Below are positions 1-64,000 of a stretch of 64,000 nt of DNA, piece by piece. Source of the stretch: Cudoniella acicularis (Eukaryota > Ascomycota > Leotiomycetes > Helotiales > Helotiaceae); the NCBI GenBank assembly GCA_013054445.1, contig JAAMPI010000034.1:1-64000 (forward strand), in the 5' to 3' direction. The stretch's first letter is position 1; every line of letters starts with the position of its first letter. Below the pieces are notes generated by a model that worked only from the letters and a program-made list of their open reading frames with translations, had not been told where the DNA came from and made no database searches. A program made the translations under genes and the position numbers.

Positions 1-1125
1 TCACAATATAAGCACCATGATATAAGCACTCTTTTATCCTTGGACTTTGATTCTACGGTGTGCCCTGAATCAGACCCGTGCAGCTTGCCAGCTTCCCCGG
101 GTCCGAGTGCCCAGCGCAAGGAAAACCCGTCGCCATTTCACCCCCCATCCAAGCGCGTTTGCGGGTGCCCTGGACCCAACCACGCGTACTCCGTAAAGTG
201 CTTTTCGGCCCATCACCCGTCATCCCACCTCAACCTATCCCTGATGCTAGGCAAGCCTCCCGCTCTCACCCAAGGAACCGACAGGGGCCATTTATGCCTT
301 GGGCACACCGGAAGAACGCGAAAATCCAGAGTCGGCTCCTCAGTCGAAAAGTCCCACCAGCCTTTCCCCAGTTCTGCGCGTCGATCCTCAGACCCAGTAT
401 CCGGGCTTTTCATCCTATCGTTGCGTCTGGTCTGCCAGCCATCTACGCCCAACCTGCGAGGGGGAGAATCTGGCCTAATCAACGGCCTTCGCCATCCCGC
501 ATACTGCCGCGTCTCAAACGGTCGGGGCAAAATTGGCTGCGTGCCGGTTGTTTGGAGCTTTCTTTTTACGGAGCTTTACAGCAGGTGCTTGCATTTCAAT
601 ATCACGTGTGGGGGACGACGGTTTGAGCCACAAGTCTGCGTGCAATCAGAGCAAAGTCGCTCGTCCGATAGGTGCGAGTTGCAGCTGAACGGTTTGCTTC
701 CTTGGGAATTACGCAATGGGTTGCTCTATTTCTGGATGTGGAGGCGATGATATTTTCCAGCTTCATGCAAATCTACAAGTTCAAACCTCAACCTTCGATC
801 GCCTTGGACAGACACAATCTTGGACGGTGACACAGCATGTTGGAAGCAAGTGTTTTCGGAAGCAGAGCCGTGGTACCAAGCGTTAAGCTTTGAATAGACT
901 GCATATTCTGCATTTTCGTGTACCCAGGTCGCTGTCGGTCGCTTTTTCAGGCCAAAAGTAGAAGTCATCACGTGAGGAGCCATTGGCGTCAGATCCCATT
1001 TAGGAATGTAAGGCCAAGTGCATTTTGAGCTAGCCTTACCTAAATGGATCACTTTGCCACCAGGGTTTGGATCCGTCTGCAGTTGCCCTCCTGAACCCGG
1101 CTACTCGGTACGTCTACGAAGTACT
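1..1125. other. no confident gene (left flank)
   Basis: The first about 700 bases are GC-rich and open in several overlapping frames on both strands, which is typical of stop-poor non-coding DNA; none of these frames begins with a convincing ATG in context or resembles a family I know. A frame of about 108 codons on the minus strand (726-1052) has a protein-like composition and lies downstream of the CoA-transferase on the same strand, but it has no ATG start. It could be one exon of a gene running off the left edge. I cannot assign it. Confidence 0.4.
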
Positions 1126-2808
1126 CTACCCAACAACTCCGCCTCTTCGAAGATCGACGATTTCCTCCTCACTCAAGCCCATAACTTCACTTAACACCTC
1201 GTTCGTATGCTGGCCAAGTGTTGGGGGTGGGGATCGGATGCCTGGAGTTGAGTAGGAGTATTTCACTGGCGTGTTGATCAACTTTATTGGTCCACATGTG
1301 GGATGCTCGACTTCCTTCACCATATTCCTCGCTTGTACTGTCCATTCATCAACATCTAGATTTCACAGCCATCCAATCATACGCGGGAACCAATGAACTC
1401 ACCATGTTTATGATTTAACGTGTCCATCAGGTCATTCACCTTAGCATACGGCAATCCCTTGCCTTCGAATATATCTTCCCATTCGCTGGTGGTCTTCGTG
1501 GAGGTGATGTCTTCGATATCCTTTTCAAGCACGTCGCGATTTGCAACGCGGGTAGAGTTGACTGCAAATCTGGAATCTGTCGCCCACTCCGGTTTTCCTA
1601 GACCTTCGCATAGAATGCCGAAAAGTCGGTCGGTTCCCCCTCCAAAGAGAATATCCCCATCGGCGGTTCGGAATGACCGATACGGGACAACTGATGCTAC
1701 AGTATCATTCTAGTCAACATCGAGAACGCTCTTCCCCGCACCAGCAATGAAGGAGCAACATACGGTGACTGGTACCCCACCTCCCGGTGTCTCTCTCGCC
1801 GGAAATGAGCACACTCTCGGCCATATTACTTAATGTCGCAACTTGGCAATCGCTCAAACAAACGTCCAGATGTTGCCCTTCCCCAGTCTTTGCCCTTCCC
1901 AACAATGCAGCCATGATGCTGTTGGCTGTGTAAAGACCGGTTGTCAAGTCCGTCACTGCGCAGCCAACCTTGACTGGGGGACCATCACGAGTGCCTGTGA
2001 TATGCATGAGCCCCATCTCGCTGCATATATTCAGCATGGCATCATCCAGTAGGGAAAAGAAGGACCTACGCCTCAACCATCACATCATACCCCGCTCGAT
2101 CACTGTATGGACCTGTCTGACCATACCCGGTTATACTTGCATAGACCAACTTCTCGTTCCCTTTTCTCAAAGTTTCGAAATCCAATCCATAATTCTTCAA
2201 TGTTCCCGGGAGGTAGTTTTCTACGAATACGTCTGCTTTCTTTGCCAATTCCCGGATGAGATCTGCGCCTTTTGGGTCTTTGAATGAAACACCAACAGAT
2301 TTCTTGTTGCGATTTACCTGCATCGTAATTTTGAGACTTAAATCAAAAAAGGATGGGATACAAGGTACTAACAGAAAGATAATACGCGCTTTCACCTGGT
2401 CCGGATCCCACCTTCTCCCCACTCAGATATGGTGCATAAGGAGGACCCCATTGCCGGGTATCGTCTCCTCGAGTTGGATGTTCAATCTTCAATACTTCCG
2501 CCCTGTGGCTAATCAGAAATATCCAGCTCTTGTTAAGAGAAAGACTTACCCAAGATCTCCTAGCATCTGCGTACAATACGGCTACAAGAGCGAAGGTCAG
2601 CTGACTGTCTATCACATGACTTGTGAATGAAAAATGAAAAGGGGGACTCACACCAGCCAGGACCCTCGTCAAATCAAGAATCCGTATTCCAGAAAGGGGC
2701 AATTTTTTTGTTCTCTGGCGCGACTGTAGATGATGTAAAAGTACGCAAACATTGAAACCTTTGCAGCGAGTGTCGCAGAACACGAGAGGTGCTACAAGTT
2801 AGCAACAT
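1126..2808 (-). CDS. CoA-transferase family III (CaiB/SUGCT-like), with a one-base frame problem near the start
   Basis: Moves CoA between carboxylic acids; the closest type I recognise is the mitochondrial succinate-hydroxymethylglutarate CoA-transferase group. Seven exons on the minus strand: 2808-2652, 2581-2550, 2502-2373, 2317-2070, 2020-1764, 1696-1403, 1337-1126. Family signatures in order are LSGIRILDLTRVLAGP, MLGDLGAEVLKIEHP, DDTRQWGPP, NRNKKSVG, the GYGQTGPYSDRAGYD block and the late VPYRSFRTADGDILFGGG block. The N-terminus from ATG 2808 is Arg/Ser-rich with few acidic residues, as in a mitochondrial presequence, but it joins the catalytic frame only if the T7 run (2703-2709) is one base shorter. 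With that base removed the exons total 1329 nt, 442 codons plus stop, normal for the family. Either the assembly has an extra base or the allele is broken. The family call is firm; the substrate is not. Confidence 0.85.
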
Positions 2809-3400
2809 CTTAATTTTCAATACGAAATGTTGCAAAGAATAAAGACACAAATAGGGAGCTCCTCTAAAAATATATATGCAAGAGAGAGAAGGTGGTTAGA
2901 ACTGCTTGATGCAGTGGAATTTGCTCCGCTCTTCGGATTCGGAGACCTAGTTCGTGTGGGGCTTGAAAGCCACCAAAATGTTAAATGCTGCAAACAACTC
3001 CAGATTTTCGCAGCTCCAGTCTTAAACCTCCACAGCTCGAGGAAAAGGTCAAGCATTCGTAATGCAAGCGCTACTAAGAGAGAAATCTGATGTTGCCGTT
3101 CGGGTTGGAAGTTCGGACTGGCTGGCAGTGCAACGTTTGCCGAGGCTCAGCGTGTGGGGCTCCAACTTCCCAAAGGTTACTTTTTCTTGCCTTTGGGGGG
3201 CAGACTGAAATACTCAGGCAGTCCCGTTACGGCGGATGCCACCAGCTTCATGCGCGCGCTTAAAGCCTTCGAAGTTCGAGTTGGAAACATGATTGATTTC
3301 TCGCAAGTGCGAAATGATTCATATAAGAGTAGGGGCCACCACCAGCGGCCCACTTAAGCGAGAAACATGAAAATGACCCCCTTGCTTCTAAAACTCACTA
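2809..3400. other. intergenic, nothing assigned
   Basis: Upstream region of the CoA-transferase. Short open frames occur on both strands (for example 2827-3090 +) but they mirror each other and show no family motif or splice structure. After about 3360 the base composition shifts sharply to AT, which marks the edge of the transposon-derived block. Confidence 0.4.
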
Positions 3401-3419
3401 TAATTACAATTCATATTAT

Positions 3420-4150
3420 TTTAATCGGAAGTTCGGAATTCGAATCAATTAATAGTATTTAATTTGTGTACCTTAATCGCATCCTCGATTTTACACGTTA
3501 ATTTCTCGGTATAGTACTAAAAGTCACCTAGATCCACCTGATCCTAGAGCTTTTAAAGCTCCTTATATATATCCTCTCTGTTTTTTAGCACATATAGCAA
3601 TTTCTTTAGCTCTTCTTTCATCTATCGCTAGACCTTCTTAATCGGGTTTAGATCAGGTGAAGAAGGTAGCTAGGAAAAGCTACGAATGCCGTGTTGTAGG
3701 CGGAGTAAGCGGGCCTTCCCCGTATAGATCTTTGACCTATCTTCTATAAAGATATACTCTAGCCCGAGTTCGTCGAATAGTAGGAAAACCACGGGTTCTA
3801 GAACTTCCTAAAGGTAGGCCTTAGAGTAAATTCCCTTACGCTTAGGAAGCTTCTCTAAGAAGACTAATTCTGACTTATAATCCTAGCTAATAGCCCCCTA
3901 AATTATAACCGAAAACCTCCCGGACCTATAAACAGACTATATATAATTCGTATAGCGCTTTTCGTCTACCCTCCGTGTAACCTAGATCCTTCTACTCTTT
4001 CTAACCTCAAATATAGCTTCGTCTGACTAAATAACCTTTCGCCAGTCGCCTCCGAGCTTACCGTCGTCCCTGTGCGCTATATAGTCTAATGTCCCCCACC
4101 ACCTATGATCCAATGCAAAAGCTAATCGCTTCTTGGCTTGTTTGCGTGAT
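3420..4150 (-). pseudogene. Tc1/mariner-type transposase relic, RIP-damaged
   Basis: Read on the minus strand this AT-rich block keeps the backbone of a Tc1/mariner DDE transposase. The piece VI*SDEAIF holds the first catalytic Asp; FIEDRSKIYTGKA follows in the position of the second Asp; and SPDLNPIKKV* stands where the family has SPDLNPIENVW. Two conserved Trp codons have become TAG (one at 4027-4029) and the third catalytic acid reads Lys. All are G-to-A on the coding strand, the expected mark of repeat-induced point mutation in ascomycetes. Further stops occur downstream. The N-terminal part is missing next to the LTR-like block at about 4156, so the copy looks interrupted there. It is certainly inactive. 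Confidence 0.75.
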
Positions 4151-4155
4151 ATATG

Positions 4156-4390
4156 TCACAGACCTGGTCTGACGCGTCCCCCTTACCTGGCGCGCCCTCC
4201 TTGCCTGCGACGCGTCCCCTGGCCCCTTATCACGTGTCCTCGCTTAGCGGAACTCACCTCCTGTATATAAGGCCCCTTNAGAGCCACCTCTTCCTTCTTC
4301 TCTCCTTAGCTTAGTTTCTTCGATAATATAACACCTTCTTATAAATACGTCCCTACGTGACGTCAGGGCCCTAGTGCCTTTATAGAGCTA
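4156..4390. mobile_element. LTR-like block (possible solo LTR or retrotransposon end)
   Basis: GC-richer island inside AT-rich DNA. It starts with TGTCACAGACC, the kind of TG start often seen on fungal LTRs, carries repeated ACGCGTCCCC-type words, a TATATAAGG box at about 4264-4272 and then a pyrimidine-rich leader. It sits at the point where the mariner relic breaks off, so an insertion into that relic is likely. I could not find a second copy in the window or a certain CA end. One unresolved base (n) lies at 4279. Confidence 0.4.
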
Positions 4391-5064
4391 TAATAATAGT
4401 TATAATATTTTCTTTCTTTTAGTATTAGAACATGTCTAGTCTGTTTATTTACTTTATCTCTTGTCTAGATTTATTATAGTCTTTTAATTTCCTCTTTTAT
4501 CTTTAAAATAATTATAGCCTTTTAATTCTTATTTTCTCTTTTAAGAGGAAAGAAAAAAGACAAAGAAAACAATTATATTATTTTATATCTTTTCTATTTC
4601 TAAATCCTTCTACGAGATATACTCCCTTCCTATCTATGGTTTTCCTTTGCCTTTATACGTCTAAGTATACGAACCCTTCCCTCGTATAAAGAATTCGTAG
4701 GGAATTTTGATTTTATCGTAACCCTTAGCTATCACTATCTCTGGCTTCTGTTTCAAGTATAACAATCGTTTTAGTATATCCTCCTTTTCTATACCTAGGA
4801 TCATCGCTTCTAACACTTATAGCCCGAGGTGTCTAAATTCCTAGATCAATTTATTTACCTTTTTTACTATACCCGCTCTACTATCAAACGCCTTTCTTTA
4901 CACGTGCCCTAAGCAGATCGCCGTCGTATAGTACGTTTCTCAGGTAACCCGTCCTCTAAAGATGCTCCCCTTTGCCTAGGTTGAAATTCTAAGTCGTTCG
5001 CTGCTATTTTCGTTCTTGTTCTAGCCAAGGGGGCCATGATCTTGCTCTTATAAGTAACAATACA
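4391..5064. other. AT-rich, RIP-like transposon-derived DNA
   Basis: Very AT-rich with TA-rich codons and stops in all frames. Minus-strand pieces near 4700-5050 read like a broken protein (for example a start-like segment MAPLARTRTK near 5036), but I cannot assign them to a family. Probably the inside of the element whose end is the LTR-like block, or the remaining part of the mariner copy. Confidence 0.45.
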
Positions 5065-5724
5065 ACCTTTTGTTGCCGCTGATTAACTCACGATAGTTAG
5101 GGAGATAGGAGGTTATAGTAGGTGAGTGTGAGTGTTTCATAAATATTTATGCTGATTCTTGGTTCCGCTCGTCGAAGTTCAATACGAGAGTGAAACGTGT
5201 TTGGATATTTCTTGATTCCGGAAAGATTGGTACCGGATCTCAGGGGAGCAGGTACTTTGAATACCAATTCAAATCTTACAAGGATTGTCCCACTTTCAAC
5301 GATCTCTCGGGTTTCTTCGACTCGCATCACGAGCCCTCATCGCAATTCTACTTTATACAAAAGCATGAGCTCTGTCAATTGTACAAGTGGCAATCAACTC
5401 GAACTGCTCAAGCGTCGATCCCGCGTATGCTGACTGTTTGCGAGACTCGGCGCCGTCTTGTAGGAGCACACATCCACGTTAATTTGCTTTCGTTCTGAGC
5501 AATTGTACACTCTCCTCGAAACCATTAATTGCGGGCTCGAACAGCCTTTATTTGCTCAAATTCTCTAATTGCTCGTGCAGAAATACAGTGATATCAAAAT
5601 CTCAGGCCAAGTCTCGGGCCCAAATCTCAGACGAAAAGGCTTAGATCGGCGAAAAGTTGTGCCGAGTTCAACTTTTCCTCGTCGAAAATCGCGTTTTTTC
5701 ATCATCATTTCTAGACCCTCTGTC

Positions 5725-8481
5725 ATGGACGACTCGTGCTGCATCTGCGGTCTAGTGCTAGCCACTAATGACAGCGATTTCCCTCAATGGTGCAAAAGCA
5801 TTCGCGCTTGTAAGTTTCCCCTTCGGCGACTGAAGAAGCTGAGATAATAACATTAGTCTCGTAGTGTGCCGGATTGAACGCAAAACAATCCTTACAGACA
5901 TAGGCTCCGTCGATGGCGATGCGATGCCCTTTAAATTCTCTATACTTCAATATGGATCCCGCCGATTTTACTATTGCCGTAATTCAGCGGAAGACGATGA
6001 CAGCGAAGACTTCTGCTACCCATTTCACGACATTTGTTGGACCCTACTTCACGATATCGGTGGCGACAAGCTTCTCGGCGACAACCTTGATCCATTATTT
6101 GATATCTTTAATAGTTCTCATTATGTCCAAAAGCCCAGGTGTTTGAGTTGGGGTCAGGATTATTATCTCGAGGATATCCTCGATACTCCTCTAAGGAAAG
6201 ACGAGGTCATCTCAACTCTTAAAAAAGCAGACTTCACCAAATCTGTAGACCCTTTGCATTTTACATTTCCTTTACGACAGCAAGCATCCTCCCCAGCACG
6301 ACCAATAACGACGTTGATGGTTGCCACAGTTTTTAACGTGAAGAAGATTTTCCTCGGCTTCTCGGTGTTCGTTACGAGTTTTATCCACTCTTACCGCACG
6401 AGATTACTTCGTGCCTTTCCAGCAGCCGTTGTCCCTGACAGCCACCCCAGGGTTGCTGGACTGCTATCACTGCCTACAGAGATTCTTGAGTCCATCATCA
6501 TTAGTCTTGACTACGCGGATGTACAGCACTTCTTGAAGGCTAGTTCAAATCTCTACAGAATATATGGTGGTGATGGCTGCAATCTTCCATCTTTATTCTG
6601 GAAGTCCCGATTCTGGGTTCACGGTGAGACGGCCTTCGCGCGCTCGATCCCCCCCCCGCCCTATTCCTACGAGGATTGGTTCTTTACAATCACATCTGAG
6701 ATGAAGAACGGTCTAAATAACTTGAAGTTGCGAAACCGGAAACGAATTTGGAAAATTGGACTTGATTTAATCAGTGTCATACGTGCTATCAAGGATCCCG
6801 ACCGTGTCTTGCACGGTGATATTGTCACGCCACCAGCTAGCCTGATGCGAGACCCTACTGCGAGTTGCTTGGCCATGAAATATGATTCTGGGAACTGTCG
6901 AGAGTTGAAGCAAGTATTCGTACCGTTCGACAACTGGTCGTCAGGAACATGGCTATCTAACGTAATACCATCGTATGTTCTCGTTTCAAATCGGCGACTG
7001 ATTTCGGGCCTCACCTTCACATTCAGCAACGGAGCATTCATTGACATAGGGTATGTTGTGAACCACTGCAGAGACTACTCTAAGACCAGACTAAGTTCCA
7101 ATTCCTTATGGTTGGTGTGTAGCCAGTTTGGATTTGAGGCCATCGACACCGACGGTCTAGCAGAACGATACCTTCACTGTTCTGCATCAAGTCGCCCAGA
7201 CCAGCTCGCAGTATCCAAATGGCCATTGAGGGACCCCAAAGGTATTTGCGTTGGCCTTGATGTATGTTCTTGCTCCCGCACTTATTGGCGTAAAACTGAT
7301 GTAGTCAGGCTATGCGCATTGTGAGGATTTCTATCGAGAACCGTGAGCATAACAAGCTTAACAACGTCCTCTGGGTTCCTCTATATCCTTCATTTGTACC
7401 ATCCCTACATGAAAAGGATATCGCTGCTCTATACCAGCTACAAAGGCAATTCTTTGCACCGGCTTCGTTTATATCTATCGAACCAGAGAATGGCCGACTC
7501 ATCGCGATCACGGTCTATAGCCCTATTGGACGGGGTGCTGGCGTCACAGGCATTCGGTTCATCTACGACACAGGGCTCGAAAGCATGTGGGGCTCAGCTG
7601 ACGATGCTGCCTCGCTAGCCTTCTTCCTCGATAGATCCGAACGGCTTATCGGCGTTAGTATCTATAAAGTAGGTACCGTAGTTTGTCACTTGAAGGTCAG
7701 TCACCTCGTTACTAGTGCAGCGAGATACGCTGATAAGGTCTTGCAGTTTACAACGAACTTCCACAGAACGAGCGACCTCGTCCCTCAATTTCAAGACCAT
7801 TCGAAGCTATTGGTGGAGTGCGTCAGCTATACAGCCCCTAAAGGTGGGTATCTGAGCGGATTCTGTGGCTGTTTCACCAATTCGCCTTCGTCCTCATCCA
7901 AACAATTGAATTGTTTTGGCGTGGTTGGAGCAGCCACCGAGATACCGCTCAATCCTATGTGCTTGTCGATTGAGAATTGTACGCAGCACGGCGAGGGACG
8001 ATCACGGCGAGAAATGCCCCTTGGAGGGCTATGGGATCATGGTGAGCAGAGATCTTGTCTGTTTTTTGCGAAACAATTTAGCTCGATTCAAGCATCGGTC
8101 AATATGACTGAGTCCAAGTACCGGCGTGTGGGTCAGGTCACTGGCCTTCTCTTCCACTCAAGCGACGAAGGTTATCCCGACTTGCTTGGTCAATGGACGG
8201 GAGCTGGCGAGACTTATTATTTTGAGGTAGGAGAGCGGATCTTGGATTTGAGTGTCGCAACGATAAAGCCAAAAGAAAAGATTTTAATTCGGGCCCAATT
8301 GTCGCAAGTTGAAGGTATCACTGTGGTAACAAATCGGAAGAAGATTACTTGGAGTCGGACAGCACCAAGGTTCAAAGTGGAATTTATTATCACAAACCAG
8401 TGGAGACAAAAGATAAGCGAAGTCTCTTGGGACTTCAACGCTATCTTTGACAGAGTGAAGTGTAATTATTCATGTATCTGA
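5725..8481 (+). CDS. large F-box protein of a fungal-specific family
   Basis: Three exons, 5725-5809, 5865-7261 and 7309-8481, give 884 residues. The N-terminus has a Cys pair module (CCICGL), followed by a conserved-looking 200-residue region. An F-box-like motif (LPTEILESIIISLDYADV, about residues 230-275) follows, then PSLFWKSRFWVHGE, and a long C-terminal region without catalytic motifs. Proteins of this plan are expanded in filamentous ascomycetes. Known F-box proteins hold a target to an SCF ubiquitin ligase through Skp1; the target here is unknown. Both introns have clean GT-AG ends and phases that fit, and the frame stays open for more than 2.6 kb. The start was chosen because it opens the Cys module and matches the first exon's splice phase. 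It lies just downstream of the RIP-damaged block. Confidence 0.8.
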
Positions 8482-8782
8482 GATCTGACATCCTCCTAAC
8501 AATCGAGAAAAGGAAAAAGATAGGATAAAAACAAGAGATAAAAAGCAAGAATATCACGCGTGTTCCTTGCTTGTATCCAAATCAACTGCCCCGAAACCGT
8601 CTCATTTATAAGTATTGTGCCTTCTCTCGCGATATCACCAATATTTTGTCCCGTCGGTCTCGCTCCATCCACGCTCATTGTAATCCCATTCCCCTTCTGG
8701 GCGCGACTCCAGCGACTCAAAATTGCCGTTGTTAAAGTAATAATATACTCCTTCACGGACAAGATAATATTGACTCAATGGC

Positions 8783-9433
8783 TCATGAAGTTGAGGCATC
8801 GGGTGCGGGGTTCGTAGAGCTTTCAGGTGCAAGCGAGCTTGAGGCTGTAACGTAAGAAGTCGAGGGATCTTGGGGGGCGGCCGATATCTCAAGCTCTTCC
8901 GTCGCCAGCCCTAGCACATATAAACCTTGCGTGACATTGCATTTGATATTATCAAAGATCTCCTGCACGGAACTCGCGTCTTCAATGAGGTGGTAAGGTC
9001 GACTGTGACAAGTGTGTATGCGTCCCCTGGGAAGCATTCGACTATAGAATTGGATGTGAAGTCCAATCCCGACGGCGCCGAAAAGGACTGAGTTACTAGG
9101 GTTCGAGGAGAGTGCTATATGATCGTCGAGCTGCGAATTGAGAACGTCGTTAAAGTCTTTTTGGGTGGTCTTCCCGCGAGGGCGCTTCAGTTCGACTATC
9201 AAAGCGTCTATACTAGACCACCCAGCAGTGTATTCGATAATCTTCGTCACTTTGTTGTCGGGCTCAGTAGCTTCCGACTTGTGTTTGGTTTGAACCGACC
9301 AATGATCATGGGCAGGAAAAACGGTCCATAGTAAGTTCTCCCACAAGACTTGGACTTCTTTCTCCTGGCTTCCGGGCTCGACGTGTTCAGCGTAGAGCTT
9401 AATGGCTGGGTTTAGTATGTAATTATCTTCCAT
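8783..9433 (-). CDS. orphan protein with PD-(D/E)XK-like motif
   Basis: Single exon of 216 residues from ATG 9433. I do not know a named family for it. The N-terminal part reads MEDNYILNPAIKLYAEHVEP and is followed by a region rich in Trp and His. The segment SSIDALIVELKRPRG at about residues 73-87 has the Asp then Glu-x-Lys arrangement on a hydrophobic strand that is seen in PD-(D/E)XK nuclease folds, and a later stretch (SVLFGAVGIGLHIQFY) could be another core strand. The last 40 residues are Ser/Pro/Ala-rich and look disordered. Nuclease activity is inference from a short motif; the fold may be used for binding only. A frame at 8635-8892 overlaps the end and may be chance. Confidence 0.65.
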   Translation of the reverse strand: MEDNYILNPAIKLYAEHVEPGSQEKEVQVLWENLLWTVFPAHDHWSVQTKHKSEATEPDNKVTKIIEYTAGWSSIDALIVELKRPRGKTTQKDFNDVLNSQLDDHIALSSNPSNSVLFGAVGIGLHIQFYSRMLPRGRIHTCHSRPYHLIEDASSVQEIFDNIKCNVTQGLYVLGLATEELEISAAPQDPSTSYVTASSSLAPESSTNPAPDASTS

Positions 9434-11636
9434 CTTCGTGAGGTATACTCTGCGGAATCTTCCTATAGATGAGTTAGGCCTGGCTACGAGTAGACAGGAA
9501 TATGCTTACAAGGAATTTCGATGGGAAGGTAAGCCAAGTCTCAGTTGGGTATGATCTTACTAGAAGACTGTTCTGCACACATATAAGTCACTGCCATGTG
9601 GTGATGAGTGCGGAGGCGCATTGCCATAGACCGAATGTGGAAGCTTACAGCATGCAGAGAATCGCGCCAGTAAGATGATAGCAGTGAGGCCATGCTTTCT
9701 GCGGGCAGAGAGGATCAATCAATACACACCACATATCGCACTAAGAAAGCCAGCCGTTGGCATAGCTTCAATGAGATAGTAGGGATCATTACATGCGTGA
9801 AGGGCAAGTATCAAATGCCTGGAGTGGGTGCGTAGCCACTCCACAATCTGTAGGCCTGACCACACCTTGATTTTAGCGCTATCCTTCCGGTCAGAGCCCC
9901 GAGTGAATGGTATACTAATACAGAGCTCGTGGTGTGGCCCGCCTACAGGGTTGTGGTTGTGTGTGAAGTGTGTGAAGTGTGTAGAAAAGCGAGGAGTATT
10001 GTGGCTGAGGCAATGAAAACCTTGACCAGTGGTGTATGAAGAACAAAAAGGTCACAGTGCGTATTGAGAGTTTAACTTTGCTGTGATGTCGGCTCAGTAT
10101 TACAAAGAAAGATTTTTGAGGCGATGTATACACGCTCTGCCGATGTGAGCTGATCCGTGTATTCGGTCCCGGGATATATAAAGCAGTCACTTCAAGCGGT
10201 ATACGACAGAAGGAACTAGAGGAGGAAAATCATATGACGGAAGGCGTATCAATGATACTCACAAGCAGTACTAGCGAAGGGGCTATTGTTAACTTATTAC
10301 TTGGTATTCCAGAGAGTGTTGAAATAGAGGAGAAGTTATATGGCTCGGGATTCCAGTGGACATCCAAATAAGAACCAAAGCTCGAACACTCCATATTCTC
10401 CACTGCATGCGATGCTATTCTTCCTTCACTTTTCCTCCGCAAAAGTACAGCCCGACACCTAATTCTAGCTTCGCTTTGCCAGTGAGCCTTGGGTGGATGC
10501 TCTTCTCGCCATCCTCGTAGACAGTAACACCAGTGCATCCCTCCTATACCCCACCGACCTTTACCTTTAACATATTTGACATTGTTCTCATTGTTCTCTC
10601 TAACTCCTGAGAAATCTATTGAAGCATTGAGATCGAAGGGTTCGAAAGTCTAATGCCATATCTATTAAAAATGATTCATCATCATATATGATACGACTAA
10701 CCATTAAAACGTCCTCGTATTCAATTGTAGCGAGAATTATCAGCAAGCCATGCTCTACACCCTGCTCTGCACTATGCTCTTGCACGTGTGGTCTTATCGT
10801 AATGTGGAAGTGCTTGGATCAGATTATAGGCCTCTCAGATTCTGGTCAGACTAGAGATCGTTTGCGTTTCGGGGTTTGAGTTTGGGATTTGGGGGACTGT
10901 TGTTTGAAGTGGTGGGGCATGATGCCATCTGATTTGCTTTGCAGCCTGATTCAGGGTGCAGGGCCCAATGCAGTTAGGCTCCAGTGCCTTCACGATGAGG
11001 CTAAAAGAACACCAAACTTCGGTCGCAAACAGGTTCCACAAAGTTTGTTCTGTGGCCTTTGTTCAGAGCCGACGCGAATAAAGTCCTTCGGACGGGTCAA
11101 GCGAATTCAGACTATCTAGAAGTTGTGTCAAATGTTATATCACAACATAGGCGCCTTTTTCTTGGGATGTACCAAACGATCGCGAGGGTGAGCAAGGTCA
11201 TCGACACATTGGATCCGGTTCAAGTGTATTTTTACTCAGACCGTTCGTGGAAGAAATTTACTAGCAGCTCCCTCTTCCGTTAGGGAAATCAGTGACCTGA
11301 AATATAATTGAATATTCGTAAGGGCTTTGCTGATTGACCATGCAGTCAACGCAGCCCCGCGCAGACTGTATGATCACCAGACGTCCATTGAACTATATAG
11401 ATCGGCCTCAGCTAGGCCATCCAAGCCACATACTTTATACCGCTAGATGAATCTACGCACAAAAGACTTCGGGCAAAAACACTCACTCAGGTGGAACGCC
11501 AAACTACGGTTCTCTAATATGGAAATCGGATGATGTTAGATAACTTTGGATCGAAGTCAAACCTTGTTTTCTGGGGCCAGTTCCTCAGCCGTGTCCAATC
11601 ACCTTATTAATATACTTGAGAATTATAAAAAGATAA
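9434..11636. other. long gap without a supported gene
   Basis: No frame here carries a family motif or a consistent splice pattern. Features seen are a GTGTGAAGT-type short repeat near 9958-9982 and a few frames below 105 codons, such as 10230-10538 (-) and 11059-11283 (+), of which I can say nothing. Possibly remains of genes or regulatory DNA. Confidence 0.4.
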
Positions 11637-12398
11637 TCAATTATATGATGTGTGAGTTCGAATTTGAAACGGAATCCGCTCCTTGACCGCGTCCCATACT
11701 TCAGAATAAACCGCTTTCATAGGAAGCACCTCTTGCTTCACGTTCTCTACCCACTCGCGAAACCCATCAATCCGTATATATTGAGAAACCATCGCGTCAT
11801 TCTCGTAACATTCAAGAGGATCAAACCGTTTGAGACGATAACCAGGGCACATCTCAAGGAGATGCTTCTCCAATCTTTGAAAAGATGACTTGAGTACAGC
11901 AAGTTCTAAGGATCCATCTGTTAATTCCATCGTACCCAGTATCTCCTTGGGTTTCCAACTCTCAATCATCTTCACGATGTTGTGGTAATCATGACATCTC
12001 AGGCCAGACAAATGAGCGAGGGTGGATAGCCTGAAGTCAAATGTTCTATACAATGGAATGCCAAAGCTGTCACTTTCGTCTTGACGTCTTGCTTCAGCTT
12101 TAGGAACGTTGGGCATAAGAGAGTTCCTCTTCAAGTGAGGATCCTCAATATCAAAGGCCTCCTCCAAGTGTCCATTCTCAGATAACACAAAGGAAGTCCC
12201 CTTCGAGTGTTCACTCTCAGAACTCTCTGATAATACAAGAAAGGTCTTATTCAAGTGTCCATTTTTAGATGATGCAAAGAAGTTCTTCGTAAATTGATAG
12301 AACAGACAAACCGGTAGCCAAAGGACGCAAAAATTTGAGAAGATTGGATTTTCCGTAATGAAAAACAGAGCATCAAAGGCAGATAAGATGGTTATGAT
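11637..12398 (-). CDS. orphan protein with hydrophobic N-terminus and internal repeats
   Basis: The main exon runs from 12398 to the stop at 11637 and codes for about 254 residues. It opens just after a strong acceptor (pyrimidine tract then TTGCAG), so the ATG must lie upstream; one option that fits the phase is a 12-nt exon at 12568-12557 joined by a 158-bp intron, which is a guess. The first 40 residues are strongly hydrophobic (ITILSAFDALFF, then VLWLPVCLFY) and could anchor it in a membrane. Residues about 45-90 contain three imperfect repeats around an LSENGHLE-like word, visible as about 39-nt repeats at 12165-12290. The rest is hydrophilic, with a WKPKEILGTMELTDGSLE segment. No family recognised. 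Confidence 0.5.
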   Translation of the reverse strand: MITILSAFDALFFITENPIFSNFCVLWLPVCLFYQFTKNFFASSKNGHLNKTFLVLSESSESEHSKGTSFVLSENGHLEEAFDIEDPHLKRNSLMPNVPKAEARRQDESDSFGIPLYRTFDFRLSTLAHLSGLRCHDYHNIVKMIESWKPKEILGTMELTDGSLELAVLKSSFQRLEKHLLEMCPGYRLKRFDPLECYENDAMVSQYIRIDGFREWVENVKQEVLPMKAVYSEVWDAVKERIPFQIRTHTSYN

Positions 12399-12888
12399 CT
12401 GCAACAAAGGGAGAGCAAAAGGGAGAGTTTAAGAGGTCGAGGGTTGTAACGTAGAGCTGAATCAGAAACACAACGTAAGGCAGAATTCTAGTCTGACATT
12501 TTGTATTAGCATAAAGAGTACAAACAAGGATTCTGAAAACGTATAATAAATGATACTAGGGGGTCCATCTTGGCCTCCCGGAGCCCGTTCAGAGCCCCTT
12601 GATCCTTCTCGTTAAAAGTTGACTGTCTTGAAAATTGCAAGGATGACTGGGGTCAAGCTGCTGAGTGTAAGGTGGGCAGTGGTGAGCAGAGGCGAAAGGG
12701 TGGTGAGATGCAAGTGAGAGGTGGGTGAGTATGGGTGAGGATGAGGTGAAGTTCGCGAGCGCGCACAGGAGGTAAGGATTGACGCAAAACAACAGGAAAT
12801 ATTTCTTTATTCAATTATATCAACAGTCACATAGAATGTCATCCCAAGCTTCAGTAAGCCGCAATTTGCAACTCTAATCCTTCGCTGG

Positions 12889-13881
12889 TCAAAGACTGCT
12901 TGTACGCTTTCTCTTTTTCAAGCAACGATGTTCTTGCTCTTTCTGGCATTGTCTGACACAAGTCAATCCTACAGTTTTAATCTATACCTGGGATTCCAAA
13001 GAGGAAACGAGGGCAGAGGCAGACTTACGGTATACCAATCGAATCAAGGGCAGCATTCCCAATCCAATTCTCTATAAAAACGAGCGTTAGTCATGGACGG
13101 TGCTATGCTTTGCAGAAGATCGTCTAGACGCGAGATACATACCTAGATGTTTATTCAGTACGAAATGACCAGTTTTGCTCGCAGCCTCATGGACGGATGC
13201 TTGTTTGGACAGATCTTGCTCTAGTTGAGCAACCCTTGCCGCCAAATCTGCACCATTTTTCATTGCTTCAGCCAGCTCTTCCTTATCAACGGCCATTTTT
13301 GTCTCCAGTTTGACAAGCCTTGCATTGTTCTGTTCATAACGCCGGGATATCTCTTCAACTTCCCCTTGCAGTCTGCCTAGGAAAGAATTCAAAAAGGCAC
13401 CAGTGGATCCGTTTTTGCAGCCTTTAATGAAGAAAGACCGTCTACTCGAGTTTTTTTTATGTCAGTGGAGCTTACAAAAACTATAGTTTCAGGTTCTACT
13501 TACATTTCCTCTTCGGTGCCTATTTGAGAGAGAAGGACGCTAGAAGGCTTAGTAGGTAGAGGGGTGTAAAGACTTGTCATCATTTTGAATCGGGTTTTCT
13601 GGTGGTGTATATTTGCTGAGATCAGTGGGTTTGAAACCAAGAGAGAGGAAGGGTGCACTGATAGCCTCTTATGTGCCTCTACCGCCAAGGCACACTGTCG
13701 AGTCATAATTTCCTTCATCATATGTCAAGTAGAGTCGGGGTGCGTCTGATTCTGTCTTCGCCGTGGGGGAGGCCTGGAACGTAACGTTCCCTGTTTGTGC
13801 CGGCAAGGAAGCCTCACCCAGCCCCGCGGTTTTGAAATTATTTGATGAAGTGCTTGGGGCTTCTTGCCACACCGTTTTCAT
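12889..13881 (-). CDS. five-exon orphan protein with coiled coil
   Basis: Exons 13881-13683, 13615-13504, 13441-13143, 13071-13029 and 12952-12889 total 717 nt, giving 238 residues. Every junction has GT-AG ends and the phases close, which is good evidence that the gene is real although no family is recognised. The N-terminal 75 residues are Ser/Thr/Ala-rich and low in structure. The middle (about residues 115-180) is a heptad-rich coiled coil, including LQGEVEEISRRYEQNNARL and later VAQLEQDLSKQ. The last residues are basic (CLKKRKRTSS), possibly a nuclear signal. Four introns in a 1-kb gene is high for this window. A structural or adaptor role is plausible but not shown. Confidence 0.65.
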
Positions 13882-14294
13882 TTTCACTCGTAAAGGATTT
13901 CATTGGTGGAGAGTGGCTACCAAGAAGCCTCATTGAGCGCCAAAACTCAGCTAGGCCGTGCCGTGTTGTTCCCATGCCATCCCTTTTCATATGAAGTTGG
14001 AGCGAATTTGATTAGGCAGCGGTGGCCTTCAAGAAGCCACGTTAAGCCCCGATGCCAGTTGTACTGTGCTGTCACGGACTCATAGAGGCCTCTACAGATT
14101 CATGAAACGTTCCTTATCCAGCGCTCACTGCAGCCGCGCGTAGGTAGACCCCGCCAGGTCGGTGCGTGACGACTGACATACAAGTACTTATAACAGGTTA
14201 ATAAAGTAATATCAGAAGAGAATATTTGTAACTGGATTCCCTCTTTGCTTCTTTATTACAGAACTTCGAATTGAATTATCAAATTAAGAGAGTC

Positions 14295-14582
14295 ATGGCA
14301 TCCTTACACCAGGCGTCTCACCAACCTATAGTGCGGGTATCACTGCCCAGCGTTCGGATCAACATACCGCTTCCCAACATCAAAGAGACGCCGGATCAAA
14401 GGCTTCAAATTTATAGACAGCTCTGTAAAGATTTCTTGGAAGGGGGGAGGAAAGCAAAACGCGTAAAGCAGCCGAGGGACTGGTGCGAAAGAGGTAAGAT
14501 CCCTTTGATCTGTAAAAGAGCGCACGCGCTGACTGGGAAAATAGCAGTTGTGGCACTCAACACGCAAACTCTTGAAAATTAA
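14295..14582 (+). CDS. possible small two-exon orphan protein
   Basis: From ATG 14295 the frame is open to 14582. A 51-bp stretch (14494-14544) has a GTAAG donor, a CTGAC branch-like site and an ATAG acceptor; since it is a multiple of three and free of stops, both spliced (78 residues) and unspliced (95 residues) forms can be read. The product has a DQRLQIYRQLCKDFLEGGRK stretch followed by a basic patch. No family recognised. The sequence just upstream contains short duplicated words (TTCAAGAAGCCACGTTAAG, CCAAGAAGCCTCATTGAG). Confidence 0.35.
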   Translation: MASLHQASHQPIVRVSLPSVRINIPLPNIKETPDQRLQIYRQLCKDFLEGGRKAKRVKQPRDWCERGKIPLICKRAHALTGKIAVVALNTQTLEN

Positions 14583-14848
14583 CCTCCGTCTTCATGAGGC
14601 CCGTGCGGATGGTTTAGCGATTGAAGGCAATGGATTTAAAGTGCTACACTTCATTTTCACGGATAAGAATTTGCTCGCTTTGAATTGTACGAGTCGCGGT
14701 TGGAGAATGGGTTCGAGGATAGTTACCGCAGTAGTGTATAAAGCCAGGGAGAGAAATGATACATGCCTTTTGCATGTATCCCGAAGCAATTAATGTCTTT
14801 CTCTGCACACAAAAGGAAGCTGGCAGATTGTACTAGCAGAAATCCCTC

Positions 14849-15374
14849 TCAATGCAACATAACATCTTTCCATGTCTCGCCACGGGTCTCTGTCTGGAAG
14901 GGGGTATCTGCAGGTCCACCTGTGGCCTGTGTGCTCGCATATTGTTGGTCTTCCTCTAGTCTCTTCTTGTTATGCTTCCAGTATGTCGATCTCATCCAGG
15001 TAACAATGTCAGGACGACTATTCAGCCATTGGCCGCTGAGCACCCATCTTTCATCCACCCCTCCCCAGCGCCCCTGAGCACGGGCAACGAAATCCTCTTC
15101 GACACGCTGCGCAGTGGCAGGGTTGAGCCAGTCTTTCCCTTCAATATCCTTGTAGATAGCGTCGAATATTTCCCGTCGGCCTCTCTGTCAGAAGGAAGAT
15201 TAGGGCATGACTACAACAATGCGACGACGACGACAACGACGTGGGGGCACTTACGAGAAAGTATTTCCAATACTCATCCTCATTCCATTGAGCTTGGGCT
15301 GTGGTTCGAAAGAGCTCCTCTCGGACTTTCTGGGCCTGGGTCATAGGAGTAATGGAGAGAAGGACGTTGGCCAT
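14849..15374 (-). CDS. orphan two-exon protein, possibly 5'-truncated
   Basis: Exons 15374-15255 and 15184-14849 code for 151 residues. The product is rich in Trp and Gln/Arg (AQAQWNEDEYWKYF, then ARAQGRWGGVDERW) and helical in character, with a low-complexity end. The reading frame continues upstream of the chosen ATG to about 15415, where there is an acceptor-like CTTCCAG, so an earlier exon may exist; beyond it lies repeat-bearing DNA with no suitable exon, which suggests that the 5' part was lost. No family recognised. Confidence 0.5.
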
Positions 15375-15654
15375 AATGTTTCGAATATCGGCTGAGCTCG
15401 TCAAAAACAGACTGGAAGGTTGCTGCGGTGTTGGCGTGAGGCTTCCCCCACGTTTAGCGCTTCCGTCGCTAGCGTCAACGAGCGTCTTATCTCTCAGTCA
15501 TTCAAAGGAGCCTCGCAAGCTGGAACCATGTCAGCTCCGATCAACCCCCGGCCGGCCACGGTCCGCGGCCCGCCCGCAGATCCTATTGTCACCTGTTTCC
15601 AGGCGCCCGCAGCCGAAGCCAATAATTGGCTCACGTTGCATGTACTGTCAGCGC

Positions 15655-15780
15655 GGTCGCCAAGGCAAGGGTAGAAAGTGCAAGAAAGCTGGGTTTGGTG
15701 AAAGTTAGGGTTCGTGACCGCTAAACTGCAAGGCAAGGGTAGAAAAGTGCAAGAAAGCTGGGTTTGGTGAAAGTTACCGA
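15655..15780 (+). repeat. two copies of a dispersed short repeat (GCAAGAAAGCTGGGTTTGGT type)
   Basis: The phrase CAAGGGTAGAAA(A)GTGCAA, followed by GAAAGCTGGGTTTGGTGAAA and GTTA, occurs twice, about 65 bp apart. Near-identical copies stand alone at about 21505 and as a cluster of four at 37388-37590, all in the same orientation. It does not code for anything evident. Confidence 0.8.
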
Positions 15781-15794
15781 CCCGTTCCAGTGGC

Positions 15795-16115
15795 TTGTTG
15801 GCGCTCGCATTCCATTTCTACCCCTGAACTTGGATTTGTTGGCAGGATCACAGTCGCGTCGCTGACATCGGTTCTGATCCGGTCCGGGGCACGCGCAGGT
15901 GGGCTGCCGGGACATGAGGTCTGAAGCCTCCATTCCATTTTCACCCCTGAACTTGGAATATGGCTTGTGGGCCGCTCGAAGCCTCCATTCCATTTTTACC
16001 CCTGAACTTGGAATATGGCTTGTTGGCTGCAGGGGCCTAAGCCTTCGAAGGCTTCATTGCATTTTCACCTTCATACTTGGAATACAGCTTATTGGCTACC
16101 GGGGCTTACAGATAA
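15795..16115 (+). repeat. degenerate tandem array, about 55-80 bp units, four copies
   Basis: Each unit holds CATTCCATTTTCACCCCTGA followed by ACTTGGAATATGGCTTGTTG with variations (for example CATTGCATTTTCACCTTCAT and ACTTGGAATACAGCTTATTG in the last). Units start near 15805, 15929, 15984 and 16047. The array lies directly upstream of the membrane-protein gene at 16351 and could be part of its 5' region or a decayed mobile repeat. Confidence 0.7.
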
Positions 16116-16350
16116 CCTCATACTCAGTAGTGTAAGTTCTCTTTCAGGATCGTCTTCCGTGTTTGTGGTGGACCTGTGACTGTCTTAGAACTATATTTTT
16201 GTTTGTAACAGCACGTCGTCTATTCGGAACTCGGTCCTTTGAAATAAAGCGTTTGGTATCCCAGTTGTGTTCTTTTAGCAATCTCCTCTTCAATCTTGTT
16301 GCGGTTTCTCGGGAAGCTTCCATCTACCAAGTCATTCATTCACTTCAATC

Positions 16351-17264
16351 ATGAATATCGCCAGGTTTACCAGTCAAGAAATCCTTGTACATGGTGTACT
16401 CTCCGCAATCGTATTTTATGACGCAATGTTTGTCTTTCACAGAAGGTGGACAATGCGTCATGATTTGGGGCCCTTTGCCCCGCAGAGAAAGTGGAAGAAA
16501 TCAGTCTTGATTTGGCTTCTTTCCCCTATTTTATTCTCTTTGATTTTGTGTCTTCAAATCATGTTCGGCCATGAACAAGGTATGTCATGCCTTGAGGTCG
16601 CGGGAGAAAAGGCTAATGATCCAGGTTGGTTCACCGGGTCAATCTTGGGAACTATATGGTCGACACATGTATTCTGTGGGCTACGCGAAATGAAGCTCAC
16701 TTTCTTGGGGTATCGCGCTGCCTACGTAACGCCAAGTACAGACCAGCACCTTGTCGACAACATGCAAGGAGGCATGTCAGTTAAACACCAGAAGCATCTC
16801 CGTCGTTTTGCAATTGCTTTGGCAATAGTAAAGATATTTAGCTTCGGCGCTTTTGCTTTCCAGTTTGTCGGGTATGTTGAATTCATCATTGTGCCTCAAG
16901 CATTTGCAACGTTCTAATACATCTGACATATATACACAGGTTTTTGTTACAATTTCAAACTATGGAGCGGGTTGGATTTGTTTTGCTAAGATTCTCAAAC
17001 GGGCTCTTCTGGCTCCTACTCGCCCTGCCGTACCTCTGTGGGAGCCCTATTAACATGAAGAATCCCTCTCAAACGTCACACACCGACAAGTCTATTGTTA
17101 GGGTGGATGGGGTCATTAGAACAATCACGAGCTTTTCATCCATGTTAGGGTTGATACTCGGAATACTATTTCCTTTTGGAGTTGTGGTCCCATTGTATTA
17201 TTTGATATCAGTACGTTTCATACCCCTCATTCAAAATCGTAGAACTGCAATTAACAAGATTTAA
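16351..17264 (+). CDS. orphan multi-spanning membrane protein
   Basis: Exons 16351-16871 and 16940-17264 encode 281 residues; the intron has GTATG and ACAG ends and the phase fits. Hydrophobic segments of membrane-spanning length appear near residues 8-28, 48-70 (LIWLLSPILFSLILCLQIM), 150-175, 185-205 (FSNGLFWLLLALPYL) and 240-265 (LGLILGILFPFGVVVPLYYL). The loops carry several basic residues. I do not recognise the family; nothing indicates a transporter signature. A further GTACGT donor at 17211 could give a shorter, different C-terminus, so the last 17 residues are uncertain. A second membrane orphan at 37.9 kb has a comparable layout, without clear sequence similarity. Confidence 0.65.
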
Positions 17265-18214
17265 GATCGAATTGTGGGCGTTAGGTCTGAGCAGGTTATT
17301 CATTGTAACTATTTATGGATCATTGGTTCCTAGTTTAAGTCGTCGATAAATGGGATTTGTGTGAAGAGTGTCCACTTAAAGCCGCAATGAGGCAGGGTAG
17401 GATTATAGCTGAATGGCTGGGGCTGAATTATTTGTTCTGTCAACCAAGATGCCTTTCTCCAAGTGTTCTTTCTTGTGTCATATTTAATACTACTTCAATT
17501 TGACCTTGCCCTAAGCCCAATATTTATTTATCCTTACAATTGGAGACCCTAAGATATCCGAGGAGGGCGTTTGCATTTGATGTGCAGCATAAGCCTTCCA
17601 CTGCCGAGTCATTGGGCCCACGTCCCAATACTCAGCCTCACTTTTCAAATGAGAAATTTACCTTGCACAAGTTGCGACCCAGTTTGCCTGGCTTCCGGGC
17701 GACGGTGCCCAATATACAACTTCTTAACTCTGCAGTCTGATGTGTTGAATTTGCAGAACAGTCAAAATTCCAGTCACGCGACCCCACTATAACAATGAGC
17801 GCAATCCGCTGGGCCGAAAATTACCGTCTTCTTCCGTTGCCGACCTCAGCGTTGTCGCAAAATCAATTTCCATAGTACGACTACTATCATCACAAATAAC
17901 AGCATGTTGATCTGAGATAGCAATTACCACCTTCCTCGTCCTCTTACTATTCCTCAACATTGTCAAGGCACAACTATGGCTGAGGTTTGAATATCGGACT
18001 CTTGTCTGGAAAAAGCAGCTAACAAAACCAAGGGAGACAATGCGCTAAAGGGAATACCGGAGGATATTGACTTCTCCATCTTCCCCGCCTTGCCTTTCTC
18101 GAGAACTATTTCAGCGTCTGAAATCGAACATATTGCCATAACTTTGTCAGGAGAAGGGAACAAAAGCGTGGTCAAGCAAATGGTCAAGGACTACTCTTGT
18201 GTTGTTCTAGCGAA
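17265..18214. other. intergenic, nothing assigned
   Basis: Lies between the membrane-protein gene (+) and the 3' end of the paralogue gene at 18.2 kb (-), so it probably holds both terminators. Short frames occur (17540-17792 +, 17963-18187 -) without motif or splice structure. Confidence 0.4.
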
Positions 18215-19397
18215 TCACGAGGTCGAGATTATTGGGGGGAAGAATGTCAAGTTTGAAGCCGTGGCGTAGGAATCGGTGCGTCGTTTTGCCCTGAGGAGGG
18301 TCTTAAGCTTCAACGACATGACCCGGGAGAGTGGACAAAAGAACCATCCATCAGGCCCGGTGTCGCTAGTTGAAACTTTGATATTCAGAGCTTCTGTTAT
18401 TCCTGGGTGGTTTTCGGGGTCTGATTTGTATTTTTGCAGCTCCACTTTGAATAGTTGGCTGTCATGGAATCCATCGTAAAGAATTTTAGCCATCTGCACC
18501 CAAACCTCAAAATTATCCACAATTTCGATTGGAATTGAATTCCACACAAAATCTAACCAGTTTGATATTGTGGCTGGATATATTGTCAGAAAGGCATTAG
18601 CCTATCAAGAAGATGTTTGACATACCTTGTTTCTCGGAAGTCTCCTTTGCCTTTGAATTCGGATTATTGTGTAGCTTATGTCCCGCGAAACTTGGATTTT
18701 GCTTGCCTGGGTCCAGATTGCACGGTGTTGGGTTGTCCTCTGTTGATACGGTTCGTGGTGTCCGCTGATCTGATGCGTCTGGTTTGTATGGCCCCGAATC
18801 GTCCTCTTCTCTCATACTGCACGGCATTGACTGAATTGGTCCATTTGGATCGCACGGCGTTGGGTTGCCCTCTTTTGTTACGACGCCCAGCTTTGGTTGC
18901 TCTGCTGTGGGTTAGCCTTTATCCCTTCTCCAGTAACCTCAAGTTTCAATACCTTCATTTGCCACTACTTCACACGTAAGGGACGCATAAAACGCAGTGA
19001 ACGAAGGGCATGAGGCGTATCCGTCGTCTTTAGCCCATGTCTTGAGGTCTGCAGCCAAACTGTTGTCGCCGGTTTCGTCCAGCGTAAAACGACGCAAACG
19101 ATGCCAAAGACTCGCGTTAGGCATCAAACCCCTTGAGTTAATCTCCCGACAAATTCTGGGACTCACGCACAAGGCAAATGCGACTAGGAACAGTGGCGAT
19201 ATAGATAATGCTTGCTGGTAGATATTTTTTGCCCTATGCTCGTCGGTTGTAAATGTCGCGATATTAAAGGCAAGGTTAAGTCGAGGTCGAAGCCTTGCTG
19301 CTTCGTCCCGATTGATTGACTGATCAATATATAACATTCTTTGGGTGGACATGATCAAATTTTGCGTAACTGAAAATCTCCCGCGTTTGTGGGCCAT
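18215..19397 (-). CDS. member 1 of an unrecognised two-gene family
   Basis: Exons 19397-18953, 18904-18626 and 18552-18215 total 1062 nt and give 353 residues; all junctions are GT-AG and in phase. The N-terminal domain (about residues 20-145) matches the gene at 39.8 kb: NIYQQALSIS against NRIYNQALAIS, VAFALCVSPRIC against LAFATCVSPRAC, and LKTWAKDDGYAS against FKQWAKTDNYAS. The middle is low-complexity with duplicated NPTPC words (EGNPTPCDPNGP, EDNPTPCNLDPG), where the paralogue has a different repeat (MEGQRR). The C-terminal exon holds WNSIPIEIVDNFEVWVQMAK. No known family. The SANT-repeat gene (19.7-20.75 kb) lies just upstream on the same strand. Function unknown; the conserved Trp/Cys pattern suggests a folded domain under constraint. 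Confidence 0.65.
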
Positions 19398-19673
19398 TGT
19401 GGTGGTTTTTTAGTAGTTGCAAGGAGACACGACTGCTGTCTTTCTCAAAATAGGATGTTGTAATTGAGTCAGGTACAATACAATAAGACAGGCCGAGTCA
19501 ACTTGCAAAAACATTTACTCAGGGGAATTAGGGGTAGCGTAGGCCCCCCCAAATGCTCGGACCGCTGGCTGCGCCATGGCTAGACCTTTTGCAGTCTCAC
19601 AGGCTGCTTCTATCAAATGGGCCCACCCAGTTGAACAATCAGGTCTCCCAAATCAGATTGGAATACTTTTAAG

Positions 19674-20749
19674 TTATAATAAGAAAACTATAGCAATATT
19701 GGGATACGGGCATCTTGGAAAATGTCTAGCAGTCAAATGATGTCGTATCATCGAAGCACAAGTTGTATCCAGGGAATTTTCCTTGCTACCTGGCTCCCCA
19801 TCACTGCTTGACTCCCCACCACTGCTTGACTCCCCACCACTGCTTGACTCCCCATCACTAACTGGGTGTGCTCTGATGTTTGAATTAGGCACAGCGGTGT
19901 TGCATTTTCTTCACTCCTCCCCTTAAATCAATAACCCGTTAGCCAAATGCCGAGTAACGAATGAATTTGGGAATTCACTTACGTTCTGCATCGTTGGGCT
20001 GTTTTTCTTGTGGCCTTCGTCATAAACAGAGGTGTTAATTTCTTGTGTTTTTTGATTTGTGACCCCAGTGTTTGCTGATTTCCCTAATTTCCTTGGCCGC
20101 TGTTCAATTGCCCTGTTCGTGCGTGGCATTTTAGGGTGTTGCTTGTGGAATCCGTTCGCGATAATCCCAAGTTGGTTGGGACTTGTAGGTGTTTGTGTGT
20201 CAAGGCAAGACAAAGTGCTATTTTCTGGTCCTGTCCATGGTGTCCGAGCCTTGGATTTTTTGTGGAGTTTTTTAAGCTTGAGCTGTATCGAGGTTACCGA
20301 CCGATGATTCTTTCCCCAATATTGCCTATTGAGGGTTTCCGTGATAATAGCATCCCGTCCAGAAATGTGAGGTGTATTTTTGTCAAGGTCAAGGAGAAAT
20401 TTGGTCTCTTTTGATAACCAATCCTTGGAATTGGTATAGCCGTTATTCAGTTTATAAAGATGTTCTCGTTGATTTCACCGAGCGGTACGCCTTCTTCCAA
20501 TAATTCTTGTTGATGTATTTCGTGATAGCAATCATCCGACCATGAGAGTTCAGGGGGAACTCTCTGGCGAGTTTGAGGAGCAAATCGTCTTCTTCTTGAT
20601 CCCAGTGGCATTGGGGTTTGGCGTGACGTTTCGTGGTAACAGTCATCCGATCAGGAGAGGATGGGGGTTTTTTTTTTGTCGAGTTCAAGGAGGAAATCGT
20701 CTTCTTCTGGCACCGAGTGGCGTTCGGTTTTTAGCTTAGGTCTTCCCAT
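19674..20749 (-). pseudogene. SANT/Myb-repeat gene, copy 1 (frameshifted)
   Basis: Read from ATG 20749 on the minus strand this locus codes for four successive SANT/Myb-like repeats: VPEEDDFLLELDKKK, WDQEEDDLLLKLAREFP, WLSKETKFLLDLDKNTP and WTGPENSTLSCLDTQTP. Each is followed by a G/NR..AIT helix and, in two, by YWKKAYRSVKS or YWGKNHRSVTS as the third helix. The frames join only if the T10 run at 20668-20677 is one base shorter, and a second shift (or a 56-nt intron) is needed at about 20465. A GTAAGT intron after MQN (about 19985) leads to an acidic tail of SSSGGE repeats and the end motif CASMIRHHLTARHFPRCPY. Known SANT/Myb domains bind DNA or histones. It may be a decayed gene, or partly intact if the homopolymer is an assembly error. 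Confidence 0.6.
19795..19866 (-). repeat. 18-bp minisatellite coding for SSSGGE/SSSDGE
   Basis: Four units of 18 bp (on the + strand CATCACTGCTTGACTCCC with small changes) in the C-terminal exon of SANT copy 1. They keep the frame and give Gly/Glu/Ser repeats. The matching place in copy 2 (about 33090-33150) has AGGTAGCGAT repeats instead. Confidence 0.7.
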
Positions 20750-21067
20750 GATTGAAGAAGAATTAACGTGGAACTATCGGTGCGGTTTTTAGGTGAGAGA
20801 AGAGAGGAGAGTCACTGCGTATTTTCTGGTTCAGCAAGCACTGCTTTCGTTTGAGCGCGGTGTGCTCGGCAAGGCGACGAGGGCAGCTGCAAGAACGGTT
20901 GGCGAGACGAGGGGTGTGGCTTGCAAAAGGAAGCACACTATACCTCCGCAAGAGTTTACGTGTGTTGACTTGGCGCTTGTAATAGCTTAATGACCGACAG
21001 CATTTAAGTCTCCTCATTGACAGAACTGACAACCCAGTACGCAAGAGGATATGGGACTCGGGTGCAC

Positions 21068-21200
21068 ATAACTCCTCCCTCATGCTCAGACTTGCATCTC
21101 GCAAGCTGCAAGATGAAAGAAAAGATCGAGGCAGACACCGCGCAGCTGGTAACACAGCATGTCTTTCTGCACGACAAGGGGGGCGGAAACCGACTATCAT
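21068..21200 (-). repeat. upstream block shared with 32.19 kb
   Basis: On the minus strand this reads CCCCTTGTCGTGCAGAAAGA, then CATGCTGTGTTACCAGCTGC, then GCCTCGATCTTTTCTTTC. Close counterparts lie on the plus strand from about 32193. In both places the block lies about 390-400 bp before the ATG of a SANT-repeat gene, so the promoters were duplicated together with the genes. Confidence 0.75.
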
Positions 21201-21469
21201 AATATTTGACGTGGCTGTGAGATGGTGAGGCTAAAAAATACGTTAATACTGTATAAATCACTTCAAATTTTGTGGGAAAAGATACTCAAATATACAAGAC
21301 AATTTTACCAAGTATATCATGTAGACTAACCTGGTCTCCGGCCCGCGACCGCAAACCCGGGAGCCCAGCCCTCCTCCACGCATGGCATCCACTAACTTGT
21401 GGCAGATTTGGAACGCCGATGCATACCGGCGACCCACGGTGAAGTGCAGGCGAGCAGGAGAGTTTTGTG

Positions 21470-21545
21470 GAGCTAAGCTGATGTAGGATGTTCTGCCGAG
21501 ATGCAAGAAAGTTGGGTTTGGTGAAAGTTAAGTTTGGTGACTGTG
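21470..21545 (+). repeat. dispersed repeat pair shared with 37.4-37.65 kb
   Basis: Contains AGCTAAGCTGATGTAGGATG and TTCTGCCG, immediately followed by a copy of the GCAAGAAAGTTGGGTTTGGT repeat. Both words recur at 37.38-37.65 kb in the same orientation but in the opposite order, as if copied with rearrangement. Confidence 0.75.
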
Positions 21546-22474
21546 CAGTTTCTAGCCATATACGGCCAAGGCGCCTTTCGTGGCGTCCTCTTGGTCAGGT
21601 GCGCACCGGGGCGCACCTAGTGCGCACAATTGAAACAGGGCCTGGCCTTCTGCATGACGTGGGGTGAAGTGCCACCAGATGAGCACAGCCTGTGCCTCCC
21701 GGGCTGTCTCCAGTATCCCCGACTTGGAGCTCACAAGGAGGTGAGAGTTAAAAGCCAGCGTTGGCCTTTAACTTTGGTGGCTGCTGCGAGGCGTAACGCA
21801 TGAGCAGGGGTTGGTTTGTCAACAGGCATTGTGGCGTAAACTCGAGCTTCACCACCTCCTGCTTGATTCACTCTTGGGCAATTCCGTTTTCCGGTGCATT
21901 GTGAATATTGGAGTTCCTTTTGTTGATAATTCTATGTGGGTCTTGGGAACCTTAGCCATTGAATCTAAGTCAGCGGACGGGATGTCCGCCGTAAGGAGGA
22001 TCTGGCGTTTGGCAGGATATCAGGATGGTAACAAGGACTTCTGTCTGCCTCCCGTCCCTGAGCTTGGACTTTAAAGCTCGACACTCAACATCGCCATTGA
22101 AATGAGAATGCACACAGAAACTTTCTGGCCTGTCGTATGAGCCAAGGCATGTTGTCCACTTTGTTGTCGTTAAAAAGGCGAAAACTAATTTCTGGCACAT
22201 GTAGTTCAAAACACTTGTCAATAACCTCAGGTCAACAAGCACAGGTCCGATGCTAGAACTACCCATGCAAAGATCCTAATATAAATGGTTTATCAGCTAA
22301 CGTCAGCCTTGCCCAGAAATCTTGCCAACGCTTCATCCTATACCCTTGCCATTGTCGATGCCTACTTAGCTGAAAAAAGGGTATTCGTTACCTTCCTTTC
22401 TATCGACTCAATACCAAAAGCACTTTTCGTGTTCAAGAATTATCGGCAATAATTACGACTTGATCGATTTTGCC
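21546..22474. other. no supported gene; promoter side of the Zn2Cys6 gene
   Basis: GC-rich start, then mixed sequence with frames of at most 98 codons (21811-22074 +, 21970-22266 -) that show no recognisable domain. The last 200 bases presumably include the promoter of the regulator at 22475. Confidence 0.4.
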
Positions 22475-23966
22475 ATGACGGCAGCACCCCCCATACGGAA
22501 CAAGACGATCACCAGCTCGAAGTCTAAATTCAAGACTCGTACAGGCATCAAGGTGATCAATGGCCCGAAGTCCAAGGTCAAAACCGGATGCCGTACTTGC
22601 AAGTCAGTATTTCAAATAATGCTAATTGAAAGACGATACACTAATAATCCAAAAGAATTAGACGTGTTAAATGTGACGAGGGCAAGCCATACTGTCTCAA
22701 ATGTACCTCAACAAGTCGTATATGCAATGGATACGGAGACCCACAGAAAAATAATACGAAGAGGGGAAAAGGCTCTCCGCTGCCAACCCCACCGCCAACT
22801 CGACTACCTCAACCAAATCACGACGGAAATACCGAAACATTCCCCGCGTCCGAAATCAACTTCCATCTCCAAACCAACTATCTGCCTCCAGTTTGCCTTG
22901 GATGTAACTTCGCAAACTGCCTATGCGGAAAACCTGGCCAACAACAGCAATACTCAGTACCTATTCAATTCGATCACCAGAGACATGTGTTCGCGAGAAA
23001 TTTGAGTCCTAGCGCGATATGCAGCTTTGGCTTGACACTCGACACCGACTCCTACAAGAGAGGCGAGTGTAAAAGGCAAGGCATACAAACATCTGCAGAC
23101 TCCCAAATGTTCTCCTATTTTCAGCAATATGTCATGCCTTTGCTATTTGGAGAAAATTCTCTTGGATGGTTTCATAATTATTGGCCTACTCATCCTCTTG
23201 CAATTCTGGTGTGTTTATTATTAGGAGCTGAACATAGGCTACAGAAAAACCCTAATGAACAGCGTTGGTTCTGGGTTGTTGGATCGTATTTTCGGAGGAT
23301 TATTTTCGGCCTATCTGAAATGGAGAGTTGTAGGACTGAAGGCTATGAGGACTGGCTTGTTGCGACAACGAGTCTGCTATGTCTTTTCCACCAGGTATAC
23401 TCTTTCCAAATACTAAAACGATGCTTACTGAGACGGAATAGCGAGATAGACAGCCCCTCTCGACACAGAACCCATATATAAAATATCTCATCCGGATATT
23501 AAACAGTAGGGTTGGTAACCCTAGCCAGCAGCACCTCATCACATCGAATCCCATAGATATATTTGGATTGTATGTCCTTATATCTTACCTCTCTTTGGTA
23601 TCACATTGGGAGATATCAGGTTTTGAATACAGGTTCAATACCCCTTTCAATACTGATCCCTTAGCTCCGATTGATCTCTGTTCGCCTTTGGGAAATTACA
23701 GAATTCCTATCGAGACAACACGTTTTATTTATCGATTCCTCATTGATGAGATCCGACTTTCTCCTGCTAGAGATTTTGTCTTCGATGTAGACATGATTAA
23801 TAGCTATGTCAATTCAGGATTTGATGTTTGCGGAAGCGTAAACAGTCAGCAATGGGAGATATTAATTGTTAGGTTGCTCAATATTCTCGAAGAGGACCTC
23901 CCGAAACAAAGACCTAAGGGAGACCCGACGCAGTATCTGGATTCTCGTTTCTGTCTACCGGCTTGA
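22475..23966 (+). CDS. Zn2Cys6 fungal-type transcription factor
   Basis: Exons 22475-22602, 22656-23394 and 23532-23966 total 1302 nt and give 433 residues. The first intron interrupts the zinc cluster; spliced with the AAAAG acceptor at 22655 it restores a perfect C-x2-C-x6-C-x6-C-x2-C-x6-C pattern at residues 39-66 (CRTCKIRRVKC, then CLKC, then C66), preceded by a basic arm. This domain binds DNA in the nucleus in known members. A Pro/Thr-rich linker follows, then a mostly helical region with WFHNYWPTHPLAILV and LVATTSLLCLFHQ, as in the middle region of this class. The acceptor of the second intron (about 137 bp) is the least certain point; it was chosen because it restores phase. Target genes are unknown; it stands next to orphan genes, not a pathway cluster. 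Confidence 0.8.
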
Positions 23967-24594
23967 CTAGGGGCACGTTCTCCGGGGCTTGGTCATGAGC
24001 AGTGGGCACAAGTGTGATGGGGGTGGGAGGAGGTATTGCCTAGACCTTGGTGTACTGACTTGGTGGATTTAGCAACTGTCTTCCAACTGAGTTCTTTGTA
24101 TTATGTCATAATCATTTACGGAAAGTGGGTTGACTATATATTCATCTGCTGTCAATATCATATCATATTGTTCCTCAGATACTATATTATATTCGTGTCA
24201 CCAAAAACGTGCAATCCAGCGGACACTACCGCAGAGATATTCCATCTGTGTATAATCGCACATTCTCGCTTTAGGGTATGACAACTTTAGAGACTTGGTC
24301 AAAGAGAAGTGATGATTCAATTCCATCACATCTCATCCCATTGCCCCCCACTCGAGTCTCTGTACGCCAATAACGGCTCGTACCTGGTGGAAGTCCAAGG
24401 ACTCAAGATGACCTGGCCGGGCTGAACCCCTGCAGCCTTTTTCCGTCTAGCGCCCGTGTGCCCAATCGCAGCTTTGATCTCACCATGAACATGCACAGTA
24501 TCTATCTAGCATAATCTTCTACCAACATTCGTCCACGCAAGTGTCCACAACACCACCGCTTCGCTTTTCAACCCAAAACATTTTATCCCAAAAA
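23967..24594. other. intergenic
   Basis: Contains the 3' side of the Zn2Cys6 gene and the promoter side of the gene at 24595. Short frames only; no motif seen. Confidence 0.4.
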
Positions 24595-25782
24595 ATGGGA
24601 TCTCTCTTAAAGTAAGTCTTTACCTACTACCTCTTCGTGGTGTTGCCTAACAAATTGTTGAGATTTAGTGTTGAGATACACTCTGAAATCTTCTCCTTTT
24701 TAGGAGGGGAGGATCTTGAAGCCATGCAACTCACTTGCCATTATTTCGACTACCTGGGTCCACCAATCTCTATTCGCGTACATGCCGTCAACTTAGACAG
24801 CTTCAACCGGATGGAGTTGATCTCCAAGGCTCCTCTACTAGCCAACCGTGTCCTGTCGATTTCTTATTCTGGATGTCGAGCACAATCTCAACAGTGCACT
24901 TGGATAGATGGGAGAGATGACGACCTGCTGCCATCTGCGACTTGGACAACTTTCCGCGACTCAATGCCAAAGTTCAGACGTCTTCAGGAATTCGGAATAA
25001 AGATGCGAGACTCTGATGAGGATTGGTGTACGTGTGGATTTCAGGAAGATATTTTAATCTTACAAGACATCTTGTTGAAAAATAAGCCTCGCCTTAAGAT
25101 TTTCAGTCTCACGCCTCCCTACTGGGCATCGCTGTCACCGCCAATATCGTGGCTCCCTCTGTTCTCCTCCCTACATCATTTGACTTTCACGTGGCCTATT
25201 AGGCTAGAAGATAAGCAGGGACTGCAGGAGCTTCTCAAATATCCTCAAAGCATCAAACTTCTCTGTCCCAAGGTTTCGTCACAAGGTCGATCTATTGGTG
25301 GTCGTAATTTGGATTTAATTACCCAAGAGACGTTGCCCCGCCTCAGGAGACTAAGCATTCTTGGACCTGCGCGTTCATCTGAACAGGCGCTACGACACTT
25401 CTTTCGAGAACACCCGAAGCTTGAATTCTTTTTGTTAGCAGGGCTAAACGAAAAGGATTGGGGGTTTCTGCCAAAAGTCTGGCACTTTGGTGATTTTTTC
25501 CCGCAGCCGGAAGCCAAGATAACGACCATATCTCACGATTCAAAGATAACAATTTCGCCCAATGCCTTTTTGAGAAGATTTATCTTTGGAACGTATACGC
25601 CTCTTGATTCTTCCTATCCGTGCATTGCGGCAGGTGTCTTACGCCTGTTACCAGGTGCTCATTATTATTCAGAGTTAGGAAAGCGGGTCGATCCTGACGA
25701 CGAGGTATTCTGGGCGTCGATGATGCCTAAGAGCCTTCGTATCATCAACAAAGCGGAATATTCCTATACCATTATATCATAG
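24595..25782 (+). CDS. F-box-like protein, paralogue A
   Basis: Exons 24595-24611 (17 nt) and 24663-25782 give 378 residues. The N-terminus FSVEIHSEIFSFLGGEDLEA, then MQLTCHYF, resembles an F-box (a first helix with a Leu/Ile-x-x-Ile-Phe pattern). The body has a conserved skeleton shared with the gene at 26.1-27.5 kb: DSFNRM / RSFQKM, YSGCRAQSQ / YRGCRKPATQ, ISWLPLFSSL / LSWRPLFSSL, and a final VFWASMM / VFWSTVR. The middle may hold degenerate leucine-rich repeats (IKLLCPKVSS, LRRLSILG). Known F-box proteins of this size recruit substrates for ubiquitination. It lies tail to tail with its paralogue, 350 bp apart, so the pair came from an inverted duplication. Confidence 0.7.
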
Positions 25783-26131
25783 CCAATTGATCGTCTTCCC
25801 AGCCCTCTATCAATCCATCTCATCCCCAGAATTTGTGTTCCATTCAGTTCCTGTAAGCCACGACTCCTGAGAAGACTTCAGGATCGACGAGTTATGATTC
25901 GCTGCTCGATTACACATTTGTTACTGGAATAGGAAGGGGATTTGTACCCAGAAATCCGCGGAAAAGAGGTGGACATGGCAGGAAAGATAGGGGTCAGGGC
26001 AATGGGATGAGGGCGAGGCTACAGGAGAGGAGAATAGCGATGAAAAGTGCGAGGAAGAGTGTTAAAATGATATCATATTCATGAAGGGGCCGATAGTCAC
26101 AATTTCATTCTCTCTTATTGCTTGATACTTG

Positions 26132-27524
26132 CTACTGAGACTCATTATCAGGTGCAAACCTTGGCCCGAGGCGGATCATCCTCACAGTTGACCAGAATAC
26201 TTGGTTATTAAGCTCAAGTTTTTCATGGTCTTCGTTAGGGATATCCGAAACAGACCAACTGAATGTTTTAATAGTAGGCAGAGGTTTCCATTCGATCCCC
26301 CAAACATACTTTCCAAAGCGACTCCGTCGCTCAAAAGTAACTACTGATCCTGGTTTCAAATTCTTGAACTCGGCTCCAGCAAAAACAGTATACACCCCAC
26401 GCAGAGTCAGATGGTTCCAACTTGCCGGCAAAAAATTCAGCCACCTCAAATAAATAATACCTGGATTTCTGCTAAAGAAATTTTGTACTAATTGTACGGA
26501 TGAATCCACGTTTCCGGTAATTGTAAGTGTCTTCAGGTTCGGAAAAGTGCCAGTAGTAAAATGGTCGAAATTTGAAAGAAGGCCGGGAATAAGTCCCCGG
26601 ATTTCAATGTTTTGGAGACGTTGGAAAAGCTCCTGCAATATTGGACCGTCTGCTGGCTCAAAATCATCCCTCCAGGGAATATCTAAAGATCGTAGGGATG
26701 AAAATAATGGACGCCATGATAACGGGAGCTCTAGCCATTCAGCAGTGAACGGGAATCTTAATTTTTTAAGACAAGGCAATTGATCCAAGTTTTCTAGCAA
26801 GATGTCTCGTATAGTTAAGAGATCATCTTCGAAGATGCATTCACAGAGTTCATATCTTTTGTTGTGTGATCTCCCTTCGAATACGAATTCTTGAAGAGCC
26901 GTGAAATGTGTAATCGAGCTGCTGAGGAGTTCCCAAATGGTCGGGTCGATCGGCAAGGGGTCTGGAATATTAGAGTTGCATCCTTGGGTCGCTGGCTTTC
27001 TACAACCACGATAGCGTATCTTTTGGACGCGTTCCGGTAGTCGAGGCAGTTCAGCCGCAGCCTTCATCTTTTGAAAGGATCGTGGATCGATGGCTTGTAA
27101 CTCGAGTGTAATCGGTGGGTCTGGTATCATGAAGCGGAGGGCTTGGCAAGTGTATTGTAATTTCAACTGATCCGGCTCTTCTGTACTCCGTAAAACTCTT
27201 AATTGCAACTCAGGAGGCAATCTAGTTTATTTGTTAGATAATAGAACACGAAGAATTAAGTAAACTTTACCTTAGTAGAGGAAATCGTCCTCCTTTCTCC
27301 AAACCCGTTTCGTTTCTGCTAGACGAGGACACAAGTTCTGATACTGTACCTAATTCTTTCTCCGTTACTGTCCCTGATACCGTTCCCGATGCTGTCGGAA
27401 CATTCATTTTGTGATCTGCAAGCTCTTTATCGTCGATAAATTCAGCGTTGTGGTAACCATCGTCGGTGCGCCAGGTGAGTTGTGTTCTACTACTCTCGCC
27501 GTGTGAGGATTGGTAAGGAGGCAT
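26132..27524 (-). CDS. F-box-like protein, paralogue B
   Basis: Exons 27524-27271 and 27221-26132 total 1344 nt and give 447 residues. It has an 80-residue hydrophilic N-terminal extension with a TVSGTVTEKELGTVSEL repeat-like stretch that its neighbour lacks. The intron sits just before LPPELQLRVL, the F-box-like first helix, in the same relative place and phase as the intron of paralogue A. LRR-like pieces follow (LKKLRFPF, LRSLDIPW, LKTLTITG). The C-terminus matches paralogue A as described there. A role as substrate receptor of an SCF ubiquitin ligase is inferred from the family plan alone. Confidence 0.7.
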
Positions 27525-29939
27525 AGTAAAAGAGAACTAGTCTAGCGGAGACTGTAGTAAAGTATACTCGAAAGTCGTATGCGGTCAAATCCTTCGTCGG
27601 ATGATGAAAGATTTGGGAGGAGGATGAAGGACAGAAAGCGTTATCACCTGTGGGGAGCAAGAAAAGCAGCGGTCAACAGACTGTAGCGAACCTGTTTTTA
27701 CGGCAGGCTTTCAAAGCCACGTTCTAAGACATGGATACAAACGCTCTAAATACAAAATACTCTGCCTAGGAAGAGATCACTGCTTTAGTTGATTAAATAA
27801 TAAATATAGAGTATATTAAAGTTCAACTTAACTACTATAAATCGATAATTCGAACTTATTATTCTATTGCATCCCTATTAAGAATAGTGAAGTTGTCGGA
27901 GGCCGCTGCTATACAGACACTCCGCCGTATAAATTAAGCACAAAATTTTATTAATATATAACTGAAAACATAACGAATATTTTCTTGCCTAGGGGGAAAA
28001 AAAAAAAGATTCTGTTTCTTTCTTTTATTTAAATTCTCCCCCTGCGGCAGCCTCTCAGGGGAACCTATATTCTCTGCCCCCTTTTCCTCGCTTAGCGCAC
28101 AACACCGCAATTGTACCAACCACGACAATTTATTTTTAAAGAATATTGCGAAGAAAGACCTTCAGGGAAATATGCTTATAATTTGCGCAGTTGTCTCAAG
28201 TATATAGCGGTGTAATAGTGGATGGATTTATTGGAGCGAAGACCAGAGCGTCACCCTGAACTTGCAGAAATCTACAGGCTTTTAAGTACTAACTACAGCG
28301 CATTTCTCACTAAAATACAGCGGGGACTCGCTGTAAGTTGCATGCTGCATTTCACGCACCAACGCGCAACAGGCTCTCCTTTTCTATAGATAGCTTACGC
28401 CTCGAATTCATGCACGCCAACGCCGCACCCAACTGTGAGTGAGCTCCCGTCTCCGGGGCAGTTCAGGAAATACTGCGACTTCTTGCGGCAAATTTAACCA
28501 TCTGCCAACACCATCCCCATATCTTTCTTTGGTAAATCTCGCTCATTCGCCAGGAAATTTGTCGACAACGCGAATTTTAAGATGGTCAGCATCGGGGAGC
28601 ATGCTTCAATCACGGATGCAGCGAAGGGCCGGGTACGATCTCGTGTCTTCCCCATGAACTAGCTCCGCCAGCACTCCTGGGGGCCTTGTGAGTCAAGAAC
28701 TCCACCATACACTTCCAAGTAACCTGATGGGGTGTTGTAATTGAGGAATGGCTGGGCAATGTCGATAGATTTTCCGATGGCTTCTTCTCCCCTTTTGGGA
28801 ACTTCCGGGTGAGATAGCACAGAACTGAAGAATATTCGGTAGATGCTTTGGAGAGGAGAGGAATTGACCAAAAAAGATCGACTGGATCGCGTTCTTTTTG
28901 TCAAAGACAGTCGTGGACATATTTCTCAACGTTGCTGCCCAAAGGATCCATACAGGTACAGCGGTTGCATTTGCTGACGGATCGGATACTCTAAGCGATA
29001 CAAGGTGAGGTGCCTTGGGCAGTCCTGTTTCTCGTCATTGTGATAGGAGCATCTGGATCGATCGGAGAAGATCATGGGAAAGCAAAAAGAAAAAAAAGAT
29101 AGACAAGCAATCTTACACAGTTCCAAGGTGACTGGTTAACTAATCTCACCCAGGCCTCCCTCTATTCCTGCCCCCCTGAGATGGCTTAAGCCTGGTCAAG
29201 CCGTAGATGCGTCAATGGTCTGTGGCAGCAGGGCTGCAGGGGCTGGGTGTGTTGTAAAACCAGGGGCTGCAGGAAAATAGATCACAGCCGAAAGTAGGTT
29301 GAATTCATTTTTATTTCCAACTGGAAATTAAGTTTATTGGCTGCTCGGTCAAAGGTGTCACTTCCCGTGTCCATGTCTCTCGGGTTCAGCTTCCGTTGTT
29401 GAGCTCGAGATGAATAAGAGGTCTTCCACCGGTGTGGTAAACTACGCTGCACATACACGTTTGTGATTTCTGTATTCGGCATAATGAACTCTTTAATAAT
29501 ATAACCCAAATAATGTCTCTTTAGAGTGAATGAATCCAATTCAGAGAGGGATTTCAATTTATCAGCTAAGCGGAAGCTTGTGGCTACACTCCAGAATATT
29601 GCACCCCTTGACGTGAAGGGAAAATAGGCCCAGTCTTCTGCAATTTCCAGGATAACCTGGAGAATATAAGTCGAGTGGCATGCATGAGAGTGGCTTTAGC
29701 TGGCTTGGGTCAGGCTTCCCGGAGGTAGTCCCGCTCAACAGTCTGCAGCTCTGAGCCCTGTAGCTTTAACGCCCTTGGCTACACGATCCCCGAATCGCGA
29801 TCTATGTGGCTTTAAGCTATTTTGCTCTTTTAATGTATTTTTCTCCCTACTTCTTCCATAATTTTCTCTTTTTAACAATTCCTGGGTTTCACTCTCCACT
29901 TCACTTAACAAATTCGAACCTGCCGGTAATACAAATGAG
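27525..29939. other. long gap with AT-rich part and broken frames
   Basis: Bases 27730-27960 are AT-rich and resemble RIP-damaged repeat. On the minus strand, 28440-28930 holds two overlapping frames; one reads HPEVPKRGEEAIGKS and then YNTPSGYLEVYGGVL, which looks protein-like and may be a decayed gene, family unknown. A 91-codon frame at 29282-29557 (-) has no support. Nothing else is seen. Confidence 0.4.
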
Positions 29940-30343
29940 ATGGACATGGAATGTAGAGAACCAGAAGAGGGACTATTTTACCTTAAAATGGCTACTTGTA
30001 AGTTAAAATTCAAATTTCTAAAGCACGTTTTCACTGACACCTTGAAGCAAATGCTAAAGTCTTGTTTGGCTCCAATGCCAAAGTTGCGATCGGCTTCGAC
30101 AAAGGGGAGTTTGTCGCATGGGTCTCCTTAAACGGCGAAGTCAAAGCCAAAGCCAAATGCAAAGGCCGTAGCAAACAGCTTTACTGGTGCCTGAAATCGC
30201 TGTTGCGAATCCTGATTCAGGGGGTGGAAAAGACATACGGGAAGGCTCTCGCTGAGGTGGGGGATGAATATGTATCGTCAGCTTCGTCATCAGATTTGAT
30301 GGGTTTGGATTTTTCAAAGATGGCGACTTTGAAAGGAGAATAG
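29940..30343 (+). CDS. small two-exon orphan protein
   Basis: Exons 29940-29997 and 30048-30343, separated by a 50-bp intron with GTAAG donor, CTGAC branch-like site and AAG acceptor, give 117 residues. The splice joins two frames that are not otherwise continuous and produces a short internal duplication (SNAKVLFG / SNAKVAIG). The middle is basic (EVKAKAKCKGRSKQ), followed by a helix-like LLRILIQGVEKTYGKAL. No signal peptide and no known domain. Confidence 0.5.
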
Positions 30344-31689
30344 AGAGCGACGAAAGGAGATCACAAGGTTCTGGTGTGTCTGAGAAAGGAACCGGCCAGC
30401 TTCAATTGAGTTTAAAGCCACGATCTGAAACGTTTTGTCCTTATTGATCGTGATTCATCCCCTCAAATATCCCATACAAGTAATGGTGTCTCCACCGACC
30501 CCTCATGGCCCTCATCATGCCCAAAAGTAGTTCTCGTTTCCGATATGTGGAGTTCCTACAGTAAGAATGCCGCTGATCAGCAATGAATCAAAGCTGAATA
30601 TCAGGGAGACTGACGAGTTTGAACTGAACAATGCACAGCGCGATGGCAAAGTTGGCGGTTGAAGAACAAATTTCTGCCGAGGCCAATGGCGATAAAGTGT
30701 CAAGGTTTGGGTGCCAGAGTTGAAGCTCCGTTCCACTCTGCGCACCTGCCTGACGATGGAAAGATCGAGAGAATGTATTATCGGCATTACAGCTGACAGC
30801 GAGCCACATAATACAAAATTGGAGAGCGGGGTGTAGTGTATATAATTCTCGGGAGATACTGAATCGAGACAGTATATCAGTCACATCTGAATCACGACCA
30901 TCTGCCTGACAAAATGGTCAGTATTGCTCAAATAGGACTAGAAGTCGCATACGAGACAATGAGCGCATGGAGCATTATGAACCCAGACCCAATGTGGGCA
31001 GTTATGCGTGAAGAAGTACTTGCACCTGTACTTGTAGTATCCTCCAGATCCCGACATTGTTGATGATTCAAGTCAAATGGTTTAAGGTGAGTTCGAGATT
31101 TCCTGAGATCTACCGGTTCAAAAAAGAGAATCGGGGAAGCAACCCCCCTAATTATAATGCATAACAGAGATCAAGGGAAAAACACCATTATTCACTGTCA
31201 CAGAACTTCTGCCGCTGAAGCCGTGGAGGATTTCTTGGCATTGTCCTGTAAGAATTCGCGTAAACTCTGGAATTTGTTGCACATCGCTCTAATTCTGTTT
31301 CAATCCCCGAGCACACTGGTTAATCCGGACTTTGTGGTGCCTTCACTGGCCCAGGGCGCTTCTGGGTGGCGGGGGACCTGTTAACGCCTGGCGTAAAGTA
31401 TCGATGCCAGCTTCCTGCCAAAGCGGAATGTATCCACTTACGGTTAGTAGTCTTTTTCCAGGTGCGGTGACATCAAATTCGTTTGGTACGTGCATCCATG
31501 TTTGTGTTGTGTTACCATGCGGACAGGGGCAGGGACAGGGTTCTTGGGAACGGCGGCTCCACAGCCGAGTTCAATCCAACGTCTGCTGCGGGCAACAAAC
31601 CTTCTGCGAACAGAATCACACCCGGGCCATGCCGCCTCCAGCCTCTGTCCAGATAAGGACTTCGATGCTTACGGTGCAGAAATGCATGA
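30344..31689. other. intergenic, nothing assigned
   Basis: Minus-strand frames of 90-98 codons (30515-30884) and plus-strand frames at 31157-31730 overlap each other and lack any motif or splice support. A GGGGCAGGGACAGGGTTC stretch near 31525 is simple-sequence-like. Confidence 0.4.
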
Positions 31690-32147
31690 ATGAGGCCTTG
31701 GGGGAAAAAAAATTGGAATGGAAAAGATAACCGATGGAGAAATCTTTTGGTACGCTTTTAGCATGTAAAGTTTTTATTTATCTGACTCAAATTTAGGCTG
31801 CGCGAAAGGGATTCGTCAAAGAGGAATTGCAGCGACAAGGCCTATCCCCAAAGCAGTTCAAGGAATCGGATGTGATCCAAAAGCGTTACCATATCGCCCA
31901 AATTGAGCGCGCTTTTGCTGCCCAATTTTTCCAGTATACTCGGGATAATTCTTGGATGCAAGACGCTGTCGGCCCCGATAGTAGTTGGATATATATCCAC
32001 GGAATGAGTGTTTGGCATGTGAGGTTTGCACTTCAATCAATCGAAAGCGATGTCAGGGACGACGCGCTGATCGAACCTACCGGATCAACTTCCTCGTCCC
32101 TGCCCGCTGATCCCATCTCAAAGTCGGCCACGAACGCCAGTGGATAA
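31690..32147 (+). CDS. small two-exon orphan protein
   Basis: Exons 31690-31749 and 31797-32147 give 136 residues; the 47-bp intron has GTACGC and TTTAG ends and the phase fits. The product is hydrophilic and helical (FVKEELQRQGLSPKQFKE, then YHIAQIERAFAAQFFQY), followed by a Trp-rich piece (DSSWIYIHGMSVWHVRF) and a Ser/Pro tail. No family recognised. It stands just upstream of the duplicated block at 32.19 kb and the SANT copy 2 on the same strand. Confidence 0.5.
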
Positions 32148-32189
32148 GTGAGGCACTTTGCGTGGCAAAGCCTCATTATCCCACAGTTA

Positions 32190-32285
32190 GTCTGTTCTCA
32201 GCCCCTCTGTCGTACAGAAGGACACGCTGTGTTACCGGCTGTGCAGTATGTGCCTCGACCTTTTCTTCCGGGTTTGAGCATGAGC
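32190..32285 (+). repeat. upstream block shared with 21.1-21.2 kb
   Basis: Plus-strand partner of the block at 21068-21200 (-); reads CCCCTCTGTCGTACAGAAGG, then ACACGCTGTGTTACCGGCTG, with about five in six bases identical over the compared stretch. It lies about 400 bp before the ATG of SANT copy 2. Confidence 0.75.
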
Positions 32286-32592
32286 GAGCGGTCTGCCTTC
32301 AACTGCCGTTTTAGCTACTTTCCGGATACGTGTATCACGGATGTGACGTTAGCTGAATTTTCTTACATGACTGCACTTCGCGTACTTTGTTGATGGTGTG
32401 TCATTCTGGTAGAATATGGGATTTGAAGCCTCATAGAGATCTACACAAGTCAAGGGACTGTCACTCGTACTTGTGTTAGTTTCTCTTGCTTAAACCCACA
32501 TTGCTGAACGTCACGACTCGAAGCCTTGCTCTTGCTGTGAACTACCTGCGTACAACATTCTACATTTTCAGTTCCGCACTACCCTCCACCAC

Positions 32593-33310
32593 ATGGCTCC
32601 TTCATGGATGCGGTCAGAAGATGATTTTCTCTCGAAGCTTAACTTAGAACAACCTACGGGCGAACGGATAAATTCTTTCACAAAAAAGCTTAACAAGAAG
32701 TTTGGGACCAGTCGCACACCGCACTCAGTCAAAGTGAGGCTCGCGAAGGTGAGGGGGGGGTGTGACAAGACGGAACAAAGTCTGGACAGAAGAAGAAGAT
32801 GATGCTTTACGCCGCCTTGCCAAAGTTACAAAATTTTGCGACGCGGTTGCAAAGTTCCAGAAGGGGCACCCCTCTCGCACGAAAGAAGCAGTTAAATCTC
32901 GTCTCCGACGGATAAAATCGGGTTCACAATAGACACCACCACAAAATAGCATCGAAGTCCTTGAAATGCAAAACGTAAGTGGATTGTTAAGTGCATTTAG
33001 TATTTGACTAATAGGGCGTTAGTCTAGGGGTAATGAAGAAAGTACAGCACTATTGTGTCCAATTCAAGCATCGAAGCACATTCATGTAGCGATTGAAGAT
33101 CAGGTAGCGATGAAGAGTCAACTTGCGGTGCGGAGTCAGGTAGCGATAGATACCGATGGACAGTCTGATAGGAAAGATTTGTGTTGAATGATGACGAGGA
33201 GATTGAGATGTAGAGACTTGGGAGTTAAATGTGCTTCAATGATAGGACATCGTTTGACTATCAGACGGTTCCCAAGATGCACGTATCCTAATATTACTCT
33301 AGTTCTTGCT
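32593..33310 (+). pseudogene. SANT/Myb-repeat gene, copy 2 (one-base frameshift)
   Basis: ATG 32593 opens a first SANT-like repeat (WMRSEDDFLSKLNLEQP, ending RTPHSVKVRLAKV) and, after the G8 run at 32753-32760, a second one in another frame (VWTEEEDDALRRLAKV, ending SRTKEAVKSRLRRIK) up to TAG 32930-32932. With one G fewer the two join into an intact 112-residue two-repeat protein. Beyond the stop, the DNA still matches copy 1: the GTAAGTG donor after an AATGCAAAAC word at about 32970, the AATAG acceptor, the GAAGCACA word, and at 33215-33300 the end motif CASMIGHRLTIRRFPRCTY. So the ancestral gene was longer. A DNA-binding role is inferred from the repeats; it is either a young pseudogene or a sequencing artefact in the G run. 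Confidence 0.6.
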
Positions 33311-33599
33311 GTGATTCCAAGAAAAGTGTTCCGGGAGAACAGATTGTTCGATCGGGTTGTCTCATTTGATGGTTTGATGGCAGCAGCCGGTAAGACTAGC
33401 CAGCCACAGGCCATAAACCCTCGACCGCAGCGCAGCCAGCTGTTTTGACTTTTAGGGACGATACTTTGCTTCTCCTGATCACACCCCGACCTCACCAGTG
33501 ACCCGATGTGTCAGAGGATCCGCAGTGTCCATCTTCCCTCTTCTCTCTTCTCACCCATGCACATTACATCGCAATTATATTAACCTTTCTCTAATAATA

Positions 33600-34050
33600 T
33601 GAGGAAGTACACCTCATCTCAAAGTGAATTGGACAGAAGAAAACACTTTGTTCCTTGCCCTTGACAAAAAAAACACGACCTCACTGCCCTGGACGAATAG
33701 CTATTGACCCAACCAGCAATTTTGGAAGAAGCCGCACCGCTCCGTGTGCTCAACGAAGCAACGACTCAAGAAACTAAAAAAAAGGCCACAAAACCTCTGA
33801 GTGCAAGTCTTGGAAACTTTGGACTGTCGAAGAAAGGTTACTCTTACTCCCCTTGCTCAGGAAATACCCAAAGGCAAAAACCAGATTCGCAAAATCGTGT
33901 GTATTGTGTTAAGATCTTCGGGCTGCCATCTTCCGCTGCTTTTGCTGCAACCTCTCGGGCAGCAAGCTCGACGCAAACGATGCATCAAGCTCGCATCAGG
34001 CTCTGCAGTAGATTAGTACGGAGTTGGGATAGCTGGGAGGGAACTTAACG
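33600..34050 (+). pseudogene. SANT/Myb-repeat gene, copy 3 (degraded)
   Basis: Pieces of the same repeat family occur in more than one frame: NWTEENTLFLALDKK at about 33618, then PGRIAI in another frame, then NQQFWKKPHRSVCSTKQ (close to NRQYWGKNHRSVTSIQ of copy 1) at about 33710, and SWKLWTVEERLLLLPLLRKY at about 33810. The frame changes lie near an A8 run and near 33715, and a TGA follows. At least two frameshifts separate the repeats, so this copy is broken whatever the assembly quality. It lies 300 bp after the end of copy 2 in the same orientation, as a tandem. Confidence 0.55.
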
Positions 34051-35289
34051 TGCCAACACGCGTCGTCAGTCAATGGGAGTTGACGTTTGGGTGCAGGCAG
34101 TATTCTTTCATGCACAATGCAGCGCCTGGGCCTATCATTATTGTCGAAATATCAGCCTCGACAATAGCCCTCTCGCCAAACATAGGCAAGCCTCGATGGC
34201 GGCCAGGGGTTTTCCGAGCATAAGTAAGCCTCATCGGCACTTGACTTCATGTCTTCCTCCTCCTTTCTATTTATTTTTTTCCACCCACGATATCACTACC
34301 AAGAACCACTTCTGAGTTCTACCAAGACTGAATATATTCGTATCATGTCAGACGACAATTGGCCTCGATGCCTAGCAGACGGTTGGATTCTTCATAAACT
34401 CTACGGGCGACGTCCATTCAGAAGACCACAAGAGCGTAAGGATATTTCCTGTGAAATTCGGAGTTAATTTTCTTTCAAACTTCTTTTCATTTGTGATATA
34501 CTTCCCGTTATAGTCAGAGCTTTCCAGTCTGTCAATTAAAGCTACCTGAAGTCTTGCGATTCAAGTTCACTCAATCCTCCATACGGGTATGCTGTCAGCC
34601 CTGTCGGTGCTTGTAAAGGTCAGTTACATACCATCGTCGCCAAGTGGCAAGTCTTCTTTGCAGTGGATCATGCCGTCGCTGTTGTTTTCTGTAGAGCTTT
34701 GCTGTCAGTCTTCTACGATCGCCATTGTTCAAGGATAACGCCGAGCTCGGCCGACCCCGCTAGTCACGCGTTGTGCACACCGATCCTCACCGACGTATCT
34801 GAGAGTTGTTCACAGCATTGTCTGTCAGGATAAGCCATTTATGCTCAAGATATTAACAAATTATATCTGATTATCAATTCGGATCCAATCAGCGCATCGA
34901 ACAAATCATCAAGGGACTCCGGTCGAGGAGGTGACTGGGCAGCAATGCTTTAATTACGCGTCGGCCCAAAGATCCATTCGACCACTCGATTGCGCGATCT
35001 TGAAAGACACATTTTACAACTTCAACATTCTACAACAAGCCTCTGCCGTATTGCGCAAATACAGTTCTATCCAACTATCGGACCCGTTGGTGCCTCATCG
35101 CTATACGTAGCCTGACAACAGCCAGCGAAATCTTTGGTTTTTGGGAATTGTCTCCGAGTCAACCAGGCTACGAGAGCCATCTCTTGCTACTTGTTATTTT
35201 CTCGAGAACCTGAAGGTAAGGACACTCTATATATCGCGTGTATAAATCTGATATGAGATAGTTTTACGTCAATACATCACTTGTCGATA
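34051..35289. other. intergenic, nothing assigned
   Basis: A possible very short spliced frame starts at ATG 34346 (MSDDNWPRCLADGWILH) with a GTAAGG donor at about 34436, but it would give fewer than 45 residues. The rest carries no supported feature. Confidence 0.35.
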
Positions 35290-35604
35290 ATGGCAGAGAC
35301 GACGGAGGTGGGGAATAAAGCTCTAGTGGGAGAGGAGGAATCTATCGAGATGAATCAATCCCCTCCAGAGGTGGGGGATAAAGCTCTAGCGGGAGAGGAG
35401 GAATTTATCGAGATGAATCTATTTCCCGCAGAGGGGTACGATAGAAAAATGATATTCACGGGCTATTGGATCACAATTTATCACAAGACAACAATGGAGC
35501 CAATTGTTAGCCAACATAATACAACCCAAGGCAAGGAGTTTGACATCCCGAAGGATTATATTTGCGAAGTTACAAAGGGAACAGTAAAGTTTATCAAAAT
35601 GTAA
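35290..35604 (+). CDS. small orphan protein with N-terminal tandem duplication
   Basis: Single exon, 104 residues. Residues 5-46 are two copies of a 21-residue acidic unit (EVGNKALVGEEESIEMNQSPP, EVGDKALAGEEEFIEMN) that differ mainly in conservative places, from a 63-bp tandem duplication. The second half (FTGYWITIYHKTTMEPI and onwards) is beta-like. The 3' end overlaps the convergent gene at 35594 by 11 bp. No family recognised. Confidence 0.45.
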   Translation: MAETTEVGNKALVGEEESIEMNQSPPEVGDKALAGEEEFIEMNLFPAEGYDRKMIFTGYWITIYHKTTMEPIVSQHNTTQGKEFDIPKDYICEVTKGTVKFIKM

Positions 35605-36423
35605 AAACTTCCATTCCAATCTTATTGAGCACAGTGTATCCAGCTGGGCGGCCCATTTCTATGGTGAATTCTATGGCAAATGGTGGAAATTTCCTTGCGA
35701 ATGCCTGTATACAGATTGTGCGTTGACTCTCGCCGCCGAATTTTCGAAGCGGGCTACTTTGAATACCCGCGTAAAGTGTATCACCTAATTTTCCCAAATT
35801 ATCGATCATTGCATTAGTGTACATTATCACAGGATCTACAGATGTCAGTAAATAACACATGAATGGGAAGACTCGCATACCTTCTACCCTAGTTACAAGA
35901 TGTTGAAGCCCGAGCTGGTTAAGGATCCAGTATCCATCTTTGGCAGTGACTCGTATAGTGATCGAAATGTTTCTTGCAGGGGCTTCAGGGGCTGTTGCAA
36001 ATATAAAATCCATCTCGTTCCGCGAGAAGCCATCTTTAATAGCCGCCGAAAAGATACCAAAAAGAGCGATTTTGTCGTCGGATGGGATGGTACGGTAGCC
36101 GAACCGGATTTCCCCAGGTACATTAAGACCATTAAGAGGTATGAAGGTGTACGAATCTATTGATTGAGCTCTCGCAGATGGCATACCTACGCAAATTGAG
36201 TGAGAAGTAAGCCCTGTGATCATCTTTCGAGGTGTTGACTAACCTTTTTTGTTCTGCTGCAGTGACGGCAGGGGTAGCTCTTGCCTTGCCTGCAGAGATA
36301 CAACGTGGGGAGCTACTGTAAATGAGCTTGATAGCCATTTGCAGGATGCTGGTAACTAACCGTGTAGGATCTGTAGGTTTGTTTCTTGATCTCCTTTTCC
36401 GATTTGATACTGGGGGAGCTCAT
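35594..36423 (-). CDS. four-exon orphan protein
   Basis: Exons 36423-36361, 36289-36244, 36186-35881 and 35835-35594 total 657 nt, 218 residues. The first three junctions are needed for an open frame; the last intron (45 bp) is a multiple of three without a stop, so it could be retained. The product has two similar beta-like pieces: SITIRVTAKDGYWILNQLG and EFTIEMGRPAGYTVLNKIG, suggesting an internal duplication. No known family. Its ATG overlaps the stop of the upstream gene on the same strand as ATGA, which is unusual in fungi and raises the option that both are one gene. Confidence 0.55.
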
Positions 36424-37381
36424 TCCTTGAACGCGGATGAACGTGAAGGGGCAGAGGCAAATCGAGGGGGGGCGATGCTTTGTGGTATCGTGGCTTTAAT
36501 GGGACATTGACTTTGTTCGTGTAGGTGCGCTCCTTCAGTCAGTGCTCCACCTTGTGCTCCCCATCCCACTTCGATACCTTGGAGTCTTTCATCTCTCTTG
36601 GGTTTTTTGTGCGCACTCGTTTGTTGGTTACCAGCTGGAGGTTCTCTGCGTTTAAGACTCAGCGATAATGTGCTTTCCGGCAGTGAAGAGTCGTAGCATT
36701 CTAAGGTCGCGGTGCGATCGAGCTGGTGAGGGGCTGATGGTGAAGAGTCGTGGCATTCTAAGATCGCGGTCTGATCGATCTGGTGAGGACCTGACGGTTC
36801 ATCTATTAATGTCAACTATAAACTCTGCGTTGTGCCTTGGGATTCATACCAAACTGCAATGGTCTTATTAGCCTAGGGGGCTTCAGAGCGGCGTCGGCTT
36901 TGAGCTTCTCCTCTATATTCTTGCGAGCCTTGCGACGGAGATTTCGATCGGTTTTTAAATTGTTGAACGCCGACTGGCATGCATCGCCAAATTTTTCAAG
37001 ATCCGAACCGAAGGCATCGAGCTCCTCTTTGTTTATGTATGAGATAACTCTCACAAAAGGGCCAAATGTAAGCGAACGTAGAAAAGTTCCAAGAAACTGA
37101 TCCTCGGGCGTCACGTAACTCGAGAGAAGCTTGTCGGCCTCGTGCTCTTTCGTGCGTTTATTTCTAGGTGCGCTTGAAAATATATTAAGAAGTTTGTAAA
37201 AATAGTTGATGTCTTCCTTGTGAAAAGCCTGAGAGAAATTTGAGAGGTGGTATTTTACGCCTTGTATTTCAAACCTTTTCAGGTCTTTAGTTTGAATAGA
37301 CCCGTTTTCATCGACGGTGGTAAGCTGGTATGGAGGGGACCCCACGTCACGAACAAAATAAAGTCCAGGTGCGTATGACAT
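36420..37381 (-). CDS. two-exon orphan protein with repeat linker
   Basis: Exons 37381-36850 and 36802-36420 total 915 nt, 304 residues; the 47-bp intron has GTATGA and AATAG ends. The N-terminal about 175 residues look folded (LYFVRDVGSPPYQLTTVDEN at the start, later FLRSLTFGPFVRVISYINK) and end in a basic helix (NLRRKARKNIEEKLKAD). After the splice come two copies of a 19-residue unit (PHQIDQTAILECHDSSPSA, PHQLDRTATLECYDSSLPE), then a basic stretch HKKPKRDERL and a Gly/Pro/Ser-rich end. No family recognised. A splice from about 36508 to 36428 would remove the stop and fuse it to the next gene in frame; that donor is weak. Confidence 0.55.
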
Positions 37382-37655
37382 CCCGTCGCAAGGGTAGAAA
37401 GTTGGGTTTGGCGAAAGTTAGGTGACTGCAAACTGCAAGAAAGTTGGGTTTGGTGAAGGTTGGAATTAAGTGGCTGTAAAACCGCAAGGCACGGGTAGAA
37501 AGTGCAAGAAAGTTGGGTTTGGTGAAAGTCGGGTTTTGATGACGGCTAACTACAGAAGTGCAAGAAAGTTGGGTTTGGTGAAAGTTAAGCTTGGTGACTA
37601 GCAGGGGTCCTTATGGAGCTAAGCTGATGTAGGATGTTCTGCCGGGCTACGAGGG
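37382..37655 (+). repeat. cluster of the dispersed GCAAGAAAGTTGGGTTTGGT repeat
   Basis: Four copies of GAAAGTTGGGTTTGGTGAAA or close variants lie at about 37400, 37430, 37508 and 37565, separated by 30-80 bp of related words (GCAAGGGTAGAAAGT, GTTAGGTGACTGCAAACTG). The cluster is followed by GAGCTAAGCTGATGTAGGAT and GTTCTGCCG, as at 21.47 kb. It sits right at the 5' end of the membrane-protein gene and just upstream (5') of the minus-strand gene at 37381. Confidence 0.85.
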
Positions 37656-37911
37656 CTGCCAGTCAGGCTGGCGTTTATGCAGCAGCCTCCGGGCCTTCCC
37701 CGTGGACACGGGCTGTGCCGCCACCATCAAATCCTTCCAGTCTCCCTTTGACGCTACTTTTTCTTCACTGTTCGGGAGCAATTTCTTCCTCATGCTCCGA
37801 GTTCCGCGAGGTTCGGTGTACAAAAGCAGAGCTGCACACAAGGCAAAATGCAGGCGCCCTCAGATTCTCTTGGTAGCTATCCTGCACCGATTTCGTCTTC
37901 TTTTTCTGATC

Positions 37912-39288
37912 ATGTTCACTCGTCGCGTTGAACAAGCACCTCAAGCCCTGGACAACGCCCCCAACCCATTGGAAGAAGTTCCTTTTCGGGTAGCTCTGCC
38001 CCTCTCCTTTATCGCCGTGATAATTGCCGCCGCCAAGGTTGTAGGTTGGCACCTGGCGAGGCCAGTACGCCGCCCTAACTGGTGGCAATCGCTGCCACGC
38101 CAAATCTCCCTCATTACCTCTATTGGTCTTCTGGTAGTGGTGCTGTTGAAGATTCCCAGGGTGTCTTACACGCAACACCATTCCAATTGCGAGAAAAGCA
38201 TACTGGGCTATTGGTCTTCATGTGAGATCTGTGACACGCCTCAATGCGCATATGTTTTCCTGCTTCAGTTTAACGCTGCTTTCCCAGGAATAGACGAGGT
38301 CAGTGCAACAAATGGAAAGATAACCTTCTTTACTAATAATACCCTTAGGCTTGGATATTTTGGGGCATCTTGGAAAAAGATAATCATTGGCTCCGAAAGC
38401 ATTGGTTTGTGATCATCTTTTTGATGTATTCTTTTATTGTAGGAGATTTCATATGGTATTCTTTAACAAACCTAATCTCTTGTATTCAAAACTAAAATTA
38501 TTATAGGATTGTCCTACGAATTGATCAGCTCATTTCAGCATTTTCGGCATTGCTGTATGCAATATGCGGGCTATACTTCAGCCTGTCTCTTGGATATCTC
38601 TATCTTTCTACTATTTCTCAACGCATACATCACCTCGGGTCAAACGTGTGCTACTGTTGCGGTATGGGTATTGCTAGTGGCCTATGTGTCGCCTTTGCTG
38701 GTGTGATTCCTGAGCACTTTGTATTGTCTATTTGGGTATTTCATTCAAATATCCCTCTACTTGAAATGACAAGTATGCTAATCTAGTATTTAGATCGTTT
38801 TTGTATTGTCGAGTGTACTTACAATCCGATTCCCTGCTAGATTTTGGTACAAGCCGGACACCTCTCCAGACTTTTGGAAGGGTTCTACTCTTGCGCATCT
38901 GAAAGCAGCCCTTTCAGAAATCGGTATCCCCCCGCTGAAAGGCAAAAGAGTCAATGGGGAGCCCCGATTCCGAAACAGAGGGCCCTTCTGCTGCCGCTGT
39001 GACACTCACCACCGGGAGCGAAGTGATTGCCCTGAGCAGCACATTCAGCTGGAATGCAAATACTGCTCGGCCGGGCCCTCGCGAGCTTTTGAAGTGAAAA
39101 GAAGAGCAGCTGAAACGTTAAAGAGACTTCCAAATTGTTCTTCGATGAAACCTACGGAGATCGATAGGATGGTAAGAAATCTATCACCTGAGGACCGCGA
39201 AATTTTGCACGATAAATCGGAAGAATTCTTAGAGTATGGCTTGGCAGAAGAATGCAATGAACAGTGGACTATCCTCATGGTATGTTGA
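37912..39288 (+). CDS. orphan membrane protein with Cys/His-rich tail
   Basis: Exons 37912-38404, 38539-38735 and 38794-39288 total 1185 nt, 394 residues. Membrane-spanning stretches: ALPLSFIAVIIAAAKVV, SLITSIGLLVVVLL, then after a loop with five Cys (NCEKS, CEICDTPQC) AFSALLYAICGLYFSL, GIASGLCVAFAGVI and IVFVLSSVLTI. The cytosolic-type tail has a CCRCDTHHRERSDC cluster followed by CKYC, which resembles a metal-binding knuckle without matching the CCHC spacing, then a charged helical end. The first intron (134 bp, weak GTTTGT donor) is the least certain. An in-frame ATG at 37702 would add 70 residues coded by repeat-rich DNA; I prefer 37912. No known family. Confidence 0.6.
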
Positions 39289-39791
39289 CTCAATTTTTAT
39301 AAGACACAGTACGATTTATTAATTCTTTGGAGGATAAAATTGGCCGGCTGGAATCGGCAATGGCGACTCGCGATTATTAGGAAATATTCGAGGCCATCAG
39401 AAACATTTCACTTGGTGTCATTCTCTGGAGGGGTCATTTTGACGGCAGACTTAATGGAGTTAGGCACCAAAGCCATGTATATATCATGTAGCATCAAGCA
39501 AATCATTTTGTGAATGAATTCCCAATTCAGAGCCTAAATTAATTTGCATGGCTGTATTAACAGAAGGATACAGTCTGGCCTAAAGCTGCTAAAATAAAAT
39601 AAAAATATTGTCGCAGATAATAGGGTCACGTCGGAAAATGAACAACACAAGTCCCGAAGAAAACCCGAGCCAAGCACCTCCCGAGCTTGGGTAAGGATAA
39701 CTGCACACAATGTGACATACCATGTGCACTCCCAACTCGTCCATCCATCATAACATACCACAACCGCACCTCACCTTCCAAAGAACCAGTC

Positions 39792-40995
39792 ATGGCTGGC
39801 AAGAAATCAAGCCCCAGCTTCACAGACGTCACTGCCGCTGCTCATGCTCTCGACGGATGCCTCCTAAATGACCCACGCCATCGTGCTAACTTGAAGGAAC
39901 GTTTTGCGATCACCTTTTGTCCAACTCCAACTCCCTCTCCCCTGTCGACAGATGGACAGCGCCGTGAATATTTCAAACTTTACCATCAAAAACTCCTCCC
40001 TAATCGCATTTACAATCAAGCGCTGGCCATCAGCAATTATTTCTTCCTCGCATTTGCGACGTGTGTCTCCCCGAGAGCTTGTGAGAACAAAAAGCTTGTT
40101 CCTGTGCTCAACCACGAAGATGCACCAAGGTGTTCCTTTACAGTTAGAAAGAACACAATTAGCTTGTTCAAACAGTGGGCCAAAACAGATAATTATGCCA
40201 GCGAGCCCCTGTTCGTAAAATTTATCGATGTTCTTACTCGTGATGAGACAGAATTTTCAATAGCCTCTGAAATGAATCTGGTTAGGAAGATTCTCAAGGA
40301 TAGGGGCCTTGAAGGAACACCAGAGGGGGATGAAATCATTGAGTTATTGTTCCCTACGTTAGAGAAGGGGCAGAAACGGATCGAGGAGCAACAGATAGGG
40401 GGACAGCAAACGGAGGGGCAGCAGATGGAGGGGCAGAGACGGATGGAGGGGCAGAGACGGATGGAGGGGCAGAGACGGATGGAGGGGCAGAGACGGATGG
40501 AGGGGCAGCATATGGAGCAGACTACAATAATCGCAGATAAAGAGACTCAAATGATGGGTAAAGAAGATAGATGCGAGCCGAAACAGAAGCAGATAGAGGG
40601 GCAGATTGCGATCATCGCAAAGGAGACCCAAATGCTAGGGAAGGAAGATAAATGTGAGTCGAAAGAAAATCATCTAGATGCTACTATTTATGCTAATATT
40701 ATCAACAGTAGAGCGAGTGTTTGCTTTCTCCTCAGCTCAAGTTCGGATACTTGACAAGATATTTGAGGTGTTTAAATCCACCATGGAAGGGATGCAGAAA
40801 AGCAACCAGTGGATCTCAGAAAGGGCAAGAGAAGAAGAAAAGACATCTGTTATTAACCTGTTTCTGCGGAAAAGGGGTTCAGATAGTACTGTTCTATTCA
40901 CGATTGATTATCACACCGCGTACCAGATTCGAGATTTACTCGAGCTCGAGCAAGAAATGGAAGTGGATTCATGCCACGAGTACAATAGATTATGA
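39792..40995 (+). CDS. member 2 of the unrecognised two-gene family
   Basis: Exons 39792-40653 and 40736-40995 give 373 residues; the 82-bp intron has a GTGAGT donor, a GCTAAT branch site and a CTCAG acceptor. The N-terminal domain matches member 1 (18.2-19.4 kb) as listed there. The middle is a repeat region, with at least four MEGQRR units coded by an 18-bp minisatellite, then two MLGKED/MMGKED copies (KETQMMGKEDRCE, KETQMLGKEDKCE). The C-terminal exon is helical (ILDKIFEVFKSTMEGMQK) and replaces the WNSIPIEIVDNFEVWV exon of member 1, with weak resemblance only. Further exons after 40995 are possible. Function unknown. Confidence 0.6.
40411..40519 (+). repeat. 18-bp minisatellite (MEGQRR units)
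   Basis: Four near-perfect units ATGGAGGGGCAGAGACGG between 40434 and 40505, flanked by degenerate units of 15-18 bp that code for EGQQ/MEGQ variants. The frame is kept, so unit number can vary without breaking the protein. Confidence 0.85.
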
Positions 40996-42904
40996 ACTAT
41001 GTCTGGTTGAATTTGACTCCTTTGCCTCTAATCACTTCACATTCGTGCTTTGGTGGAACAACACATGTTGCAGATTTCGTATCAGATATATCCTCTTCTT
41101 TCTCTGGTCCAGATATCCTCAAGTACTGAACCTCCGAAACAAACACAGATCTTTCGTAGTCTGTCGCAGGAAATATGTGGGTTACGATATCTTCTGGTAT
41201 GCCTCGAAGCGCATCATCTCCCTATTTGGGGAACTTTCAACTCATGTTTATGTATTAAGAAGTAAGTATATTCTCACCTTGGCCATTGTTGTTCTCCCTC
41301 CGTCGCGCTTGATGGGCTCACTGTTCGGAATGAATTGGGCTTCAAAATCCACACTATCTGTTCTAATATCAGCCATCATTCAGATAAATCTAAGTAACTC
41401 TATCCTACTACTCAGGATATGATTTAGGGAATCTGCGACAACTATGCGATCCTTCCGATGTAGCGGTAATTTTTGTTTCGCGATTCTTTTTTGGCCCCGC
41501 ACTTGGATAAATCTCAATTGAGCCGAGACATGTGATTTAGTGGGGTATCTAAGTGCAGTCATCACAGAAAATGTTTTGAAACCAGTACAAGGACATTATA
41601 AGAATTTTTCTGAGTAGAAAGAAAAAAAAGGTGCGTGGACAGCCTTACATTTTTGGTACACGTAGCATTTGCCTTGTTGTCAGCCTCACTTACAGTGAGT
41701 TGTACTGCAGCACGTATTGGTTACACAAGGCGCATGTACGGTGGAGAGGGAGGGCGCATAGAGGGTGTCAGTGACGTTTCTTTCAACGTTACATTTACAC
41801 AGCGATTTATTGGCAGAAGATTAAATTCGCTTGAAATTATACAAAGATTTTCAGGAAACAATTCAATACCAAAAAACTATACATATAAAGGAATGCCTTG
41901 AACCGCGACTAAGAAAAACGTTGAAGAGGACTAAAATGTAGAAGTCCTGAAGGAATACTACTTTCAAAGTTGATTATGATCTCGCGATAGAGCTCGACGT
42001 GCTGGAAGAGAAAGATTCTCAGGCCAAATATATGCACTGACTATGATCCATGAACAGATAAGAAACCACACCTCAATCTGTAGCTTGATTAATAAGAACA
42101 CAATAAAATCAATATTGAGATCATACCTGGTTCGCCATCAACAAGGGAAAAGAAATTCCGTAGAATTTACATATTATCCCAATAGCGAATCCCATAGCCT
42201 CCCCCCCCCCCAACATCGCAGAGACAAGCGTGATCTCGTAGATAAAAGGAAGTTGTATTATATCGGAGTCATCGAGCTTCGTCTAGATCTATATGAACAA
42301 GAGAGCAAACCAAAAAAACCCTCCTCCAATTCTTTGGAGAATAAAGCCTATTTTTGCGAGCTCAGGTCCAGCTTGTAGCGCCCAGGAGAAAGTTCAGCGG
42401 AAATCAAAACGTGTAGTGACTTTAGTTTACTTACCCAATTATTTAGAAAATAAGGCCAAAGCCTTGACCTGCTGATGGAATGGAAAGGACTGTAGTAAAC
42501 ACTCCTTCGAGATGCTCTCGGTCTTCATCCGGCATACACCCAGTGCGGAAAAAAAGTATGAATTGAAATCGCTCGTACTAGGTTAGCAGATTCCGCAATA
42601 ATGTGGAGAACAAACCTACCTCACGATGCTGAACAGCAATCGAAGTAAGTGTTTGGAGAACATTTACAACATAAATTGCAGTGTCTGCAATTCGTTAGTA
42701 CTTGATTTTATAATGATAAGAACCGTACCAAAAGATTTGCTTGCAATGGTCGTACTCAAAAGAGCTACAGAAAAGAGGCAGGGGAGCATTACAGCCAAGA
42801 GGTGCCAATTCATGGTATAGGACTGAAGTTTGACATAGACGATAAATGACTGTATTGCGATAAGAATAGAAAAGACAATGTGTATAGTAGGATTTCCATA
42901 AGCT
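40996..42904. other. gap with unexplained open frames
   Basis: A plus-strand frame stays open from about 40721 to 41422 in a frame other than member 2; its later part (ILTLAIVVLPPSRLMG) is hydrophobic, but there is no motif and no ATG in context. Frames at 42043-42378 (+) and 42664-42993 (-) are likewise unsupported. A C10 run lies at about 42201. Confidence 0.35.
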
Positions 42905-45321
42905 TCACGTAGAAGAGAAGGCTCCATTGTAGAGAAGGCAATCTTGAGCTTCCGACAAAGAAATGGCAGTAGAATGAGAAGGGAAGCGATCATGAAAGAA
43001 GTGGGAAAGCAGCTGACGTAGACTGACTTCGCACTTTACGCACTGATCAGTTCTGCACTCGTAAAAATGCATCAAAACGTACGACCCAGGAATCAAACCA
43101 AGGAGGGGCATCTCTGATCGTGGACAATTATGATAAGGGCATAAGAGATCTCTGTGGTCGTTTTTGAGATGTTGATCAAGAAGGACCTGTGCTATGAAAG
43201 CTTGCTGATGGCGGGGGCAGTCTTCCTCAGGGCATATATAGGGACCTTCGTGGTATTCATCAAGAGATCCTGAATGGCGGATTGAATAACGCCGGTCCAG
43301 GTTATCCTGGGCGCTGAAAGGTATCTTATGGCGAGGGCAGTCCTTTTTAGGGCACGCATAATAGCCTTTATAGATGTTGCTGTGTCGTTCTAACTTACCA
43401 TGTCCATTGAAACCCGTTTGGCAGTCTGGACATGTGAGCCTGAGTTGTAGCCCTACCACTTTGCGGAGGCTGTTTACTAATTCGAGCCGGTCCTTTTGCG
43501 AGTAGCTTGTTGATAAAAACATTAATCGAGCAATTTCGGGATATTGTTGTGATCGCACGCCATCTTGCACGTCTTGCATACCATCTTCCAAGTCTTCCAA
43601 GTCTTGATTCAACGACTTGAGATAGCGCGTACCATTACTCTGAACCCACTTTTTTTCGGATATTTTCTAATGCCTGTTTCTGCAGATGTCCTAGTATAGC
43701 ATTTGCTTTTGAATATGCCTAGAGAACAAGCCCCCTACGTGCTTTGGAGTCTTTTAGTTCTATCCACCTTTGGTGGAGTTGAACATATTCTGGATGCTCC
43801 CGGAGCGCCTCATCTTGTGGAGTGCCCTTGATTGAACAAGGCAAGCCCGGGAAGCGGTTGGCAGCTAAGCTTTGAAGTGACCCCAGACGGTTTTCCTGTA
43901 ACGGTCTACCGTGAGATAAATCTTGTAGCCCGATATCGACATGCTTATTAACTTAGTTATTCTGATAGACTTCAGGTTTTCGATGACCCAAAATTAAGCT
44001 CATTTCTGCCCACGTAGCACCTGGCGCTAATATAATGTTAGTATATATTATATCTGACATCAGGGTTACATACCGTCAAGCATATTCGCAGCCCCACGCC
44101 TGAATATATACGGTGTTAAGGAGAAGTTATACCCCATACGATACCCAAGTCCTTTCATAAACTTGATAACGGTATTATAGCACAGTGGGCTTATGCTGTC
44201 GCCCCTGCGGAAGAGCTGTGTTTCCAAAATGTGCGGATTGAATTCCAGTTTTATCACCCTACGGTCCAACTTGTGTTGATAGAGAAGTGCAGGTTCAAAA
44301 TCAAAGGCACCATGTTCAAACGCTAGATCAAGGAATCGAGCAATCAGGCATAGGTGTGAATGATCGGGGTCCTCTCGAAGGGTCAGGGTGACGCTAAAAG
44401 ACTATTAGTACCACTTGTTGAAGTTGTTCTGGGGGGAGTTATAATTCATCGTCTTTATCCCTTTTACCTTTCATTAAATTAAAAGTAATTGTAAGAGTTA
44501 ATTGAGGTAAGCGCCCACCGTCGGCTTCCAGAAGTGCGAAGCTGAGATTCTTTGGAGTATTATCTAAGTAATAAATTAAGCATACGACTTTAGGGGTTTA
44601 CCTTGTACTTCAAACACTCATTACTGCCTGGGTAAGAAGCCGCAGCAACAACAACGCCTGGCCGCGCAGCTGTGTAAAACAGGACCTGCAAAAAGAGTGT
44701 TAAAGTGACACGGGTGGGCTCTTCTCGATATCTGTGTGTATCTTCTAGCCATAAAAAGCGTAGAATGTCACTCAGATCTTGAGTGTCGGCGACTAGCTTT
44801 AGGCGTTTTTCAGAGGTAAGGCCAAATTCGGGTTTGAGGACATTGTATATATACTAAATTCTTTATTAGCTACCTGGCAGTGAAGAGACATAGTGGGTTG
44901 ATAATACACTGTGAGCTTCTTGCAAGTCATCCGCACAAATTTCGTAGTTGTAATAGCGACGATATGCAGTAGCTAGATTATAGAGGAAGGCAGACAGAGT
45001 GCATAGAGACACATAATGGCTTAGGAGACCCCGGCGCTCTTTTACTAGCGCCCTTAAAAAACCGCGAAGGTATTTTAGATCTGGAGACACGCCAGGTCTG
45101 CGCAATCGTGTAGTAAAACTTAAGAGCTCGTTAGCATATATCTTTCTTAACTAAAGATATAGTTCTTTTACTCTTACTAGAGCTGAAGAACCTGCTGGTG
45201 CTTCAATGAGGTTGGAGGGACGATTCTGGGTAGAACTGGTCCACCGCTTCCCTCTCAACCCTGCGAGAAGCTCTTCGAATGAAAGCCTTTCCCGAGGGGC
45301 GGACCGAATACCGGTTGCCAT
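42905..45321 (-). pseudogene. DUF3435 tyrosine recombinase with C2H2 tail, decayed (Starship-captain superfamily)
   Basis: From ATG 45321 the minus strand follows the DUF3435 plan: LRGFLRALVKERRGLLSHYV; after a 54-bp intron (44854-44907) VLKPEFGLTSEKRLKL and LFLQVLFYTAARPGVV (first catalytic Arg); after a 52-bp intron FALLEADGGRL; then REDPDHSHLCLIARFLDLAF, LGYRMGYNFSLTPYIFRRGA (second catalytic Arg) and, after a 47-bp intron, MSLILGHRKPEVYQNN. The codon where the family has the nucleophile Tyr is TAA (43953-43955). Other stops are TAG 45151-45153 and 43719-43721, both one C-to-T from CAG. Around 44400 the exon phases do not close. The T7 run 43650-43656 separates the C-terminal frame, which holds zinc-finger-like units (CPDCQTGF, CPKKDCPRH, CPEEDCPRH, CPYHNCP). 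Known relatives move large elements by tyrosine recombination; this copy cannot. Confidence 0.75.
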
Positions 45322-47823
45322 CTTAGGTATCAGGTGGAATAATTAGGGCGAGGAGCACATGTGTATGCCAAACTTTGATGAAAAGAGACAAGGAATAACG
45401 AGTCAAAACAGGTAAGGAGTGAGTTCGTATGCTGAACGTTAATGATCAGTGACGAGAATGACCAGCGGAAACAGGTGAAACGGCCAACAGCAGTGAAATA
45501 CGCCGCCATCTTGGCCGGGAGAAAAGCCAAAGGAGTATTTGCAACAGGGTACACGAAAATGAGGACCAGCGAAACAACGATTCGGGACAAGGCTATGTTA
45601 GAAGAATCGTGAAGTTAGGGTGGTGTCAAAAAATGGCAAGGCATCGCCGCTGCTTTTTCGATTTCCGGAAACCCGAATGGGGGGTTCCATAAAGCGGCGC
45701 TGGTTTTGAACCGTAAAACCCACCGAAAATTTCGACTTTTCTACTTCCTCCCTTCCTTCATGGCTAATGATGACGATACACAGTATCACCAATATAGGAA
45801 GAGAATGAACGCTCCTTTGGAGCATGATCTCAATATGACTATTTCTGAAGCCTCGCAATTCATTGTCAATCTTTTAATTGAATGCACCTGTTTTTCATTT
45901 CGGAATCAAATGTCCAACGGGCGAGCTACAGCTGGCCGTGCCAGCCTCTCTTCTCCATTACCCCCAGCTCCTTCCTACCCGGTGTTCTCTGTCATTGGCT
46001 CGCCGGTTTGTCAAGTTACTCAACATATTGTATGAAAGCACTTGCTTCTCATACTGTTATTGTACTGATTGGCAGATAGAAAGCATATGACGATTTTTGA
46101 ATTTGTGGTCGAGAAGCTCACAACCTTTCAAGTGCTTTCCCCTGTGCGATTCCCTGAATATTTCCTAGCGATTTTAGAAACCAGGCTCCTGTGAGCTACG
46201 TTGTACGGAAAACAAAATCGAGGACTTTCTTGGGAAAGGAAGCAGACGCTGAGGAATAAATGGGAGTTTCGAGACTTTGTACTTATCAGCAATTCTGATC
46301 GAGTTGGGCCTTCGTTCAGCCTATCATGTATTCAAGTTTCAATTTAAATTTCATCCATCTTTGCACTCATACCACCAATTCCTTATTTAATATGGATATA
46401 CGCAGTACTGACTACTATACCTTACCATGCCATTGGCGCTAAGTACCTTTCTCCACGAATCCTGTGTGCTGCCACGGCAGTGACTTTTCGACCAAGGCAT
46501 AATCGCAATCTTCAGGAGGATCACTCATGCCAAGCTTATGAAGACGAAAGATGCTTGTCAAAAGGGCGAGCTGGTTCTTCCCAAATGGGTTGTGGTTGCC
46601 CACTGGCAATTTTAGCTTTAGCTGTAAAAGATATCTACATCCAACTTACCTCCCCCCTTGACTCCCTTGAATTCTTTCCGGTACCTTGTACTATCAAATG
46701 AATAAGTTGTCTTTGTTGTTCAGTGCAAAGCACTTCGTTATATTTTAAATTTCCTCGAGAACGACCTTTGCAATTTCTAGATATGGTAACACTGACTGGA
46801 GAAAGTTACACATACTTTTGGCTGGAAATATTTGGAAGCTTTCAGAGAATTAGTAACGCCTGGACTATGTCGCTTGCTCCACTCATTTCGATAAGGGTCT
46901 AGTCATTGAAGCACCATTTAGATAAAATGGAGTTTTCTAACGGCAGAGGGTGATTGGGACACAGTTTATCGAGATAGTTTTGCGGATATACTATTAAATT
47001 TTCAAAATAACTCGACCTTTTCAATTTTTATGTGAAACGGCTTATACTTAACCAGGCTGTGTTCAAAATGCGATTTTTGACATTCTCAGAAACTCTCAAC
47101 ACCACACCACTTCCAAAACCGCAACCACACCCAATGTCACCAATTTCTTATCCGAAAACACCACACCCTAAAACATTACCTCACGAAGTATCCAACAAAG
47201 TAAAACCACCAAACCAAGGAACAAGTAAATAAAGTGGCGTGTTATGACGTGCCCCTCCGCCACAGGAACGGCCCGCCTTGGCTCAGACAGCTCCACGTGA
47301 TGATGAATTCTTCCAACCTCATTCCTGCCACATTTCCCTTCCACTTCTCCCACTTTCTGCACCTTTCTACCAAATATCCCTTAGTGCGACCGGAGGGAGG
47401 AAAAGAAGCCGTGCCGAAGTGCAAATCCAGAGGTGCGCGCTTGCCTCTGTGATGCCCCGAGACAGAAACCGACAAGCATCGGGTGATCCAATCACATTGC
47501 CACTCTCATTCCACTCTCCGTCGTGTACCTTTCCCCTCAGCCTTACTGTCTATTAAAACCAGCCCCTTCTTTTGCTTTTGGTCTATTTGAAACACTTTTA
47601 TCAAAATAATAATAAATACCCTAACATCTGCTTCAATTACGTCTTTGTTTCTTCGACAATAATATTAAAACCTTGGAACCTGGTTCTTTCACACCCAATC
47701 CTCCTCTAGCTACCTCTCCACCTACACGTTTTACCGCAAACCAATTCCACTTAAACCAACTTCTAAACATCTTCTTCTCCCCAAACCACAAACATCCAGG
47801 TTCAAATCCAAACAACCTGCAAC
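45322..47823. other. gap at the border between accessory and core regions
   Basis: Frames of up to 109 codons (45706-46035 +, 45330-45858 -) overlap on both strands and show no motif. 46100-47030 is moderately AT-rich. From 47030 onwards the sequence is rich in CCA/ACC words, probably the promoter side of the gene at 47824. No clear target-site duplication or element end was found by eye upstream of the recombinase. Confidence 0.4.
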
Positions 47824-48369
47824 ATGCCACCAACAAAACCTACTCCCCGCCCCAAAAGCCCAACCGGCATCGAAGTCTGGCGCCACGAGGTCTCCAACTC
47901 AGCCGTCACACCCCCAGACCCAACCTACGTCTCACCAATTATCAGACAACCTTCTTTCTGGAAGAAGATCCTGCAACCAAGGTCATCCTCCAACCCCATC
48001 AATTCAGAAAACCATTCAGGAAAAAGGAAAGCCAAGGATGCGGAAATGGAAGATGGGGTGAGGACAGAGATGTATTCGAGATCTGAGAGGGGTAGTGGAG
48101 GTATAAGGGGAGAGGAGGATGTAAGAGGGGAGGGGGAAAGGGAAAGGGATAGGTTGGGTGTTGAGGAAGAAGAAAGGGGCGGTAGTAGTATGGAGATTGC
48201 GAGTGGGGAGAGTGATGAGAGAGATGGGTTGAAAGAAAGGATGGAGAGGTTAGAGAGGGCGAGGCGGTTGTTGGATGGGGGCGGTGGGAGAGTTAAGGCT
48301 AAGACTCTAGCTTGGAGAACAGAAGCATATCGGGATAGAGTTGGTGAGAAAGATGAGGTGGGTGGTTGA
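47824..48369 (+). CDS. low-complexity hypothetical protein
   Basis: Single exon of 181 residues. The N-terminal 60 residues are Pro/Ser-rich (MPPTKPTPRPKSPTGIEVW) and look conserved in style, with VSPIIRQPSFWKKILQP. The rest is dominated by Glu/Arg/Gly (GEGERERDRLGVEEEERGG) and a charged helix (GLKERMERLERARRLLD). Codon use in the second half is strongly purine-biased, so part of the frame could be open by chance. No family known. Confidence 0.55.
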   Translation: MPPTKPTPRPKSPTGIEVWRHEVSNSAVTPPDPTYVSPIIRQPSFWKKILQPRSSSNPINSENHSGKRKAKDAEMEDGVRTEMYSRSERGSGGIRGEEDVRGEGERERDRLGVEEEERGGSSMEIASGESDERDGLKERMERLERARRLLDGGGGRVKAKTLAWRTEAYRDRVGEKDEVGG

Positions 48370-49081
48370 AGGCTAGGGGCTCTACGAAGTTAGTTCAAGT
48401 GCTGAGTGCCGTGTGCCGTTTATTAGATAGAACCGGGTCCTCAAAGGGCAGTATTAGAGTTTGGAAAAGGCTATACTGCACACCAACAAGGTACGTTCAA
48501 GTCACCGGAGAGTGAAGCAAACTTACTCTTTGTAGACGGTTATCACATTTGCAAGAGCAGGTATTTTTTAGTGTGGAGTGAATTCATCGCCTAGGCTACG
48601 TACTCGAAAGTTGCGCGCAAAGGTTTGTAGAGGTTATTCGCTATGACAACGCGTGGAGGAAATCCGAGGGATATCTAGATCAGAAAGCATGCCACCAGAG
48701 CGGACTAGAGTCCATCGCAAATAGAGAGATTCCGGGTACCCTTTGACAAAATCATCTCCCTAAGAAGACAATGAACCTTCGAGGCCCTTGTGAAAATTGC
48801 ATTCTAATATCGAAGACGCTACTTCAGAAGCTCATGAATGGCCCCGTCTGCAAAATACGTCCACGATGTGAGAAAGACCGCAGGGGAAGAAACGCAACCA
48901 GAAAGAAAAACATGATCATCAGGTTTCGCAGGATGGTGTATTCGCAATCGCCAAGGTACACTCGTTCTGCTTTTCATATCAACTCCCATCCCCTACCCAT
49001 GCTGCAATCACACCGCCAGCAAGCCAGGTATACCAGCAGAAGCATATGAAAAAGAGACGAGGAGATTCGAGAGTGAGAGAT

Positions 49082-50332
49082 CTAAGATTCAGGTGCGGGA
49101 GCAGCAGCCTCTGCCTTTGGTTCAGCCACGGTCTCAGTCTTCTCAGCCTCGGGAGCCTTCTCTGCCTCCTTTGGTGCCTCAGCCGCAGCAGCCTCGGGTT
49201 CGCCACTGTCTGAAGATGTCCAGAGGGTAAGGTTGTCGCGGAGCAATTGCATGATGAGTGTGCTATCACGGTATGACTCCTCGGACAAAGAATCGAGCTC
49301 GGCGATAGCATCATCAAATGCTTGCTTGGCAAGGTGGCATGCGCGATCTGGTGAGTTCAAGATCTCGTAGTAGAAGACAGAGAAGTTGAGGGCCAGTCCG
49401 AGGCGGATAGGATGGGTTGGGGTAAGCTCGGTTTGGGCGACATCAGTGGCATTCTGGATGGAATGGTTAGAAGTGGTTGTATAGGAGAATTGCTGGCGCA
49501 TACCTTATAGGCTTCGTGGGCAGCAGTAGCAGCGACCTTACGCTTCTCGCCGGAAGCAAACTCGGCCAAGTAGCGGTGGTAGTCACCTTTCCTAAAGGCG
49601 AATAGTCATTAGCAAATGCGCGCCAAAATAAGCTATAACAGACAAGCCTGAGGCGGATAAGACATACATCTTGTGGTAAAAGACCTTAGACTCGCCAGAC
49701 TCGGCCTTTGGAATCAAGGACTCGTCCAAAACATCAAGGACATCCTGGCAGACTTTCTCAAGCTCGGTCTCAATCTTTTGACGGTAGTCCCGGATGGTAG
49801 AAACGTGCTTGTCTGTACCCTTGGACTCTTCCTTTTGCTCGATTGAGGAGATAATGCGCCAAGAAGCACGTCGAGTACCAACGACATTCTTGTATGCAAC
49901 GGACAGAAGGTTTCTCTCATCAACGGTGAGTTCTCCGCCCAACTAGGTCACGCGTCATCAGTTTTGGTCCTTTCGCAGCAACCACCATCATGGCTGGTGT
50001 CATCCTGTGCATCGCGTACCTTGGCAACCTCCTTCATGTATGTAACCATCTCATCGTAGCGCTCGGCCTGCTCACAGAGCCTCGCAAGGAAGGTCTTGCT
50101 GCGGGATTGTCAGTCGGGGTACAGGGAGGGCGCTGGGACGCGGAATCGGGGGTCTGGCGAACCTTTCACGCTGTAGGAAGAATCTTGAGTCAGCATATTA
50201 CTCTCAAGGGATGGCGGCACGCCAGAACGACGATAGAAACGCGGTCAATAAGCATGGTGGGTAGTGGAGGGGAAGTCGGATCAAAGTGGAAGTTGATATG
50301 GTGGGCGCGAAGGGACTTACTTCAGTGGTCAT
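49082..50332 (-). CDS. 14-3-3 protein
   Basis: Binds phosphoserine/threonine motifs as a dimer and steers signalling proteins. Six exons: 50332-50321, 50170-50163, 50098-50020, 49942-49668, 49591-49504, 49453-49082; 834 nt, 277 residues. Core hallmarks are [57 protein letters not shown], the [18 protein letters not shown] motif and [15 protein letters not shown]. The tail is Ala/Glu/Pro-rich, as in fungal members. The second exon is only 8 nt (coding RE and part of S); without it the N-terminus does not read. Very firm call. It lies head to head with the Ca2+-ATPase at 52084, with 1.75 kb between the starts. Confidence 0.97.
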
Positions 50333-52083
50333 TCTTGTGGTAGTTCAGTGTTTGTATTAGGGTGCTGAGGAGGTGTCGATAAGGTAGATCGATGGTGTTT
50401 ACAAGAGGTGCAAAGCAATGAGTGTCTGGAGGTGTTGTGTGCTGTGATGGTCTCCCAAGTTCTGAAGGACCCTAGCGTGGTAATTAGCGAGTACCGTAGC
50501 CTGCCTGCACATCAAAAGTCAAGTCGCGCGGGCTCACTTGGAAAGACAAGCCGACAGCTGCTCACCTTTGTGCTTCGGACTGGTTGCGTTTTTTCTCTTC
50601 CTTAGTTTGTTTCAGGGAGCGCACTTTTTCGGTCTCTGGCTAGGACTAGTACTGCAGAAGAAGAGCGCAGCCTTATATTCACTCGAGGGTCACGTGTCTA
50701 ACAATGTTGAAGGGAGGGGTGCAAAGTTGCAATCTCAGCACATAAATCCTCATAAATAAACTGACCTGAGGCTTCCTCCCTTTTATTCAATCGCCCGGAG
50801 ACAGAGCCTGACAGAGGCGCGTCATTTGACCGCAAGACCTGGATGACAGGATGTCCGACCCCTCACCAATGATGAGTTTGTTATGGGGTCAACCAGGTTC
50901 TGTGGTACATAGCAAGTTCCTCTTCTTATCGCGAACATCATCCAAGTTCTGCCTTGTGTGGTTGACAAGGATTCAAGGATTCTTCATTCACAGCATGTGC
51001 TGGCAGGCGCCCGCCTATCACACACGGGCAAATGGCGATTGCCCAACAAATGAACACGGAAGTGTGAGACGTTTCTTGGTGTGACGAAGTCGACCTCCGG
51101 CCATGATGTGATGGCCTAGCAATAATAATGCCTATTCTTTCCACGAGCAGCAGTCACAGACTCACAAACAGTTCTGGCTGGACAACCCGGCACAGATATA
51201 CAGGACTCTTAGGTAGGTATCGAACTGCAACGGCAAACAAAAGCCATGTGTTCTTTGTGGTGCTGGCCAGTGATTCCAGTGCTTAACGGATATCACCAAA
51301 AAAAAAAGGCCTCATCTAGGCCTGGCCCATCCAAAAAGCAGCAGCGGCATGCTTGGTATCTCATGCAAGCCCCCAAAAACAATCCAGTCTGCATCAGAGA
51401 AAAGGTATAAGGAAGTCTCTAGCCGCTGGTCATAAAATGCGTTAGGTGGTACCACTGATCCTCTGTATATCCTCTGAATTTTCCAGGCGACATCGGCGGT
51501 GTCTTCAGAGACACGGGTTCGCAACTTCGTACGTCAGTGATCGGTTTCGGAGAATTGTCCACCAGGTCTCTCTTTTTTTTGGCTGATGTAAGATCTCGTG
51601 GTTGGCTGTCCTCGAAGGGCAGAATCCGATGCAGGTACCTTGGTATATCAATGGACACCTAGGTAGAGTTCATGCGGCTCAAACCTGTTGTTAAGTTCAC
51701 CAGCATCTTGAATGGGATCCACGAGAGCAAAGCCCAGGCAGGCGAAACAAGGGCTCGAATGCGATTCTGAAAACGTGGTGAATGACATCCCACTTTGTGG
51801 CACTTCGCTTATGGCAGGGCGGCGACTTTTGTTCCCGACGAGCGCGATTCATAGAGGACACTTGTAGATTTTCGAGAAGAGGAGCCTTCTTCTCTTACCA
51901 AGCAACATTTTAGCTCAACCACGGTTTTCTTTGACCTCGTGGGAATTTTCATACTCCGGTTCTTCTGCAACAACCGTCATCTTCTTCTTATGGTCTTTAG
52001 CAAGAATCTTCCTGTCGTACATGATTTGCACAATAGATAGGTGCTAGTCCCACCCACAAACTTTCCCTACTTTGCATCTCAAG
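50333..52083. other. shared upstream region of 14-3-3 and Ca2+-ATPase
   Basis: Divergent genes flank this 1.75-kb gap. Small frames on both strands (for example 51419-51658 -) have no support. Probably promoters and untranslated leaders; no TATA box stood out near the starts. Confidence 0.4.
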
Positions 52084-55000
52084 ATGGAACACGCATACAC
52101 CAAGTCGACCTCCGAGGTCTTGAAGCACTTCTCAGTCTCTGAATCCCAAGGACTGACCGAGGCGCAAATCCAAGCCTCGAGGGGAAAATACGGTCGCAAT
52201 GGTAAGCTTGAATTTCTATTGCGCCTCAATTTCTTGATCGAAGCTTAACTCTTCCACAGCAATCCCCGAAGACCCTCCAACTCCCCTGTGGGAATTGATA
52301 CTGGAACAGTTCAAAGATCAACTCGTCATAATCCTCCTTGGCTCCGCCGCGATATCCTTCGTTTTAGCGCTTTTTGAAGAAGACGGTGGCTGGTCAGCCT
52401 TTGTAGACCCTGCAGTTGTAAGCTATTTCGAGTCCCTAGTTTTGACATAATAGCTTACCATTCGCAGATTCTCACAATTCTGATTCTGAATGCTGTTGTC
52501 GGTGTTTCCCAAGAGAGCAGCGCAGAGAAAGCAATTGCAGCCTTACAGGAATACTCTGCGAACGAAGCCAAGGTTGTACGAAATGGCCACGTCACAAAAG
52601 TTAAAGCCGAGGAATTGGTTCCAGGAGACATAATATCAATATCCGTGGGGGACAGAATTCCGGCAGATTGCAGAGTTCTTGCGATTCAAAGCAACAGCTT
52701 CGCCGTGGACCAAGCTATTCTTACCGGAGAGAGCGAGAGCGTTGGAAAAGTTACTGATGTTGTGGACGATTTAAAAGCTGTGAAGCAGGATCAGATCAAC
52801 ACACTTTTCTCTGGAACAACGGTCGTGACTGGTCATGCAACAGCACTTGTAGTATTAACTGGATCCTCTACAGCCATTGGGGATATTCATGAGAGCATTG
52901 TGGCCCAGATTTCAGAGCCAACCCCACTGAAACAAAAGTTGAATGACTTTGGAGACACTCTTGCGAAAGTTATTTCCCTTATTTGCGTCGCAGTCTGGCT
53001 CATCAACATTCCTCATTTCAATGATGCTTCCCATGGAGGCTGGGCGAAAGGGGCTATCTATTACCTTAAGATTGCCGTATCCCTCGGTGTGGCCGCTATT
53101 CCAGAAGGCTTGGCTGTCGTTATTACAACCTGTCTCGCTCTCGGTACCCGAAAAATGGCAGCAAAGAACGCCGTAGTGCGAAGTTTGCCATCTGTAGAGA
53201 CCCTCGGAAGTTGCAGTGTTATTTGCTCTGACAAGACCGGCACGTTGACCACAAATCAAATGAGTGTCAACAAGGTTGTGTACATCAATGAAGCTGGTAA
53301 TGATCTTGAAGAGCTTGATGTCGAGGGAACGACATTTTCGCCCAACGGAAAAATCTCATCAAATGGAAAGGAGACTACCAATGTTGCTATGAAATCAAGC
53401 ACCATCTTCCAAATGACCGAAGTTGCCGCGCTCTGCAACGACGCACAGCTGGCGCTGGATTCAAAAACAGGACACTATTCAAACGTTGGCGAGCCGACTG
53501 AAGGCGCTCTTCGTGTTCTTGTGGAAAAAATTGGAACGAATGACGTAGCTCATAACCAAGCCAGAGCCGGAGTTGCAGCTCAGGATGCTCTCCACCATGC
53601 TAGTTCTTGGTACGAAAAACGGGCTCCACGTCTTGCCACTTATGAGTTCTCCAGAGACCGCAAAAGCATGTCAGTCCTTGTGGGAAATAAGACAACGCAA
53701 AGACTCCTAGTGAAGGGTGCCCCCGAAGCAATCATTGAGCGTTGCACACATACTTTGGTGGGTGCGAATGGCAAAAGAGTACCGATGTCAAAGAGTCTCT
53801 CCGACCTCCTACTAAAAGAAGTTGTGGACTATGGAAACAGGGGTCTTCGTGTTATTGCTTTAGCTAGCATCGAAGACGTCGCCTCGAACCCTCTTTTGAA
53901 GAAGGCAAAAACTACCACGGATTACTCGCAACTTGAACAAAAGCTAACTCTCCTCGGTCTCGTCGGTATGGAGGATCCACCCCGTCCTGAAGTCGCTGGA
54001 TCTATTCGCAAATGCAAAGAAGCTGGTATTCGTGTCATTGTCATTACTGGTGACAACCGCAACACCGCCGAAACTATTTGTCGACAAATCGGTGTCTTCG
54101 GGCCCTATGAGGATCTGAAGGGGAAAAGCTTCACTGGGCGAGAATTTGATCAGCTCAGCGAAAGCGAGCAGTTGAAGGCCGCGAAAACTGCGTCCCTATT
54201 CTCCCGAGTTGAGCCTAGCCACAAATCCAAACTTGTAGATCTTCTTCAATCTAATGGAGAGGTTGTAGCTATGACTGGCGATGGTGTTAACGATGCTCCT
54301 GCCCTCAAAAAGGCTGATATTGGTGTTGCCATGGGGTCCGGAACTGATGTCTCCAAATTGGCTTCTGACATGGTCCTTGCCGATAACAACTTCGCCACTA
54401 TAGAGGTCGCCATCGAAGAGGGCCGCTCTATCTATAACAACACCCAGCAATTCATCAGATATTTGATTTCATCCAACATTGGCGAGGTTGTTTCAATCTT
54501 CCTTACAGCTGCCGTTGGTATGCCAGAAGCCCTCATTCCTGTCCAACTCCTTTGGGTCAACCTGGTCACCGATGGCCTTCCCGCCACTGCCTTGTCATTC
54601 AATCCTCCCGACCACGATGTCATGCGAAGAAAACCAAGAAAGCGTGACGAGCCTTTAATTGGTGGCTGGCTCTTCTTCCGTTATATGGTCATTGGTATCT
54701 ACGTCGGCTTAGCGACAGTAGCTGGCTATGCTTGGTGGTTCATGTACAATGTCGAAGGACCACAAATCACGTTCTGGCAGCTTTCCCACTTCCATCGCTG
54801 CTCAACTCAGTTCCCCGAAATTGGATGCCAGATGTTCTCCAACGATATGGCCAAATCCGCCTCTACTGTGTCTCTATCGATTCTAGTCGTCATCGAGATG
54901 CTCAATGCCATGAACGCACTTTCCTCCAGCGAGTCTCTTCTCACTCTACCACTATGGGAGAATATGATGTTGGTTTATGCTATTACCTTGTCAATGGCAC

Positions 55001-55252
55001 TGCATTTTGCTCTCCTCTACACCCCTGTTTTGCAAACATTGTTCTCCATTCTTCCCTTGAATTGGAACGAGTGGCAAGCAGTCTTGGTGATCAGTGCACC
55101 CGTTATGTAAGTTTTCTAATATCGCCTGTATAAAAAACCACATACTAATATTCTGTCAATTTAGTCTCATCGATGAAGTTCTCAAGTTCGCTGAGAGGCA
55201 GCTTTTCATACAGAAGACGAGCATAATTGAGCCAAGAGCAAAGAAAGAATAA
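52084..55252 (+). CDS. SERCA-type Ca2+-transporting P-type ATPase (P2A)
   Basis: Pumps Ca2+ from the cytosol into the ER or related stores with ATP. Exons 52084-52201, 52260-52417, 52468-55106 and 55165-55252 total 3003 nt, 1000 residues, the normal SERCA length. Visible in order: N-terminal [27 protein letters not shown] (M2 end); TGES of the actuator at about 177; [13 protein letters not shown] of M4 with the Ca2+-site Glu; [11 protein letters not shown] with the phosphorylated Asp at about 346; [48 protein letters not shown] of M6; and M8-M10. The PEGL and NLVTDG residues that bind Ca2+ are intact. It resembles true SERCA more than the Golgi PMR1 group. Ends in a charged tail without a clear retrieval signal. 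Confidence 0.97.
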
Positions 55253-55516
55253 ATCCAATACAGTTGGAATCAGAATTGTACACTAGTAGAAAGTAGATAT
55301 AGAAATCATCTCAATGTACTTAGTTGCATCTTCTACTAGACTTCATTTCCTTCAAACCGAAAAATGTAGTGCTTTCGTTCTGAACAATAAAAGTTATTTG
55401 ATCATGTCATGTCCATTTGGTGTCATCAAGCTCTAATGCCAGATCTAATACTACACAAGGCAGGCATCTTCCCCACAAGCGTGCCCTGAATCTCTCATCC
55501 ATTCCATTTCGACCCC

Positions 55517-56325
55517 TTAATCTTGTCGACCCTTCAATAATCGCTTTGTGACCTTGTCCTTCTCGATAATGTAAACGTGTGCACCCCAACCTGACAACGC
55601 ATCTCTATCAACGGCATTCAGCAGCGCTTGCGATATTGTCTCAAAGAGATCCTCTGGTCCCTGTAATTATTATTGATTAGTACTGGGTCAAATAGGTTTT
55701 GCGACGCCATCAACAGCTAAAGCGAAAACAGGACATACCAAATCCGGCTCCCAAAGACCCTCACATGTTCCGAACAGCTGATCACTCGCAGTTCCCGAGA
55801 CAATAAAGTCCTTCGCAAAATCAATGCACCCAATACTATCAAACCCGCAAATGAACGGCTTTCCCGTCTTCTGATCAAGACCTGCAACCACTGGACTAAC
55901 AAAGAAAGGGCCAAATCTCCTCTCATACAAGCTACTGCTGACCAAGTTCGCCATTGTGGAAGGGGAGATGTTTCGTTCTTCGCGCAGGCGGTACATGTTG
56001 ACTTTGTAGCGGAAGAGGTCGCTGACCGTTGAGACATCGGTTGCAAGACCCGTGAGGCCTAGGTAGACATCGCCGTAGGAGAAGATTTTGGGAAAGTTGT
56101 TGGATACGGTAAGGGATTGGAGGCCGAGGCGGAGATCGCAAGCTATCGCGACGCAGTCTTTTCCTACCATTGCCACACAGGCACCACCATCTAGAAGAGA
56201 TGTTAAAAACGTTATTTGAATGAGGTAGCGAGGTTGAGAGCATACTGATTGAGAAGGGGGAGCTCTGCAGACAATGAGTTAGTTATGAATTTGCTGGTGG
56301 TTTGAAGAAGAGCAAGCCATACCAT
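55517..56325 (-). CDS. PUP3: 20S proteasome subunit beta-3
   Basis: Non-catalytic beta subunit of the 20S core. Exons 56325-56323 (the ATG alone), 56264-56246, 56190-55739 and 55660-55517; 618 nt, 205 residues, the same as the usual length. Read-out begins [20 protein letters not shown], which is diagnostic for beta-3: the Gly-Gly-Ala start without the catalytic Thr. Further marks are [50 protein letters not shown] and [20 protein letters not shown]. The one-codon first exon was chosen since the second exon carries an acceptor right before AGC and the only ATG that fits lies before a GTATGG donor. Its start is 565 bp from that of the UBX gene on the other strand. Confidence 0.95.
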
Positions 56326-56890
56326 TTTGAGGGAATCGTTCTGAGGTGGGTATCTGTATGGGACGGGAGGTTATCGGTGTTCTTTGCCTTGACGCTTGAA
56401 GACCTTCTCGTGTTGTGTTGTTGCGAAGCTGAGGAGTTGATATTTTGAGTTGCTTGTACTCTGGCAAGGTAGACACGGCTGTCGCGTCCAAACGAGCTCG
56501 AAAGCCAGAAGCTTGGACCACCTCGATATGTCAGGCACCAGATCAACGCAAGACCGACAAGCACAATTCCCATCCCCAAAAGCGCAACATCTAATTCTAC
56601 TTATTACGTTTTCTACCTCTTGTATACCAGCCCAGATTGTACGGCGTACCTCGATCTTCACGGAACCTGGGCTTTAAACGCCTGCCACCAGCAAGCCCCG
56701 CATCGTACATCACTGAAAGCACCCCGCCACACCACCTTCCTGACAAATATCAGCGAATTCGAGAGAAGGCGAAAGCATTTCTCAACTTGGATCAAAGTCA
56801 AAAACATTTGAACTTGAGAGTGTATTATCTGTTCTCTTCATTAAGGCGGAAATACCATAGTCTTGGGAATCTTTGTTAAGCATCAGCATC

Positions 56891-58504
56891 ATGGCTTCCC
56901 ACGTCGTGGTAATAGATACCTCTTTCAGACGACAAACGATCAAAGTTACGCCAGGGAAATTTATGACGGAGCTTCTCGAGGAAGCCTGCAAGAAATTCGG
57001 TCTCAACGCTAGTAATTATGGCATCAAGTAAGTCTTGCAGTGTATGAACCAAGAATCGGGTTTAACATTATGCAGGCATAATAATAAATCTTTAGATCTT
57101 TCAAGGACCTTCCGGCAGACTGGCTTGTCCTCCGGCGCAAAGCTCGAGCTTGTCCTTGCCTCTCGATCCCCATCCGTCGTCTCGATAGCTTTACAACTCC
57201 CGGAGGCTCTTGCATCGACAGCAGGCACAAGATTGGTAGACAAGTTCCCTAGCGACACAACGTTATGGCTCATATTAAGAAAATTTGAGTCCACGGAAGG
57301 GAAGAACTTAAATTTCACGGCGAGAGGTGTTGCTAGTGTCGAGAGTGGCACTTCAGGAGCTGGACGGGTGTTTTATGAGATGCCAGTTTTGAACATAATG
57401 GGGCGGGAATTGGCAAGTTTTAGTGATCTTCAGAAGACTCTTGCGCAACTGGGTCTAAATAGCGGAAGTGGACTCATCAGACTCGGTTTTCGGAAAACGG
57501 ATCAACCTCTCGAAGATGCCACAGCTGAAATCGGGCAGTATTTCCAGGAGATTTCAACAGAAACCGAGAAGGAGAAGGTTCCACAAGTGGATCATATCAC
57601 TGGCCAGGTTGCCGAGCCAGCCTCTACAGAGCCCACTCCAGAAGATGAAGACATGATATCTTTCGAGACATCACAGGACGACACATCGCAAGATCCAACT
57701 CCTTACCCAGAACGTGTTGACGAGGAACTCCGGAATCCTGCCCTTGTTCAACCGTCAAATTCATCAACTGTACAAGCCATTTCAGCTCCTGAATCAGAGA
57801 GCATGGAGGGTATTCTTGGTCCAGATCAGCGCCCAATCTCTGTGTTCTCACCGCCATCATCGAATACACCAAAGGCGGCACTTCAGCCTCACAACGAAGA
57901 TGATTACACACCTTCGATTGTCCACGCCAAGCTACACCAATCACGATTACAAGAAAATTCACACAACAGGCGGTTGCCATCAGATGCCGAGACTGAAATA
58001 CTGGAAAAGGAGAAGGCTGCTAGATTGGCTGCCACCAAAGAAGTTGAGATCAAGATACGATTCTCGGATCAATCATTAATTGTTTCCCCTTTCAGGGCAG
58101 ACGAGTCTGGCGCCGACCTTTATAGATATGTTAAGAGTGTAATCGTCGCTGAAGAGCAACCTTTCAAGCTCAATTGGACTGAGGGCAAAGGAACTCGGAC
58201 TGTACCAAAGGATGCGAAAAAGAAACTCATCAAGGATTTGGGGTTTTCAGGCCGTGTGCTGGTCAACTGTACATGGGAAGATGGTGCGAGTGAAAGCGCC
58301 AAGAAAAGCCCAGTCTTGAAACCACAGTTTGCACAGAGCGCAAAAGAGTTGAAGGTGCCTGAAAGTGTCGCTGCACCAGCTGATGACCAAAATCAAACAG
58401 CAGCTCTTGACAAGGGTAAAGGAAAGGAGGGCGAAAGTGTTGGAAGGAAATTGAAAGACGGGATAACCCCGAAGTGGGCTAAATTCCTTGGTGGTAAGAA
58501 ATGA
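56891..58504 (+). CDS. TUG/ASPL-type UBX-domain protein (Cdc48 cofactor)
   Basis: Exons 56891-57027 and 57076-58504 give 521 residues. The N-terminus (VVVIDTSFRRQTIKVTPG, then LDLSRTFRQTGLSSGAKLEL) is the ubiquitin-like TUG-UBL1 domain, followed by a second ubiquitin-like piece near residues 75-140. A long acidic, Ser/Pro-rich linker follows. The C-terminal UBX fold (about residues 385-460) shows VEIKIRFSDQSLIVSPF, PFKLNWTEGKGTRTVPKD and LGFSGRVLVNCTWED. In known members the UBX domain binds the AAA ATPase Cdc48/p97 and helps to unfold or relocate client proteins; yeast Ubx4 is the nearest type I know. The extreme end is basic (ITPKWAKFLGGKK). Confidence 0.9.
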
Positions 58505-58852
58505 GGCGCATAGAAGGGTTAATAGATGACAATGAGCACCGGCGTTTCATGGAGGTGAGATTAGCTCAGCATTTTCAATGGAAGGGTGCATAGCGAGGAG
58601 TTTTGTTTGCCTTTGGCTACTTAGATGCCAAAAAGGCGAAATCAAGAGCGCGATTACCGTTACGAATTATCACATAAATCCAGCCATGAATTTGCATATG
58701 TTTGTAAAGACTTTCATTGTCCTAGACTTCTCATGCTGGTATTGCTAGCTCTCATGACGAAGCCATAATCCGCAGAGTACAGCCCCGCGTATAACCTTTT
58801 GATTGGTACAAATCCACCCGTCCATAGCATGTGCTCCAAGGGAATGAAATGT

Positions 58853-59400
58853 TTAGTGACCGGCTCTCCTCGACTCAGCAATGACACGCTGGAGCTCATC
58901 AACCTTCGCCTTGGCACGTCCGAAAGTACCGAGCTATTAACTCAAATCAGTTTCCGATCTCAACCTTATAGCGGGGAAGGGAAATATACCCTCTTCTTTG
59001 CTAGCTTACGGGCACGCTTGTCCTTGCTGTTTCGGAGAAGTTCGATAACGCGACGTTCGTATGGCGCAAGACTATCCCATCAAACATTAGTAAGTGGCCT
59101 CAGAAGACTTGAAAAATATTCTGTTCCTAAGAGCACGAGCACATACCCAGAAACCTCCTTGACAATCTCCCTGACAAACGCAGTTCTCTTGCTCAAATGG
59201 CCCTTGGTTCTGCTAACTCGTGGCTTAACAACTCGGGCCTCGGTTTTCTACACATTGCAAAGAATAAATCGTTAGCCCGTTGAGTCCATCTTCAAACAGA
59301 GAAGATCCTCCAAGAGGTGAGACGGGCGCAGGTGGTTTCATACGTGTCCTTTGTTGAGACCGACGGCCAGGCCGCTGCGTTCCTTGCGTTCTGCTGCCAT
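58853..59400 (-). CDS. RPL36: 60S ribosomal protein eL36
   Basis: Structural protein of the large ribosomal subunit. Exons 59400-59344, 59247-59147, 59071-58990 and 58933-58853 total 321 nt, 106 residues. The read-out [20 protein letters not shown], then [39 protein letters not shown] and [18 protein letters not shown] is unmistakable for the family. Three introns in a 106-residue gene, the first (96 bp) close after the start, are typical for ribosomal protein genes. Highly basic. Confidence 0.97.
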
Positions 59401-60268
59401 TGCTGATGGTGATGACGGTTGTCGAATGTGGTTTGTCGTAATCGGGAACTTTTTGAAAAGTTTCGTGGTGTTGAATTTCGCGAATGTGGGTTGTGTGATC
59501 AGGTGATGAGGCTAGTATGGATGTGGTCTAGTGCAGTGGCAATAAGCGACGCGAGCGGTGAAGGTTTTCGGGCATGGATCCCACGAGGTTGAGCTTCCTG
59601 GTCAGCAGAGGAAGCTTCTTTATTCTGACCTCATCAATTCAACAATTGGCCTCCAGTGCTCACCTAGATGACCACGAACCAAAAATTCATATTGTTACTA
59701 ATTAAAGGTTAAACTTTTGCTCTTTCTATTTCTGTCTTCGAATTCGAACCTTATAGTTTGCCTACTAAGATCTCACATCACGTATCTGCAAACTACCGCC
59801 TCGTATTTGCCACGATGGTTACCCATCTATTGGCCACTAGGCACCGACTTTCAAGTGAAATACCAATATCGTTTGAACCCCCTGAGGTGAGATATCACCA
59901 TCACAGCGATCGAGTTCCGGATAAAGTCTTCGGGCTTCGGCCATTCCAATGGTTCAGCTGCAAGAGCAATTTCGGACGATAACCAGTAGCCGATCACAGA
60001 TGTGCCTCTTAGCTGAGTCCTCGTCCAAAATCAACCAGCTGCAGTCAGCCTCCAAGTGCTAGCATGCGGCGTTTATGTTTTCGTATAGGGCAGAAACCAT
60101 GGAAGTCTGTGAGAACCCTGCCCAGATACCAAAGAAGCATGTCGAACAGGAAGCTTAGGGGTATATAAGAGTCTTCTTTCGAAGCCTGCTACCTCCCCTC
60201 TCCACTCTTTCCAAACTCTTCTAACACATCCAAACCATCCCAAAATTCCATTAAAAAAATCTACCAAA
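59401..60268. other. divergent promoter region
   Basis: Lies between the starts of eL36 (-) and the secreted protein (+). Contains no supported gene; the small frame at 59758-59982 has no motif. The right part holds a TATA-like box, listed separately, and a CT-rich leader (CTACCTCCCCTCTCCACTC) before the start at 60269. Confidence 0.5.
60162..60168 (+). promoter_or_regulatory. TATA-like box of the secreted-protein gene
   Basis: TATATAA lies 101 bp before the ATG at 60269, with a CT-rich leader between, the usual spacing for strongly expressed fungal genes. Position and sequence are seen; use as promoter is inferred. Confidence 0.5.
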
Positions 60269-60806
60269 ATGCGCAGCTCATCACTCCTTATCCTGGCGCT
60301 GTCAGCCCTCTCTTCCGCCCTTCCCACCTGCGAGACACCCCAAGGCTTCACAATCAACGGCTTCACCACATTCACACCCGCGGCCGGGAATGTCAACCCT
60401 GCTGAAGTCTCCTTCAGTGTCTCCGATGACCAGAACTCCACAAACTTAACGTTTTGCTCTCACGCTGGAGACTTCCAAGCTGATGTACCTGTGGTCTGTG
60501 ACAATGGCAGTACGGAATTCCTCTGGGACGGTGGATCTCTGACCATTGGTGTGACTTATACACCTTGTTCTGGCGCGTAAGTTCCTCATCTCGGAAATTT
60601 CGACTCCTGCTGTAACAATGTACTTTTGTTATAAACACATACTAACTTATGGCGATAGTGTGTCAGCTCAGGCATTTGGTAACGTTACCGTCAGTGTGTT
60701 CTGCTTTCCTAGCGAACCACCTATCCCGAATGGCTTTGGAACAGAGTGTGAGACTCCAACTGGACAGGTCTCAGGGTCTTTCTCAAGAAGCACATTGCTC
60801 GCTTGA
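60269..60806 (+). CDS. small secreted cysteine-containing protein
   Basis: Exons 60269-60576 and 60659-60806 give 151 residues. It starts with a clear signal peptide (MRSSSLLILALSALSSALP) with a likely cut near residues 17-19. The mature part has six Cys, an even number that fits three disulfides, and two to three N-glycosylation sequons (NST, NLT, NVT). Beta-rich pieces (EVSFSVSDDQNSTNLTF, SLTIGVTYTPCSG, NVTVSVFCFPS) suggest a small beta-sandwich. The Ser-rich end is short, and a GPI signal is not evident. Extracellular; function unknown. Such proteins in plant-associated fungi are often called effector candidates, but nothing here shows that role. Confidence 0.8.
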
Positions 60807-61358
60807 GTTGTAGTAGACGCTTGGTCCAGTGAAGAGATGTTATGAGATGGGATGAAAACAATGATAATAGAAGATATGTAATATACATTAGAGAAGTCTT
60901 GCTTTTTAATGGTAGTCAGCATATAGAGTGTAAATAGCTCTTGAATCCATTTACTTGGCTAGGCATTTTCTGAGTTCCAAGTAACAATGAGAACCTGTTT
61001 ATAAAAAGCTAGTAGTATCCTTTCGGGTGCACCCCAACTCATAGAAGATTATTAATTATACTACCATAAGCAGTCTGTGTTTGCCATGCCAAATAACTTG
61101 TCCAGTGCCGCCTGCGACGAAATTGAGTGATTTTACTACTGTGGTGTATTATTAACCCTACCTAGGTAGATTCAACAGGGAGCCTGAGCAAAAACCCAAT
61201 CCTACTAGTACAATGAGGAGGTAAAATCACAGTTCACGTTCAGATCTGACAAAGTTTAAATTTACAATGGGGATTTGCAAGAAGCTGATATTCTCTTCAA
61301 AGCAAGGCTCTTCTACAAGCTCCATATTTTCTTATATGACAAAGCATCATTGGAAACT

Positions 61359-62247
61359 TCAACCGCGCTTCAGCTCCCCTTTCGCTTCCATCTCACCCAA
61401 CACCCGATCCGCAACCCGAAAAGCCTCCATTCCAGCTGGCATACCGCAGTATGCTCTATTACGCCACACTACAATTAGCACATAAACCCGATTTCCAGAA
61501 TCCCAATCACATGGAAAAAAGAAAGAGGAAAGGGGAGAACTCACGTAGCCTGTAACAAACACTCTCTAATTTCTAACTCGCTTGCTCCATTCCTCACTGC
61601 ACCCCTAACATGCGTTCCCAGCTCAATCCACTTTCCCAACGCAGTCAACATTACCAGATTAAGCATGCTTCTCGTTTTGAGTTCAAGACCTGGACGTGTC
61701 CAGATTGTGCCCCATGCTGCTTCCTATTCCTCGGGTGCTGGGATTAGTCTATTGCTACTCTACTTGGACGAACTACTATAATATTCTAGCCACATAAAAC
61801 TGCTAGAATGAAGGGGAAAGAAGAAAGGTAAAGGTGGATATTTTCAAAAAGGCAAGAAATGGAATGGATTCGAATGAAATAAGGGAAATACCGTAGCAAA
61901 CTGCTGTAACGGCCTCAAGAAATCCGTGCTGCCTTTCCCCAAAGCAGCAGATACGTATTCCTCGCCCACGACTTTCTTGCGCATTTCGTAACCTTGGGCA
62001 TAAAGGGATTGATGTTCAGGAGTGTCCATATTATTTTGGTTGAGTGGGACGGAAGCCTGTTGCTGAGTCTGTAAACTAGTATCAGTGTGGTGTCATTTGT
62101 ACAGTGGAAAAGGAAATCAAGAATGGAATTGGATGCCAGGGTTGAAGTGGAAAAAAAAAAATGGGAGTGGGGGGGGAGGCATACGGCCTGGGTTTCCGAA
62201 GCGTTGGGTACAGCGGTGCTGCTTGAGGAGATACTTGGCTGATCCAT
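61359..62247 (-). CDS. carboxymuconolactone-decarboxylase-like protein (AhpD-like fold)
   Basis: Exons 62247-62185, 62068-61892, 61723-61545 and 61455-61359 total 516 nt, 171 residues. Marks of the family: YAQGYEMRKKVVGEEYVSAA, TDFLRPLQQFATEAAWGTIW, RSMLNLVMLTALGKWIELGT, the VRGAVRNGASELEIRECLLQ helix and YCGMPAGMEAFRVAD. Bacterial relatives open or decarboxylate the gamma-lactone in protocatechuate breakdown; fungal proteins of this size are often annotated that way, but the fungal pathway differs, so the reaction is uncertain. There is a single Cys in YCGMP rather than the CxxC of AhpD peroxidases, so peroxidase activity is unlikely. The first exon is Ser-rich. The introns here are longer (89-168 bp) than elsewhere in the window. 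Confidence 0.85.
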
Positions 62248-62936
62248 TGCGTTTTTCGATCAATTGTTTCTCTCAATTGTTTATTACACAACAATCAAGC
62301 ATTGTAAAGCTCTCGCTTCCTCTGCAGTGTTACGTGATTCGAACAGAAAGGGAAGTGTCGCTTGGCTGGTGCAAGGGCGAGGGCGAGACCATTGGCGTTG
62401 CGGCCAAACTTGCGGGGAACCCTGCGCTACCCCAGAAGAGGTGTGAGGCACCCCCCATCGGACTTGCCTCCAACTGGCTCGCAAGGGAGCTAGGGCGTTT
62501 AGTATGCAGTGTTTAAAATCCTGCTTGTGTCCTCCACGACTTTTATTTTGACGTCCTGTTACCATGGACGATTGATCATGGGAAGCTTGAAGCCATCGAC
62601 CATGTGCAGGTAGGTATTCTAACGCAAATCATACTCGACAGTTTGTTTTGTCTTGTTTCAATTTGCATTCAACTATCGCTATGTTGGTAATCTTACATCT
62701 AGGGGACGAGCGAGGAAAGAGGCAGTGCCATCTGAAGCAGCTGAAGCCAGAAAATGCAAGAACCTCGAAAACGACAAATCAATACAGGGAATACAAATCG
62801 ACGATCCAAGTCCTACCTCTCGCAAGCCCGTCTCGAACTCCAAAACAGGCATTCTATGCATCTATCCTTCTAAAACATCGATTTTTCATCTCGAAGGATC
62901 ATTCATATACATCGAGGGGTATCTTTGGGTTTCTCT

Positions 62937-64000
62937 TTAGACGTTGGTTGGCTTGAAGATTATTTTCTCAGTTGTCTCGGCGAAGGGGACACCCAGTTCG
63001 AAAAGCTTCGTGACAACTGCGGAGAAGTCCTTAAAGAAGAGTTCCTCATCCTTTGCGTACTTATCGACGTATTGCTTGAACGACTTGTCAGATACGAGAG
63101 CCATATCGGTGGGAAGCATCATCAAGCTCTTGGTCTTCTTGTCTTCAAGCTATTGAAGCGGTTAGTCTTGTTTCTTCAAAAAGCAGGAAGGACTCTTCTA
63201 ACCTGCTTGGGACCATTCCACTTCTTCCACTGCCACGTCTCACTCAGGAGCAACTTGTAGTACTCGTTTGTCACAACGGTTGGGGAGAAAGTCCAAGGTC
63301 CCTCGAAACCACTGCGAGTAGTATGGCATCGACCTAGAGCGTGAGCGCCGGAAAGGGCTACAATTTCTTGGTCATTAAAGCCCATTCGGTAGAAGATATC
63401 TCGCAAGTGCTTGTTTCCTTGAGAAGCGTCTGGGAGACGTCCATCAGGGGTGCAAGCAGCAATGTCCTTGTCCGCACGGCCTGGTCGGAATGAGATGATT
63501 GGGCCCTGCATTTCCTGGATCGCGCACACACCAGCGAGGATCCAGAGATCAGAGTAACTGATCCATGGATACTTAGCTATTCCTTATTGTCAGCGCAGGC
63601 TCTCTGCAATTGAGGTGAGTGCACCTACCCTTAACCGGCTCCAAGAAGTCTCGCGCAGAAACCAAGCCAGCATTAGCACCATGACCCCCTTCTGGCGCAA
63701 ATCTCATAGTAGCACCATTGCTACCACCGGTGCCCGTCTCTTTGTCATAGGTACCGCTCGCATGCCACGCCAATCTCACCAAGACCGGTCCATAACTTCC
63801 ATCATCATAGTCGTCCTTCTCCTCCAGTCGCGCAGCGATTTCATTATACACCTTCTGGTAGTCCTCTTGCGTTGGTGTAAAGACCTTGGTTACGCCTGCG
63901 GAACCGGCGAGTGGATTCCCCTGTGAATAAAGGTAGTAGCCAACGCCTCCAGCGAGAGCGGCACCAAGACCGATCCAGACACTAGAGGAAGATGACTTCG
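62937..64000 (-). CDS. CCP1: cytochrome c peroxidase, mitochondrial (5' end outside window)
   Basis: Haem peroxidase that reduces hydrogen peroxide with electrons from cytochrome c in the mitochondrial intermembrane space. Exons seen: 64000-63629 (partial), 63576-63203 and 63149-62937. The visible N-terminal part has a membrane-like stretch ([17 protein letters not shown]) as in the bipartite presequence. Catalytic features: distal [11 protein letters not shown] (Arg, Trp, His), the [12 protein letters not shown] segment, proximal [10 protein letters not shown] with the haem-ligand His, and FEGPWTF with the Trp that forms the radical, which marks the cytochr c type. The end [20 protein letters not shown] and the C-terminal FKPTNV complete it. 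The start codon and most of the targeting signal lie beyond 64000. Confidence 0.95.

What the first reader, a model, noticed from the sequence alone, without database searches (positions are those of the whole stretch)
19674..34050. Unrecognised SANT/Myb-repeat gene family, three copies in 14 kb
Three loci (19.67-20.75 kb -, 32.59-33.31 kb +, 33.60-34.05 kb +) code for arrays of SANT-like repeats of the form W-x2-E-[ED]-D-x-L-L-x-L, then a [FY]-W-x-K-x-x-RSV or RT-x-x-SV helix. Copy 1 has four repeats, copy 2 two, copy 3 at least two. Copies 1 and 2 also share an intron after the repeats and a C-terminal CASMI-x-H-x-LT-x-R-x-FPRC-x-YPNI motif. Tandem SANT repeats plus this fixed end motif do not match a family I can name; all copies carry frame problems, so it may be a family caught while decaying.
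Basis: partly seen in the sequence, partly recalled or inferred. Interest (0 to 1): 0.75.

Follow-up and report, generated by a model that had tools for sequence, protein, structure and literature searches.

The report
Decayed Myb-type gene copies, inverted duplication
Three broken copies of what looks like a fungal gene for a string of Myb/SANT-type (DNA-binding-like) units sit in what looks like an old mirror-image duplication; this is mostly an ordinary case of a fast-changing gene family falling apart.

Summary
The three loci are real. A profile built only from copy 1 picks out copy 3 (E 5e-9) and copy 2 (E 3e-6) among 1,666 six-frame fragments; the best control hit has E 0.47. The repeats are Myb/SANT-like: 10 of 15 PDB matches of their profile are Myb, CDC5 or CEF1 (best E 0.015), and repeat 3 is predicted as a three-helix bundle resembling Myb/SANT and homeodomain folds. 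No window repeat reaches a Pfam cut-off. All copies have frame breaks; some lie in homopolymer runs, others do not. Codon signature is weak beside that of duplicated neighbours. The 'FPRCxYPNI' end motif is conserved DNA, but neither codon pattern nor normal splicing supports it as protein. Copies 1 and 2 fit an old inverted duplication of four nested gene pairs. Searches of the 53-Mb genome found further copies only in this window, at limited sensitivity, and a more distant array on contig C548 with open relatives elsewhere. Verdict: relics of a lineage-restricted Myb/SANT-like array gene. Odd: two non-coding-looking blocks stay about 83% identical.

The parts
20672..20749 (-). Copy 1: ATG and first half of repeat 1 (truncated unit); reading frame broken at a 10-base homopolymer run, 20668-20677
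   Evidence: six-frame translation and coordinates; repeat 1 vs 2 DNA 74% over 103 nt
20461..20610 (-). Copy 1: repeat 2
   Evidence: Pfam Myb_DNA-binding below cut-off
20079..20423 (-). Copy 1: repeats 3 (20256-20423) and 4 (20079-20243), in another frame than repeat 2; the switch near 20461-20465 is not in a homopolymer run
   Evidence: three-helix model for repeat 3
19922..19982 (-). Copy 1: likely intron after the repeats (GTAAGT ... CTAAC ... TTTAAG, 61 nt)
   Evidence: inferred
19695..19859 (-). Copy 1: 18-nt repeats and the conserved end block with the CASMI...FPRCPYPNI reading
   Evidence: protein reading not supported
21117..21196 (-). Copy 1: conserved upstream block, about 370 nt before the ATG
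   Evidence: 83% to 32188-32267; a 33-base core at only these two places in 53 Mb with up to 3 mismatches
32593..32760 (+). Copy 2: ATG and repeat 1; frame broken at a G8 run, 32753-32760
32777..32929 (+). Copy 2: repeat 2, followed at once by a TAG stop
   Evidence: Pfam Myb_DNA-binding E 4e-4 to 7e-4, below cut-off
32975..33027 (+). Copy 2: likely intron (GTAAGT ... GACTAAT ... TCTAG, 53 nt)
   Evidence: inferred
33230..33295 (+). Copy 2: conserved end block with the CASMI...FPRCTYPNI reading
32188..32267 (+). Copy 2: conserved upstream block, about 330 nt before the ATG
33599..33897 (+). Copy 3: start, repeat 1 (33624-33704 and 33711-33794, stop in between) and start of repeat 2 (33805-33897, other frame); no aligned block beyond 33897 up to 34300
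18033..18254 (+). Duplicated neighbour A (partner 41009-41221 -)
   Evidence: tblastn E 1e-15; third-position excess
18942..19409 (-). Duplicated neighbour B, open frame (partner 39642-40751 +, open, 370 codons)
   Evidence: tblastn E 1.5e-11; relatives on C1089 and C992; third-position excess
24616..27226 (.). Pair of F-box-like genes in opposite orientation (24616-25779 + and 26135-27226 -), innermost pair of the inverted arrangement
   Evidence: blastp E 3e-25, 28% identity; F-box matches E 0.04-0.05, below cut-off

Best explanation
The three loci are pseudogene relics of one lineage-restricted gene that coded for a protein built of tandem Myb/SANT-like three-helix repeats. Copies 1 and 2 most likely arose with their neighbours in an old inverted segmental duplication (order A+ B- SANT- Fbox+ | Fbox- SANT+ B+ A-, with several kb added later between SANT copy 2/3 and B' on the right arm); copy 3 is a truncated extra copy beside copy 2, closest in sequence to copy 1. 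The intact ancestor most likely worked as a DNA-binding (or chromatin-binding) protein whose repeated helix 3, rich in K and R, contacts DNA; this step is inferred from the fold. The array loses, gains and frameshifts units readily. Shown: homology of the copies, Myb/SANT-like profile matches and predicted fold of one repeat, frame breaks, mirrored pairs, weak codon signature. Inferred: DNA binding, loss of function, a single duplication event, time order.
Against: Each window repeat is below Pfam cut-offs. 5 of 15 PDB profile matches are unrelated, the second best among them. The whole model has mean pLDDT 63 and repeat 4 is not folded confidently. Foldseek gave no match at E <= 0.001 and VIA Z stays under 8, a level the tool itself calls common for helical bundles; homeodomain, TEAD and other rows are mixed in. 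Two or three frame breaks sit in or near homopolymer runs and could be sequence errors. Window-repeat alignments are short (7-55 codons), not independent and low in power; 1 of 15 pairs does show third-position excess (p 0.008), and a weak excess remains overall. Two short blocks are better conserved than free decay predicts. Some window repeats are in direct, not mirrored, order (15.66/37.4 kb, 21.5/37.6 kb, 24.4/29.8 kb). DNA binding was not tested.
Confidence: 0.72

Rival explanations
1. At least copy 1 is a working gene: the apparent breaks are assembly errors in homopolymer runs plus unrecognised introns, and the protein has four Myb/SANT-like repeats and a C-terminal tail.
For: Breaks at T10 (20668-20677), G8 (32753-32760) and near A8 (33776-33783) coincide with runs; 183 codons of copy 1 (19926-20474) are open; donor GTAAGT kept in both copies.
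Against: Breaks outside runs in every copy; weak third-position excess, while neighbours A and B and the C548 repeats have it; other long frames of the window, e.g. 910 codons at 52378-55110, are open, so the assembly is not generally broken.
Confidence: 0.13
2. The copies are remnants of a mobile element whose ends are the two conserved blocks (upstream and end block).
For: Both blocks flank the copies and are the best conserved parts, 51 of 60 and 49 of 60 ungapped identities.
Against: Upstream block at only two places in 53 Mb; neighbours A, B and F-box are paired too, in mirror order, so the unit looks larger than the SANT gene. Terminal inverted repeats and target-site duplications were not examined specifically; the repeat scan of 17-36 kb (25 nt or more, seed 11) listed three inverted pairs, none of them a pair of ends of one copy, and cannot see shorter ones.
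Confidence: 0.05
3. The repeats are a chance reading of AG-rich DNA, not a protein family.
For: Single matches are weak; runs of A and G; little codon-position bias.
Against: Held-out profile test and controls; predicted three-helix fold of repeat 3; profile match with the C548 array.
Confidence: 0.04

Closest known systems
Myb/SANT-like domains (Pfam PF00249, PF13921, PF13873)
   Same: Repeat length about 50-60 residues, W ... E-x-D ... L-x2-L, three predicted helices, K/R-rich third helix; 10 of 15 PDB profile matches are Myb, CDC5 or CEF1.
   Different: Each window repeat is below the curated cut-offs; only the first tryptophan is invariant in the five aligned repeats. No open array was found in the window.
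C548 tandem array of the same genome and its relatives P0001-P0004
   Same: Tandem Myb/SANT-like repeats (about six units in C548, read by eye), also with frame breaks; profile-profile probability 85, E 5.9e-6 with the window repeats.
   Different: Repeat signature is ...GL-x2-[RQ]T-x2-[AS]V...; single repeats of the two groups share little sequence, and the relationship may be just 'both Myb/SANT'. P0002 (386 aa, on a 2.7-kb contig) is open over about five units and passes PF13873 and PF13921; P0001 passes PF13873 narrowly.
Fungal MYB transcription factors, e.g. the ten of Magnaporthe oryzae (PMC8660761; start of abstract in a listing, and found passages)
   Same: Weakly conserved Myb repeats, low conservation of the tryptophans.
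   Different: Those have one or two repeats with long disordered regions; the same paper gives up to four repeats for MYB proteins in general. Here four (copy 1) and about six (C548) in a row.
GT-1 trihelix, Zeste and fission yeast Sap1 DNA-binding domains
   Same: Among the best structural neighbours of repeat 3.

Membership tests
Myb/SANT-like fold | three-helix bundle | tested here: met
Pfam Myb families PF00249, PF13921, PF13873 | sequence match above the curated cut-off | tested here: not met
   best 20.2 bits vs cut-off 24.4; 2 of 5 repeats match PF00249 at all. I therefore say Myb/SANT-like and do not file the repeats under these Pfam families.
Myb-type repeat proteins | tandem repeats with regularly spaced tryptophans | tested here: inconclusive
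   tandem repeats present; only the first tryptophan is invariant in the 5 aligned repeats.
Myb/SANT proteins | DNA or histone-tail binding | not testable with these tools
   none
C548-type tandem array | GL-x2-[RQ]T-x2-[AS]V helix-3 signature | tested here: not met
   alignments A1 and A4; a profile of nine C548-family repeats finds in the window only copy 2 repeat 2, E 0.01, controls 2.8 and 0.56.
Pseudogene | disabling breaks in the reading frame | tested here: met
   stops and frame switches in all three copies, some outside homopolymer runs
Pseudogene | loss of codon-level constraint and of expression | tested here: inconclusive
   weak third-position excess beside neighbours, short alignments; expression not testable

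The most novel reading that the evidence does not exclude
The SANT reading frame is dead, but the locus is still used as DNA or RNA: the upstream block and the end block of copies 1 and 2 are kept in cis (for example as promoter and 3' end of a regulatory transcript made from the inverted pair, which could form double-stranded RNA against remaining array genes). That would be a Myb/SANT-array gene turned into a regulatory inverted repeat.
Probability: 0.06. Interest if true: 0.6.

Novelty: new member of a known kind. Interest (0 to 1): 0.3.

Why it matters
It points to fungal genes with Myb/SANT-like arrays longer than the one or two repeats described for M. oryzae, one of them caught in decay beside duplicated genes that still show codon-level constraint. 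The C548 array and its relatives P0001 and P0002 give a better starting point for asking what such arrays bind. Practical use is modest: annotation of lineage-specific genes and a test case for gene loss and gene conversion in inverted duplications. 'Known kind' here means lineage-specific Myb/SANT-like repeat genes and their pseudogenes.

Tried and rejected
RIP as cause of decay: TpA/ApT 0.65-0.89 and (CpA+TpG)/(ApC+GpT) 1.07-1.29 in the copies, within the range of the window's 4-kb bins (0.63-0.93 and 1.03-1.40); 71 of 107 differences are transitions, with no CpA preference. Relatives of the window copies: 882 candidates, none at E <= 1, and 1,156, none at E <= 10. Hit C1324 of the C548 array search (E 0.2): by eye part of an AAA-ATPase-like gene, dropped as chance. 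Of contigs C992 and C1089, which hold relatives of neighbour B, I fetched 20.0 of 48.9 kb and 15.2 of 43.2 kb; best SANT-profile hits there E 0.61 (window profile) and 0.031 (C548 profile, 30 residues), not taken as repeats. Link of the end motif with the finger-like stretch downstream of the C548 array: 18.9 bits in a two-sequence comparison, too weak to use. A DEDDh-exonuclease-like motif seen by eye near L017:2868 (motif recalled) was not supported by Pfam or the PDB. DNA searches of the own genome with 1.1-1.2 kb of copies 1 and 2 found only the query itself, i.e. are blind to the other copy. Protein searches are limited too: repeats 1-2 of copy 1 found only copy 1, repeats 3-4 found copy 3 and C548 but not copy 2, the end stretch found copy 2; further diverged copies elsewhere are not excluded. 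Foldseek found no match at E <= 0.001. Rfam: 0 matches at gathering scores; ARAGORN (bacterial settings): 0 tRNA genes. Seven paper searches ran: I saw listings (one search had none), and of PMC8660761 also found passages; by titles and abstract starts no listed paper was about a fungal array of this type.
Full report
What is there. The window lies on contig C1105 of an unnamed 53.2-Mb genome in 1,836 contigs; a Zn2Cys6 match above Pfam's cut-off and weak F-box matches suggest a filamentous ascomycete (inference). Copy 1 has a truncated repeat 1 and repeats 2-4; copy 2 has two repeats; copy 3 has one repeat interrupted by a stop, and the beginning of a second.

Are the repeats more than chance? 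I built a profile from copy-1 repeats 2-4 only and searched 1,666 six-frame fragments of the window. Directly under the three training repeats came copy 3 (E 5e-9), copy 2 repeat 1 (3e-6), copy 1 repeat 1 (0.03), copy 2 repeat 2 (0.27) and copy 3 repeat 2 (0.34); the best hit was 0.47 in the reversed window and 1.2 in shuffled fragments. So the first two are strong, the third suggestive, and the last two at background level on their own. The reverse test with the two copy-2 repeats is weaker: copy 1 repeat 2 at 0.0038, copy 3 at 1.0, controls 0.35 and 1.3. At DNA level copy 3 aligns with copy 1 (33538-33897, three overlapping or adjoining blocks of 59-72%); against copy 2 only the 21 nt shared by the two compared stretches were listed.

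Breaks. Frame changes coincide with homopolymer runs at 20668-20677 and 32753-32760 and lie near 33776-33783, and there sequence error is possible. Others do not: the switch at 20461-20465, the TAG after copy 2 repeat 2, the stops and switch between the serine-rich stretch and end block of copy 2, and the stop inside copy 3 repeat 1.

Selection. In protein-guided codon alignments the duplicated neighbours show a clear third-position excess (B' vs its C1089 relative 52/45/94; B' vs B 41/32/54; A vs A' 29/22/49; 0 of 5,000 permutations each), as do 5 of 6 pairs of C548 repeats at p < 0.05. Of 15 pairs of window repeats 1 does (copy 1 R3 vs copy 3, p 0.008); the sum is 222/185/246, a 1.2-fold excess against 1.4 (C548) and 1.8 (neighbours). 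An earlier test on chosen conserved segments gave 173 of 521 differences at third positions, p 0.53. The pairs are not independent and many are short, so this fits loss of constraint but does not prove it.

End motif and intron. The motif reading CASMI-x-H-x-LT ... FPRC-x-YPN is in both copies, but its 13 base differences fall 5/3/5 on codon positions and 9 are transitions. With the shared GTAAGT donor, 0 of 27 AG acceptors in copy 2 and 5 of 21 in copy 1 reach it without a stop; the acceptors that match between the copies (61 and 53 nt, after CTAAC/CTAAT) do not. I therefore treat it as conserved DNA. In the upstream block 12 differences in 63 bases fall 3/3/6 in the frame tried and 10 are transitions.

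Inverted arrangement. Self-comparison shows four nested pairs, each in opposite orientation: A 18033-18254 + / 41009-41221 - (E 1e-15), B 18975-19223 - / 40008-40238 + (E 1.5e-11), SANT copy 1 with its upstream block / copy 2 with its block, and the F-box-like genes 24616-25779 + / 26135-27226 - (E 3e-25). From these coordinates the pair midpoints are near 29.6 kb for A and B and 25.9-26.7 kb for the SANT and F-box pairs, so a single event needs several kb gained on the right arm (or lost on the left); separate events are possible. Other repeats in the window are in direct order (15.66/37.4, 21.5/37.6, 24.4/29.8 kb) and the Zn2Cys6 gene at 22.6-23.5 kb has no listed partner. B has further relatives on C1089 and C992; in the parts of these contigs that I fetched no clear SANT repeat was found.

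Copy number and relatives. Protein searches of the own genome with repeats 1-2, repeats 3-4, the end stretch and the upstream block found window loci and one weak hit, C548 (E 1.04). No single search found all three copies, so diverged copies elsewhere are not excluded. C548 turned out to hold a second tandem array of about six units, itself with stops and frame switches. Its 285-codon part has four relatives in the protein database (E 5e-116 to 2e-35); P0002 (386 aa) is open over about five units and passes PF13873 and PF13921, P0001 (411 aa) passes PF13873 narrowly. The profiles of window and C548 repeats match each other (hhalign probability 85, E 5.9e-6), and the window profile ranks three C548 stretches first (E 1e-5, 0.013, 0.015) among 1,387 fragments of six other loci (C548 had been chosen by such a match, so this is not independent). 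In the other direction a profile of nine C548-family repeats finds in the window only copy 2 repeat 2 (E 0.01). Whether this is close kinship or simply the common Myb/SANT kind cannot be told. The window copies themselves had no relative in the database.

What remains odd. The upstream block (51 of 60 identities ungapped) and the end block (49 of 60) are far better kept than anything in the A/B segment (best 39 of 60) or in ten shuffled controls (31-34 of 60), while fourfold sites of A/A' and B/B' differ at 8 of 14 and 8 of 12. Patchy gene conversion between the inverted copies, a later duplication of the SANT unit, or constraint in cis could explain it; nothing here decides.

Verdict. Relics of a lineage-restricted Myb/SANT-like array gene in what looks like an old inverted duplication: real, modestly interesting, a new member of a known kind.

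Noticed in passing
L017:165-1654 (contig C548): Second tandem Myb/SANT-like array of about six units with signature GL-x2-[RQ]T-x2-[AS]V, broken here, but with relatives P0001 and P0002 open over five or six units in the protein database.
   Followed up: partly
L017:1914-3275: Downstream of the C548 array, same strand: a C-x2-C ... H-x3-H finger-like stretch (Pfam zinc-finger matches below cut-off) and a long frame of unknown kind.
   Followed up: partly
window 15661-15776, 21465-21542, 37396-37644: Short repeats (pieces 75-100% identical) found by DNA search of the whole genome only at these places of the window.
   Followed up: partly
window 39642-40751: Open 370-codon gene B' with no Pfam match and an M-E-G-Q-R-R type internal repeat; relatives on C1089 (52%) and, with stops, twice on C992 in opposite orientations.
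   Followed up: partly
window 21117-21196 / 32188-32267 and 19695-19760 / 33230-33295: Two blocks about 83% identical between copies although the repeats between them have diverged; unexplained.
   Followed up: partly
window 35305-35430 and 36683-36798: Head-to-tail duplications of 63 nt and 57 nt within open frames.
   Followed up: no
window 42908-43666: Frame with C2H2-like fingers and a match to the DNA polymerase alpha zinc finger just under Pfam's cut-off (25.3 vs 25.7 bits).
   Followed up: no
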